Shown: positions 1 through 64,000 of the stretch, in pieces
Layout of the letters: each line of letters starts with the position of its first letter
Numbering within the stretch: position 1 is the first letter of the stretch
The notes under the pieces: model-generated
The model's input: the letters and a program-made list of their open reading frames with translations, nothing else
Databases searched by the model: none
What the model was told of the DNA's origin: nothing
Program-made: the position numbers and the translations under genes
Source of the DNA: Perkinsus marinus ATCC 50983
Lineage: Eukaryota; Perkinsozoa; Perkinsida; Perkinsidae
Assembly: GCF_000006405.1 (NCBI RefSeq)
Contig: NW_003200472.1
Location: forward strand, 47,162-111,161
Length of the DNA: 64,000 nucleotides
Direction of reading: 5' to 3'

Positions 1-508
1 GGCGATCGACCACAGGACGGAGGACAGGTGGCGTGAGTCCATCTGGCCGATGAATCGATAGATCTTCTCATTCAGGTCGGTACGATCGATGGAGTCCGAC
101 GACCTGAGCTCGGACTAGAGTGTCCAACCACGACGGACCTACATTTTGGCCGCCTCGAGCTTCGCCGCCGCCCAGGACGTGTTGGCGAGCAGCTGTTGTA
201 TTTGCTCCCTCGGCACCTCATCTGCCTTGTCCATGATGTGCCTGAGTATGAAGCCCACAGGGGACTTGGGCGTGAGGCGATCCCTTGGGGAAGAGGCCAG
301 CCGATGGAGGCAGGTACAGAGGTGTATCTTCCACACACAGATGGTTGGAACGAGGAGAGAAGAGGCGTACTGAACTCACAGCTGACATGTTATCGATCTC
401 CTCCTCTATGAGCTTGTTGATGCTCCTTGCGCCCTTCTGAGCTGCCGCCTTCACCCGACTCTGCAATTCGAGATCAGCACGTGAGACTTGCACTAGCTTC
501 CTGGTCAT
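1..508 (-). CDS. Partial gene, possible organelle RNA-binding (helical repeat) protein
   Basis: This is the 5' part of a minus-strand gene that runs off the left edge. Three exons can be joined: 508-380, 327-143 and 103-1, with introns of 52 and 39 bp, both GT-AG, and one open frame across all joins. The ATG at 508 opens a basic N-terminus (MTRKLVQVSRADLELQSR). Later residues include a stretch ending in LLANTSWAAAKLEAAK, and the visible end reads RHLSSVLWSIA. Short helical pairs ending in LLWAFA-like motifs are seen in octotricopeptide/heptatricopeptide proteins of alveolate and algal organelles, but one partial unit is weak evidence. The exon joins are good; the function is a guess and the protein is best treated as unknown. 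Confidence 0.5.
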
Positions 509-674
509 TGCTGGGGTGAAAGGTAAACACGACCTACGAACATATCAACCTTCAAGTCGAAAAATGACGGACCCAGGGATCGATCCCGATACCTCCCCTC
601 TGACACCGAACACTGAATCGAGGATGGAAACCAAGCATGGTACAGGACTACGTTGATACAGGGATAGACAACAC

Positions 675-1911
675 TCAGAAGTTCGCCTCCGCCACCGCGA
701 TGACAGCTACCTCTAAGGCAGCACGAGAAATATCTTCATCCTCGCATAAGCTGACTCACCATCATCCTCTTCAATGGTGTACTCGGAACCCTCTTCGTCC
801 TCTTCGTCCTCAGAACATGCCTCTCCAGTATACCATCTACAGTGAGCCAATAGCAGACACCTAGAGCCGATAAGGAGAGAGACCTTATAGCATGAGGAAT
901 GATATTGTCTTTCAACATCTCAGCTCGTTCCCAATCATCGGCCATCACCATATGTAAGCGGTCAACCTCATCGTCGTCTGAGACTCCCCTACCTCACCGT
1001 ACACTCCACTACACAGTCTACTACCATCCTCCTCCTCCTCCTCATACATGGACTCGAGCCACTCAGGAATAGGATGATTAGGGCCCAGGGAGCTGAAGCC
1101 GAGATCTATCAGCATAACCTCTACCACCCAACATACGTGAAAAATTGGAAGAAGCTCGGGCGAGCACGCGTAACAGTCTTCACCATGCCCTTCTTCCTCT
1201 TCTTCACGGTCTCCACTGTCACGTCCTGAATCGCCGCCGCTCCCTTTTGCTATCGCGAACCCTCGGGCCTACCATGCCAGGCTTCCATTGAATTGCATCG
1301 CTTTCTATCTCAACTATCTGGGTTTCCTTCAAGAAGTCCTTGCCCTCCCCATAGTGGTACTTCTTGGTCAACTCATCGTTGCTGAAGTAGGGGTTCTCCT
1401 CGAAGACGAAAGTGATGGTGAAGCCCCGAGGGTCGTCGCCGTCCACTGATGGGATCATGACGGGACCTCCTCCTCCCCAGCCTACTCCTAGATATGATCA
1501 CATTTGCTCTGACGTCCACAAGGTACTCCAACACGGGCAGATCCCACTCCTCGATATCGTCCTCGAACTCTGCCGAGTTGTGCAACACCTGACAGAAAAC
1601 TACCCCAAAGGCATCGCTCTTCCGTTGGTCCACCTTCTTCCAGAATCCCCTGCCACGATTCGATCCTCCCTCCGTGGACAGTAGTCGGCCCCTAGCCTCT
1701 ATGATGGGGAGTAGCTGCTTGTCGTAGCTTCTCTCCAACGCCCTTATCTCCCTGACAACAGTCAGTACCACCAATGCTGCCAAGAGATATGCTACCGCTC
1801 CAGCTTCTTTTGGATCGCAGTGTAATCCTCATCCAAAGCGATCAATTTCGAGATGAGCTCATCAGGGAGCGGAGGAGCCTCCTCCCCCTCAGCTGCTGTT
1901 ACTGTAGACAT
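675..1911 (-). CDS. Nucleosome assembly protein (NAP/SET family histone chaperone)
   Basis: NAP proteins bind histones H2A-H2B and H3-H4 and escort them to DNA. The ATG at 1911 starts an acidic segment (MSTVTAAEGEEAPPLP), then a long helix region containing KLEREIRALERSYDKQ, a GFW motif, the VLEYLVDVRANV segment, the beta core (RGFTITFVFEENPYF), an IQWKPG segment, a basic loop (VKKRKKGMVKTVTRARPSFF), IIPHAIRWYTGEA, and an acidic C-terminus. This order matches the whole NAP fold. Joins need seven GT-AG introns of 44, 45, 47, 44, 47, 47 and 47 bp. One join near 1470-1515 could not be closed: the frame shifts by one and no GT-AG pair I tried restores it, so there is either an unusual intron or a one-base error. 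The stop is TGA at 677-675. The predicted family is clear despite the break. Confidence 0.88.
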
Positions 1912-2216
1912 GGAGGTCGGCAGGGAATCCTGTGGGGATTGCTGAGGTAGGGCAAGCCCCTTCTGTGGTGGATTGGACGACTCAACTCGGTAGTAATAAA
2001 CTCATATTAGAGAGGACAAAAATTCGTTCATGGAATAGGAATCTAGCCACTACCGTCCTAGCGTACTTTTCTGATGTGTTTGGTTTTGTCTACAGCGATG
2101 AGAAGCGGAGGAGATACTCTTACGAGGAGCTGGAGAAGAGCATATGACGGTGAACGATTTGAGGATGTATACCGTCACTTTACCACCTCGCATGTGAGGC
2201 AATCCTACTAAGCTCA

Positions 2217-2764
2217 TCATATAGGCCTTTGTCGCCCTTCGGTACCCTTGGTTAATCTATTTATCTCCTGTATAAACTCCCCATCACCACCCAAGTCTAA
2301 CTTCCTCAGCGCCTCCAACAGCTTTAGCAGATCCTCTTTGCCCTCGCCAGGTGTATACAATGCCCACGATAACAGTAGCAAGCGTCACCTCCATCTCGCT
2401 GGGCGCCCTTCACTTACTCATTCGAGATCTGCTCCAACGTACAAGCCTCTTGTAGGCACTGCTATAGGTTGCCTTTTTCGTTATCATCTAAACTTCATTT
2501 CCACCTCCTCTGGTCTCCCTTACCTTAATACCGTCCATCTCCTCCAATATAAATGCAGTGAGTTCATTCACGAGCTCTGATGACTAAGGTCAAGATTCGG
2601 ACCGGGCATCATAGAGGAGGACTGACCTGCGCACTTTCTTCGGAGGAATTATCCTCAGGCAAGCGCTTAGTTTTGTGGCGCGTGACGGTATGTGCGCAAC
2701 CTTCCCCGATCGCAGGCAGGAACACGACTGGTTCTTCACTCGTCACCGTTGTAGCTAATACCAT
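2217..2764 (-). CDS. Unknown small multi-exon protein
   Basis: I do not recognise this protein. The ATG at 2764 follows an in-frame TAG, so it is the first possible start. Exon 1 encodes MVLATTVTSEEPVVFL and ends in an acidic SSEESAQ stretch. A GTCAGT donor and a 52-bp intron lead to LVNELTAFILEEMDGIK, then a second intron to a short exon (QCLQEACTLEQISNE). The last exon reads GEGKEDLLKLLEALRKLDLGG and FIQEINRLTK and ends in TGA at 2219-2217. The last splice join is not resolved. The product would be a short acidic, helix-rich protein. It lies between the NAP gene and the divergent plus-strand gene at 2786; the two starts are only about 20 bp apart, so they may share a promoter region. Confidence 0.5.
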
Positions 2765-2785
2765 ACCACTATTATCCACCTAAAT

Positions 2786-5133
2786 ATGCGCACACTACTC
2801 CTCATCACCTCTATTTTATTCTATCAAACCGACTCTTCCCCTGCCGAGCCGAGCTCCCTACTGCAGCTCTCGGGTGGAGTCACTCACAATGCTAAGCACC
2901 AAATGACTGTGGCTGAGGCGAGGAAGGCTTTCGAGGTCAGTCGAGAAAAGACGGATGAGATACTCCATAAGGTAAGCCTCGCACATGAAGGCTAGGGAGT
3001 TCGGGTCTGGGCCCAGGTCCAACAGGAGATGAAGAGTTTGAACGTCCAGATGGATAAGACCAGGGACGACGAGCAGAAAGGAATGGCCAAGCTACAGCAA
3101 GAGAAAAAGGATGACGATAAGTAGGCAACTCTAGCTAGAGGGTCTTAGCACACTGTTGGTGGCCATTAGGAAGCTCGAGGCCGCAGACAAACGCTATGAG
3201 GCACTCGAGACTAAAGCCACGCAGGATTCGCCGAGTACGGTTGACCCCGACTAGTGATGTCACTTTTATCAATGAGGGTGCCTCAGGTATCAACAGCGGC
3301 AGGAGTATCAGCTCCACCTCAGCGGCGGCCTCTAGCTTCATGGAGGGCCCGTTACCCGACTTCCTTGAGCCCTTGAGGGACGGCGCGAGGAAGGCCCAGA
3401 GCTTCGCTGATGAGATGAAAAAGCAGGAGGAGGATCTCGATGCAGTTGCCAACGGCAGAGGTCAGGCTTGTCATCATCCGAGGCTAGGCAGTGTTTGAAT
3501 GCCCTCAGGTGCTCCTCCCGGGTTCTCCCTTATACAGGAGGGAGTCGGCGGGATGGACGCTGGTTCCCGTGAGGTAGCTAGCGCCATGGAGGCCGAGGCG
3601 GCTGATGATTCCCGGACCGACAAGCACCTGGCCAAGGCCTCAGATGCAGTAGGATGTGCCCCTCTCATTGTGAGCATCAATGCTATCAGCTAAATGCCCT
3701 TCAACGCAGTATTCAAGACGAGTCGAGGGAGCTGGCCCTCGAGGAACGTGACGATACTGCGCACAAGTCCACCTTGCATGACGACGATGTCCTCTCCTTC
3801 CTTGAGGAAGCCACCTCCACGAAGAACGCCGGCTGGGAGACTGAGTACAGGTCTCATTATCGCATTCCCTATACCACACTTTTCCCTTCTCAGTCTCGAT
3901 CGCCAAGTCCGGAAGTGGAGGAGCTTCCTCGCCCGCGACTCCCATAGAAGGAGCAAGCACTCGGTCTCTGAGGCTGATGACGATGATGATGCTTCCTCTC
4001 TCCTCCAGCTCGCCGATAAGTCGGACTCGCACGGCGATTGGGTCAGCAAGTAGGGCTCTACCTGGCTCGGACTGGGCCCAGAGGGATTCCTGTCAGGATC
4101 GAGAGGTACATGAAAGAGGATCGTCAAAGGGTGTTGGCCGCCCGAGACTCAAAAACCACTCCATCTAATGCGCTGGTGGACAACGATGATGAGGATAAGG
4201 CCTCGTCTTCCTTCCTCGAGAGCTCTATGGTAGTCGATGCTCCTCAAGGGGATGGTCATGCTTGGATGCTCAGAGTGCTGAGGACGTACGATCGGCAATT
4301 CGCAAGGAGGCTGAGAAAACTCGAGACGTCATAAAAATTCTCGAACGAGTCCAGAAGGCCGGTGATGGAAAGAAGACCCCTCAGGTGAGGGCTTGGCAGT
4401 CCCCCGTTATTTTGGCATCCGTGGGGCTGTAGGGCAAGGGACCGTCCTTTGTCGAGAAAAGCCAGGCCCATCACTTCAACCTGGAGAAGGCCGAGGAGGA
4501 GGTTGGGGCTCTCCAGGCTAAGTGGGCAAGGGAGGCCAAGAGGATCTCGGTACGATTATTATAGTCGCTCGGACTAGGTCCCGACCAGCTGTGTGCCTTT
4601 GGTCTTGCAGGCCCCTAACACCGACGGGAGCTCCCTCGACGACAGCAATATTGAGAAGATGAAGAGGAAGGCGCTTCAGGCTGATGAGCATGTGAAGAAG
4701 GTCGACGAGGACTTCAAGAATGCCCTGGTGTCGCTGAAATCGGTAGTAACAGCGCCGGCTCTGTATTCTTGTGCAGTCTCTGCATTATAGGACATCTTGG
4801 CTCAGTCTAAGGCCAGCAGTAACAGGGGAGCATCCTTCCTCCAACTCGGTACTCGCTCGAGGGCTCATGAAGCCCTCGAGAAGCTCAGCGCTGAGCTAGA
4901 TGCTGATATGGTGAAGAACGCGGAGAAGGAAGGGCAAATCGAGCAAGCGATGAAGGACGCTGGAGGGTCTCAGTCCCTTCTCGAGGAGACAAAGGGAAAG
5001 GTAGCCTAGATGGACGGGTGGTCGTGATGATGATCGCAGCTGTCAGGCTACACTTCCCGACAACCTCGTACAGGCGATGGCTCGACTTGACGCCTTGGCC
5101 AAGCGGCTGAGCCAAGGGACTAGCCCCTCCTAG
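2786..5133 (+). CDS. Secreted coiled-coil protein with repeated SFLE/SLLQ motifs (copy 1)
   Basis: The ATG at 2786 opens a signal peptide (MRTLLLITSILFYQTDSS), so the product likely enters the secretory pathway. About ten exons follow, separated by GT-AG introns mostly of 45-52 bp; for example 45 bp after the codon for EILHK and 49 bp after KKDDDK. The mature protein is a charged alpha-helical coiled coil (KVQQEMKSLNVQMDKT, KKLEAADKRYEALETK). It is punctuated by short hydrophobic motifs: SSLLQL, ASSFMEG, LSFLEEA, SSSFLESS and ASFLQLG. The last exon ends in TAG at 5131-5133. The internal splice pattern is only partly worked out. A paralogue starts 131 bp downstream in the same orientation with a similar signal peptide. 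I know of no named family; an extracellular or vesicle-matrix role is inferred only from the signal peptide. Confidence 0.6.
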
Positions 5134-5264
5134 TCTTGGATATGTCCTATCATGATCATCTTGGACGGTGTTGCTCTGTCATTGTGTGTTCTGGTGTTGG
5201 CGGATCCTCCGGAGGGAAACGGTGTTGTCTCGCAGCAAATACCCTGTACACACTCGAAACATCT

Positions 5265-6384
5265 ATGCGGTCGTTACTTATCTTTCTCACTACTATCACC
5301 TCCTTAGCAGAGGGCCTACATGTGGACGCGGCAACGGGCGCTAAAATGGGCCTGGCCGAGAAGGTTATAGAGTCTAGCAAGAAGAAGTCAGAGGAGCTAC
5401 TCAATGAGGTAGGCTTGCAGTCCTCGCCTCAGCCTCCTTAGTCTTCGCCTGCCGTAGCTCCACGAGCAAATACGGTCGTTGACCAGCGATCTCGACCAGA
5501 GTGCGGCAGAGCAGAAGAAGGATCTGGACCTGCTTAAGCAAGATGAGGCTTTCCAAGATAGGTGAGACCCCCGGAATTTGAGGGCGTCCTACGATGAAGT
5601 GGAAATTTGGTAGGGCCCTTGAGAATACCGAGTCGAAACTGAAGGAGATTGCTGCTGAAAAAATCGCAATTCCAGGTTGGGGAAGTCTTGGGCTTACGTG
5701 AGATTGATCGAATGCTCCTGTCAGAGGCGGTGATGAGCAGCTTCATGCAGAATGCGAACGGCCAGGGAGACTTCATCGCCCCTTTGAGGAAGGCTGCCGA
5801 GAAAGCCAGGGAGTTCGCGGAGAAGTTGATGAACAGTTCCGTCGCTTTCGCTCGTGAGGCTACGAGGGCCCGACACTACGGGTGGAGGTCACCGGTTCCG
5901 TAGGCTCTGCTGGAGACGCTGGGCAGCCTGGCGAGGGGAAGAACTCTTCGTCGTCATTCCTCGAGGCTAAGGATGTTGGCTACTTCCTTGGCGATGCTGC
6001 CTCGCTTGGAACGGAGGATGCTGATACCGATGCCGCTGAGAGAGGCCTCAGCTTGGCTCAGGATGGGGTGGGGGTGTGCAAGGCGATGGAAGTTGGTCAC
6101 TTGTTGTTATGGCAGATCAGTAAGCTCGATGCTGACATCGCAGCTCAGAAGAAGATGTTGGCCACCGAGCGAGACGAGCTGGAGAAGGAAAAGGAATCTA
6201 CCGCTAAGCTGGAACTCAACGTGGACTCTCAAGGATCTCTGCTGGCATCATCGGATACTCCTCAAGTCGACCCCCTGGAGGACGCTGAGACACTGCCTGG
6301 TCTCTCCTTCCTGGAGACCCAGAGTGGAGCGAGCTCGGCGGCTGCTGCTGCCTCTAGAGCACGACTGAGCTCCTGGCTTCAGAG

Positions 6385-6478
<94 letters not shown>

Positions 6479-7712
6479 GGTAGAGTTGGTTCTACTGCAT
6501 GCACCCCGGATGGCCTTAGTTGATTATCATACGATGCAGGTTCAGGGCTAAGTTGAACAAGGCTAGGGCGGCGGCCGGCCTTCCTGCACTGCCTGTCAAT
6601 TCCACGCAGAAGGTGGCTGTGAATAAGGAAGAGAAGAGGGACGAGAGAACTAAGGGAAGCTCCAGCACTGAGATAACGAAATCGAAGGAGAAGGAGTCCC
6701 TATTGCAATGGGCCCCTCTCAATTTCGCTGTAAGCTTCAGCTCCCGAACAGTTGACGAGAAATGTTGATTTTCCAAATTTGCCCCCTAAGAAACTAAAAA
6801 CCCCTTACGTCAGCTATTGTGCGATGGACGTGGCCTCCCTATCTGTCCTTGGTGTCGCAGGAAAGTGAGGATATGCAGAAAGAGAAGAGAGATGTGGCTC
6901 GCTTGAAGGAGGAGTTCGCCGAGTCGCTCCAGAAGGTTAAGGACCAGAGTGCTGCTCTACTGGCCGAATCTCAAGCTGATGTGCGCAAATGTTCAAGTTC
7001 GCTCACCCCATGCAGTTTTCTCTTAGCTCGAGGCAAACGAGCATATGAAGTCGACGCTGGACGATGGGTCCATCAGTAGTGGCAGCTTCGTTGAGACCTC
7101 CAATTACGATCCCCAGAAGGAGGCCGCGGCTATAAAGGAGCTCAACAGGAGGTGGGAGGCCGAGGCCGACAAGCTGAAGAATGTAGGGTCTAGTCAACTT
7201 GCCCCTTGGGGTGACGGAGGGGCTTCTTGTCCAGGCACCTATTGGAGGTCCAGAAGAGGAAGAATTATCGGCTATGATGAAGCAGCAGAAAGAGAGGGAT
7301 GCCAGGGACGATGAGAAGATCAAAGAAATGAAGGATGAGATGCGTAGCGACTTGCAGAAACTGCACAAGGTGAGGAATTAGAGGTCAGTGATAGCACTCG
7401 TAGTTTCGATGGTCTAGGAAATATCTTTGGCTACAGCCAACACGGCTAATGAGGACTTTTCCTCCTTCTTGGAAACCGGTCGTCGCAACCCTGAGTCAGA
7501 ACGTGCGAAGTCGTTGTTGAACCGTGTCGAGGATTTAGTTGTTAGCGATGAGATTAAGACCAAGGCTGAGGTGAGACGTCTCTCCTGCAACTCTCTTGCC
7601 TTCGAAAACCATGTTGCTCCTTCAGCTCCAATCCCTCCGCAGTGAGGCTGCTAATGCTGTTGGTGCCATCCCTGGAGTTCTAGCCGAGGTGGCTCGCCAT
7701 ATCGTGCATTGA
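5265..7712 (+). CDS. Secreted coiled-coil protein with repeated SFLE motifs (copy 2)
   Basis: This is a tandem paralogue of the gene just upstream. The ATG at 5265 starts a signal peptide (MRSLLIFLTTITSLAEG) that resembles that of copy 1, followed by AEKVIESSKKKSEELLNE. Later exons carry SSSSFLEAK, LSFLETQSG and FSSFLETGRR embedded in long charged helices (KLDADIAAQKKMLATERDEL). The exon ending at 6384 joins the exon at 6540 in frame (LQR then FRAKLNKARAAAG) across a 155-bp intron that is mostly a TAG repeat. The final exon reads LRSEAANAVGAIPGVL and ends in TGA at 7710-7712. The internal model is incomplete. The signal peptide, coiled coil and SFLE spacing shared with copy 1 support a common, unnamed secreted family. 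Confidence 0.6.
6385..6478 (+). repeat. (GTA/TAG)n microsatellite inside an intron, about 31 copies
   Basis: An uninterrupted run of TAG triplets covers 94 bp directly at the splice donor of an intron (6385-6539) of the second SFLE gene. Every GTAG unit contains both a GT and an AG. Without the repeat the intron would be about 61 bp, close to its neighbours. Confidence 0.95.
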
Positions 7713-7998
7713 TGTGTACATAACTTCACAACATGCTAGTCGATGCTTGCCGTGCTGTATCTGTTGATGTTGAGTGCTAGTGGGTGATAGTGAAATCTAC
7801 ACTTGACACAGCCAATTTACAAGGCTGAAAACATGATGGAAACCAGAAAATGCTGCTGATGATAAGCATCTGTGGGTGTACTACAGTGAACTTCTAATGA
7901 TCTCAAGGTTAAAGGTTACCAACACAACATCTACCAACCTCTCTTGAATGAAACGGTCCCACCATAACCATGCCGTGAGACTAGAGTCAAGTTTGGAA

Positions 7999-10900
7999 CT
8001 AAATTTTGATGTCCTCCGGCGAGAACACAACCTGAGCTCGGTCCCTCACGAAGGACCACACGCGTGTTGAACTGCTGTGGTGGAAGGCCGACTCGTGGCC
8101 GACGACCACTAGATGGTCCTTGCCTCGGGAGATGGCCACATTGGCTCGTTGAGGGTCCGAGATGAAAGTGCCTGATGCTGATATGTGGTAAAGCTGATGC
8201 TGCAGGAAGTGATACCAAAATGGCCGCTAGAAGATCTTTGGTAAGTGAGGACGACAATGACGACACTCGCCTCGGAGCCTTGGAAGCTGTCCACTGTTGC
8301 CACAGTTATCGGGTCCATAATCTGAAGTGTAGTCACCAGGATGGCCAGTCCACACGAAATAGGCATAGGTAACGTCGAGTAGTGAACCCACTCGATCCTT
8401 CATTTCCTGCACCATCGCTTTATACATGCATATGACACAAATATCCTTGGTACGGCGAGAGAGGCGTTCCACCAGGCGTACGACAATGTCAGCCTCGCCA
8501 GGATGGTACAGCGAGTCACCTGGGCCCATGTCACTCGTCGTCGTCCTTCTCATCAACCCACCTCGGCGTTGTGGAGGTGAGCAGCTGCTGTGCTGTAAAA
8601 CTATGATGGGCGCCATACTAGGTAGGATGGGCCCTCTGATGGGAGAGGTGTACTGAGTGACCACCTGACGATTACAAAACCACTAGGAAGTCTCCATCCG
8701 AGGACGGCGCAGGCAGCACTTGTCCATCATAGAATAGGGCTGAGCAGATCGCGGAGATATCAGGATGGCAACGGTACTGTGTCCTCAGCTGGAGTCGACG
8801 CAGCAGCCGTCTTCCATGATGGGATTCGTGTCTGGGATGGTGACACGAGCATCATAGGGCATGGTGACACCCTACCTTCTCGTGATGAGGGTCATCACCG
8901 ACGTAGACCCCGAGGGAGACTTGATAGGGCAATCATCTGGTGGGGGTGGTAGCTGCTTTGGATCGCCAAACATAAGTATTCGAATCGGCTGCAGACTGCG
9001 CATGAAAGGCAGCATCAGGGTGGGCTCCGTCACTTGGCCACACTCATCGACCACAACAAAGGGGCAAGGTACCTTAACAATAAGTACACCATCAACTCGT
9101 AAGCTGTCCTTCCATCTACTGTCAAGTCGATCGCCGATGCTAGCGTGGCCGCCACCACTGCCCTCGCCTTCCAGTCCAAGGCCGACAGCCCCGGAGGACC
9201 TTCCATTCGAGAACGACTCTGCGTCCGGGCGAAAAAATCATCTCGAAGGTTAGCCGCAATCCTATCGTAGACGCCAAGCCGGACGAAGTCTTCAAAGCCC
9301 TTCGACTTGAGCTTGAGCAGGACGTTGTCAACAGCGACATTTGTGAGGGAGAGCAGTCCGACTCTGCGGTGAGCTATTGGTATCACAGGTCCGCAGGAAG
9401 CCACAAGGACTTCACACAGTAGCGAGATGACTGCCGCCAAAACCGTCGTCTTGCCAGAGCCGTAGACGCCTTGGACCATGATCAGGGGCTCCGCAGTGTT
9501 GTCTGTAAACCATGCCTGTACATGCTTCAGGACTGCTATTTGGTCGGAGTTGAGGTTTGGAAACAACTCCATTGTAGCCTCCATACAAGCATCCAGATCC
9601 ACAGCGGTTGGCAGGGTGAGGGAGCGGTTCAGCAGTCGGTGACCGCTGACCAGACCTCCAAAGAGGCACAGGCTTGTACAGCAGATCGCCCCTGGATCCA
9701 AAGAGGCCCGAGAGCCCGAACTAACGTTGAAGGCATCTCCCTCATGGTCACTACCCTCCTCGCATTTGGTGGACAACAGCGTTCGTAAAGTCTCTAGGTA
9801 CTGTAGCCGCTGACCGACACCTTCAAGGCAGTGTAGCGTATCACAGGCAGTCGTCGAGCCCACCACTAAGCCGTCTTGTACCCTTCTGGTCGCCTCGGTG
9901 AGAGGCTCGACCCGTAGGAGGCCCTGAGGGTTGAGGCCTCTCCATGCACTAGCATAGACCACCCAAGCGCCCTTCACGGAGAATAGGAATATGTCTGGGG
10001 TCTCCATCCGCGTTTCCTTCCCACTCATGCTAGATGCCTTGAAGAACAGCTTTGACCCTCCACGCTTCCTTTTACTGTTTGCCTGGGAATGAGCAGGGAA
10101 GTAGAGCCTCGCCTCGCCTTTGTCGGTCATTTTCAGTTTACACGTGGAACCCAAAGGGCATCTCTTGAACTGAGCCGAGCGTGCCAGCCGTGATCCCGTA
10201 GCGAGGTCTCGAAGGCCGAAGTAGAGCGACCTATATAAGGTGTCCAGATGGAGGAGGGTGTAGCTGTGCATCGACATGGCCACATGAGTGGAGCTCAGCT
10301 GGGTCGAGTTGTCGCCACCTTCAGAGGGCACTGCGAATTCCAGATCAAGCAAGTCGAAAGGAGTCCTCGGAGGGCAGTACGGAGGGAAAGCCGGCATCGC
10401 AGAGTCCCTCTGAGCTTCCTCAATAGAGCCCATTATGGGCAGGGGCGCGCGTCGTGGGGCTTTGCTAGGTTGCAACAGCAAAGCGGCCCCTTCATCTTCG
10501 ACCTCAGGTTTCGCCTTAGTCTTTGCTGTCCTCAGTATAGCCTCAAACTCGTTGTCCTCAACAGGACCGATTGACGGCCTGCAGATGCCCCCGAAGGCAT
10601 GGCCCTCAATAGCTCCAGCGGAGCGAAACATATCACCGTTGACCATACCCACATTAACACTGAACCGGCCCTCCGTGGCCCCACCATGGCCTGCTGCTAC
10701 ACAGCCGCTACCCTGAACGAGCCCTCCTTCTCCCGAGCCGAACTGTATTCGAGCAATATGCCGCTGCAGGAGCATCTCCAACGTAGCCGATCTGTTCCTA
10801 GCCTCATTCCAGTCCCGCCTCAGTGTGTAGGTCCAGATGACACTGTCAAGTGCCTCATCGGCCTCGAGACTGTACAGGCTGACTCCAGCATCGTGTAGAC

Positions 10901-11150
10901 CTATGAAGCCCTCTTGGTACCGCTTCCTCTTCTGCATCACATGTGGCGTGTACTGACAGGCAAAGCGGCCCGTTAAGGTCCAGGCTTGCCCCGTCGGGCT
11001 CTCTCGGCCACCCCCATCTGTAGTCAGCTGCAGCCCTCGGCGCTGCCGCTTCCTCCGGCCCACGGCCCTCAGGTCCATCGGGGCCATGTTGCTCATAGGA
11101 ATCCCACGAAGTAGGTCCACCTCGGCCAGACAGGCATCGAAATCACACAT
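7999..11150 (-). CDS. UPF1-like superfamily 1 RNA/DNA helicase
   Basis: The ATG at 11150 begins one long exon of almost 700 codons. Its N-terminal half is unrecognised (with a cysteine-bearing KRCPLGSTCKLKM stretch) and its second half starts the helicase core. Walker A is GVYGSGKTT near residue 560, motif Ia is LTNVAVDNVLLKL, and ARAVVAATL follows. A 47-bp intron (donor GTAGAT in the codon after AIDLT) leads to motif II in the form VVVDECGQVTEP and motif III GDPKQLPP. Later exons give motif IV (ICVICMYKAMVQEMKDR), motif V (VATVDSFQGSEASVV) and motif VI (RANVAISRGKDHLVVVG), ending at TAG 8001-7999. The DECGQ box and the VAISRG form place it in the UPF1/IGHMBP2/ZGRF1/Aquarius branch, which unwinds nucleic acids using ATP. 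The exon joins between 8640 and 8880 are not resolved. The exact subfamily is uncertain. Confidence 0.85.
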
Positions 11151-11605
11151 GCTAAGTAACTACGAGCTAATGAGGACCTTCCACACATCACTCTGACCCT
11201 TAAGGACTCCTCATAATATCGGTGGCCGTCCTGATACCTATCATGATCATCTAGATACCCCACTAGGGATACCCCTTCCTATCAGCTCACCCTAACATCC
11301 CCTCAAGTAAGGCTACTATTCCTAATGAGCCCCCCAATTCATGCCGCTACATCACAACACAACATAGATTGTAGGCATAAAGCTTCATTGTTGTCCTTCT
11401 TCTCGTTGTTATTATTATCAAGTGATATAGCCTAAGGTTGAGATGCTATGCAGTTCAATCGACGGCCAACAGCTGTTTAGCAATACAGGGCACAGCATGG
11501 GCAGCAGCAGCAGCAAGAGATGACATCATGCAATACTTAGAGAGGAAAAGCAATCATTATTAATATTCTAGTTCGCACGAGAACACTACTACTACCGCTA
11601 CTACT
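11151..11605. other. Intergenic stretch without a visible gene
   Basis: This 455-bp gap separates two minus-strand genes. It is AT-richer than its surroundings and holds a short (CAG)n-like run near 11,502-11,516. I see no ORF or RNA gene. It probably holds the 3' end of the downstream gene and the promoter of the helicase gene. Confidence 0.5.
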
Positions 11606-12682
11606 TCAGTCCACAATAGGGTACCACACCTCTATTCTGTGGTCGAAGTCTAAACGCTCAGGATCAGGCTGGAGGATTCGTGTTATCCAAAGGCCTCCAT
11701 CAGGCCTTAGGAATACCCTCTCTGGGGTGATATTGGCCGCATTAGCGGCAATCCCAGTACCTCCCCGAGCCGTGCCAAGCATAGGCAGCTCGAATCGGTA
11801 GAGGACAGCCCTCATGTCGATTGAGTAGATCCAAAGGCTCCAATCGGCCTTATCGGGAGACCCTCCGAGAATGTATAACCATTTACGTTTATAATCGATG
11901 TCCATGGAAGTACACTGTCGGGGTATGATAAGGAGAGTCTCCCACCCTCGGCCCTCTCGTCGCTGCAAGACCGTTTCCTCAGCATCATGCCTTGCCTCCA
12001 GCCCAGCTAAGATGAATATCTCCGACTCCAGAATAGCAAAGCCTTGAATGAGCTCCGGTACGCTACATAAGGAATCGCATGCCCACATACCATCCATAGG
12101 GGACATTCGGATGAGAAAGTTGTCCGAAAACCCCAGACCAGGGGCGATGCCGTAGAACACTTCAGAGTAGGGATCTACAGTCATCAACTCTACCAGTAGA
12201 TCAACGACAACAGCAGACTTCTTGACGTCAGCAACAGGTAGGTCCTCTCGAGGCGACTCCTCACATACTGACCACCCTGTGAGCTGAGTGACTGTGGTGT
12301 TGAATACAAACGTTATGCAAGGGTGATTCTTCATCATATGGGCACATATGGAGTTGTGAACATAAGGCAAAGAGATCTCTGCTAGCTGGGTCCGGGTACC
12401 AGTAAGCGAGAGACTCTCGAGTACGTATTGATCAGAGGGATAGGCAACCCACACCAGGTGGCTGCTACCCAGCCTAGTGTACACCGGATAGATGTTGCCA
12501 TCCTCTGTATCGACATCATAATGTCGGTCTAGAGTGAAGCCTCGAATAGACGGCCGCAGATACTCCCAAGTAGTGATAGAGACCTCCAAGGGGGCTCGCT
12601 GGTCACGGCTTCTTCTCAGCAGGCTCGCTATACTCAGCAGTGTTCTCGTGGATAATACGTCATGGGTAGCGGCATTAGACAT
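11606..12682 (-). CDS. Unknown single-exon 358-residue protein, possibly beta-propeller
   Basis: This is an intact ORF without introns, unusual for this window. The ATG at 12682 begins MSNAATHDVLSTRTLLSIAS. The rest alternates hydrophobic strands with turns, including KRKWLYILGGSPDKADWSLW, RVFLRPDGGLWITR and the C-terminal RIEVWYPIVD. Repeats of this sort (W-x-Y or G-G followed by a strand) suggest a Kelch- or NHL-like propeller, but I cannot assign blades with confidence. No signal peptide or membrane segment is evident. It lies between the RSPH9 and helicase genes on the same strand; nothing shows that they are functionally linked. Confidence 0.7.
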   Translation of the reverse strand: MSNAATHDVLSTRTLLSIASLLRRSRDQRAPLEVSITTWEYLRPSIRGFTLDRHYDVDTEDGNIYPVYTRLGSSHLVWVAYPSDQYVLESLSLTGTRTQLAEISLPYVHNSICAHMMKNHPCITFVFNTTVTQLTGWSVCEESPREDLPVADVKKSAVVVDLLVELMTVDPYSEVFYGIAPGLGFSDNFLIRMSPMDGMWACDSLCSVPELIQGFAILESEIFILAGLEARHDAEETVLQRREGRGWETLLIIPRQCTSMDIDYKRKWLYILGGSPDKADWSLWIYSIDMRAVLYRFELPMLGTARGGTGIAANAANITPERVFLRPDGGLWITRILQPDPERLDFDHRIEVWYPIVD

Positions 12683-12812
12683 TGCCCTAGGAAGACAATA
12701 AGGGCAGGGAGGAAAACAGCAAGCCTACGAATAACCCATCGGCACAACGCCACCCCCACCCCCGGCACGCGACTCCTAGAGAGAATATCCACACCTCAAG
12801 ACTGACCACACA

Positions 12813-14015
12813 TTAGAGCATGAACGGAAGGTCCGAATTCCTGAGGCCATCCCCAAGATAGACTCCTCCATATAGAGTAGACCCCGGGACGTGGAATGCA
12901 GTGTATCCAGGCCATACCAGACTCCTCAACACAGTCGCACCCTGAGAGGAGTAGTTGAGCGGTGGTTGGCTGGCGAGACCTAACCTGCTGGGCCTGAACG
13001 TTGGGCCTGACCACCCATGCTGACCCCTTGGGGAAGTCTTCCTCGAGAGTATCCAGGAAATTGGAAGATGTCATAAACACAGCATCGTCCGCGACCTAAG
13101 AATGCATCACCGACCAGGCAACAACCCATAGATCGGCTGCTACCAATGCGCGAAGAGCTGCAGCATTCGAGGACGGCCGGAAGTGGCGGAAAGCAGAAAT
13201 CGATGTCGCATCAGCAAAGTTGAGACCTGTACGGACAAGCCGGTGAACACAGCTGCCCAAGGAGGCCCCAAGCAAGTGCTTATGCTTTACCCCTGAACGC
13301 AGCGCTCTCCTTCACCTTGTATGAGTCACTAAGACAGTGGGCCCCAGCGGGTACCACAGACGTCTCAGCATCGATACGCGGTACCACCAAAGCCAGACGT
13401 TGCAGATCGGTGACCTGTTGTAGGGAAGTTGAACTGAGTTCCCTATAGAGCCCACCTTCAAGGGCTCGGGAGCGTTCTCCTTCTCTTCCTCTCCAGCTTC
13501 AACACTCTTGGGGAGTTTCTCGGTGGCAACGAGCCTAACGATGCCAACGGTAGTTACAGCACTACCATGCAACGTAACGTACATGGAGGGGACCCCGATG
13601 AACGGCAGGCTTAGGTCCACCAGCGACTTGACAATATCTTCTTCAGCCTCCACCAGCTGAGGCAATTCCACGAAATCTGAGCAGCAACGGGTTTCAGAAC
13701 TGCAGAAGCCCATCGGGTACCACCCGCAGTAGTAGAAGTGCTGAAGTAAAACTCCTTTTTGGGGAAAGCATCCGAGCTTGACCTGAGCCCGTAAGCTATG
13801 TAGTAGTAGCCCTTAGTGCCCGAGATACGACCCCAGAAGTATACCTGTTGTGAAGGATAGGGGCACAGGACCAGCAATCGCCTTACCTTATCGAATTTAC
13901 CGTCGTACTTGAGCTGATCGAGTCCAGCCCGAATTGTGAGGATTTCCTGCGGGCTCAAGGTGGAGCCTTGGCCTCCACAGAACTTCAATGCAACGTCAAA
14001 AGTGTGAGCGTCCAT
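12813..14015 (-). CDS. RSPH9: Radial spoke head protein 9 (axonemal)
   Basis: RSPH9 is a component of the radial spoke head that helps control ciliary and flagellar beating. The start is taken at the ATG at 14015 (MDAHTFDVALKF) because this lines up with the start usual for the family; an ATG 18 bp upstream is also in frame. Exon 1 ends at 13887. A 42-bp intron leads to VYFWGRISGTKGYYYIAYGL, the family signature. A 44-bp intron then leads to DFVELPQLVEAEEDIVKSL. A later exon gives SNFLDTLEEDFPKGS, and the last exon gives VLRSLVWPGYTAFHVP, YGGVYLGDGLRNSDLPFML and TAA at 12815-12813. The C-terminal NSDLPFML is diagnostic. The middle exon boundaries between about 13,080 and 13,400 are approximate. 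With the PIH1 gene at 36-39 kb it shows that the organism builds motile flagella. Confidence 0.9.
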
Positions 14016-14033
14016 TACCAAATGGGTGATCAT

Positions 14034-15115
14034 TCGTAAAGTGCGCTGGAATTGGAGAGCTCAAAACGTCCGCGTTAAAACACTCATCTTACGGAAGTTT
14101 TCACACGGCACATAATCGGTCTCTTATTTGCGTAATACTCGGTTGGTGCTCTTGCGAAGCTCTTGACTGGTGTCCGGGACACCGTGTCCCTGCTCCAGCT
14201 GGTACTCACTTGGAACTTAGTAGACGATGAGGATTGTATGGACTACGCCTTTGAGGATCATGGTAGAGTTCTCTGGTAATAGTGGTATGGGGCTATGGGG
14301 CACCGTGGGGCTTAGCTTCCAGTATGTACTGATCTCATTTTTGGGGAGGTATCCACACCAGGGTACAGCGAGTTCTCGGATGTAGGAAGCCTATTGTGTA
14401 GCTTCGAAAATGCCTTCAGGGGAGGAGTCGCAAGTTCATGAAAAACTCATCCTACTGCCAATCTTCAGCTCTAGTATTATGCAAGGCCAACAACACCTTA
14501 CGTGTAGAAGTTCATTCATCAGCAACTGATCATACTATCCACTATCACTGCTAGGATCTCCGCTCTGAACTCTGCCTCGTTCCACGTGAGTGTTATCCTT
14601 TCCCACTGTTGTGTTGCGAATATGGAAGTGTGCATGCAGCACCTGTGAGATGGTCCATAGATCAGCTCGGGGCTACTTCATGATTTCAGCACAGCGTGCA
14701 TCCTGTGTACACCTTCGTTTCTTATAGAGGTCTATTCCCCGGGTCTACAATCGCCTGGCAGGTGTCACTAGGCTTGTAAGCCTTGAATTCACGACAGGTT
14801 ATCTCACTCGATTCCACCAGGAGTAAGCGGGTCTATACGCTTGCTGGATCAGACTAGCTGCCATATAACGTGGTGATGGACTCGAGTGAAAGGTACTGGA
14901 CTAGTGCTGAGATCTGACCATAAAGAGTGAGGAGCCGCTCAGCCTCGTCGCGTATGGACGGCTGGGAGCCCCAAATAGGACTACGAGAGTTCACTTAGGA
15001 TCGTACTGTATTAATCAGCTTTCCACGAACACAAAGAGGCTTGTGTTGTTGTTCAGTAGTTGGATAGGAACTTTCCTTGTTTCTAGACACTACATTTACT
15101 AATTTCGATTATCCT
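14034..15115. other. About 1.1 kb intergenic region between divergent genes
   Basis: The stretch separates RSPH9 (minus) from the HECT ligase (plus). I find no long ORF, tRNA or tandem repeat. It should contain the promoters of both genes, but I see no motif I would name. Confidence 0.5.
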
Positions 15116-18100
15116 ATGTGGAACGGTCTCGACAGCGGTGGTGGTGTTAACTTGGCTGGTCGGTCATCAGGACTGAGCAAGGCCCGATTCCTCCAACAAC
15201 AGCGGGCTCAAAGGCAGAAGTGTGTAGTATATGAATGACATGCCTTGCCTCCTTGTTATTAGCAGTATCGATATCTCAGACGGGAGCAGGACCGGAGGAG
15301 GGTCGTGGCAGCGGGGCTCATCCAGCGCGTATATCGTGGCCGGCGCGAGGCATCACGAGTGGCCCGCGAGATCCGGGCTACTGTAGACAAGCGTAACGGT
15401 GACTTGATTAAGGTAATGGCGTGGGCTATATCGTCTCGTCACTGCTCTTTCAGGTAATGGACACACTCGGCTTGGATGACTCTGTCATCGGCAAGTTCCT
15501 CGGCAAGGCACTTCCTGGACAAGTTCAACGCTTGCTGTTCGCTCATTGTGTAAGTAGGGAGGATCAGTGGCCATGTTCATACCATCTTTCTAAGAACTCG
15601 CACATGCTATAGATACGATCGGACCGAGCTGAGGACCGACGAATAGCTGCGGCCACTGCTAACTTGGTCGTCCGACACCATCAGCTCAGTGGGGCCTCTT
15701 CCACTGATTCTGTTGAAAGCCCATTCTTATCTTGCTACCCACGAGGCCTGGTACGTGGCGAGCTCGTGGTAGGCAGTGTTCCGACGTGCTGTCTACTCTC
15801 TCAGTTACCACGCTTCTTATCACTCCTGTTGGACCTTGACGTGCCCGCCGGATTCGACCTGGCCCTGGTTCTTCCCCAGAATCAGATAGCCAAGGCAGCC
15901 ACAACACCCACTAGGGTCCGCGCCCTGGCTGTGGGCATTTGGAGAGACCCATCGCGTTCGATGAAACTCCTCCATAACCCCGAGATAGGCGGACAGCTTG
16001 CGTTGGTCACTATCGCTCAGGGGTCCACAGTAGACCGGGATGAGCCAGAGTTCAGTGTAAGACGCCCTCCTGTTTTTGCGTCGTAGTACTGTCTACCTTT
16101 TTTTCAGGAAATCACGAATATAGCAGTCCGTCACCTAGAGAGTGTTTACCCTAACATCGAGGAAACTCTCTCCCGCTGTTTTGCAGAAGCTTCTACTGAT
16201 GAGGGAATGTCATTGCTATCGCGCAACTTGTGCCGCTGGATCGAGACTTCAGCCAACAGCGGTATATCGAGTGCAGTGGTCCGAGCTGTCTGGTGGAGCT
16301 CACGGTCCCGGGGCAATTCCAATGACCTGCTGCTATCCCCGCATGTTATGAAGGCGTTGGCTCGGCAAGGGGACGATGAGGCGATCTGGGCCCTTCTGGG
16401 CCTCTACTTTGGCAGTCACTGCTCCGTCGTCCTCGGCAGCGACACTAGAGTGGTAGTATTCTTCAGCTCATCTCCCCTTGGTATTCCCATTGCAGTTACT
16501 AGCCTCGATTCCGAGGATACACCAGGTCGTCGTACGGCGATTCATACAGCCATGTCTGGTCCCTCCTAGCGGTACGGATAACGCCAAGGAGGCCCTGGCT
16601 CAGTCTTGCGTTGATAGGGTAGGACTTGGTGTAGACCACGCCTTTCCTCGATCAAGGAAAACTACAGTCGGGCCCTAAATCGGCTTTTGCATTTAAAACT
16701 TGAGTCTTTACTAGATCGAGTAAAGGTGTAGGTCCACTCACCATCTCATTGATCAGGTGCTTTCTGGCGATGAGTCTGTGTATGTCGGCTTGAATGCATC
16801 GGCTACACTCTACAGTACAGCCCTGCAGGTTATGGACGCTGACGATCTGCGTAGTAAAGATCGCAACCCTGTGGATCCTGATGTAGGCCTTCTGGTGGTT
16901 TCTTCCGCCTCCCCCGCGCCGGGCGCTTGCCAAGGGTCCATCCTCATTCAGGTTTTGCGGTCGGCTATACCTGTATTGAACCTGGTGGCATTTAAACTGC
17001 TCACAGCCACTGCTCAACCAGAGTGCGGAGATCAGATCAAAGCCATCGTTGGTCGAGTATGTAGACTTTGTCGTTCCTTGCATGGCCGGAGGTAGGTCCT
17101 GTCTTGCTCGGTCGGTCGCTGTTGCAGTAGCGCGTCTTAGGTCGACCCTCGGCCTCGACTCTGCTGAGTATTGGGTTGTTCATTCTACCCGACCGTTACT
17201 TCGGGCTGCAGCTGATGTTAAGTTGGCAGACTTAGCAGTGGGTGAGGATAATGAGGAGGATGAAGATATGGAGGAGGTCGACTACATGGATGAGGACGAG
17301 GGCAACTCTGGAGCTGCAGAGGAAACCCAAACTGGGTAGGCCCGGCGCGGCATGTGTGCATGCCGCCTACGTTGTGGTCAGGCCCACCGTTGGGGAACCA
17401 CAGCGCACTGGGCTGGCAACTGTCCACTACTTCTTTACGCCCAAGTCGAATGGAAGGACACGAGGTCATGAAGCTGAGCAGCGACAGCTTAGTTCGGTCC
17501 TTGCTGAACTCCCTCATTCCGTAAGGTGTCTTCCCCTTCCTCTTCTTGGCTTGGAGGCATCCCGTGTCTAGGTGGCCTTCAAGGATCGTGTCGCACTCTT
17601 CCACACCGTCTTATTGAACGACCATAGTGGCGGCGAGCGAAGGAATGCTGATTTGATGTTCATGATGAGGTCACGACGCAATGAGACACTGCAGACAGTC
17701 CACAGGGGTGACACCTCTGCTCCATAGCCGGCTCGTCACGCCTTGTGTCAGATCCCGATCTACTGTTGAAGGACGGACTTAAGATGATGGAGACTATGTC
17801 CTCATCAGGATCGAGCCATGCCCGATGGCGTGTGGAGTGGGTCGATGAGACCGGTAAGGCGTTGTTGTGTTGGTATTAGTTCGAGCTCCTCCTCGTCTAT
17901 GTAGGTGCCATGGAGCCTGGTATAGACGGTGGCGGGCTCTTCAAGGAGTTCCTCAATCTGTGGACAACAGAGGCATTCGGGAAGTTCTTTACCGTTGACG
18001 AGCGAGGAGGTATGCTACCGCTTTCTTCCCATTACGCGATTGCCCGCTGGTCGTAGGCGTTTATCCCATCCCTAACGCCACCCCCACTGTGGAGGAGCTG

Positions 18101-19078
18101 AACCAAGTCCGCAATATTGGAAGAGCAGTTGGGAAGGCCATATACGAATTGGTCAGTCGTCCACTAGATTTGATCTCGTCACGTTGGGACTTCTCCTCAG
18201 ATCCTAATCGATACGAGGTTTTCCATCGTCTTCCTCAACCGTCTCTTGGGATTGCAGTTCTCCATTGACGAAGTTGCAACTATCGATAAACAAGTGCGGC
18301 TCTCCTGTTCATCATCGGTGTGAGCTCGTTGTTGTAGGTGTGTAGGAGTCTGTTGTATTTGCGGCACTGCTCGGCTGAGGAGGTAGCGGCGTTATCGCTC
18401 AACTTCACGGTCACCGCTGGAGGTCGCGATGTGGATCTTCTACCCGGTGGAAGCACGGTAACTTCCCAACATAAAGGCTAGCGGGTGATGGTCAGTGTTA
18501 GACTCCGGTCACTGCGGATAACCGAATGCTTTACTTACTGCTGATGACCAAGTTCAAAGCATGCACACAAATAGAGCAGCAAACTACAGCGTTTGTGGAA
18601 GGGGTCGGCGACATCATCCCTGTACAGTGGCTGCAGGTAGGGTCTTAATATGGTGGGTTGTTGCATTCCCTCCTCTCAGTTGTTCTGTCCGGAAGAATTG
18701 AACATGCTTGTATCGGGAGAAGAGCGTCGTGGATTTGATGTTGATGATCTCCAACGGCACACTGAATACTCCAACGGCTATTTTGCCGATCATCCCAACA
18801 TCAGAGCCTTCTGGTACATTGTTAAAGACCTATTCACAGACGCTGATCGAGATGCGCTCCTCCGCTTTGTGACGAGTAACTCAAGACCGCCCCTGCTTGG
18901 TTTCAAAACACTATCTCCTCTTTTCGCAATCGCGAGAGTGGATGACCCTGAGCGATTACCAACCGCCAGCACTTGTGTTAATCTACTTAAGTTGCCGGAC
19001 TGTGGTGCTAATGTGGAGAAGCTCCACAGGAAACTTCTAACTGCTATCCATGCGAAAGCAGGCTTTGGTTTATCGTGA
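15116..19078 (+). CDS. HECT-type E3 ubiquitin ligase (UBE3B/UBE3C-like)
   Basis: The enzyme takes ubiquitin from an E2 onto its own cysteine and passes it to substrates. The ATG at 15116 starts MWNGLDSGGGVNLAGRSSG, followed by an IQ-like basic helix (LIQRVYRGRREASRVAREI) joined over a 42-bp intron. This matches the UBE3B/C N-terminus. The middle has many short exons, including an acidic run (NEEDEDMEEVDYMDED). The HECT domain starts at about 17,900 with GAMEPGIDGGGLFKEFLNLW. It continues with NIGRAVGKAIYEL, LNFTVTAGGRDVDLLPGG, FVEGVGDIIPVQWL and SRPPLLGFKTL. The catalytic Cys is in LPTASTCVNLLKLP, codon 18,974-18,976. The protein ends AKAGFGLS with TGA at 19,076-19,078, the standard four-to-six residue tail after the last helix. 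Exon joins in the middle are approximate. Confidence 0.88.
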
Positions 19079-19380
19079 TATATTTACCACACTGAATATT
19101 CCTCATTGCTAATATATTGTTATAATTTCACCAGCATACTTCTCCCCAACACCTTTACTTTTATATACAGTGTTTACAATAACATGTTGCGTTTTAGTAC
19201 TAATAGGCGACGGACCAATGCGTTTACTGTGTGTGTACCGTCAGAATGGGTTAAATTCGGTCCGATTCTGATGCGAATCGATTACGAGGGCGTGCGCGAA
19301 AAATGCTTAGTTTCTGTTCAACTGCATTTTGAATTGATAGAATTAATAAGCAGGGCTACTTATTGCAATCTGTTGATATA
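19079..19380. other. Short intergenic region
   Basis: This AT-rich 300-bp spacer lies between the HECT stop and the next start. No gene or clear terminator can be supported. Confidence 0.4.
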
Positions 19381-22300
19381 ATGAATACCACAGACCAGAA
19401 CAGCCTCGGAGAGCCAGCTCGTGATGAAGCTCCAGCGAGTCCAGATGACAACAACCCCACCACTGACGACCAGACAGCACAAGAGGAAGGCTCGGCTCGT
19501 GCAGAGGACGGTACGGAGTCGCCTGCTGCTATTGACGGTACCCAGGAAGACCCCAGTGCTGGCGATGATGAGCAAGGAGTGCCTTTGAATGGGCTACCCG
19601 AAGAGAACGTGGTAATGCTGGTAGAGATGGGTGGGATGATGGGGCTCGATTCAGGGCGCTAAGGAGGGCAATCCATCGGCGACTCAATCCCAGTCGGAGG
19701 TCACTGATGCTTCACACTCGAAAGAAGAGGGAAGGATGAAGAAAAGGTCACCTGAGGAGTCACCAGGACATGATGGAGGTGGTCCATGACAGAGACTTTC
19801 TTGTTCTGTCCTTGATGGCTGCATATTCAGGCGAGGCTGGAGAACCTGATACACAGACTATCCCTAGGGGACCTTTCCCCGAGGCTGAGGCCCTACTGTC
19901 TGTTGTTGAAGGGCCTAGGGCACTGCTCGACAAGGGGGATACGGCGAGAGAGACGATTCAATGCGATGACCCACGGCGACTTGCAACCGTCGAACGGCTG
20001 GTCGTATCTTGGGAAAGTCTCCCCGCTCCTGATCAAGGTAACACTGAAGTTGCTACTTGGAAGCTCATGAAAGTGTGGTAGTCCAAACCGCTGTAGAAGA
20101 GGAGGATGTCGACGAAACGATGGTACAGATCCCTTCTGAAGACATACCGCGTTTCTTGGGCAAGGGATGCAATACTCAGAAAAAAATTGTGCGTGCCAGT
20201 GGAGTGGAATCGGCCACTGTGAAAGAGGATTTGGAAAAGGTGAGGTTGATCTACGTGATAATGTGGAGAGGGCTGTGTTGTTAGGATGGTGATAAGGAGC
20301 AAAAGGCAGCAGTCGTATTCAGGGGTACTAAGGTTGCACGCGAACGAGCAGCGAAGTATATGAGGATAGTGTTGTCTCGTCGCGGCGCAGAGGTTGAAGT
20401 GGACTTAAGTAAAGACGATGGTGGAGATTTGACGGTCATGAGGGATGTTCCTCGGAGTGCCGTGGCATTGATATTGGGGAGTAAAGGGGCTAAGTTGAGA
20501 GGGTTAGAGGACAAGTGGGGGACCATGGCCTTCTTGTTGGGCAATCTGGAACCTCTGCCCGGGGAAAGTCAGGTGAGATTAGAGATGGGTGGTGGTCCGA
20601 ATGTACGAGGATGACGGTATTAGGTCTCATCCGACAGAGTGGTGGTCGCCATTTTTGGTGACTCTCACGCTCGGAAGCACTGCGAGATGGAGGTTAGGAA
20701 TTTGGTAGATGCGAAGGTCCATGGATTCTATACGGGACGCATGAAGGAGTCGTTGAGCGGCGAGGAAGGAGAGGTGTCTGATATCATCGAGATGGATGTA
20801 GTGACCTGGGGGGGTCGTAGTGTCTGTCGACTTGGGTATGGTCAGAAATCTGACGCCATTCTTCTCTTTGAGGATCATGTCTCGGTGAAGAGGAAACTGG
20901 AGGAGCTCAGTGGTGCCACTATTTGCCGGCTTTCCAATTTCGTAAGTTATTTCGTGCTGTATCGGGGATATGTGGTGGCTTGCAGGTCGATGTTTTTGGC
21001 ACCAAGGCACAGCGTGAGAGAGCAAGAGAGTATATACAATGGACAGTGGCCGGCCTTCTCGGTGAAGCCGTGGTTATTGAAGACGCGGCAGAGAGGGATG
21101 ACTGTAAGAAGGGGATTGAGTGAGTCCGGTTGGTCGGTTGTAGAGTAAAGTGTAGAACTGCTAGAGGACGTTCTACCACAAGGAGGCCGCTGTTGTTGTT
21201 GTTGGTCTGTGGGCATCCTTGATGATGATATACGGTAGGCACTGAGGTTGAGATCCCCACTGAGATGATTGATGTGCTATTCGGCAAAGGGCGACGGCGG
21301 CAACAAGAAGTCCGTCAGCTACAGGACAAGTTCGAATGTCTCTTGTTACTCGGCAAGGAATCATCAGAGGATACTCTCGTTGCTGATGCTGGTAAAAGAG
21401 CAAAGCTCTCATGTGCTGTGTGAGAATACTCCCGTCATCTCCGTAGAGAGTGGTGACGATTCTGACCCGAGTGCTGATACCCCGGCCATTCCACCCACGA
21501 CTACGACGCCGCTCTTCGTTGTTGGTCCCTGGGCGAGACGTCGGCAATGCATGTACATGATACTGGCTAAGATCGAGGCTAACATACCGGGATGGATAAC
21601 CTCGTCGATCGAAGCAAGGCTGGCTGATGATGATGAGGTCGAGGTAGGGCACCAACTTCATGTTCATTTTCCTACGCCGACTCGGTGCCCTCTGTGATGG
21701 TGACCATGGTGACTAGGTTTGTTGGTGTCTGTGGTGACACCTGACAATTCCACTAGGAGTACCATGGTGGTGTTGCATGTTAGACTGGGCATGTTGTTTA
21801 CTGTGAATACTAGTTAACTCGCCCTCGTGGTTGCTATATTCCTCCTCCTCAGGGTGGCTACGCATGCGATCGTCTATGGCTGCCGGAATTGGGTGGAGAG
21901 GAAGGAAAGGACAGATTTAATGAGGCTTTGATGGACGTGCCCCTTTATACTGCCTCGGGTGCTATTGCTGCCGTCATCGGCCCCATGATATTCGTTGAGG
22001 GTGGCCGTGAACAGCGTCTACGATGTGAACAGTACATAAAGTGGCTATTAGTAGCGGAGCGAAGGCTGTCTCGATATCAGCAAGAGCAGAAGAAAGAAGA
22101 TGAGAAGGAGAGGCGTGATCGTCATGGTGCGAGACGAGTGAAATCTCTGGAGCCCTGGCAAGAGGAGGACCTCCGAGTCGAACGAGTGAAGGAAGCTCTC
22201 GGGGCATGTTTGGTCCTATCGTGCGCCACTTTACAAGAGAGGGGCGATATTACAGAAATTGGAATTCTCGAGGATAATTCGGCAGAAGAGAAAAAGCGGT

Positions 22301-23914
22301 AATATGTGTGGCAGTTCGTGGCAATTGGTGTTCAATTCGTTTGTTCAGACTCCTCGAGATGACTATTCCGAAGACTGGCTCGGGTAAGGGCCAGAAGCAG
22401 TTGAAGATGATAAGTAGCCAAACTGGAACGCTGTGCTTGTTGGCAGCCGATCGTCCAATCGATGCGCAGATAGAGGAACTGCCTAGGATACGGGTGATGG
22501 TACTCGGTGAAGATGAGAGGAGGCGGGACGCGGCTGCGGTGGCATTGAAAGGCGCCTTTAGGAATTTATTATGGGAGAAGGAGGATGGGGGGCATGGCTC
22601 GGAACAGGCAGAGGAGTGGAGGGAAAGCCCCAGAGGGCAGAAGTGGAAGGATCGTGGTGATAGGTGGAGGGATGGTGATAAATGGGGTAACAATGAAGGT
22701 GGTGGAAGGTGGCATGGGAAACACGACGCCAACAGATGGCAGCAGAATGGGTCAAGAGGGGATCAGAAGGGCAGCAGCAGTAGCAGTTGGAGTGACTGGA
22801 AAGAGTGGAAGGACGCTCGATGGGAGCATAAGGAGGAGAGCTGGGGTAGTAAGAAGGATGATTGGGGTTGGAAGGACGACGGTGGTAGGGGCAGCAGCTG
22901 GAAGAAGGAGCAGAGAGCTGGTGATGATGGAGGTAGTAGTAGTTGGGATGGATGGGAGAAGGGCCGGTGGGGCAATTGGCGTAAAAAGGATGAGGTGGAA
23001 GAGTTTTCAGGGGGGAGGAGGAGAAGAGAGGAGCCGATGAGGAGGTAGATCGTTTTGTTGAAGCTATATTGCCCATTCTTATCGAATAGGTCCTGGGCGG
23101 CCGTCAGCTCACCAGCTAGAGCGGAACCTCCTAGGGATACCTGGTTTAAACGAGAGACACCTCGCGTCGAACGAGCATCAAGTTCGCGTGGCGGGCCTCC
23201 GTCATCCCTCCCTTATGGTGACGATTATCGTTATAGTACATTCCGTGATCAAGCGCCACCGAGGCAGACAGTGCCACCTAGTGCATCTCGATACGCATAT
23301 CGTGGTGAGAGGGTTAGTGACAGTAGTATTGGGGACCGAGGGAGACCAGCATGGCAGGAGAAGAGGAGGAGAGAGCCATCCCCGTATGGAGTAGTAACCA
23401 AGGGCTATCGAGATTCGTCATCTCCTCCGCCCAGAAGAGGGGTGCCTACTGAACGATTCTATCAAGAGGAGAACAGCTATTACTATCGTCCCCAGACTGG
23501 TGCGAACTCAATGCCTGTGGAGAAAGCTTATTATCAACGACCTGAGTCATCGCCCAAGAGGAGGCGAGTGGAGGCTCCAGCGCAGTCTACATGGGAGGCC
23601 CGAGGAGGCTACAGCGATCCAGCTCCTCCTCCATGGCAGAGATCCTATCAGGATAACCCGTCTACTAATAGAGGCAGTGGCGGGTCTGGACCTGGACAGA
23701 GCTACGGGCAGAGGTATTGGAGAGCTATGTGCAGTATCGTATCAATCATGGTGTTGTTGAATTCAGACGTTCGGGTGGTGCAGTACTCTCACAAGCTCCA
23801 TCGGCGACAAGTTCCTCTGCTGCTCCTGCTGGTGGTGGCAGTAGAGGTCGATACCTCATGAAGGACGTGAAAGGAGGTGGATCTCGGGAGTATCCTAGCC
23901 TGGACCGCCGATGA
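19381..23914 (+). CDS. Multi-domain KH-like RNA-binding protein with Trp-rich, Arg-rich tail
   Basis: The ATG at 19,381 opens an acidic, disordered N-terminus (MNTTDQNSLGEPARDEAP). A 43-bp intron joins ...PEENV to GAKEGNPSATQSQSEV. Several KH-type segments follow. IPSEDIPRFLGKGCNTQKKI has a GKGCNTQ loop in place of GxxG, VPRSAVALILGSKGAKLRGL has the loop GSKG, and IPTEMIDVLFGKGRRRQQEV has GKGR. Each is followed by a hydrophobic strand. From about 22,590 the protein becomes low-complexity: 18 tryptophans in roughly 125 residues, mixed with G, D, K, R and S. An Arg/Tyr/Pro/Ser tail follows (RYSTFRDQAPPRQ, SSPKRRRVEAP) to TGA at 23,912-23,914. The likely role is RNA binding in a ribonucleoprotein. 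It could be two adjacent genes split near 22,300, but the frame-compatible introns favour one. Confidence 0.6.
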
Positions 23915-24151
23915 TCATGATGGTAGGTGTATTACTATTTAGTTTATTCGATCTCGTAGAGTCGTTTTCTGCTCCCCAGATATCTCCCTCATGGTTTACA
24001 TCCAGTCGCGATGGCTCATCTCAGAATCGGTCGTATTTGTACCATATTTTTTGTTCATTACATTCTCCAGCCTTTGCTCGTGTGACAGTGTCGAGTTTTG
24101 AGAGGAAGGGAAGACGGTCGGTGGGATTCACCCAGTGCTGGTTTTGGGCAG

Positions 24152-25587
24152 ATGTCTTCCTCTTCTGCGGCTTTCTGCACCACAACTACTTTGGTGTCCC
24201 CTCCTTTGGATGCCATATCCCGGGTTCGATTCCCGGTACAGGCGACTCGGTCCTATGGAGTGGGCAATATCCCGGCCCATTTGTTGGCCGTATCGAGTTG
24301 GGATGGAGTGAGCTGCGACTCAGCCTTGAGCGAATTACCTCTTACTGTTTTAGTCTTGCCGTTTGTACGACACGAATCGCAATTCGTTGTTGGCAACGCG
24401 GAAGGAGCACTACCCGCTTCTAGACGTCACGTTCAGCGATCCGTCTCAGGCCGTATGTGCTACCCTGGGGGGAGCCTTAGTCTTGATAGATTTCAACCAA
24501 GGAGGGAAAGAGGTTAATCGTGTTGACAAGTGGGGAATGGCTGGGCTCGCTCGTGGCTGTCAGCTTTAAAATAGGTTCCACTCGCTACCAGCGTCCTGTG
24601 TCGAGAAGTGTCTTCTGGACCAAGACTTGGTGGTCAGTGGAGGCTGGGACCGTACCATACGTCTGTGGGATACTCGGACGAGGGAGGAAAGTGCAAAGTG
24701 TACTGCAGCCAAAGGGAAGATATTCTGTATGGCCTTGGACCCTAGCAATGGTACTCGAGTAATTGCCGGAACCAGTATGAGAGAGGTGACCCGCTACTAC
24801 TACTCCTACTGCTGTTGCTTCTCGGTTTCTGATAGAGTACATGGCAGGTATTGATATTGGACATACGTAACCTGTCTACACCTGTCCAAGTGAGGGACTC
24901 TCCCTTCTCGCAGCCTATGCGGTGCATGGCCATCCATCCGATGGGAACTGGTAGTGCTTTATCTTTTATGGTTACCGGAACTGTGTCGGGTCCAGGATTC
25001 GTGTGCGGCAGTCAAGAAGGGAAGGCAGCATGGGAGCCCTTTGAGCATTCGGATAAAGTGAGGGGGAAGTACACGTTCAAGTGTCATCATAAGAAATGTA
25101 ATAATTTCCCGCTCGTCGACCCCGCCAGAGTCTCGACCATCGGATCAAGCATCTAATCCCATTCAGCCGTCGGTTCGGATGACCAGGACGTCAGCGCTGT
25201 GAACGGCGTGGCCTTCCACCCCAAGTAGTGATCGGAACTGGACCACTAAACTCGAAATTGGTGCTTTCATAGGCACGGCACTTTCGCCACGTGTGGTTCT
25301 GATGGTGTGGTATCAGTATGGGACGGAGAGGCTCGGAAGCGGTTGTGGAGGATGACCGCGGATGAGGTTGCCTCTGGAGGAGTATCGAGCGTGAGCTTCT
25401 CCCCGGATGGTACCCGTCTGGCTATGGGTGTCAGCTACTGTTTCGACAACGGTCCCAAGAGGTAAGACTGTCAGTAGAGGAGGGAGTTCATTTGCTTGCC
25501 GTTTGTCTTAGTCCTGAGCCTCCGCGAGCAGTCATAGTTCGCCCAGTTAGCGATATCGAGATGCAAGCTAAGAAGAGGGTAGACTAG
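24152..25587 (+). CDS. BUB3: BUB3, WD40 mitotic checkpoint protein
   Basis: BUB3 is a seven-blade WD40 propeller that docks BUB1/BUBR1 at phosphorylated kinetochores. The ATG at 24,152 begins MSSSSAAFCTTTTLVSPP, then DAISRVRFPV and HLLAVSSWDGV. Further blades read VVSGGWDRTIRLWDTRT and VLILDIRNLSTPVQV. The BUB3-type segment with KYTFKCH is followed by VNGVAFHPK, FATCGSDGVVSVWDGEARKR and VSSVSFSPDGTRLAMGVSY. The protein ends MQAKKRVD with TAG at 25,585-25,587. The YTFKCH motif after blade 5 and the C-terminal order match BUB3 rather than the related RAE1. Exons are joined over several short GT-AG introns, and a few boundaries are approximate. The next gene starts only 21 bp downstream. Confidence 0.85.
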
Positions 25588-25608
25588 CTACAGCAACGAT
25601 CGTCGGAA

Positions 25609-26688
25609 ATGCCAACATCACGACTACAGTATCATATGGAATCACAGTTTCCTCGGAGTGATCACCACAATCGATTGGAGTTCTCGATACGAGTAGCAGG
25701 AGACGGGATCGGTCTTGTCGTTGTAGTTGCTATGGTAGCCGTTCCTAAAGGTGGAGGTTCTCCGTCCCTCGTCGCCGTATGCGGTTACATGGCACTCAAC
25801 TTCCTTAGTGCTACTTGCATTATCTGGATTAATAAGCTGGCGTATAATAACGGTTTTACCTGGGCGACAACGCTCACGGTTCTGCACTTCCTGGCCACCT
25901 TCATCGGTCTCTGCTTATGTATAATGGCTGGGCAATTCACACACGAACGACTGCCAATAGCCTCAGTGCTGCCACTCTGTGTCAGCTTTTGTGGCTTTGT
26001 CGTTTTCAATAATCTCTCATTGCAGTATAATACAGTAGGAACATATCAGTTGATGAAAGTAATGACTACTCCCGTTATTGTGGCTATACAATACATCTTC
26101 TACTCCACTACTCTACCATTGAACCAGCTCCTGGCTCTGCTCCCAATATGCATAGGAGTCGGTTTGGCTACAGCGACCAGTGTTCAAGTGAATCTATTGG
26201 GCATTACCTTTGGTGTGGCCGGAATACTCAGCACTAGTCTGTATCAGATATGGGTGAAGACTAAGCAGGAAGAGCTGAAGTGCAGTAGTCAGCAGCTATT
26301 ACTGTACCAAGCTCCTCTGTCCATGATCATGCTGCTGTCAGTGGTCCCAGCAGTTGATGATGTTCACACTCTACTAGAGTTCGACTGGGGGACCTATGCT
26401 GGTGGTTTGGTGCTAGCCTCCTGCATCATGGCCTTCCTCGTGAATCTATCTATATTCTTGGTAATTGGTAAGACATCTCCAGTGTCGTATAATGTACTTG
26501 GCCATGCTAAATTGGTGGTGATACTCTCTAGTGGCTACCTAGCCTTCGGAGAGCCCTACACTCTGCCGAACCTCATAGGAGTGTCTCTGGCGGTCCTGGG
26601 TATCGTCAGCTATACTCATCTCAAGATGAACGAACGCAAGGCGCCAGTGGTGGTAGCTAGTAGTATTGGAAAGAAAGTTGCCGAGTGA
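25609..26688 (+). CDS. Nucleotide-sugar/triose-phosphate transporter family protein (SLC35E3-like)
   Basis: This single-exon gene encodes up to 359 residues with about ten hydrophobic segments, the pattern of the TPT/DMT superfamily. After a variable N-terminus comes CGYMALNFLSATCIIWINKL, then FTWATTLTVLHFLATF, LPLCVSFCGFVVFNNLSLQY, VGTYQLMKVMTTPVIV, and late in the protein SPVSYNVLGHAKLVVIL and FGEPYTLPNLIGVSLAVLG. The YQLMKVMTTP and YNVLGHAK motifs are typical of SLC35E3/TPT proteins, which exchange phosphorylated or nucleotide sugars across Golgi, ER or plastid membranes. The substrate cannot be told from sequence. An internal ATG at 25,624 or 25,729 could be the real start, since the first 45 residues are not conserved in type. 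It follows BUB3 by 21 bp. Confidence 0.82.
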   Translation: MPTSRLQYHMESQFPRSDHHNRLEFSIRVAGDGIGLVVVVAMVAVPKGGGSPSLVAVCGYMALNFLSATCIIWINKLAYNNGFTWATTLTVLHFLATFIGLCLCIMAGQFTHERLPIASVLPLCVSFCGFVVFNNLSLQYNTVGTYQLMKVMTTPVIVAIQYIFYSTTLPLNQLLALLPICIGVGLATATSVQVNLLGITFGVAGILSTSLYQIWVKTKQEELKCSSQQLLLYQAPLSMIMLLSVVPAVDDVHTLLEFDWGTYAGGLVLASCIMAFLVNLSIFLVIGKTSPVSYNVLGHAKLVVILSSGYLAFGEPYTLPNLIGVSLAVLGIVSYTHLKMNERKAPVVVASSIGKKVAE

Positions 26689-26824
26689 ATTAGAAGTAGC
26701 AATACAACATGGATGCATGGTCGTGCTGTAATTTAATGATGAATATGTTCGTGCTGTGTTGCCTCGTTGATATGCTTGGTTTCAGAATAGTATTGACATA
26801 GTTGTTTCTGTATTACCTATTTTA

Positions 26825-27379
26825 ATGTCTCCCCACCAGCTCAACGGCGGAGACAAGCAGCAGATAATTCCAACGACGAGTGGAATTGAAGAGAAGGACG
26901 AGAAGCTAATACAGTTTCTGTTCATGGCGGGACCCTGGTCCGAGATGAGCTTTCAGTGCCTTTTTGTGGCCAAGATGTGAAGGGTGTTTCAGAAGCTGCG
27001 GGCCGAGTAGAGGTGGGTAGATGATGTACTTTTGAATGCATAGGTAGTCCTATTGGATGCAGGTCGCAGCTCGTCTCTTCCATGGCAAACGCGTACAAAG
27101 AGCATTCCTTGGTGAGGCGAGGAGGGTCACAGCGGCCTCAGGAGGATGCTGGTGCCAGGTAGTCAGCCTGTAGCCGACCTGTATGACTGGATGGACTCCG
27201 GGCTATGCAATGATCGTGATCGAGCAGCATCAACAGTGTCGGGCGGTGGCGTCCAAGACTTCACTCAGGCGGATCTGAATTATCACCTGGTCTCGAGAAT
27301 GCCTCCTCGGGTGTTCGATAGTGAATGTACGAGTATAAAGGACGCCGGCATCGAGAACCGAACTGTATGCCTTTGGTAA
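26825..27379 (+). CDS. Uncertain exons of an unknown gene
   Basis: There are several protein-like stretches but no confident model. The ATG at 26,825 opens MSPHQLNGGDKQQII, which runs 51 codons to TGA. An overlapping frame reads VRDELSVPFCGQDVKGVSEA and, across a GTGGGT...GCAG intron near 27,013-27,062, VAARLFHGKRVQRAFLGEAR. A further stretch at 27,146-27,379 reads PVADLYDWMDSGLCNDRD. The middle piece vaguely recalls the second half of an RRM, but not enough to name it. I cannot join all pieces in one frame. Confidence 0.3.
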
Positions 27380-27555
27380 TCTCTCTGATGATCGGTTTAG
27401 TTGTTTGCTTGCAGGTGGTAGCCGCTGAGCGAATGCGCTGAGCTGCATGCGGCCTTTCGGTCGTTGATCTAGTGCCGTGTTTCATGTGACACAGGTTTTG
27501 CTTGCTGATGGACGCATATAAGTGTATGAACTAGATCAGCTCAGTCGTTGTGTTA

Positions 27556-27672
27556 TGCATGGGTCCCTGAGGGACCCTGCGTGGACCCTCCCGACTAATC
27601 CCATGAGGTCCCATGAGGGTCCCAGGTGCATGGGTCCCTGGGTATGGAGGGTCCCTGAGGGTGAGCGGGTCT
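27556..27672. repeat. Cluster of GGGTCC/GGACCC inverted motifs
   Basis: At least eight GGGTCC, GGACCC or close variants occur within about 115 bp. The first pair forms a perfect hairpin: GGGTCCC, three-base loop TGA, GGGACCC. The cluster lies about 110 bp upstream of the RING gene start and could affect its expression or be a decayed satellite. Confidence 0.7.
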
Positions 27673-27780
27673 TCGTTGTCGATCGGTTACTCGCTGGTTG
27701 ATGTAGTGAGTGCTTCTGTGTAGCCAATTTAATTAATGGAGTCGCATCTATTCTCAATGGTATCACATTCAAGCCGACAA

Positions 27781-28472
27781 ATGAGTGCTCGTGATCGACA
27801 CTATCGAATTTATTGGATTTTCATAGCACTCGTTACTGCATGGTTCTCTATTCTGGGCGCTTTGGTTGGCATCACCATCTACGCCAGTACAGGTGAGACA
27901 AGCTAACAGCTGCGTTTGCTTGTGGCAGTAGGTCTCCTTCACTTTCAGGTTCCGCAACCTTCAGGTTCCCCATTTTCGTGGTCATTGTCTGGGCTATAGT
28001 TCCACCACTTCTACTGCAATTCTGGAGACGGCGAAGTTCTGTGTTCAGAACTACTATAAAGCGCCGAAAGCCGAGGTCTAAGATGCCCAATTTTAGCACC
28101 ATGTTCAAGCCGGCAACTCCGTCCACGGGCGAACTCTGCCCGATATGTCTGGCTGATATGAGCGGCTCGAAGAGCATTCATGGTGATTCGCTAGACTCCA
28201 CCGAAAGCGAGGAGAAGCTTCCGGTACAAGTCGAGGAGTCCAGGGTGGTGGAATCGGTCTACTGTCCTCACAAGTTTGATCGAGACTGTGCTAAGGTCTA
28301 CACCGACCATTGGGGTCCGACTGCTGTAGATGCCAAAGGCGACGTTATACGCTGTCCTGTATGTAGGACTTCTTGGGCACCAGGCATCAATCCCGAGGAA
28401 GAAGTCGGGTGTGACAATGGGAGCAGTCTTTATTACTACGCTCCGTCCACTGTTACAGCAAGCAGAGAGTGA
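27781..28472 (+). CDS. Membrane-anchored RING-type E3 ligase candidate
   Basis: The ATG at 27,781 begins MSARDRHYRIYWIF and a first hydrophobic helix (ALVTAWFSILGALVGITI). A 56-bp GT-AG intron leads to a second hydrophobic helix (FPIFVVIVWAIVPPLLLQF) followed by a very basic segment (RRRSSVFRTTIKRRKPR). The C-terminal half carries CPICLADM, a roughly 40-residue acidic insertion, then CPHKFDRDCAKVYTDHW and IRCPVCRTSW. These give the Cys/His order expected of a RING finger (C-x2-C, C-x-H, C, C-x2-C) with an enlarged first loop. The protein ends at TGA, 28,470-28,472. A ubiquitin ligase of an internal membrane is the natural reading; E2 binding and substrate are unknown. The long first loop makes it an atypical RING. 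Confidence 0.65.
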
Positions 28473-29693
28473 ATGAGGGTAAGCGCTGTATAGTCGTCTA
28501 ATAAGCACTAATGTGAAGAGCGACTGAGGCGAAGTATTTACCCGATATGTCGGTCAACGACACATGGCTGCTGCGGGAAGCAGCGCCTGTATATTACGTT
28601 GTCTTCTGTCCGATTATTCCCCCTTGCTATTGTTGTCATTCTCCTGTCTAGGATGTCTCTGCATCGGCTTCTATTATATGTTTATTCATAGTTGACAACT
28701 ATTTTTTCTGATTTCAACTATATTCTAAATTTCTACTGTTCATTCTGGGCGTGAGCGGCCCTGTTGGTATCCCACTGAATCTCAGGATAAGAGAGGTATG
28801 AGACGCGATAAGAGAGTGTGGGGTCTACAGCCGAGTGAACGGTGGCATGCTCTTGACGCCTTGATACGACTCTACTATTTCTTGGGTGTACATTTTCCTC
28901 TGCGATTTTATAAGTGTTATCGGATCGTACTCAATCGATCCGCAATCCTCGTATCCTAATCGGCAGGCTTATCATCAGAGCGATGTACTTGTTGATTCAT
29001 AACCGTCCCTTCTAGTATGACTGCTGATTCTTTCTACCGTGTGATGATCGTCACGGTATAGCTAGCCTTCTAGGGGTTCATCATGGTCAGTGAGGGGGTC
29101 TCAGCATCTGCTGGGGATACTCGAGCGTCGTTTATCGCTTATGAAATCAGTGTTTGTGCGTCTTGTTTCCGCGAGTATGAACTCCCTGTTGAATAGGAGA
29201 GCATTGTTCTAGTCGTCAACGATATCGCATGATACTGTTGTGTTAGTGAATATACAGGGTGACCGAAAAAAGGGCCCGCCCGTCGTAATTTTTTGGAACA
29301 TGTGAATACCAGACAGACTCAGGTACCATTTTGAAGCTCTCTCTAATGGTAGTTGAATCAATTCTGCACTCACCATCGTCGACGAGCTATGACGACATAA
29401 AAAAATATACAAGTGCCGGCAAATTTCATTTTTCCAGTGTTTCTGTCTATCGATGGTTCCACTCAGCGATATGCAACGATGTTTCATCACTTGGCCATGG
29501 AACGGTGAACCTGGTTCAGGCGCCGGTGTCATTTCTGAAAGCATCGCAGACATCACTAACGTTTCGCTAGTTTCTGTGTTAGTCTTGAGTTAGTTAATGA
29601 ATTATGAAAAGGAAGACTACACCAGTATGATACCTCCGTCTCGTATCACATAGGTCAGCACATCAATAGTCTTAGTAACCCCTCCTTGAAACC
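28473..29693. other. Intergenic region, no gene supported
   Basis: About 1.2 kb without a coherent exon series. Near 29,255-29,285 an ACAGGGTGACCGAAAAAA stretch resembles ends of old DNA transposons, but no partner end or transposase is present. Confidence 0.4.
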
Positions 29694-32600
29694 ATGGGTG
29701 CCTGTGCTCCTAGCGGAATAAGCAACTCGACAACCCTGTCTGTTGATCCTGACCTTTTTACTCGCCTCGCTAGAAGGATCACCCGTAGTCAGCAAGAAAC
29801 GTACTCAAGATGGGAGACTATCATCATCAGGCACTTGCCGCGTATCGTATCCATCTGCTAGGGGGGTGTCTACAGTCGACTTCGCCAGCATTATCGAGTG
29901 GGCCGGTATCCTCAATAATTGTGAAATGCAGTGCTTGGATGATCTCGTCGGTAATTGACCACTAGTAGCACTGCAGATGCCATTTCTCCTGGTTAGGAGC
30001 GACCGTTCGTGCAGTAGGAGATGTACTCTGGCAGGGCACGGCAATGACAGCGCAAACTGCCGATGAATTCGTGAGGCTAACAGGCTTGTCAATACGCAGC
30101 ATTAGTACAGCTCCATTATTTAACAAGCATCGATGCACTCATCACCACATTGCTGTCACAGGGCCGGCAACCTCCGAAGACTAAAGCCATGCATCCACCC
30201 AAAGTCGTCCATAGGTGGGGATATGAGCAACCCTATGTCTACATGTGCGGCCCAGTTTCTGATACTTTACATTGCCAGGTTGCTGGCGAATAGGTTGGGT
30301 ACGGCTTTGATTGAGAGGAAGATCGTTTATGCTCTCAAGGCTGGAATCCTCCGGTCCTTGAACGTCGACGCCGCCACGTTACGTATAGTATCCTATTGGT
30401 AGGGCAATCAGGGTGAACGAGGGCTCACCTTCATAGCCTCACTCAACTGTATTGCACCCTGTAGGTTGTCCTTGGCACCGGAGCGAATAACGTCCACGCA
30501 TCCGGGATGGATTGCCGTTAAGGGTCTCATGCGCGACCATAAGATAAACCTATCCGTGGCCGAGTTGCTTTCCGGCCAGCGAGTGAGTTCCTTGATCTCT
30601 AGTATCATCGATAACGTCTCCTATTGAGTATAGGTTACATTCCGGTACAGCGTTGATTGGTGGAAGCTTCTCAATTCGGCCTTTACAAAACAGTACGCTT
30701 CACGATGCGGCATCTCATTCGTGTCAAACTGGATGATGGCTTCAGAGACTCTGTGAACGAAGTGCGGGCGTTGTCAACATCTACACTCCGTCTTTCGGCG
30801 TGCTGTGGAGAATTTCTCGAGCTCATACAGCATATCAAATGTGCTGGTATCGATGGAGTGTCGACAGAGAGCTCTCGTAGGAAATCAACAAGGCGCAAGT
30901 GAGGTTCCTCATTCCCAACACCCTGTGAACACTGGAAATCAGGGAGCGGCCGACATTGCTCAAAATTTTCACCCAAACTCTCACTCTCGAGCTAGGATCC
31001 AGGTTGCAGAACCACTTAGCATTGGAGATCCAAAACGTGAGAATTGTTGTCGCAACAGTAAAGCTGCACATTGACTGTAGGCGTTGAGGGCTCTACCCAA
31101 GCCTCTCAAGACTGTTGTCCGCTCGAGGGTCTGTGAGACGGTCGACAGCCCGACTCGAGTAAGCTGGGTCATGACACTTCCCCGACCGCAGTTCTGTTAG
31201 GAAGCAGTCTGTCTAGAAATTCTCTCGGCGCTCTGTGATGCATTCGAGCAGCTCAGTAGACCTGCACAGACTCCCACCACAGATGATATCATATGTTGTC
31301 TTGTGATGCATTCCCTGTTGCAACCATCTCGGGAAGTAGGTCGTAAAAACTTAGTAATTTCGGTATTTGCTCATATAGGTGGGGACGGGGAAAGAGGATA
31401 TTGCCGAGTCAGAGATGCTCATCGACAGAAACTATTCTATGGTAGCGTTGAAACGCAGTGTTGTTCCGCAGGCCAAATGAATCTTTCGAAGATGAAAAAC
31501 TCCCGCTATGGTCCTCTCTAGCACTGGTATCTGTCATCTGTACGCTGCAGTATCAACTCTATTATTTTTCAGAGTATCGAGTCTGCCTCGAGGCGTGACG
31601 AAGGGGATCAGGGACCGACCTATGCAGCTGCGTTGACTGTCCTTGCTGAGGTGATGGTGTCCTCAGTGTTGGGAGAATATGCACATGGTCAACTACATGT
31701 GCTAGTTAGAGTATGAAAACTCTGGGGAAATTTTGGGGAAATTTTTATTGGTTTCTGTACACCTCTATCCGACTTCGTAGATGATTAGTGAGAAAACTCG
31801 CGCGGCAGCTGAGGACAGCAAACATATATTCTAACACTGGGCGTGCTGGATTGGATCATAGATAATACTCTCAGGTCTATCGTCTCTCCATTGACTCCAG
31901 AGCGAGCTGGTCCCCGCTCTGCAGGGATGTCAACTGGCTGTCGGACTATTCACTTCGCCGCCTCAACGACGTGATTGAAGCTGTACGCGACGGTTCCTCT
32001 AATTCTACTGGTGGGCTCCCAAGCTGCGGTCCATTCCAAGACAACCTTCATGCAGTAGACACAATTACAGTGGCTAGAGTAGTTGAAGAAGATGTTAATG
32101 GGACGCTGACGATGAGTTGGTCGAGATTGGCCAAGCGCTTCTGCACTCTTGTAGACCGACTCTCAAGCCGAGGATCTACCTTCGTACTCGAGGCTGATCG
32201 GTGAGATCTTGAACGCTTGCCTGCTCAGTAGTCTATTCTATCGGCTATTCCTACGGGCTCGACTGCTTCCTAGCGAGCATTTGAGCAACAGTCATTATCC
32301 AGCTAGGGTCACTCAGGTTGAGCTACAATTTGGCGGAGGGATTCAGCAGATGTCAGAGGATAGTGATGCAACTAGATGCAGAGAACGTTGTCAGTTTCGC
32401 GAAGGAGCTGAGGGTCAGCACAAAGCCCAGACTAGCGAGGTCTCGTACTCTCGCTTCTCAGTTACCTTTACGGGAAACAAGCCCCGAGGCGAGTGAGTTT
32501 TCATAGTCCTACCAAATTTCATCTGCATGGGTGATCTCCTTAGTATCCGTGACCACTCGGAAAGGAGCTGCTCTCGACGAAGTCAACATCCTGAGCAACG

Positions 32601-33831
32601 CTTTGCCTTCCTGCCGGTAGCACCGACGGGGGTCAGAAACTAAGGATTATTCTTCACCGTTCCTCACAGCTCACTGCTATCCCTGGTTTCGATTCTGTCC
32701 TTCAGACTGCTTCTCCAGCTCCCTTCACAACTATCTTCGGGACCTGCAGACAGTGAGTTTGATAGCCCTGTGCCAATGAAAATCACCTCCCCCAACAAAT
32801 ACAACCACTCACCAACTGAAAGTGAGTCGAACTCTCTTCGCGATGAGAAGTAAGGCTTCCTCTCCACATAGGTGAGAATCGTTTCGCGGACAAAGCTGGT
32901 AAGGCGAGAAACATGTTAGACCTCCCCCCGACTGTAATGCATGGATCTCTATCGCCTAAAAATGCAAAGCCGAAACCACTTCAAGAGGCGGTGCGCGAGT
33001 CTTACGAATTCAAAGCTGGTAGATAGTTTGGCTGCCCTAGTCCAGCAGCTTATGACAGTTTTCGATGCCTTCCCTTAGATTCTCGACCCAGCATCACTCC
33101 ATTCTCAGCAGTAGCTATGGGTTTCAAGGGACTCTTGAGATTGCTGTTCATCGTCAGTTACTGGACGATTCTTCTATCCCTACTTCAAAGCCGCCCGTTG
33201 CCACTACAGGTGGACATCCGTGTTCGCTCGTCGTCAGTTATTGACCAAGAACCGATTAGATGATTCTCCTGCGACCCTTCTGACGATGCTTCGTGAGCAG
33301 CGGGATCTCAATCGATCCCTCATGGAGGAACTCCGTCTAAGCCGGACACAGGTTGGACTTTCCTCGAATTCTGAAAAGCCATTGATTCATCTGATGATCG
33401 ATTCGTGAGCAGCTGAAACTATTGTCTTCTGATTCGCGACCAACCTTTGTTGAGGGTGGTTCGACATGATCAGTTCGCATCGGTGATCATGGAACACGAT
33501 CGAGAACGAGTAGTGGCTGACGCTGTCGATGCCGCAAATCGACACCAAGAGAAACAAATGCAGGCGTTGAAACACGCACAGTACCTCAAGAGTCTCTCTC
33601 GTATTGGAACTACATTGTCTACGGGGAAAGGTGATTTTTCCCAATGCTTCATTCTTTGGTCGTCTTGGGCGAACATCAGTGCAGGGCGACTCTCGTCCAA
33701 GCCGAACTATAACACGGGCCCTGTGACGGCGCGCCCAGCTGCAGAGACACCCATGTTGAGTGCCTTGCTTCAGCGTAGGGCTCTAGAGAGTCCCCACGAT
33801 GTAGGTGCCCTCGTTTATCGCATTGCATAGC
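29694..33831 (+). CDS. Long multi-exon gene of unknown function, helix-rich
   Basis: I do not recognise this gene. Plausible exons run in one direction from the ATG at 29,694 (MGACAPSGISNSTTLSVDPD). Later pieces are GLTFIASLNCIAPCRLSLAP at 30,420, AVCLEILSALCDAFEQLS at 31,205, TYAAALTVLAEVMVSSVLGE at 31,620 and WLSDYSLRRLNDVIEAVRDG at 31,935. Then follow RCQRIVMQLDAENVVSFAKE and a Ser/Pro-rich part (PSITPFSAV). The end is a coiled coil: a 50-bp intron joins PPVATT to DDSPATLLTMLREQRDLN, then HDRERVVADAVDAANRHQEK. The first part looks like HEAT or RIH-type helical repeats. It may be more than one gene, and most exon edges are unresolved. The end coordinate is the last supportable exon. Confidence 0.4.
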
Positions 33832-34090
33832 ACTGCTCGTTCATTTGCTTCAGCAGCGAGATAGTGTTCCAATCTCGCATGTCACCACTTCCCGAACTGA
33901 TTGCAATAAGTCCAATCTTCGTGCTCTTGACAACTTGTTCGATGAAATTAGACGTGGTGACGCATGAGTTTGCTGCTAACGAGACTGAGTTGTATCGAGA
34001 GATGTGGTTTTGCGTTGAGAACCCCGGAACTGTCGCCCACACCATTCATCGAACTTATTGTGATATCTCTGCGGAAATGTTAATCGACTT

Positions 34091-34163
34091 GCTGGAATGG
34101 TCTAGTTGGTTATGACGACTGCCTAACACGCAGTAGGTCCTGAGTTCGATTCTCGGTTCCAGT
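34091..34163 (+). tRNA. tRNA-Val (anticodon AAC)
   Basis: A complete cloverleaf can be drawn. The acceptor stem is GCTGGAA paired with TTCCAGT (7 bp, one G-T). The D arm contains AGTTGGTTA. The anticodon stem is ACTGC/GCAGT around the loop CTAACAC, so the anticodon is AAC (valine). The variable loop is AGGTC, and the T arm is CTGAG/CTCGG around TTCGATT. The A and B boxes are present inside the gene, as expected for RNA polymerase III. No intron is present. A run of T residues after the 3' end is weak. Confidence 0.85.
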
Positions 34164-34261
34164 ATTATATCGATTCTTCTTGGCAAATCTTATGATGCGT
34201 CATTACCTTCGAAAAAATTTCCAGCTCGTTGAGATATATCAGCCAAAACGTAGATCATCTT

Positions 34262-34334
34262 GCTAGAATGGACTACTTGGTGATCATGCCTGCCTAATAC
34301 GAAGTAGGTCCCGAGTTGGATTTCCAATCTCAAC
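34262..34334 (+). pseudogene. Decayed tandem copy of the tRNA-Val gene
   Basis: This segment aligns without gaps to the tRNA at 34,091 and has the same 73-bp length, but substitutions break the stems. The 3' acceptor strand (TCTCAAC) no longer pairs with GCTAGAA, the T loop reads TTGGATT, and the anticodon stem is mismatched. The anticodon position reads AAT. Homology continues a little into both flanks, so the duplicated unit was larger than the tRNA. Confidence 0.75.
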
Positions 34335-34727
34335 ATCATATCGAAAGTTTGGAGTGAGTCTCTTTTGAGGAATCACAAAGTACGTAATCGGTCGGGACCG
34401 CTGGGATACTAGTTTCCAATCTCATGTGGACTATTCAACAGAGTTACTCCTACTTGAGGGGCAGGATACCAAGGAAAACAATTGAACAGCTTGGGCGAAA
34501 GTCTCACGATGAACTACGTACCACTGATACTAAGACATATCGCATTGTATCAAGACGTCCACCACCGAAGGTACGTTACTCAACGCAAACCGTGTGAGGT
34601 AGCTGTTTTCACTGACTAGAAGTGTATCACCAAAAATCTTATTACAAGCGCTATTGCATCGAGAAATGAAGAATAGTTATCAAGTGTGTTTGATCAGAGT
34701 ACTTATACAAGACAAGCCGACACAGAA

Positions 34728-35764
<1,037 letters not shown>

Positions 35765-35922
35765 TAAAAATTATCCTACGAATGCCACCACCGATGCCAA
35801 TTAGTCAGGAGTCAGTCCAGTCATTGCCTTTCACCACTTCACCCGTACTCAACAGCAATGCAACTCAGATAGGAGACAAATAGCACCTTGACATGTTTCA
35901 CCTCGCATGTGGCTCCATGTCG

Positions 35923-38854
35923 CTATAACAGAACCCAATGTAGAGAGGACTCCAATCGTATACTCTGACCGAACAAGGCTGCTGTTGGATCCGACTCATC
36001 TTCATTCGTCTGTTGAGTAGAAGGCGCCTCTACCCCCAACTCTTCAACAACAGCAACGCCGGCAGTGGGTTCAGCATCGGCCGAGGGCTCACCCGATCCG
36101 ACATCGAGCACGGCCGCCTCTGATTCCTTCAAAAGTTCACAACCGATATTCTGTCCATCACCACCTGGGAGCTCACCGTCATCATACAAGGCAACGCTTT
36201 CACCGGTACCCAACTCCAACAATTCGGATCCCCCCTTGGTTGCTTGGTCTCTATAGTAGCCGAGACCCTGGTCGCCCCTCCCGAAGTAGTACCCATCACG
36301 CGAGCCTCCGAACGAATCACTAGCCATAAAGTCTGTATCAGATTTTACCGTCTCCGAACTCCGTTGCGATTCTGTGTTAAAACCGAGTTCAACAATACCA
36401 GAACGGTTATCCACGGACTCTACCGTAAAAGCCTCAATTTCACTCCTCGTATCTCCAGAATCGATATCGACCGGACTCTCCACTACTGTGCCCTGAACTT
36501 CCTCATCATCATCGTTATTTCTTCCATCGACACTCTCCGGGTCCGAGCCTGCTACTTCGCTGACGCCCTCCGACTCCATTTCGCCTTGCATTGGACAACT
36601 GCTGCCTTCCACCGCTATGCAGCTCTCATCTGGTGCAGCGACTGCCAGATCACTAGTCCCATCCCCGCGAGATCTCCGGTCTGCCATAACGGACCGTCTC
36701 TGAGAGCGTCTACACAGACGGAGAATAGCTCACTTGTAACGGGGTAGATGATAGAGAGCTTGTGGAGCTTCTTATCAAACCGGGCCGTTGCATTATCACT
36801 GTCCACGATGTAGGGGAGGGCGATATCCAAATAGTATCTGATCGATTCTGAACAAGTGAAAACAATAGCACTGATATAAATATCACGCAAGACCCCGACA
36901 TGCAACATACCGACTTAACAAGATGCTGAGCAAAAGCGCACTATTCAGATCAGCACTTGTCCCTAGAATGAACAGGACCATGTAGCCTACACTACCGAGG
37001 ACTCCGAAAGTAGATAAAGGTTTGCTGCAGAGGTTGATAGATGTAATGGAGGCACTAATGCGAGCTTAATGAGCATCAAAATCCACCTAGTCCGAGGGGA
37101 CGCTGCTTATCACATTCAAAGCGACGGGTCAATGTCCAAGAAGCCGTAACGAATAACATCTACCACAGAGTAGAACTGCATACCGCACGGACCTCACCTC
37201 TTGGTCTGAACTATAACGCCACCAGTGACCCCGGCAGTGTCGACATCGATGTCGCTGCTATGCTTCACTCCAGGCAGTTCCACCTCCAGGCGTATCTTCT
37301 CAGGTAATGTCCAATGAACAGACGGAGCGGAAGCATGGCCTGTGAAGACCGGATCCACAGCGAGCGCTGAAGCTTGTATCCTACCAGCCGAGGAGTCCAT
37401 GAAACTCGTAAGGTCCCGTAGCTGTCCAACTTCCACTATCTTGAACTTGGGCTGTAGCACAAGCCCGTTTGATGAGTCTGTTCCGCCGGCACAGTCTTTA
37501 CTACTCTCACCGGATTCCTAATGACACCAAACGAAGTCAATACGCACCAGCTAGCATTAGTGAAGCCGAGCGATTCAATAGACAACGCTTCACCTTGATA
37601 TCGCCGGCTTCAGAACTGGATGCTGCCGCCACCGGCTGTTTCCCCTTCTGATCCTTTTTGGCCCGTTTCTGCATCTTCCGCAACTCCGCCGGCGTCATTC
37701 CGTCAGCCTATTGCATAATAGAAACCGCATTAACTTTTCGCCTACTTTATTTGCTGCGTTTTTGCTACTCCTGTCGAGCCTAGTTGTTAGCAGCATATCT
37801 TCGCTAACGCTCATAGGCATCGGCGTGCCGCCCTTACACCGCATCTTCTGCAGCACCTTCATCACAACGCCCTCCTCAATGCCAAACTGGAGATCGCGTC
37901 CACCTTGAAGTCCCGAGATACCGTCTCGCCGCCCTTTAGGCACGAAGTAGTGATGGCTTCACTGACGGTATCAACGACGAGTTTCAACAAGGCCTCGTTC
38001 TGAATCGCTTGGACGAAGGTGCGCTGAGTGCGACGAGACCAACAATTCTCGCCAATGCTTGAGTTACCTGGCTCACTGCCACATCGGACACCATGCATAG
38101 ATTATCCCTCTTATCCTTATCGGGCCTAGGAGGAGAGGCAGAGTACGGCAACGACACCGCATATCCAGGCGCTTGGGCTGTAGCATCAGGACTGAGAAAC
38201 CAACATCCTCATTGTCCTCCAGCTGAGCTTTTTCCTCAGCACTCCTCATGCGCCTTGGCTCCCTGCTTCTTAAACTGAACATCCCCAAGCTTATCAGTAT
38301 AGCATATATTCAGAAAGAGCTTCTGCGCCTGCCCCGATGGGAACCTTATCGAAGTCTTCACACATATACCTGACGAGCCGAGGTGATCTAACTACAGCAA
38401 GTACTTGTCACCACCTGGTTGGCATCTCAGTAGGACTTTGCCTTTTGGCATTTCCCCAGCATCCTCGAGCTGCTTTAAGTACTGTTCATACTCCTAAACT
38501 CCATCCTGTACAGCGGCGCGGCCATGTCACTGCTGCCAACCTTTTTATTCTTGGGGTCCGATATTTCGTCGATGTACTCTTTGAAGTGTTCCTGGAACTC
38601 AGGCCTCTTCATCGCTCTCGTAATCTGGCTGACCTAAAAGCCGCTACTCTCCAACTGTACGATATCGCCAGTCAGCTGATGCATGATTCCTCATAACCCA
38701 TTTCCATGCCGATATAATACTATGAACCATAATAATGTCCTTAGTGTAAACTTTCTAGGATGAGAAGCCAGAAGCCTACCTCCTCGTGAGTGATATCCTT
38801 CCTCAGCTCCTTCATAACCTCGGGGTCGAAAGGATCATGACCCATAGACGCCAT
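35923..38854 (-). CDS. PIH1-domain axonemal dynein assembly factor (Kintoun/DNAAF2-like)
   Basis: These proteins work with HSP90 in the cytoplasm to pre-assemble dynein arms. The ATG at 38,854 gives MASMGHDPFDPEVMKELRK. Further exons give EHFKEYIDEISDPKNKKEYE, QLEDAGEMPKGKVLLR and SGQAQKLFLNICYTDKLGDV, the PIH1 N-domain pattern. A CS/p23-like domain follows: KIRLEVELPGVKHSSDIDVD near 37,300, then RYYLDIALPYIVDSDNATA and FDKKLHKLSIIYPV near 36,800. The last exon (36,687-35,923) encodes a long acidic tail with a GYYFGRGDQGLGYY motif and ends in TAA-type stop at 35,923. The order PIH1, CS, acidic tail fits Kintoun. About ten introns are implied, and only some boundaries are certain. PIH1D paralogues are the alternative. 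Confidence 0.75.
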
Positions 38855-39332
38855 TTGTAACAACAACGCCCGAAAACGAAGACAAAGGGAACAGTCCTAG
38901 TCGTACACTGATGATGATTCCGGATTGCTCTCGAGCTTACCACCAAGAATCAACTTGAGCCTCGGGGTAAAGCCCATCGCTCTCCCCTACGCAATGATCC
39001 CAGCATTTCAACTACACCTTTTAAACATCTAGTTCGTTTTTAAAACCATCAATTCTGTCGGGACGCGAGGAGTTAGAGGTACGAATCCGAAACGGAAAGA
39101 TCATATTCACAATTAGAACTTTCAACTTCGTCATAGAACATTCCAGTTGGTCCGAAGTCGATAGGAAGTTCAACTTCGTGTTAATAGAACTTTCAATTTC
39201 GACTTTTTAACCTTTGAGTTCGTCATAGAACTTTCAACTTCGTGGAGTACACCTTCAGACGGTCTGAATCAGACCTTCAATTTCGTCCCTTTTGGAAAAT
39301 CGGCTTCGTCGTTCGGAACTTTAATTTCATGT
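38855..39332. repeat. Intergenic region with degenerate TTCAACTTCGT-type repeats
   Basis: From about 39,050 to 39,325 variants of TTCAACTTCGTCATAGAAC recur at uneven spacing (for example near 39,120, 39,170, 39,205, 39,230, 39,268 and 39,312), separated by diverged sequence. This looks like an old, decayed satellite next to the sharp minisatellite that follows. No gene is supported here. Confidence 0.6.
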
Positions 39333-39899
39333 TACCGGGGCAATTATAACAGACTGGCATAATTGCCCCGGTAGTAACAGACTGGCATAATTGCCCCGGT
39401 AGTAACAGACTGGCATAATTGCCCCGGTAGTAACAGACTGGCATAATTGCCCCGGTAGTAACAGACTGGCATAATTGCCCCGGTAGTAACAGACTGGCAT
39501 AATTGCCCTGGTAGTAACAGACTGGCATAATTGCCCCGGTAGTAACAGACTGGCATAATTGCCCCGGTAGTAACAGACTGGCATAATTGCCCCGGTAGTA
39601 ACAGACTGGCATAATTGCCCCGGTAGTAACAGACTGGCATAATTGCCCCGGTAGTAACAGACTGGCATAATTGCCCCGGTAGTAACAGACTGGCATAATT
39701 GCCCCGGTAGTAACAGACTGGCATAATTGCCCCGGTAGTAACAGACTGGCATAATTGCCCCGGTAGTAACAGACTGGCATAATTGCCCCGGTAGTAACAG
39801 ACTGGCATAATTGCCCCGGTAGTAACAGACTGGCATAATTGCCCCGGTAGTAACAGACTGGCATAATTGCCCCGGTAGTAACAGACTGGCATAATTGCC
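39333..39899. repeat. 28-bp minisatellite, 20 copies
   Basis: The unit AGACTGGCATAATTGCCCCG plus GTAGTAAC repeats every 28 bp, with the GACTGGCAT core at 39,352 and then each 28 bp to 39,884. Copies are almost identical; one near 39,505 has CCCTGG for CCCCGG. The array begins with a perfect 15-bp inverted repeat (39,333-39,347 with 39,359-39,373). All three minus-strand frames are open, because 28 is not a multiple of three and the unit has no stop on that strand. The resulting long ORFs are therefore not evidence of a gene. Confidence 0.95.
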
Positions 39900-40327
39900 A
39901 GTGATCTCATGATGAGGCTCGTGTTTCGCTAACCGTGTCACTCGTCCGTGGGCATCATGCAGAAGTAAAAACAACCAAAACTGCCAACAATACGCTTCCA
40001 ACTCTTCGGCAATTCACTGATTATTAGCATCGTATACAAAACGATTTGCCAATACGCTGGGTATTATAAGCCTGAGCAACCGTCCTGTACGTGCTCGTCA
40101 TTTTGCAGATCCATCCAGATTAGTTGTTTTTGACTGAGAAGCGCCCAACTCAAAGGCATTCAGTAGAGATTGAAACGATCGAGAGCCTACAAAGTTGTCG
40201 TTGAACACGACTGGTACCCTCCTGGCTACCAGTCGCGATCCCAGACATATCTGCACTCAGAAATCTGTGCGGTCAGATTCAAATATTTCAAGTCAAATCA
40301 ATCATGGAAGACATAATGGAGCGACCA

Positions 40328-42363
40328 TCATGCATCAGGCATGTCACAGTCGGCTTCGGACTCGGGCTCTTCCTTCACTGCCGGGAGCGCCTGCCACAAC
40401 GGAACACCCTGTCCCAGTGTGCGACTCGGGCCATCTCCAAGCAACAGATCGATAGTCGCGCTCCCACTAGCTCTGATCACAAGCCGGCCTCCACCCGGAC
40501 TGTCAGACTCTAGCTTCACCGGCAGAATCGTCATCGAGGATTGATTTTGACTGACTCCGATTTCAACTCTGGCGAACTTGTCAGAGCCGGCAGAGACGAG
40601 TATCAAGGCTAGCAGATCTCCTTGGCAGATCTGATACGCCTTCATCTGGACTGGCTTCCCGCGATTCCACTTCACACCGTCACTGTTGAATCCAACGGAT
40701 TTTCGACAACTTTTTTTGCCTTGTTTAGCTCCAGGATACTTCCGTCGACACACGCAGGATGGATCATCACACTCAGTCAAGCCAATGCTGAGGTTCCCTT
40801 GTAGACTTGCCAGGCGGACGAAGATCTTCTTCTGCCCTTCAACTCGTCTTCGTGACCCTTTTAGCGTGAATTCAGCACCGTGCCAGAGAAGAGGCTCCTG
40901 AGGATCGACATTACCACGATAGATGAGCCTCCAACCACGATTGGTTGAATTCTCCTGGTAATCGACAGTCTCATCCAACCGGCTGAGGACTAACTCGTCA
41001 CGATTCAGATCAGGCACATCCCCCACGCCAATGATGGTTGGGGTGTCAAGGCGAGGGAGCTGATGCGGTCGTGCCTCGCGCACTCGAGCCCTGTCAGCAT
41101 CGGACGCTTCATATCGGCGAACCGCCCCATCAGAGGGTTCCGAAATACTCTCAAGAAGAGGCTCTGTATTATAGGGAGCTCGGCAGAGCTCCAAATACCC
41201 AGAAGATGCATCGGTAGCCACGTTGACAAAGAAAGAAAAAGATTTAAAAACGATCACCCCGGCTTGTAGGCGGATTGAGACTTCCGTACCGGACTTGAGC
41301 AAGACGGAGGAGCTCTGAGCTTCTATACTCGCGAGTGGGAGAAGAGCTGCTTCCCGGCGGAGCTGAGAGAGCGACAATGACCTGGGAGCTTAAGCGGGAG
41401 GGAAATCGCACTCCGTAAATGCAGAAGAAGCAGTCAGTTCCGATGATCTGAGCCAAAAATACACACCTTAGCGGCTATGGCTGGGGAATCCCCTGTGGCT
41501 CTGGAAGCCTCCTGAATCTCATCATTCTTCAACTGTCCGAGCCTCGCAGCCTGTGCCGAGCTCATCCTTATCACCTTGAAATTCTCCCGTACATAAGCGA
41601 TCCATCTCGACTTCAGCTCCTGAAAAGACTGGTTATACTCCTTTCTAATGCGGAGAGTTCGAGGCCATACAGCAAGAACGACAAGCTGTGAAATTACCTC
41701 ATCAACAAGTTGTGGAACCATCCGTGCGTCTTCCTTCACCTTGATGACCTCAGGATTGTCAACAAATTTAATCCATTCTGAGCTGTTGGAACTCCCCAAG
41801 GGAACGCCAATGAGCACATCTCTAAAGAAGGAGGCCATCATGTCTCTGAGAGACGCATTGAACTGGGCCACAACGTCATCTTCTTCCTTGTCGCAAGGAC
41901 CGCGCTTGCCGCTTTTCCGGATTCCGCTGAGAGCTTCTCGAAAAGCAACCTTCACTGCTTTCTCACTGGATTTAACTATGTGCTGTTCACCATTGCTGTC
42001 GAATCTTCTCAAAGTATTTCTCGTCAGCATGAAACTTGAGCCATCGACGCAGGAGAACAGCAGGTGCTGGTGCCTGGTTCTCCTATGCGTTCGTGCCACA
42101 GCTTTGGTTATTCCGCCATGTCCGAGGAGTTCCTCACGCCACTCATGATTGGCCACGAAAATGCGCCAATCGAAGCCACCCAGACTGCTTGGAGGCAACA
42201 GCTCCACCTCTACTTCTGCGGTCGATGCATCCTCAACCGCATCATTGATCGCCTTGCGACACTGTTCCCAACTCGGCACTTGATTCCACGGACGCAAATA
42301 CTTCGTATAGCTCACCGAGGAACACTCTTCTGAACTCAGAAGAATTGAGGCATCCCCAGGCAT
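40328..42363 (-). CDS. Unknown two-exon protein of about 640 residues
   Basis: I do not recognise a family. The first exon runs from the ATG at 42,363 (MPGDASILLSSEECSS) to 41,467; the TTG-started extension upstream is unlikely to be used. A GT-AG intron of about 104 bp (41,466-41,363) leads in frame to LRREAALLPLASIEAQ. Exon 1 contains a basic stretch (RTHRRTRHQHLLFSC) and helical segments. Exon 2 has RLIYRGNVDPQEPLLWHGAE, a cysteine-rich basic patch (CDDPSCVCRRKYPGAKQ) and an acidic end (KEEPESEADCDMPDA). No signal peptide is visible, and the basic Cys patch could bind nucleic acid. The 3' half is duplicated, inverted and disabled at 58.4-59.1 kb. The intron is longer than the local norm and may hide a small exon. 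Confidence 0.6.
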
Positions 42364-43112
42364 GACAATTTGTAAACTGAAATAGTGTATCAAGGCGTTT
42401 ACATTCTTGTATACTCAACAATATTCTCTCGCTGTATATTTGAGAACAGACCTGGTTCCTAGGCATTTGACTTCACTTTCGAAGTGATCTATCTATGTCG
42501 AAAAGTTGTTAATAGATCCAGTATTAGATGGCGCTCTATAATAACCGGCATCTCGCGCCTCTCTGGACTTCCAAGTATGTAGAGGTCACTGAGCGCGAAC
42601 ACATAGCCATGCATAGACAAAAAAGTTTCAACTGGATAAAATCATTGGCTGTGAGAATCCAACAGGTCTCCTATCAAGCCTAGATATATCCACAACAGGT
42701 TACGGATCCGATGCTCCTAATCTGTGATGAACCACCGATGGCCCGCCTCGTATGAAGCACACACATGGATGAGGGAGAATTTCAGCCATTCGCCTGGCTT
42801 TTGTTAATTTCCGCTCAACGCACCAATTCAGAAGAGATGTCCACGTCTCTGGTGAACTCATGCCCCACCACAGCTGAGCTTTCATTTTCCCCGCTCGTTA
42901 CAAGCGGGATATCCACTCTAACGGATCGGTGATACTTCAGCCGACTAGCCTTCCCGAGGTGTCGCAGACTAGGGGGTCGACGTACGGGAGTCTGGGGATA
43001 TCATACTAGGTCGAGTTGGTGGCATATTCAAACCCGATAATGATCGCATTGCTACTCATAGTAGTAGTCTGATAGGCTACCACAACGATGATGGGAGAAC
43101 CAGTATCATCAT
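42364..43112. other. Intergenic region, no gene supported
   Basis: About 750 bp between two minus-strand genes. No coherent exon, repeat or RNA gene was found. Confidence 0.45.
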
Positions 43113-44366
43113 CTACCATACGCTCCCAACATGAATTGATAGCAGCAACTCCAAGATATCAGTTACACGCGAGAAGTGGTAACATCCTGCGTGTACTCCA
43201 AGGCCGGTGCAGTACTCGATCGCCGTGTCGAGGTCAGCAAAGGATAGTCCGTTCCAAAATCGGACACATGGGATCGAGCAGAGTAGAATGGTATATCCCC
43301 CCCACGTAGAGCCGCGAGACCGTGATCGGGAGACCAGAGGATGACCCGATTGCACGGTCGACTCCCACCATGGTGATAAACACTTATTTGCAATAAGCAT
43401 ATCAAAATAATATTCATTCGTTACCATATCTTTCATCACTATGTGAACAGGTTGTGGCCCGATGATGCGACACAGGCTGGTGCCAGATGCCCCCAAGACC
43501 TTCCGAATATCCCAAGTGGCGAAAACACAGTACATTGAATAGTAACAGAATGTGTAAACCTTGCCAGGAGTGAAGACATGATCCAACGGCACCTTACCGA
43601 GAAGGTCTGACCTCTGGCAGATGTCCGGAAGTTCAGGATCATCAGGCTCATTATAAAGAATGGTGTCTGCACAGTAGACAGGGAAAAGGAAATGAAACTT
43701 GTCTTGTGGAATTCCATTGCGATCAGAAGCAGGAGTACACTCTCCATCGTAATTACAATCGAGGGGATAGCCTTTAATCCCGCTTATATGTGTAGCGACC
43801 GAGAGCATGATACGTACCACAATTCTCGCCGCTAAGCCAAACTCAGGTAAGTCATAATCGACTTCAGCACCAAACTGGACAGTAGGAGCTCCTATCTCCT
43901 GAAAGACCTCAACAATAACGACTCCATGGATAAGGACAGAGCTCAACGACTACTCACATAACATTGCAGAGACGTCACTGACCTAAGACCCGATATTGGA
44001 GAAGCGAGCAGAATTCCGCGATGCTCGCGGTGCTCAACAACGAGAGTATTCCGGTACGTCCCACCTTGCCGTTGTTTCGGAGCCAAATACGCCTCGTACG
44101 GCGATGGCATGCTCTCGTCGACCGTTTTGTGCATCACAACCGCACTGCCAACGAAAAGACTCTTATCGGACACCGACAGAGGTTCATTTGCTTTGTGCAA
44201 GTCGTAGACTCCAAAGTAGTTGTCCAAGGAATCTGGGGGGACCATCTGTAGCCGCTATACCGACAGGGAGTTGTACGTTGGGCTGCGGGGAGATATTATA
44301 CACAGAGTTGAAGGACAGTGAACTACACACTGCTAGTAATAGTACCAATTTATGTCGTGTATACAC
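43113..44366 (-). CDS. Putative secreted protein, unknown family
   Basis: The minus strand encodes a hydrophobic leader (HKLVLLLAVCSSLSFNS). A 58-bp GT-AG intron can join it to MVPPDSLDNYFGVYDLHKAN, and further exons read EFGLAARIVVRIMLSVATH, CNYDGECTPASDRNGIPQ and TPGKVYTFCYYSMYC. Cysteines are frequent, which fits an extracytoplasmic protein. The leader frame opens upstream but has no ATG; the nearest in-frame start-like codon is GTG at 44,366, so the true first exon is unknown. The 5' end of this gene, with its leader, is duplicated in reverse at about 58.2-58.4 kb. The boundaries of the middle exons are approximate, and I cannot offer a function. Confidence 0.5.
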
Positions 44367-44625
44367 ACAAGGCTTGACCCTAAACGCTTGCTTTGGGTAA
44401 ATTCCATTGATATCCGTATGGTCATTAACCCAAAATCCCTTGTTTACACGAGAGTGAGCAGTAGGGGTTCAGAGCCATGGATTCGTGTGCGTAGTTCAGC
44501 GGATCACGAACCCTATTCGAGTCGTCAGCCTAATGTGTCAGACAGACGCCAAGAAGGAGGAACAGTGGGTAGAGAGGGCAAAGTTGAAAATGTAAGAAAT
44601 GAAACACTCCGCTCCGTCTGAACTA

Positions 44626-44629
44626 AGAG
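44626..44629. repeat. Target-site duplication AGAG (left)
   Basis: AGAG directly precedes the 5' LTR and is repeated directly after the 3' LTR at 50,954-50,957. The unoccupied inverted copy at about 57.98 kb has the motif only once. Confidence 0.9.
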
Positions 44630-44882
44630 TGTGAGCAGTTCTGATTATCGCTCGCCCATTAATCATCTGCTCAGCGCAGTTCTGATTATCGCTCGCCCAT
44701 TAATCATTTTGCTCAGTAACGGTAAGATACACTCCAGTAGTTGCTACGATAAACACAAAAAACTAAGATTCGGTAATTATTTGCTCTATGTCTACCGGAT
44801 TGAGTCTAGTGGATTCGGGGAATCGTCGACCTCAACGATCTTGCGTCGGTCTTGGTGTGGAGCGCTTTGCTGACTCTTCACA
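44630..44882 (+). repeat. 5' LTR, 253 bp
   Basis: It starts TGTGAGCAG and ends CTCTTCACA, so the ends form the short inverted repeat TGTGA/TCACA. By eye it is identical over its full length to the 3' LTR at 50,701. A 41-bp segment (CAGTTCTGATTATCGCTCGC onward) is repeated twice near the start. The start codon of the gag-pol ORF lies inside it, at 44,788. Confidence 0.95.
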
Positions 44883-47800
44883 TTCTACCGGGATACATCA
44901 AGCTCTCAGCACCGGTGATCACAACACCGCTGCTCCCTACGCCGACCACCCCAACAACCCCGCTAATGGTTCTCCACGATTTGTCGATGACGGTACTGCC
45001 TCGAGTCAGGATGACGACGTCTCTGCGTTTCAGTCCAGTCATCGTGATGCGACCTCCTCTCCATCCAGACGAGGTGATGCGATGAGTATGCCTTCTCTGT
45101 GCGAGGACGGCAACCATCATAGGAGCTCTCCCTCTGACGAGTCCCTGTTCATATCTCCACCTCCGCCGGATACTTGGGTGCCTCCTCCTGATGCTATGCG
45201 TGAGACCATCCATGCCAACGGCAGTGATTTGCATCTTCGTCAGCCACTGTCTCAGAGCATCCCGCATCGCTCATATGTGGATGTCGGTGAGGTCGGTTCT
45301 GCCAGTGCCAATCATTCTGTTCAGACCCCAGCCGAGCACTTTGCGAAGCTGGCGTCGTTCTATCCGCCGTTCGCCATGCCTGATCTCAACTCCTATGGTT
45401 ATCAACAGCCGGTGTATCATGTCGGACTGCCGGTACCGTCACACCTAACGTCTGGCAGCATGATGACATATCCTCCTACCCCATCATTTGGCATCGGTCA
45501 TCAACAACAACATCGTCCACAACCACCGCAACCATCGTCGTCACTGCTTGGCCTAAACAGGTCGTCTAGCAACACCCCTCCCTGGGACGTCCCGGCGGCG
45601 AATCTTGTGAGACCAACAACTGCTGGCAAGCCTCATGCTGAGGTTCGCAAGCGATCACCACATCATCCATCCCGTCGGCGTCATCGAAAAAGGTTCTCTC
45701 GGTCGCCATCGTCAAGTCTGTCCGACTCTGGTTCCTCTATATCCCGTACGCTGAGTTCTGCCAGCGTATCTTCCTCTGGTTCTGAGTCTGAGCGTTTTGG
45801 CCGTGATCGTCGACACTATAAGAGGCCTCGCTCGATCGGTAAGTCAGATCATCAACGTCGTGTGGGTCATGGTAAATGGTGTGGTGCATGTCACGGGAGT
45901 AAATGTCGTCAGAAGATCTCTCTATCTGATCTCAACACTCTCCATAACATCGCCAGAAAACGCAAAGGCGCTGACAAGTTCCTGGGTCACAAGGATCGAC
46001 GCAGTGGTGCTACGTGGGTTGCCATCATCAAGCGTACGATGAAGGGCTATCCTGATGCTGCTGTTTACCTGTGGGCGGAACTAAACTGTGATGATTCAGT
46101 GTGGCGTGACATCACAGCCGGCCGCAAAGCCCCTACTATGTGCCACGCGGACTACTCGGACCACCTAACAAGCCTCTACCGGCGCGTGAATACTCTCTAT
46201 AACAATGAGGAGGTTCGCCTGCGTGCCGAAGATCAACTACACAACCTCCAACAAACTGCTAATGAAGACGTTGCTAGCCTCCTTGATCGGGCCGAGACTA
46301 TCAGAGTGGAGCTTGTTAATCTTGGGTCTGAGCCGTCCGATCGTGATATGAAGCGCAAGATATTCGACGCGCTCCATAGCGAGAGACTACGTGATAGAAT
46401 CGACGACTACTTGACGGATCATCGAGTTTCCTTGAGACGATTCACCAGGAAGCTGTTGGAGCAAGACTCTCGGCAACGTCATCGTGATCATCGCCATGCG
46501 GCAAGCCGATCTGGCCCCTCAGCACAGCTCAACGTGGCGAACGCATCGTATACGGTATCCTCTGGCACGACTGCATCTGCTCCCCTACCCAATGGTTCGA
46601 CTACGCCCCCTTCCCTACCCGGCGGTACGACTACGTCCTCCTTCCTATCCGGTAATGCGACTGCACCAACTCTGGCGATTCGTACTGGATCCGAGCATGC
46701 CACGACCCTGCCTCAGCACGCGGTGCCTACTCTATCAGCAGGCCAATTTCAACCCTCTCGCAAAGGTCCGGGCTCTACAGCTCAGTATCTCGATCCGTCT
46801 GCGCTGCGTCCATCCATCCCTGCCGGAAGCTCGTCGGTCGATCCCAAGCAGTTTACCATCGAGTTCGTGCGGAGGTTTCGATGCCAACGATGCCTGGCAC
46901 ACGACCATTCCACAAGCAAATGTGGAACTGAGAAGATGTTCATGTCACAAGTTCGCTGTGACAAATGTGGGCTCTACCATGACGTTGCCCCCAACCCGGT
47001 ACTCCACTGTGCCAAGGCGATCTGCCATCGTTGTTCTACTCCTGGGCATCTGTGCCGCGCCTGCCCCTCTCCCAAGCCCCAACGTGGCCAGCCCCGTGAG
47101 CAGCTCCAATCCAGTACAGCACAAGTCAACTGTGTCTCCGAGGAATCTACGGCTACATCGTCGCTGATCGCCATTGGCCTCAAGATCTCCATGAATGATG
47201 ACTCTCGTTCTGCCACCGTACTCTGCCCGGGTCTCCTTGATACAGGAGCCGAGGCCTTCTTCTTACGGTCTGATGAGCTATCGTCATGGCGTGCTGCCGG
47301 TCTACAATTCCCTATTCTGCCCGATGACACTAAGGTCAAAGTTGCCAACGGTGCTTCCGTATCTACCTTGGGTCGTACTCCTCCGCTGCGTGTTACCTTC
47401 GTCACTGGCACCACTATATTGGCATCATTCCTTGTTCTCGAAGACCTCACTCATCGTATCATACTTCCTACTACAGCTTTGAGACAAGCTGGTGGTGCTA
47501 GGTGGGTGATAGGTGAGACTCCTTCCGAGGATCGGCTATTCATCGGCGGTGGGCACGTCCAACAGCACTTTGTTCCTCTAGCCGCATCGGGTTCGACGAC
47601 TTGCCTCCGTATGGTGCTGGCAAGAGACTCTCCGAGTCCGACTCACAAACGCTCGGTGAAGTTCTCCGTTCTTCAAGATGAGTCGGAGAATCTCTGTCAC
47701 TCGGCTGATCCCATCGACCACGATGTCTCTTCCACAGAGGGTCGCCACTTCCTACCGGTTTCTTACCGACCTGATCCATCCGCTCCTGCTGGACGTCCGT

Positions 47801-50394
47801 ATATTGGCATTCCTTGGTGTGACGACAGGCATCGTCCTGCGTGGAACTATCATCGCGCCTATGCACGTGACAGAGCTATTTTTTCGAGACTCACGACAGA
47901 GCAACAAGGACTCTACCGTCAGGCCGTAACTGACCTGGTCACCGCGGGGTTCGCTGAAGTGGTCGAGAATCCAGAGCAGTGTGGATACTACATCAACGGC
48001 TTACCTGTGTTTCGGCCCGATAAGGCCACGCATCGCTGTCGTGTGTGCTTGGATGCTCGTGAGCTCAACCGGTACATTGCCAACATATCTACCAAGGGAG
48101 TGGGTCCGGGAAGTTTGTGGTTCTTCTTGATAGCTGTCCGCAACTGTGGATTCTTCCGTGCTGCCGATCTCCAAACTGCCTTTTTACGGGTCGGAATCCA
48201 AGATTCTGATAGCTTTTTCATAGGATGTGTAGCAGCATCTGTGACCATTCGTTTCCGCCGACTCCCGTTCGGCCTATCGTGTAGCGGATTCGGACTCGAA
48301 TCTGTCTTACAAGATCTGCAGTTGCGATGGAGTCGACAGCTAGCGCCCCGACACTCGCCTTCCAACGGTCTGTACCCTACCACCGACGGTAGTCTCGTCA
48401 AGCCCGGTACCCGTCCTCTCGATGCCCCACCTGAGGCCGTTCCGCTCTGCTCCGTCCCCAAAGTTCTGGTCGACAAAGGGTTGGATTTGGTCATCTACGT
48501 CGACGACCTTGTGAACCGCGGAGAATGTCCAGCCGACGTCCACAATCGGTCTCTCTTTTGCTACTCCAAACTCGACGATGCGGGAATGCCTGTCCACGAG
48601 GTTAAAACCTTCGACAACATGCATCCAGCTCCGTCCCATGATCCCACCAACATCAAGGGCTTGCTCGGCTATCGATATGATCCTGGATCGGATTCTCTGT
48701 CACTCACGGTTAAACTCGAGCCTACCTACAGCCCGGAGACATGCACTAGACGTCTACTGGTTGGTGCGGTCAATTCCTTCTATGATCCTCTGAACCTGTT
48801 CATGGAGTTCGCCGCAGTTGGGAGAGGTCTTGCTCGCCTGGCTTCCCAACCCACGGATACCAAAAGTCCTTCGTGGGATGCTCCCCTGGACAACATTCTC
48901 GTCAAGAACCTTAACCAGTGGATCTCTTACATCCCTCGGGAATTCTGGATCCCTCGGTTCGCGGGTCTACATGATGGTTTGTATGCTTTCTCGGACGCAA
49001 GCTATGATGGGTTCTGCTGTGATATTCGCATGGGCAAGTTCCCCTTCACTAGGATTGGTGGGAGGTTTGGCCTGTTCTCCTTGGAGTGCGTTCACAAACA
49101 CTCCATCGTACAAAAAGAACTGTCCGGTCTTTACTGCACTATCACACTCCTGGAGCGCCTACTTGATGTGGCCACAGCCCATGGTCCTCTGCCACCTTCG
49201 TGCGATATCTTTACGGACTCCCTCATAGCCGTCCATCGACTCAGGTCTACTGCCAACGACAATAAGTTGGGTATTTTCGAGCGTCGACGTCTTCGCCGTG
49301 TTCGTGAGTTTGTTACCCGAGCTCAAAAGCTGGGTATCGTTACTCACGTAAGGCATATCGCCGGTGCTTACAATCCGTCAGATCCCTGTACTCGCCCCTT
49401 CCGTGAACCGGTCGAGCTGACGCCCTTGCCGCCAGACCAAATCAGCATCGGGGTGTCGTCATCACTCACTTCAGATCTCACTTATCCTCGACAGCTCCCC
49501 TCGAGGCCGGCCGAGAATGATGGTGACGATCTAGATCCCGATCCGTTCCCTCTGATCGACTATTCCGACAGCGAGGCCAGTTGTGAGCTCAATTTGGTGA
49601 CCATAGTGTCCAGCCCCGAAACTGATGTTGGTTTCGTCTCCGTTGAAGAGCTTCAGGCCGATCAGAGTTCCTGCTCATCCATACGAACTATCAAGGAGAA
49701 GCTGTCTACAAAGACTGAAGACCCAACACGTCAACGTCTCTCCAACTGGTATCGCATCGGTGTCAATGGCCTATTGGTACGCATTCTGAGTGCCAAGATC
49801 AGTGATGAGGATTCCCCTGTGGTCGAGAGGATCGAGCAGGTCTTGGTTGGATCTGAACCGTTAAAGCACAAGTTGGTCGAGAAGGCGCATGACGCGTTTC
49901 ATCGTGGCGAGGGTGGTACTCTGCGACTGTTATGCTCTCGATACTTCTGGAAACGCATGCGTGCTTACGTCAGGCGCTATGTTAACCGCTGCGATGCCTG
50001 TGCCAAAGCTAAAGGAGACAGGATTGCCAGATGTTCACTCGGCTCGGTTCCGTGGTGTGGGGGCGTTGGGCCTCTCCGTGTTGTTATGATCGACTATAGT
50101 GGACCATATGAGAATGGACAAGATCCATCCTACGATCGCTACGCTGTCACTATCGTTTGCGTCGCCACACGATATTGTCGAGGTGTCACTGTCCCTGATA
50201 AGAGCTGTGCTACACTTCTCCTCAAGCTTGCGGCCCTCTTCGACTCTACTGATTGGCCTTCCTTGATATTGGCTAGCGACTCGACGTTCCGAGGACACCA
50301 ATGGACCCATTTCTGCGCCTCTAACAACGTTATCTTTAAGGAGCTCCCTGCCAACGCACCTTTCCTGTTAGGATCTGGTGAGCAGTTTAGATGA
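44788..50394 (+). CDS. Gag-Pol polyprotein of the LTR element
   Basis: A single ORF of 1,868 residues runs from an ATG inside the 5' LTR. Residues 1-350 are Ser/Pro/His-rich with a basic run (RRRHRKRFSRS). A helical gag-like part follows (WVAIIKRTMKGYPDAAVYLW). Two classical CX2CX4HX4C zinc knuckles lie at about 698-711 and 746-759. The aspartic protease has LLDTGAE at about 818. The RT has CRVCLDARELNRY, FFRAADLQTAFLR, LPFGLS and the catalytic YVDD at 1237-1240. RNase H carries FSDAS near 1400 and IFTDS near 1473. Integrase has an HHCC finger (AHDAFHRG ... CDACAKAK) near 1700-1742 and the core aspartates in VMIDYSG and LASDST, with E in GSGEQ. It stops three residues after that, so the integrase C-terminal part is missing or in another frame. 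All catalytic residues I could check are intact. Confidence 0.93.
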   Translation: MSTGLSLVDSGNRRPQRSCVGLGVERFADSSHSTGIHQALSTGDHNTAAPYADHPNNPANGSPRFVDDGTASSQDDDVSAFQSSHRDATSSPSRRGDAMSMPSLCEDGNHHRSSPSDESLFISPPPPDTWVPPPDAMRETIHANGSDLHLRQPLSQSIPHRSYVDVGEVGSASANHSVQTPAEHFAKLASFYPPFAMPDLNSYGYQQPVYHVGLPVPSHLTSGSMMTYPPTPSFGIGHQQQHRPQPPQPSSSLLGLNRSSSNTPPWDVPAANLVRPTTAGKPHAEVRKRSPHHPSRRRHRKRFSRSPSSSLSDSGSSISRTLSSASVSSSGSESERFGRDRRHYKRPRSIGKSDHQRRVGHGKWCGACHGSKCRQKISLSDLNTLHNIARKRKGADKFLGHKDRRSGATWVAIIKRTMKGYPDAAVYLWAELNCDDSVWRDITAGRKAPTMCHADYSDHLTSLYRRVNTLYNNEEVRLRAEDQLHNLQQTANEDVASLLDRAETIRVELVNLGSEPSDRDMKRKIFDALHSERLRDRIDDYLTDHRVSLRRFTRKLLEQDSRQRHRDHRHAASRSGPSAQLNVANASYTVSSGTTASAPLPNGSTTPPSLPGGTTTSSFLSGNATAPTLAIRTGSEHATTLPQHAVPTLSAGQFQPSRKGPGSTAQYLDPSALRPSIPAGSSSVDPKQFTIEFVRRFRCQRCLAHDHSTSKCGTEKMFMSQVRCDKCGLYHDVAPNPVLHCAKAICHRCSTPGHLCRACPSPKPQRGQPREQLQSSTAQVNCVSEESTATSSLIAIGLKISMNDDSRSATVLCPGLLDTGAEAFFLRSDELSSWRAAGLQFPILPDDTKVKVANGASVSTLGRTPPLRVTFVTGTTILASFLVLEDLTHRIILPTTALRQAGGARWVIGETPSEDRLFIGGGHVQQHFVPLAASGSTTCLRMVLARDSPSPTHKRSVKFSVLQDESENLCHSADPIDHDVSSTEGRHFLPVSYRPDPSAPAGRPYIGIPWCDDRHRPAWNYHRAYARDRAIFSRLTTEQQGLYRQAVTDLVTAGFAEVVENPEQCGYYINGLPVFRPDKATHRCRVCLDARELNRYIANISTKGVGPGSLWFFLIAVRNCGFFRAADLQTAFLRVGIQDSDSFFIGCVAASVTIRFRRLPFGLSCSGFGLESVLQDLQLRWSRQLAPRHSPSNGLYPTTDGSLVKPGTRPLDAPPEAVPLCSVPKVLVDKGLDLVIYVDDLVNRGECPADVHNRSLFCYSKLDDAGMPVHEVKTFDNMHPAPSHDPTNIKGLLGYRYDPGSDSLSLTVKLEPTYSPETCTRRLLVGAVNSFYDPLNLFMEFAAVGRGLARLASQPTDTKSPSWDAPLDNILVKNLNQWISYIPREFWIPRFAGLHDGLYAFSDASYDGFCCDIRMGKFPFTRIGGRFGLFSLECVHKHSIVQKELSGLYCTITLLERLLDVATAHGPLPPSCDIFTDSLIAVHRLRSTANDNKLGIFERRRLRRVREFVTRAQKLGIVTHVRHIAGAYNPSDPCTRPFREPVELTPLPPDQISIGVSSSLTSDLTYPRQLPSRPAENDGDDLDPDPFPLIDYSDSEASCELNLVTIVSSPETDVGFVSVEELQADQSSCSSIRTIKEKLSTKTEDPTRQRLSNWYRIGVNGLLVRILSAKISDEDSPVVERIEQVLVGSEPLKHKLVEKAHDAFHRGEGGTLRLLCSRYFWKRMRAYVRRYVNRCDACAKAKGDRIARCSLGSVPWCGGVGPLRVVMIDYSGPYENGQDPSYDRYAVTIVCVATRYCRGVTVPDKSCATLLLKLAALFDSTDWPSLILASDSTFRGHQWTHFCASNNVIFKELPANAPFLLGSGEQFR

Positions 50395-50700
50395 GGAAAT
50401 ACCCATCATCGTCATCGCTCCCTACTGTCGAAGGTCCGATGGTCTACCCGTGCGCAATGGCGAAGAGTACTTGGCTAATGATTCCTATCTCGACCACACT
50501 TCACCGACAGTAATTGACCTACGCTCTTCTCTAACGGTGGTACGTCGGATCACTAGGGCTACCCTGAGGATGATTGCAGCTGAAGGTGATCATGATGATT
50601 GATCGTTTACTATCTCAAGAGTTTGCTGACATCTTCTATCTTCCTTCTGCAATATCGTATATAGTAGCTCGTTAATTCACCTTGTCGCTGGGCCCCCCAG
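50395..50700 (+). other. 3' internal region of the LTR element
   Basis: Between the gag-pol stop and the 3' LTR lies an open stretch in another frame (about 50,396-50,602) rich in charged residues (RSSLTVVRRITRATLRMIAA). It could be the detached integrase tail after a frameshift or deletion. The rest is untranslated. Confidence 0.5.
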
Positions 50701-50953
50701 TGTGAGCAGTTCTGATTATCGCTCGCCCATTAATCATCTGCTCAGCGCAGTTCTGATTATCGCTCGCCCATTAATCATTTTGCTCAGTAACGGTAAGATA
50801 CACTCCAGTAGTTGCTACGATAAACACAAAAAACTAAGATTCGGTAATTATTTGCTCTATGTCTACCGGATTGAGTCTAGTGGATTCGGGGAATCGTCGA
50901 CCTCAACGATCTTGCGTCGGTCTTGGTGTGGAGCGCTTTGCTGACTCTTCACA
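50701..50953 (+). repeat. 3' LTR, 253 bp
   Basis: It is the same length as the 5' LTR and, by eye, identical in sequence, with the same TGTGA/TCACA ends. It is followed by the AGAG target duplication at 50,954-50,957. Confidence 0.95.
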
Positions 50954-51109
50954 AGAGCGCTCGCGCGCTAATTAAAATTCCCATCCAGCGAGCTTTATTA
51001 CTAAGCTCTGGCAGACTAGTCGTCTGTCTCAACGAGAACTATCCTTCGGTCGTCTTAGTAGTACACAGTCACCGACAACTATACCTCAGTTGCTTACTGC
51101 CTGAGACAG

Positions 51110-52398
51110 GTCATTCCTAAATACGATCGATATGTCGAGATCGTTAGCAGCGGCGTGGAAGATTTCAAAGCATGGTTAGTACAGTATTATTGTACTTTGT
51201 CCCTCTCTGCTTTCAGGTATGCAACTCTGCATATGCTCTGTCCGACTGGAGAGACTGAAGATGACTCGTCCATCACAGATGATAGTCAAGATGCTTCATC
51301 TGACAATTATGACGCCTCCTCTCCTGAGCTGCAAGCCAAAGCACGCAGAGCTATGATGAAGGTTCTCCTGGTATGGTACTGCATTATGTAGAAACTCGTT
51401 TATTCAGTCGGTCAGCCCCGCGTCTGAGGACTCGCCTTCTCGTGGCTCGGAAGAACGCCAGGTTGCGCAGGTAACCATCGTTAGCTTCGGTATCTTCCAT
51501 CAGGCATCCTAATGTCTCAAGGTTAATGCTCTGAAGCAGATCGTCTCTAGCCAAGGAAGGCTAATCGATGCTCTTCGGCGTGACAGGTGAGGTGGATCGT
51601 GACCATTATTTTGTACTCCATCGATCTCAGGGATCGCATGCAGATTCTAGAGATGCAAAATCGGGATCTCGTTCGTGTCCTGAAAGGTATGACGTGACTT
51701 CGTGAGGAAGGTTGACTCGTTCTCCCTGCTGCAGAGCGTGAGATCAGCTTGGATGAACTAATGGGAGTCTGCCAGCGCCTGATGGACCAGCAAGGGAAGT
51801 GGGTGAACATCCACCTTGTACGGAACACGGCCGTGCTGAAGCCGTCTAAGCCTGCTTCGGCCAGCCGAGATCCTTTCGCACTGCCTGCAGTGCCTCATGT
51901 ATCGGAGTCTGAGAAGAACGAATATAAGGTTGGTACTACATGTCGGTGAGGAGTAGTGCGTGGTTGTCGTAGCGACCTGTCTTCGCCCCCAAGCCACGCA
52001 AAGCGTCCATGGGCGAGGATAGTGGAAGCGATGATGACTCTTCTGGAGTGGATGTCGCAGATCTCGAGTAGGTCGAGTACTTTTTGTCATGCTTCTATCT
52101 CGTCTTCTGCAGCAATAGCGAGTTGGATGTTCTCGTGTCGTATTTGGACGATAAGCTGATGCTGTTGAAGAGAATAGGAAAGGAGATTGGTAGCATAACT
52201 GGCTCTACGCCTCGCCGAAAGACACTTTTTCGGCTTTCTGTCACAGACGCCGGCTCCCCGAAAGATGAGGATTCCGATGAGGAGGATGCCAGAGTCGACG
52301 CTACACTTGAGAATGTTGTTGCCGAGGAAGCCGAGATTACCAAGCTTCAGGATGAGTTGCATTCGCTCCAGAAGGAGAAAGTCGCTGTGAGAAGCTGA
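51110..52398 (+). CDS. Coiled-coil protein of unknown function, eight or more exons
   Basis: Exons join cleanly across GT-AG introns of 42, 46, 51, 44, 48, 44 and 45 bp. The reading is VIPKYDRYVEIVSSGVEDFK, HMLCPTGETEDDSSITDD, SPASEDSPSRGSEERQVAQ, then a coiled coil (NALKQIVSSQGRLIDALRR, MQILEMQNRDLVRVLKERE). LDELMGVCQRLMDQQGKWVN follows, then a Ser/Asp-rich linker and a second coiled coil (LDVLVSYLDDKLMLLKRIGK, EEAEITKLQDELHSLQKE). It ends in TGA at 52,396-52,398. The 5' end is not found: no ATG lies in the first frame, and the exon begins only about 120 bp after the LTR-target region. A first exon may lie further left or have been altered by the rearrangements. The last exon and intron are duplicated in reverse at 62.5-62.9 kb. 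Confidence 0.7.
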
Positions 52399-52608
52399 GC
52401 TTCGGAGTCTGATTGAGTGGCGCTCCCGTTAGCGTGTGTTGGACAGCACTGCTCTGAGCAATATGGTGAGAGGCCACGAGTAACCGGTGACAAGCAGATA
52501 TGCGTACAAGCTCCTGTAACTATCGAGTATCCTCTTGGTAGAGAGTGAAACATGATTTAATCATTATCAGTCCTGCCATCACATGTCTCCGAGCTGGACA
52601 ACGGAATT

Positions 52609-53385
52609 GTGTTACAAGTCATTTGCAAATTATCTAATCTGGACCGAGTACACAAGGTCGATTGTTTTCTTCATTCGAGTGGTAGTAGGAACGTGAGAGT
52701 GGCCCCGATGCATGCAGCTTCCGATGTCCCCACATCAGGAGCCGGAAATTTCGAATGCAATACACCATACAGACTCAATTTACCCGTAGGATTGCCTGCC
52801 TAAGTGGCCAATGCAACGCGCTTCGCCTAACGAATTTCCGCCTTTCTGACAAAAAAGTTTTGTGCGGGGTTGTGATTCGTGACTTCGACCAGCCCCGCGA
52901 TCGTTCACGTTATTGGTCACTAGGCACTCATTCTGCCTCCTGCCCTGCTCACTTGTGGTATCGTCGCTGGTGAGGCTTCAGCCTAATGAACCGTTGGGAA
53001 GAAGTCGAAGTTCCTGTGGGTCGCTAGTCCGGAGATGCCGGGACTCGTGCATCATCAACAAATTCAGTGGCGATATCAATCTTCATGAACTACGTGACGA
53101 AAACAGAGCACACAATCAACGGACGGAAGTATATCATTCATACTTGTGGTGGTACACTCTATCTTCTCCGCTGAATTCACATGTAAACCTGGCCATCAGC
53201 CCTCGCTAGATGCTCTCCTGCACAACAGGCTTCAACCTCACAACACTACATGTTCTGCCGGACAGATCTCTAAGCACCCCCTACTTGTGTGCATCGGCCA
53301 CTTGGGCGTAGCAATGTCCTCGAAATCGCGCGTAGTCCTGCCAGGAACGGATATTATTTTTGCTATTAATGTGCCTCTACTTTGA
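52609..53385 (+). CDS. Uncertain gene, conserved ORFs in both C copies
   Basis: Protein-like stretches on the plus strand read HSSGSRNVRVAPMHAASDVP, VVIRDFDQPRDRSRYWSLG, NYVTKTEHTINGRKYIIHT and EFTCKPGHQPSLDALLHNR, with the last open to 53,385. The copy at 61,506-62,298 keeps these stretches open but differs by a 2-bp indel near 52,932, so at least one copy is disabled or the indel lies in an intron. Cysteines and a lack of long helices suggest a secreted protein, but no leader was found. I cannot build one continuous model. Confidence 0.35.
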
Positions 53386-53616
53386 TGCACGGGTGTGACT
53401 TCCTTACTCTCTAGGTCCTGGCTCAATTATAATGCGTCGGTTTTCGTGGTCATATAGGATTATGCCCCGTTGAGTGTGTCCATACCCTGCATCTATCAAA
53501 CTCAGCTTTAAAATCGATTCTGCTGTGTAGTACGATCAGGCTCAGCTCCATCGAGAAGCTTATTTCTCTCCAAGGACTTACAGCGCTTCCCCTCAGTTCC
53601 CAAACTTGTCTGCCCG

Positions 53617-53868
53617 ATGTTCGGACGCATCCTTACCCTGGTTATCGCTCTCTTTGTTCTGGTGGCTGCCGAAGACGTACCCCGTCCCACCACCACCACG
53701 ACGACGACCACGGCCACCCACGCGCGCAGTTGGAAGGCCATATGCCCTGCTCAGTGCGATCCCTGTAACTGCAGATGCTATGGGCCGCATAAGCCATGTC
53801 CTAGGCCACATTGTCCACTGGCGTGCAGCTTGTGTAATACGTTATGTAAGTGCTGCAAGAAAGAGTAG
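53617..53868 (+). CDS. Small secreted cysteine-rich peptide
   Basis: The ATG at 53,617 encodes an 83-residue precursor without introns. The signal peptide is MFGRILTLVIALFVLVAA. A short Pro/Thr linker with eight consecutive threonines follows, then a cysteine-dense mature region with 12 cysteines in about 42 residues: CPAQCDPCNCRC, then CPRPHC, CSLCNTLCKCC and a Lys/Glu end. The stop is TAG at 53,866-53,868. The framework C-x3-C-x2-C-x-C-x-C is shared with the paralogue at 61,069-61,287 on the opposite arm, but most other mature residues differ. Disulfide-rich secreted peptides of this kind may be structural, antimicrobial or host-directed; sequence alone does not decide, and no toxin family is recognised. 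Confidence 0.8.
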   Translation: MFGRILTLVIALFVLVAAEDVPRPTTTTTTTTATHARSWKAICPAQCDPCNCRCYGPHKPCPRPHCPLACSLCNTLCKCCKKE

Positions 53869-54116
53869 ATCGTGACCAACTCTTCCAAGTTGATAAGAAG
53901 TTGTATTTGCTCACCACAAGCAGCAGCGGTTCTTCTTTTCTTGACCCCTACAGTAAGGCGTTCCGAAGCCTATCGACGCTGAGCCAATCTGAGTGCACCA
54001 GTTTGAGCCCGGCATTTCGACTTATTATTTCAAGTGCGGGGAGTTTAGTATGGCTCTCTTGCACCATTCATTTCCCATTACGATTTTATCATCCCAATAG
54101 ATTGAGGGTTTCATGC

Positions 54117-54476
54117 TCAGACTCGACAGGGCTCTGAGTTTCGTGAGTAAATTTTTGTCTGGATATTAACACACTGGATTAGCTGCGACTCCGTTGTCGT
54201 ATATCGAAAAGTACACAGGAAGGCTTTCTGAGAAAGCCTTCCTGTGTATTCAACAGATCTGATAGTAATGTCAAAGACATCTCGAATGGAGTCCAAAGCA
54301 CATCGAATCGTCCAAATATCTATGAAGGAGGTCCCCTTAGCAACCGACTCAGCGGTTCCCCGAGTCCTCAATTCGCATGCTTCTTCTTGCTGATTGTCAC
54401 TTTGTATGTGATATTGGCTCTTGAGGGCATCACTGTCGGTGTCGGTATTTCCAGAGGCAACAAACCCTCCTCGCAT
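54117..54476 (-). CDS. Unknown ORF of 119 residues, disrupted in the other copies
   Basis: The ATG at 54,476 opens MRGGFVASGNTDTDSDALKS and continues through IDIWTIRCALDSIRDVFDIT to a stop at 54,117. In both inverted copies (60,481 and 63,403) the same ORF carries a one-base insertion after about 42 codons and stops early. Here the middle is altered by a perfect palindrome at 54,213-54,247, which adds residues. It is either a fading gene or an ORF in noncoding DNA. An upstream minus-strand stretch (SLQCIVPVFEMIMNSTRGLL, near 54,600) could be another exon. Confidence 0.3.
   Translation of the reverse strand: MRGGFVASGNTDTDSDALKSQYHIQSDNQQEEACELRTRGTAESVAKGTSFIDIWTIRCALDSIRDVFDITIRSVEYTGRLSQKAFLCTFRYTTTESQLIQCVNIQTKIYSRNSEPCRV
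54213..54247. repeat. Perfect 35-bp palindrome (17-bp arms, 1-bp loop)
   Basis: ACACAGGAAGGCTTTCT is followed by one G and then its exact reverse complement. Both inverted copies of the segment have a shorter, non-palindromic sequence here. Confidence 0.92.
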
Positions 54477-54895
54477 TGCCTTGCGTTCCAGAGGTAACGC
54501 GATTTGAGCGCATAAGTCTCAACTCAGCATTCTGTCATATCAATCTCAAAGGCCCGAGAACGGTTCCTCTGAGAGGAGTCCTCTCGTACTATTCATTATC
54601 ATCTCAAACACCGGTACAATGCACTGGAGACTCGAACTCAATGCAGCAGAGATACCATTGGGATCATCCCAACACAATCTTAACAACAATATAGCAAGCG
54701 AATTAACTATCTCTCCACTTCGGTGAGTAACTTCTTAACTTCCTTCAACTCATCCTTCAACCACTGCCTTCACTCATCATGGCACTTGCCCTCGTCCAAC
54801 TCAGTTCCGCTCTACTCTATCGATGGATGGATACTGCTCTAACTCCAGCTCCGATGCAGCCCGATCGGTCTTATCGTCGGCTACTGACAGCATAG

Positions 54896-55215
54896 GAAAC
54901 AGCACCTGAGCAATACAATCGCATATATCATGATGATAACAACAGAGGATATACTCGTGGAGTGCCATATTTCGAGCATCTGTCTAGTAGGGCCTGCAGC
55001 AGCCAGTGGTATCGTGTGATCCGGCTCGTTTTCACGGAGAGGAGGCTGTCACCTTTTGAATTTCAGGGCGGACCCAATTTCCCGGGCTCAAGCACAAATT
55101 GCGCAGCATCCAGCTGCCTCAGCTTGAAGATGCCAATCTGGCTACGTATAGTGGATACTTCGAGGCTATGCTGTCCCTGTGGAAGGCAATTCAGCGCCTT
55201 GTGAGTGATGCCTAG
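54896..55215 (+). CDS. Unknown 3' exons ending segment C
   Basis: After an AG acceptor at 54,895 the frame reads ETAPEQYNRIYHDDNNRGYT and PYFEHLSSRACSSQWYRVIR. A second stretch reads FPGLKHKLRSIQLPQLEDAN and GYFEAMLSLWKAIQRLVSDA to TAG at 55,213-55,215. The inverted copy (59,717-59,995) keeps most of this but has a TGA in place of TGG near the end and a 28-bp insertion. The opposite strand is also open over part of the region, so the strand is not fully certain. No family is recognised. Confidence 0.35.
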
Positions 55216-55268
55216 CGAAAGTCACCATTCACAGAACACCGAGGTCGATTCCGGGTGATGCAGACCTC

Positions 55269-55640
55269 GTGCGTGAGACATTCGGCAGGCTCGTTTATCA
55301 TCCCTCAACGAGAGTTTTCACTCCCAAAAAGACTCTGCTTTTCACTCCACCAATAACATCTTGCGCAAGGTTTGTGATAAGCATCCTTGGGCCCAGAATG
55401 TCATCGTCGACTAATTCGTGTTTTCTGATGAAGTTTGGTCCATGGATGAACTCCCCAGTCGTAAGGATTCGTCTATACCTCACCATGAAGAGCTCCATGA
55501 ACTGTGATAAACGCGACAATTAGACGTGCTATGGTGTCAACAGACAACAGCATGCGCTTAGTAACTTCTGGCATCTGTATGGTGACACATGCGCCTCGGT
55601 CGTATGTATCCATCGATTAGAGAGTGCAACTCCTCTTCAC
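55269..55640. other. Region between segment C and the coiled-coil gene
   Basis: Open frames exist on both strands (for instance 55,298-55,519 minus), but none shows splice continuity with neighbours. No feature is supported. Confidence 0.35.
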
Positions 55641-55649
55641 CATAGAGGG

Positions 55650-56400
55650 GTCCTCGATCACCTCGCCGCTATTCCGAACCAATTTCTTCCTCCAGCTCAT
55701 CTACCATATGCTCCATGGCGATGATTTGCTGATGCAGCATGGTCTTCTCAGCTGTCGGAGAAACCAATGCAGAAAAACTTCGTGCAATCACGAGGGCCGT
55801 GATAACCAACTCACTCTTCAAAGTAGTGAGGCATTGCTGTAGACGAATGTTCTCATTCTTCTGAACGCCCACCTGAACATGCCGACCATATTGCGCAGGA
55901 TCGCATAACCTGTAGGCCCTAGTTGCATAGTAGATAGCACGGACGAGTATCGCTAATCGAGTGAGAGAAACAGCGGAACTCCAGACTCATTTCGTACTGA
56001 GTGAGCATGTGAGAGTGAATTCACCTTGGCTTTGAAGTCCTCCTCCATCTGCTGTAGCTCAACTTGGAAGAATCTGAGTGCGGCCTCCGACGCCGAGCTT
56101 GATTCCCGGAATACAGTACTTTTGGGTATTCTCTAGCTCTTTATTGAGGCCGTGATTAGAAGATGCGGCCGTCGACTTCACGTGATCGATGCGGGTTCGA
56201 TCCTCGCCTAGGGCATCCGTTTGATTCTGAGAAAAGACTCCATGCCTCGCAGTCAGCATGAAACACGCGAGCCTTGATGTTTAACGCTCGATTGCTTCCC
56301 AAGATTAGGTCGAGTCGAGCGAGCGGTCATACCTGTAGGGTCCTAGCGACATTTTGAACCCGTAGTTTGAGACCGCTAGCAGTGGAGGATAACCCACCCG
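55650..56400 (-). CDS. Coiled-coil protein of unknown function
   Basis: Minus-strand exons read SGLKLRVQNVARTLQ, NQTDALGEDRTRIDHVKSTA and HGLNKELENTQ, then across a 46-bp GT-AG intron FFQVELQQMEEDFKAK, and later ENIRLQQCLTTLKSELVITA and IAMEHMVDELEEEIG. Heptad-like spacing and the charge pattern indicate a coiled coil. The start and stop are not located; the coordinates cover the supportable exons only. It may be functionally related to the coiled-coil gene at 51.1-52.4 kb, but there is no sequence similarity that I can see. Confidence 0.5.
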
Positions 56401-56403
56401 CCG

Positions 56404-56994
56404 ATGGTGAACGAGCGAGCCCTATGGTATTCGCAGACGAATTCTTCATGCAGCAGATCAAAGGACCCTAACTATCTGGTAACCATCATATTCATAAACT
56501 CCACACGCCTATCCGATGAGAATGCTTTATCGAACCAGAACGGAAAGGACCCAAAGAGCGGGTGGGTTCTCCTCTCCCTCGCTCTAGTCTATATCATTGA
56601 CCACAACAGTGACGAGAATGAGAATCCAATGAACCTACTCGTGCCCGCCAACGGTGCAACTACGACTCCTCTGAAATCGTCTACTCAATCGCCTGAATGA
56701 ATGCGCAATGAGAGTCAGGACCCGGAAGCATGTGCTTCCGTGTATGGTAACCCGAGATCCCCGCGATTCTGTTGGCAACTTTCAGCCACGTCTCTCACCG
56801 CGTACCCTCCTTTTGCCGAGAGTGGCCTAACAGTAACCTCAGATCAGACAGTGACGGTCATCATTGACAACACTATAACGGGTTTTCAGTCAGAAACCTA
56901 TGTGTCCCTGTATTGTGAGGATTACGGCATTCCTTCGTCGAGGAAGCTCGGGTGTACATCAGAGTTTTGGAGCGAGACTATATTTGGTCGGTGA
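56404..56994 (+). other. Open frame with one in-frame TGA
   Basis: A frame of 197 codons is open from ATG 56,404 to 56,994 except for one TGA at 56,698-56,700, followed at once by ATG. The first part has a hydrophobic segment (WVLLSLALVYIID), the second reads SLTAYPPFAESGLTVTSDQT. The coiled-coil gene on the other strand may extend into this area. Gene status is undecided. Confidence 0.25.
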
Positions 56995-57108
56995 GAAGTA
57001 ACTTCCGTAGAAACCGGGCATTCCCCGATGGGGACGATAGTCGTCTGAGGAACAGCGCCGAATATATCACATCACATAGTCACCTTGAACGGTGCGAGCC
57101 TACACGAC

Positions 57109-57823
57109 TCAGTATTCCATGCTTTTCTTAGTGCTCTTCTTAGGAAGTAGGCTAGTGTGAATATTTGGCAGTACGCCACCAGAGGCAATCGTGACGTTAC
57201 TCAGGAATCTGAGGATTCATGGCTCTTCCTAGCCGATATAGGAAAACCATCATTCAACTTACTCATTGAGCTCTTCATCGTTCCTGACTGCTAGTTGTAT
57301 ATGCCGAGGGTTGATCCTGCTCTTTTTATGGTCGCGTGCAGCGTTACCAGCTAACTCCAATATTTCAGCAACCAAATACTCCAGCACAGCAGCCATGTAC
57401 ACAGGAGCACCGGCGCCTACAAGCAAGGAATTTGTGAACAACAAAGCGGACCAGATGGATTCACGCCTGGAAAATTAATGGAACTCGCCTGTAATTACCA
57501 ACACGCTTGGCGTATCTGCCATGCTTCATGTAACGGGCGATTCGGCCAACGGGGAACTGCAGACCCGCCTTAGCGGACCGAGTCTTCTTATCTGGGAGAC
57601 ACAGGGTTCGTGAGTCCTCCCCTCGAGAAGAGCTCTACAAGAATCATAACTATGCTCAAGTAGAAGCGGATATATTCTAGAATTCCATACAAGTATGAGT
57701 AATGCCCTCATTCGTACGGTCTGACGATGTACATTCGATGGTCGTGAGAGGATCCTGACCTTCCGTATTACTACTACCCTTGGACATTCCTTCATGCACA
57801 GCTCCCTTGCCTTTACCAGACAT
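57109..57823 (-). CDS. H2A: Histone H2A
   Basis: H2A is a core nucleosome histone. The ATG at 57,823 gives [18 protein letters not shown]. After an intron the exon near 57,560-57,510 reads [20 protein letters not shown] and [11 protein letters not shown]. The next exon reads [40 protein letters not shown] and [12 protein letters not shown] 58-bp intron leads to [20 protein letters not shown] and [10 protein letters not shown], with TGA at 57,111-57,109. [13 protein letters not shown] and LLPKK mark the canonical H2A, not H2A.Z. There is no SQ-type H2A.X tail. A histone gene with introns implies polyadenylated, not only replication-dependent, expression. Normal histones also argue against a core dinoflagellate. 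Confidence 0.92.
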
Positions 57824-57945
57824 GTTCAGAAACTATCTATTGAATAAAACTAGCAACTGAAACGGACATCGATTCTATTGAATTGGCGGCCAAAACGATC
57901 GTTTGCTCGGAGCCTCCCCCATGACTAGTCGAAGATAGAGTTATA

Positions 57946-59343
57946 CTGGATGGGAATTTTAATTCGTGGGCGAGCGCTCTGATCTCAGACGGAGCGGAGT
58001 GTTTCATCTCTTACATTTTCAATTTTGCCCTCTCTGCCCACGGTTCCTTCTTGGCGTCTCTCTGACACATTAGGCTGACGACTTGAATAGGGTTCATGAT
58101 CCGCTGAACTCCGCACACGAATCCATGGCTCGGAAGCCCTACTGCTCACTCTCGTGTAAACAAGGGATTTTGGGTTAATGACCATACGGATATCAATGGA
58201 ATTTACCCAAAGCAAGCGTTTAGGGTCAAGCCTTGTGCGTATACACGACATAAATTAGTACTATTACTAGCAGTGAGTAGTTCACTGTCCTTCAACTCTG
58301 TGTATAATATCTCCCCGCAGCCCAACGTACAACTCCCTGTCGATATAGCGGCTACAGATGGTCCCCCCCAGATTCCTTGGACAACTACTTTGGAGTCTAC
58401 GACTGGTTGGTCCTCAGCCGATTGGATGAGACTGTCAATTACCAGGAGCATTCAACCAATCGTGGTTGGAGGCTCATCTATCGTGGTAATGTCGATCCTC
58501 AGGAGCCTCTTCTCTGGCACGGTGCTGAATTCACGCTAAAAGGGTCACAAGGACGAGTTGAAGGGCAGAAGAAGATCTTCGTGCGCCTGGCAAGTCTACA
58601 AGGGAACCTCAGCATTGGCTTAACTGAGTGTGATGATCCATGCTGCGTGTGTCGACGGAAGTATCCTGGAGCTAAACAAGGCAAAAAAAGTTGTCGGAAA
58701 TCTGTTGGATTCAACAGTGACGGTGTGAAGTGGAATCGCGGAAAGCCCGTCCAGATGAAGGCATATCAGATCTGCCAAGGAGATCTGCTAGCGTTGATAC
58801 TCGTCTCTGCCGGCTCTGACAAGTTCGCCAGAGTTGAAATCGGAGTCAGTCAAAATCAATCCTCGATGACGATTCTGCCGGTGAAGCTAGAGTCTGACAG
58901 TCCGGGTGGAGGCCGGCTTGTGATCAGAGCTAGTGGGAGCGCGACTATCGATCTGTTGCTTGGAGATGGCCCAAGTCGCACACTGGGACAGGGTGTTCCG
59001 TTGTGGCAGGCGCTCCCGTGAAGTGAAGTGAAGGAAGAGCCCGAGTCCGAAGCCGACTGTGACATGCCTGATGCATGATGTCCGCTCCGTTATGTCTTCC
59101 ATGATTGATTTGACTTGAAATATTTGAATCTGACCGCACAGATTTCTGAGTGCAGATATGTCTGGGATCGCGACTGGTAGCCAGGATGGTATCAGTCGCG
59201 TTCAACGACAACTTTGTAGGTTCTCGATCGTTTTAATCTCTACTCAATGCCTTCGAGTTGGGCGCTTCTCAGTCAAAAACAACTAATCTGGATGGATCTT
59301 CAGAATGACGAGCACGTACAGGACGGTCTCTCAGGCGTATAAT
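57946..59343. repeat. Segment A', inverted and internally deleted copy of A
   Basis: Read on the minus strand, it matches 50,988-50,954, then 44,629-44,202, then jumps at about 58,404 to 40,993-40,063. Missing are the LTR element and 3.2 kb of A. Near 57,974-57,985 the empty insertion site with a single AGAG is present. Confidence 0.88.
58240..59080 (+). pseudogene. Chimeric pseudogene: leader gene 5' end fused to 3' half of the 40.3-kb gene
   Basis: The leader sequence of the 44-kb secreted gene (LVLLLAVSSSLSFNS) is present. After DNYFGVYD it changes, at about 58,404, to LVLSRLDETV and the exon 2 sequence of the 40.3-kb gene. The fusion itself is in frame for these parts, but a C run is seven long instead of six, which breaks the frame from the leader. 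A TGAAG repeat near 59,021 adds an early stop after LWQALP. No ATG precedes the fused frame. It is very probably non-functional. Confidence 0.7.
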
Positions 59344-59345
59344 CA

Positions 59346-59510
59346 TGACTGGTGCTGCGAACTGAGATTTCCACCGTGATATAATCCGGAGATATGAACG
59401 CTGCATCGATTTGCAGCGCCTCCTATATAATCCGTGAGCTTGTTCAGTGTATCTTCGACTTCACGGACGTATTTCGTGGGCACCATCCCATCAATCTCAG
59501 ATGTCATGTC
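59346..59510 (-). CDS. Isolated exon-like ORF between A' and C'
   Basis: A minus-strand ATG opens MTSEIDGMVPTKYVREVEDT and LNKLTDYIGGAANRCS, ending in TGA near 59,346. It is short and has no clear splice partners. It could be a gene remnant at the junction of the two duplicated segments. Confidence 0.25.
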
Positions 59511-59716
59511 TAAGATGTGAGCTCGGCAATCGGTTGATGCAATTGCACAGCCTTTCCGACTCTCAACTTTGGATCATCAATGATTCATCATCTTCCAGCG
59601 ACGCCACTAGGAGACTGAACTGCTTCTGCATTCCTCGACGCACATCGTGGGGTCAACTGCCTTTACGCAGTTGTTGATTTTGATACTAGGACTTACTCTT
59701 CGAGATAATCAAGACG

Positions 59717-59995
59717 AGCATCATTCACAAAGCGCTGAACAGCCTTTCACAGGGACAGTATAGCCTCGAAGCACCCAATATCCGTAGCCAGATTGGCGTC
59801 TCCAAGCTGAGGCAGCTGGATGCTGCGCAATTTGTGCTTGAGCTCGGGAAATTGGGTCCGCCCTGAAACCCTCGAGAACACTGTCAGCCGAGCAAATTCA
59901 AAAGGTGACAGCCTCCTCCCCGTTAAAACGAGCCGGATCACACGATACCATTGGCTGCTGCAGGCCCTACTAGACAGATGCTCGAAATATGGCAC
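59717..59995 (-). pseudogene. Copy of the 54.9-55.2 kb ORF with a premature stop
   Basis: It is read on the minus strand, from PYFEHLSSRACSSQWYRV to SIQLPQLGDANLAT and FEAILSL, then TGA where segment C has TGG. A 28-bp segment absent from C lies in the middle. The two copies have diverged as non-selected DNA would. Confidence 0.45.
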
Positions 59996-60480
59996 TCCAC
60001 GAGTATATCCTCTGTTGTTATCATCATGATATATGCGATTGTATTGCTCAGGTGCTGTTTCCTATGCTGTCAGTAGCCGACGATGAGACCGATCGAGCTG
60101 CATCGGAGCTGGAGCTAGAGCAGTATCCATCCATCGATAGAGTAGAGCGGAACTGAGTTGGACGAGGGCAAGTGCCATGATGAGTGAAGGCAGTGGTTGA
60201 AGGATGAGTTAAAGGAAGTTAAGAAGTTACTCACCGAAGTGGAGAGATAGTTAATTCGCTTGCTATATTGTTGTTAAGATTGTGTTGGGATGATCCCAAT
60301 GGTATCTCTGCTGCATTGAGTTTGAGTCTTCAGTGCATTGTACCGGTGTTTGAGATGATAATGAATAGTACGAGAGGACTCTTCTCAGAGGAACCGTTCT
60401 CGGGCCTCTGAGATTGATATGACAGAATGCTGAGTTAAGACTTATGCGCTCAAATCGCGTTACCTCTGGAACGCAAGGCA

Positions 60481-60955
60481 ATGCGAGGAGGGTTTGTTGC
60501 CTCTGGAAATACCGACACCGACAGTGATGCCCTCAAGAGCCAATATCACATACAAAGTGACAATCAGCAGAAAGAAGCATGCGAATTGAGGACTCGGGGA
60601 TACCGCTGAGTCGGTTGCTAAGGAGACCTCCTTCATAGATATTTGGACGATTCGATGTGCTTTGGACTCCAATCGAGATGTCTTTGACATTACTATCAGA
60701 ATCAGATCTGGTGAATACACAGAAAGTCTCTTTCGATATACGACAACAGAGTTGCAGTGTGTTGATATCCAGAGAAAACTCAAAGCCCTGTCGAGTCTGA
60801 GGAGGAAGCCCTCAATCTATTGCAATGACCATATCCTTATGCCAAATAAATGGTGCAAGCGGAACCAGTCTCAACTTCCCGCACTAAAAATAATAAGTCA
60901 AGATGCCGAGCTCAAACTGGTGTACTCAGATTGGCTAAGCGTCGTTAGGCTTTAA
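60481..60955 (+). pseudogene. Frameshifted copy of the 54.1-54.5 kb ORF
   Basis: It begins MRGGFVASGNTDTDSDALKS like its counterpart. An extra T (GGGATACC versus GGGAACC) causes a stop after about 42 codons. The rest continues in another frame as DSNRDVFDITIRI and onward. Confidence 0.4.
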
Positions 60956-61068
60956 AATACCTTACTGTAGGGGTCAAGAAAAGAAGGACCGCTGCTGCTT
61001 GTGGTGGGCAAATACAACTTCTCATTCACTCATGGAGCCTTGGTTGCGATCTGCTTGGTTACTAGTTT

Positions 61069-61287
61069 TCAGCACACACACAAGTTAAAACACTCCAGAG
61101 CACAACCCGGTATAAACCATTTACAGAGTGGCAGAGTGGGTGGCACCCCATCATATTCAACACAAAAACATTTACAGGTCTTGCACGTATCAGGGCATAT
61201 GGCATCCCAAACGTTGATGATGTCTTCGACGGCATTAACCACCAGAACAAAGAGAGCGATAACCAGGATAAGGATGCGTCCGAACAT
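61069..61287 (-). CDS. Small secreted cysteine-rich peptide, diverged paralogue
   Basis: The ATG at 61,287 encodes a 72-residue precursor. The signal peptide MFGRILILVIALFVLV differs from the 53.6-kb copy by one residue. The mature part is very different: no threonine run, CPDTCKTCKCFC, a long loop with no cysteine, then CKWFIPGC, CFNLCVC and TGA at 61,071-61,069. It has ten cysteines, not twelve. The same C-x3-C-x2-C-x-C-x-C opening shows common descent. The non-coding flanks of the two copies match closely for hundreds of bases, while the mature-peptide DNA hardly aligns. That contrast suggests selection for change or replacement of a cassette. Confidence 0.8.
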   Translation of the reverse strand: MFGRILILVIALFVLVVNAVEDIINVWDAICPDTCKTCKCFCVEYDGVPPTLPLCKWFIPGCALECFNLCVC

Positions 61288-61505
61288 CGAGCAGACAAGT
61301 TTGGGAACTGAGGGGAAGCGCTGTAAGTCCTGCGAGAGATATAAGCTTCTCGATGGAACTGAGCCTGATCGTACTATACAGCAGAATCGATTTTAAAGCT
61401 GAGTTTGATAGAGGCAGGGTATGGACACACTCAACGGGGCATAATCTTATATGACCACGAAAACCGACGCATTATAATCGAGCCAGGACCTAGAGAGTAA
61501 GGAAG

Positions 61506-62298
61506 TCACACCCGTGCATCAAAGTAGAGGCACATCACATTAATAGCGAATAAATTATCCGTTCCTGGCAGGACTACGCGCGATTTTAAGGACATTGCTA
61601 CGCCCAAGTGGCCGATGCGCACAAGTAGGGGGTGCTTAGAGATCTGTCCGGCAGAACATGTAGTGTTGTGAGGTTGAAGCCTGTTGTGCAAGAGAGCATC
61701 TAGCGAGGGCTGATGGCCAGGTTTACATGTGAATTCAGCGGCGAAGATAGAGTGTACCACCACAAGTATGAATGATATACTTCCGTCCGTTGATTGTGTG
61801 CTCTGTTTTCGTCACGTAGTTCATGAAGATTGATATCGCCACTGAATTTGTTGATGATGCACGAGCCCCGGCATCTACGGACTAGCGACCCACAGGAACT
61901 TCGACTTCTTCCCAACGGTTCATTAGGCTGAAGCCTCACGAGCGACGATACCACAAGTGAGCAGGACAGGAGGCAGAATGTGCCTAGTGACCAATAACGT
62001 GAACGATCGCGGGGCTGGTCGAAGTCACGAATCACAACTCCGCACAAAACTTTTTTGTCAGAAAGGCGGAAATTCGTTAGGCGAAGCGCGTTGCATTGGC
62101 CACTTAGGCAGGCAATCCTACGGGTAAATTGAGTCTGTATGGTGTATTGCATTCGAAATTTCCGGCTCCTGATGTGGGGACATCGGAAGCTGCATGCATC
62201 GGGGCCACTCTCACGTTCCTACTACCACTCGAATGAAGAAAACAATCGACCTTGTGTACTCGGTCCAGATTAGATAATTTGCAAATGACTTGTAACAC
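61506..62298 (-). CDS. Copy of the uncertain 52.6-53.4 kb gene
   Basis: It shares the stretches of its counterpart, with a longer uninterrupted frame (61,700-62,152) owing to the 2-bp indel. Small amino-acid changes are scattered (for example a Cys to Arg before IGHLGVAM). Gene status is as uncertain as for the other copy. Confidence 0.3.
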
Positions 62299-62508
62299 AA
62301 TTCCGTTGTCCAGCTCGGAGACATGTGATGGCAGGACTGATAATGATTAAATCATGTTTCACTCTCTACCAAGAGGATACTCGATAGTTACAGGAGCTTG
62401 TACGCATATCTGCTTGTCACCGGTTACTCGTGGCCTCTCACCATATTGCTCAGAGCAGTGCTGTCCAACACACGCTAACGGGAGCGCCACTCAATCAGAC
62501 TCCGAAGC

Positions 62509-62874
62509 TCAGCTTCTCACAGCGACTTTCTCCTTCTGGAGCGAATGCAACTCATCCTGAAGCTTGGTAATCTCTGCTTCCTCGGCAACAACATTCTCAA
62601 GTGTAGCGTCGACTCTGGCATCCTCCTCATCGGAATCCTCATCTTTCGGGGAGCCGGCGTCTGTGACAGAAAGCCGAAAAAGTGTCTTTCGGCGAGGCGT
62701 TGAGCCAGTTATGCTACCAATCTCCTTTCCTATTCTCTTCAACAGCATCAGCTTATCGTCCAAATACGACACGAGAACATCCAACTCGCTATTGCTGCAG
62801 AGGACGAGATAGAAGCATGACAAAAAGTACTCGACCTACTCGAGATCTGCGACATCCACTCCAGAAGAGTCATG
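62509..62874 (-). pseudogene. 3' fragment of the coiled-coil gene
   Basis: The last exon (SCFYLV-frame to KEKVAVRS, TGA at 62,511-62,509), the 45-bp intron before it and part of the previous exon are present, then the copy breaks off at 62,874. Without the first two-thirds of the gene it cannot make the full protein. The remaining exon is nearly unchanged, so the copying was recent. Confidence 0.7.
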
Positions 62875-63402
62875 GTTTGTTGCAGGCCCTACTAGACAGA
62901 TGCTCGAAATATGGCACTCCACGAGTATATCCTCTGTTGTTATCATCATGATATATGCGATTGTATTGCTGAAGTGCTGTTTCCTATGCTGTCAGTAGCC
63001 GACGATGAGACCGATCGGGCTGCATCGGAGCTGGAGTTAGAGCAGTATCCATCCATCGATAGAGTAGAGCGGAACTGAGTTGGACGAAGGCAAGGGCCAT
63101 GATGAGTGAAGGCAGTGGTTGAAGGATGAGTTGAAGGAAGTTAAGAAGTTACTCACCGAAGTGGAGAGATAGTTAATTCGCTTGCTATATTGTTGTTAAG
63201 ATTGTGATGGGATGACCCCAATGGGATCTCTGCTGCATTGAGTTTGAGTCTTCAGTGCATTGTACCGGTGTTTGAGATGATAATGAATAGTACGAGAGGA
63301 CTCTTCTCAGAGGAACCGTTCTCGGGCCTCTGAGATTGATATGACAGAATGCTGAGTTAAGACTTATGCGCTCAAATCGCGTTACCTCTGGAACGCAAGG
63401 CA

Positions 63403-63877
63403 ATGCGAGGAGGGTTTGTTGCCTCTGGAAATACCGACACCGACAGTGATGCCCTCAAGAGCCAATATCACATACAAAGTGACAATCAGCAGAAAGAAGC
63501 ATGCGAATTGAGGACTCGGGGATACCGCTGAGTCGGTTGCTAAGGAGACCTCCTTCATAGATATTTGGACGATTCGATGTGCTTTGGACTCCAATCGAGA
63601 TGTCTTTGACATTACTATCAGAATCAGATCTGGTGAATACACAGAAAGTCTCTTTCGATATACGACAACAGAGTTGCAGTGTGTTGATATCCAGAGAAAA
63701 CTCAAAGCCCTGTCGAGTCTGAGGAGGAAGCCCTCAATCTATTGCAATGACCATATCCTTATGCCAAATAAATGGTGCAAGCGGAACCAGTCTCAACTTC
63801 CCGCACTAAAAATAATAAGTCAAGATGCCGAGCTCAAACTGGTGTACTCAGATTGGCTAAGCGTCGTTAGGCTTTAA
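63403..63877 (+). pseudogene. Second tandem copy of the frameshifted ORF
   Basis: It repeats 60,481-60,955, including the same extra T, so the frameshift predates the tandem duplication. Confidence 0.4.
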
Positions 63878-63988
63878 ATACCTTACTGTAGGGGTCAAGA
63901 AAAGAAGACCGCTGCTGCTTGTGGTGGGCAAATTACACTTCTCATTCACTCATGGAGCCTTGGTTGCGATCTGCTTGGTTACTAGTTT

Positions 63989-64000
63989 TCAGCACACACA
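63989..64000 (-). CDS. Third cysteine-rich peptide gene, only its last codons in the window
   Basis: The final twelve bases match the end of the 61,069 paralogue: TGA preceded by codons for Cys-Val-Cys. The downstream flank also matches. The rest of the gene lies beyond the right edge. Confidence 0.55.
   Translation of the reverse strand, partial: CVC

What the first reader, a model, noticed from the sequence alone, without database searches (positions are those of the whole stretch)
53617..61287. Cysteine-rich secreted peptide whose mature region is rewritten between near-identical flanks
Seen: copies at 53,617-53,868 and 61,069-61,287 have nearly the same 5' flank, signal peptide and 3' flank, but the mature peptides share little beyond a C-x3-C-x2-C-x-C-x-C start. 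Cysteine number (12 versus 10), loop lengths and a Thr-rich linker differ. Inference: rapid diversifying selection or cassette replacement, as known for conotoxin-like and effector families. Together with the tandem array at the right edge this looks like an amplifying, diversifying secreted-peptide system.
Basis: partly seen in the sequence, partly recalled or inferred. Interest (0 to 1): 0.8.

Follow-up and report, generated by a model that had tools for sequence, protein, structure and literature searches.

The report
Diverged secreted-peptide genes in twin flanks
A Perkinsus-like shellfish-parasite genome carries two neighbouring genes for small, probably secreted cysteine-rich peptides whose surroundings are almost identical but whose peptides differ strongly, best read as old gene copies kept distinct while the DNA around them was copied back and forth.

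Summary
The window is the end of a contig of a 54-Mb Perkinsus-like genome. Copies 1 (53617-53868, +) and 2 (61069-61287, -) sit in the arms of a 3.2-kb inverted repeat. Difference rates along the arms are 1.0%, 4.9%, 44% (53666-53895, the mature part), 15% (53896-54257) and 3.3%. The mature parts are homologous, not unrelated cassettes. One more intact gene, one broken gene (both C243) and one truncated piece (C6) were found. No convincing relative turned up in the libraries searched.

dN/dS gives no sign of positive selection (29 codons: dN 0.41, dS 0.61). In the C243 pair the alignable mature part is the best-conserved segment. Copies 2 and 3 show no excess change in the visible 3' block (3 of 320 sites; a hot spot predicts about 34). 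So general hypervariability is not shown. Best reading: an old divergence island between paralogues whose flanks were homogenised by gene conversion, as described for opsin genes. One-off replacement of a diverged block is the main rival. 'Amplifying array' rests on three copies, the third cut off by the contig end. Secretion, expression and function are inferred.

The parts
52034..55217 (+). Arm 1 of the inverted repeat, holding copy 1
   Evidence: blastn self-comparison, identity profile
59718..62873 (-). Arm 2 of the inverted repeat, holding copy 2
62878..64000 (-). Partial third copy (tandem to arm 2, offset 2922 bases), cut off by the contig end in the last codons of its CDS
53617..53868 (+). 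Copy 1 CDS, 83 aa, 12 Cys after the signal, Thr-rich linker, charge +5 (K+R-D-E)
61069..61287 (-). Copy 2 CDS, 72 aa, 10 Cys after the signal, no Thr linker, charge -4
53617..53664 (+). Signal-like codons 1-16, one nonsynonymous and no synonymous difference between copies
   Evidence: signal function inferred from sequence, no predictor run
53666..53895 (+). Core of the divergence island (difference rate 0.44), mature part plus 27 bases past the stop
53896..54257 (+). 3' shoulder of the island (difference rate 0.15)
53321..53665 (+). 5' shoulder of the island (difference rate 0.049 against 0.010 further out, p 2e-5)
53586..53596 (+). Candidate splice acceptor (pyrimidine run then AG) 20 bases before the ATG of copy 1; same sequence in copy 2 at 61308-61318
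   Evidence: inference
54713..54820 (-). Broken convergent coding fragment, a marker of the duplicated unit (copy 1)
60137..60244 (+). The same fragment beside copy 2
63059..63166 (+). The same fragment beside copy 3

Best explanation
A small family of probably secreted, disulfide-rich peptides in a Perkinsus species spread by segmental duplication of a unit: peptide gene plus a broken convergent exon about 0.83 kb downstream. Copies 1 and 2 are old paralogues in an inverted repeat. Gene conversion between the arms kept the flanks and the signal-encoding part alike, while the mature-peptide block escaped or resisted conversion and so kept old divergence, peaking on the mature codons and falling off on both sides. 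Most likely the two mature peptides are held apart because they do different things (charge +5 against -4, 12 against 10 Cys). Shown: the inverted repeat, the stepped divergence peak, homology of the mature parts, shared unit structure. Inferred: gene conversion as the cause, selection for distinctness, secretion, disulfides, and a target-binding role outside the cell.
For: Stepped peak with shoulders on both sides, 0.010/0.049/0.440/0.150/0.033; 5' shoulder above the outer 5' flank (17 of 346 vs 13 of 1281, p 2e-5) and 3' block above the outer 3' flank (43 of 315 vs 13 of 732, p 1.5e-13). Silent sites in the mature part also look old (6.8 of 16.2), as a conversion-escape peak predicts. Outer 3' flanks of the three copies are about equidistant (0.982, 0.977, 0.986), whereas in the 3' block copies 2 and 3 are 0.991 and copy 1 is 0.863 and 0.856 away. 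In protein score the mature part of copy 1 is closer to C243a (109) than to its own twin (77.5). In 5 of 5 units with a readable downstream side (C47 three times, C6, C243b) the broken fragment lies convergent, roughly 0.82-0.85 kb past the stop by coordinates.
Against: No conversion tract was observed directly, and no orthologue from another species was available to show concerted evolution. dN/dS does not show selection. The 5' edge at 53665/53666 is sharp, which also suits one replacement event. The longer distance between copies 1 and 2 than between copy 1 and C243a could be faster change in copy 2. Mature dS rests on about 16 sites and uncertain alignment. No RNA or protein evidence.
Confidence: 0.5

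Rival explanations
1. One-off replacement: the unit was duplicated recently, then a block of about 0.6 kb (53666-54257) in one copy was overwritten by ectopic conversion from a diverged paralogue.
For: Sharp 5' edge; outer flanks of three copies all about 1-2% apart, as if all were young; related loci exist on C243 and C6.
Against: No donor found: own-genome DNA searches with the copy-1 gene region, the 5' flank and the 3' flank gave only the C47 copies plus the C144 fragment. One block should have one neutral divergence, yet the core is 0.44 and the 3' block 0.15 (p 5e-13), and the 5' shoulder is raised too. The assembly is incomplete at the array, so a donor may be missing.
Confidence: 0.3
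2. One reading: the mature region mutates or is positively selected much faster than its flanks, as in conotoxin-like families.
For: Core 0.44 against 3' block 0.15 (p 5e-13); many inter-cysteine residues differ while 9 of 9 aligned Cys in the anchored modules are kept, 6 of 9 with the same codon.
Against: dN not above dS; non-coding 3' block is raised too; copies 2 and 3 show 3 of 320 differences in that block against about 34 expected for a hot spot (P 2e-11), though the third mature part is not visible; C243a against C243b shows the opposite order.
Confidence: 0.12
3. Assembly artefact: the inverted or tandem copies at the contig end are misjoined or low-quality sequence.
For: The contig ends inside the third copy; several copy-3-only differences lie within 150 bases of the end.
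Against: The two arms differ by 44% in a block that keeps reading frame, motif and homology to a third locus, which a read fold-back cannot make. The third copy alone may be affected.
Confidence: 0.05
4. Function rival: extracellular metal-binding (metallothionein-like) peptide instead of a disulfide-rich one.
For: C-x-C, C-C and C-x2-C pairs; C243a has His next to Cys and no aromatics.
Against: Signal-like N-terminus (secretory route favours disulfides); Cys number even in 3 of 3 intact members; copy 2 has 6 aromatics; no Pfam family.
Confidence: 0.2

Closest known systems
Divergence peak between paralogues under gene conversion (human red/green opsin exon 5; passages of PMC3924837, citing Teshima and Innan 2008)
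   Same: Neighbouring duplicates, low divergence in flanks, a peak over the functional part.
   Different: Here the peak is far higher (44% against a few functional changes), in an inverted repeat, and neither selection nor conversion has been shown independently.
GOT1 paralogues of Tigriopus californicus (PMC3728101, start of abstract seen in a search listing)
   Different: Different gene type and organism; allele data exist there, none here.
Conotoxin superfamilies (PMC3823881, start of abstract seen in a search listing; the look-up in its text failed)
   Same: Conserved signal, variable loops between conserved Cys.
   Different: No dN excess here, no dibasic propeptide site seen in the sequence, family members on C243 conserve the mature part best, tiny family.
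Hyper-variable apoplastic effectors of potato cyst nematodes (PMC4177990, search listing only)
   Same: Secreted peptides described as hyper-variable.
   Different: Different kingdom; only the listing was seen; no sequence relation tested.
Metallothioneins (recalled)
   Same: High Cys content and C-x-C, C-C pairs.
   Different: Signal-like N-terminus, aromatics in two of three members, no family match.

Membership tests
Divergence island under gene conversion | Paralogue pair with near-identical flanks and a localised divergence peak | tested here: met
Divergence island under gene conversion | Divergence decays on both sides of the peak | tested here: met
   0.049 and 0.150 shoulders against 0.010 and 0.018 further out; the 5' edge is sharp
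Divergence island under gene conversion | Flanks more alike within a species than between species (concerted evolution) | not testable with these tools
   No relatives of G000 are held; no orthologous DNA available
Conotoxin-like hypervariable family | Mature region with dN above dS | tested here: not met
   dN/dS 0.437/0.457 (18 codons), 0.407/0.610 (29 codons), 0.733/0.961 (49 codons); few sites
Conotoxin-like hypervariable family | Mature region less conserved than signal and flanks across the family | tested here: not met
   Met for copies 1 and 2, opposite in C243a/C243b (one of that pair is broken, many gap columns)
Conotoxin-like hypervariable family | Codon-level conservation of Cys | tested here: inconclusive
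   6 of 9 aligned Cys codons identical
Metallothionein | Match to a metallothionein profile | tested here: not met
   Pfam: 0, 0 and 1 family (vMSA, E 0.6, 9.5 bits against cut-off 29.1) for copies 1, 2 and C243a; NCBIfam none for 3 of 3
Metallothionein | Metal bound by Cys thiolates | not testable with these tools
   Needs the peptide itself
Secreted disulfide-rich peptide | N-terminal hydrophobic signal and even Cys number after it | tested here: met
   12, 10 and 14 Cys in 3 of 3 intact members; signal judged from sequence, no predictor was run
Secreted disulfide-rich peptide | Solved or predicted fold of a known class | tested here: inconclusive
   AlphaFold2 mean pLDDT 63.7, pTM 0.32 with 2 sequences; no fold search made

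The most novel reading that the evidence does not exclude
The locus is a working diversity generator: an inverted plus tandem array of a fixed secretion cassette in which the mature-peptide block is repeatedly exchanged between copies while conversion keeps promoter, acceptor and signal uniform, so that unassembled array members carry further distinct mature peptides.
Probability: 0.15. Interest if true: 0.75.

Novelty: new member of a known kind. Interest (0 to 1): 0.45.

Why it matters
If true, it gives a Perkinsus-like genome a clean natural test of how a secreted peptide can keep two forms beside each other while the surrounding DNA is homogenised, and points to an uncharacterised secreted peptide family in a genus of shellfish parasites. 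The array beyond the contig end would show directly whether this is a generator of new peptides or only a pair of old ones.

Tried and rejected
Protein relatives: copy 1 alone gave no candidate; the three-sequence alignment gave 19 candidates, none at E <= 1. Own-genome protein searches at E <= 10 found only the C47 copies, C243 and a C343 hit at E 0.70 that I take for chance and did not pursue beyond a motif scan of its 10-kb locus, which found nothing. Solved structures: copy 1 best E 0.47; C243a one hit at E 2.6e-6 to a designed protein (7on8) over its hydrophobic start with 0 stretches passing alone, which I do not count as a relative; copy 2 was not searched there. RNA families: only a tRNA in the window, and none up to E 1 in 53300-55300. 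Structure prediction is low confidence, so no fold search. Paper searches on Perkinsus with cysteine-rich, secreted, secretome or effector terms listed nothing I recognised as this family; only listings and passages were seen. I considered an rRNA-like origin for the 3' flank by eye and dropped it.

Full report
Setting. The window is G000:C47:47162-111161, the right end of a contig in a 54,459,702-base assembly of 347 contigs. The 21-base core of the Perkinsus spliced leader occurs 76 times in the genome with at most one mismatch, 34 of them exact, against 0 for the reversed control. The exact form matches PmaSL1 as printed in PMC3101222 (passages seen). A transporter in the window (25732-26685) has its best named hits in Perkinsus olseni (83%) and P. 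chesapeaki (79%) and a 99% hit from an unnamed source (120 of 568 listed). I take it as a Perkinsus species, which one is not settled.

Observation. They lie in the two arms of an inverted repeat, with a spacer of about 4.5 kb. A change-point script splits the arm alignment into five parts with difference rates 0.010, 0.049, 0.440, 0.150 and 0.033; the last includes the ragged end of the repeat, and over 54258-54989 it is 13 of 732. The core, 53666-53895, starts after codon 16 and ends 27 bases past the stop. The 3' block is non-coding for the peptide and still differs by 15%, so the island is larger than the coding part.

Are the mature parts related? Yes. Local scores are 77.5 (copy 1 with copy 2), 109 (copy 1 with C243a) and 74 (copy 2 with C243a); 0 of 2000 composition shuffles reach any of them, and 17, 13 and 35 of 2000 do when the Cys are held in place. 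All three have the C-P-x2-C-x2-C-x-C-x-C block and a second, looser block; C243a has two nearly equal modules (44 of 54 bases, 15 of 18 residues).

The family. C243 holds one intact gene (79 aa, 14 Cys after the signal) and a broken one about 1.4 kb on; C6 holds a truncated end piece with its 3' region. Beside five of five units with a readable downstream side lies a broken convergent coding fragment, about 0.82-0.85 kb past the stop (C47 three times, C6, C243b); open versions without a peptide gene noticed beside them are on C144 and C343 (C144 was read and scanned; the C343 place was not). So the family spread by segmental duplication of a common unit. Searches here see only the best candidates, so the count is a lower bound.

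Selection. Codon comparison of copies 1 and 2 gives 0 silent and 1 replacement difference in the 16 signal codons, dN 0.437 and dS 0.457 in the gap-free first module (18 codons), 0.407 and 0.610 over both anchored modules (29), 0.733 and 0.961 over the full automatic alignment (49); excess of replacement change is not seen (p 0.90 for 29 codons). Silent divergence is thus high too. That means old sequence, not only fast amino-acid change. The number of sites is small.

Hot spot or one split? In the 3' block copies 2 and 3 differ at 3 of 320 sites, no more than in the outer flank (10 of 733, p 0.77), whereas copies 1 and 2 differ at 43 of 315 against 13 of 732. If the block were a mutation hot spot, about 34 differences would be expected between copies 2 and 3 (P 2e-11). 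The excess therefore belongs to the split between copy 1 and copies 2/3. The mature part of copy 3 is beyond the contig end, so this test covers the 3' block only.

Counter-example within the family. C243a and C243b are most alike in the mature part (81 of 104) and less in signal (37 of 51), upstream (124 of 184) and 3' region (158 of 268), counting ungapped columns only, with 116 gap columns in mature and one gene broken. C243b and C6 agree at 39 of 43 in a short mature piece (ungapped count across an indel) and 458 of 482 in the 3' flank.

Mechanism. Gene conversion between inverted arms, blocked or selected against over the mature block, predicts a peak with shoulders and old silent sites at its centre, which is what is seen. 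PMC3924837 (passages) describes such a peak in opsin genes. A one-off replacement of a diverged homologous block also fits much of it but predicts one neutral divergence inside the block and needs a donor, which was not found.

Function. The peptides begin with a hydrophobic, signal-like stretch and have even Cys numbers after it; copies 1 and 2 differ in charge (+5, -4) and aromatics (2, 6). A candidate splice acceptor 20 bases before the ATG is identical in both copies. I think a secreted disulfide-rich peptide acting on something outside the cell is most likely (about 0.4 for a target-binding role such as host or microbe interaction), metal binding less so (0.2). No expression, secretion or structure evidence exists here; the fold prediction is poor.

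Noticed in passing
44628-50953: Retrotransposon with a 255-base direct repeat pair 100% identical at its ends and a 1868-aa ORF matching Integrase_H2C2 and, at a score just under cut-off, Peptidase_A17 (Pao): a recent insertion.
   Followed up: partly
57977-59343: In the spacer of the inverted repeat: a 95-96% copy of 40063-40994 joined to a copy of 44200-44629; the copy ends where the retrotransposon begins.
   Followed up: no
57259-57444: Short ORF matching the Pfam core histone family (E 3.5e-12) in the spacer of the inverted repeat.
   Followed up: no
39347-39899: Tandem array with a 56-base shift, 99-100% identical copies.
   Followed up: no
own genome, e.g. C39:787 and 7075, C70:333740 and 339414: Spliced-leader sequences often occur as same-strand pairs about 5-6 kb apart, perhaps repeats of mobile elements that carry the leader.
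   Followed up: no
L027 4483-4692 (C144) and C343:44823-44984: Open versions of the coiled-coil-like fragment that marks the peptide units.
   Followed up: partly
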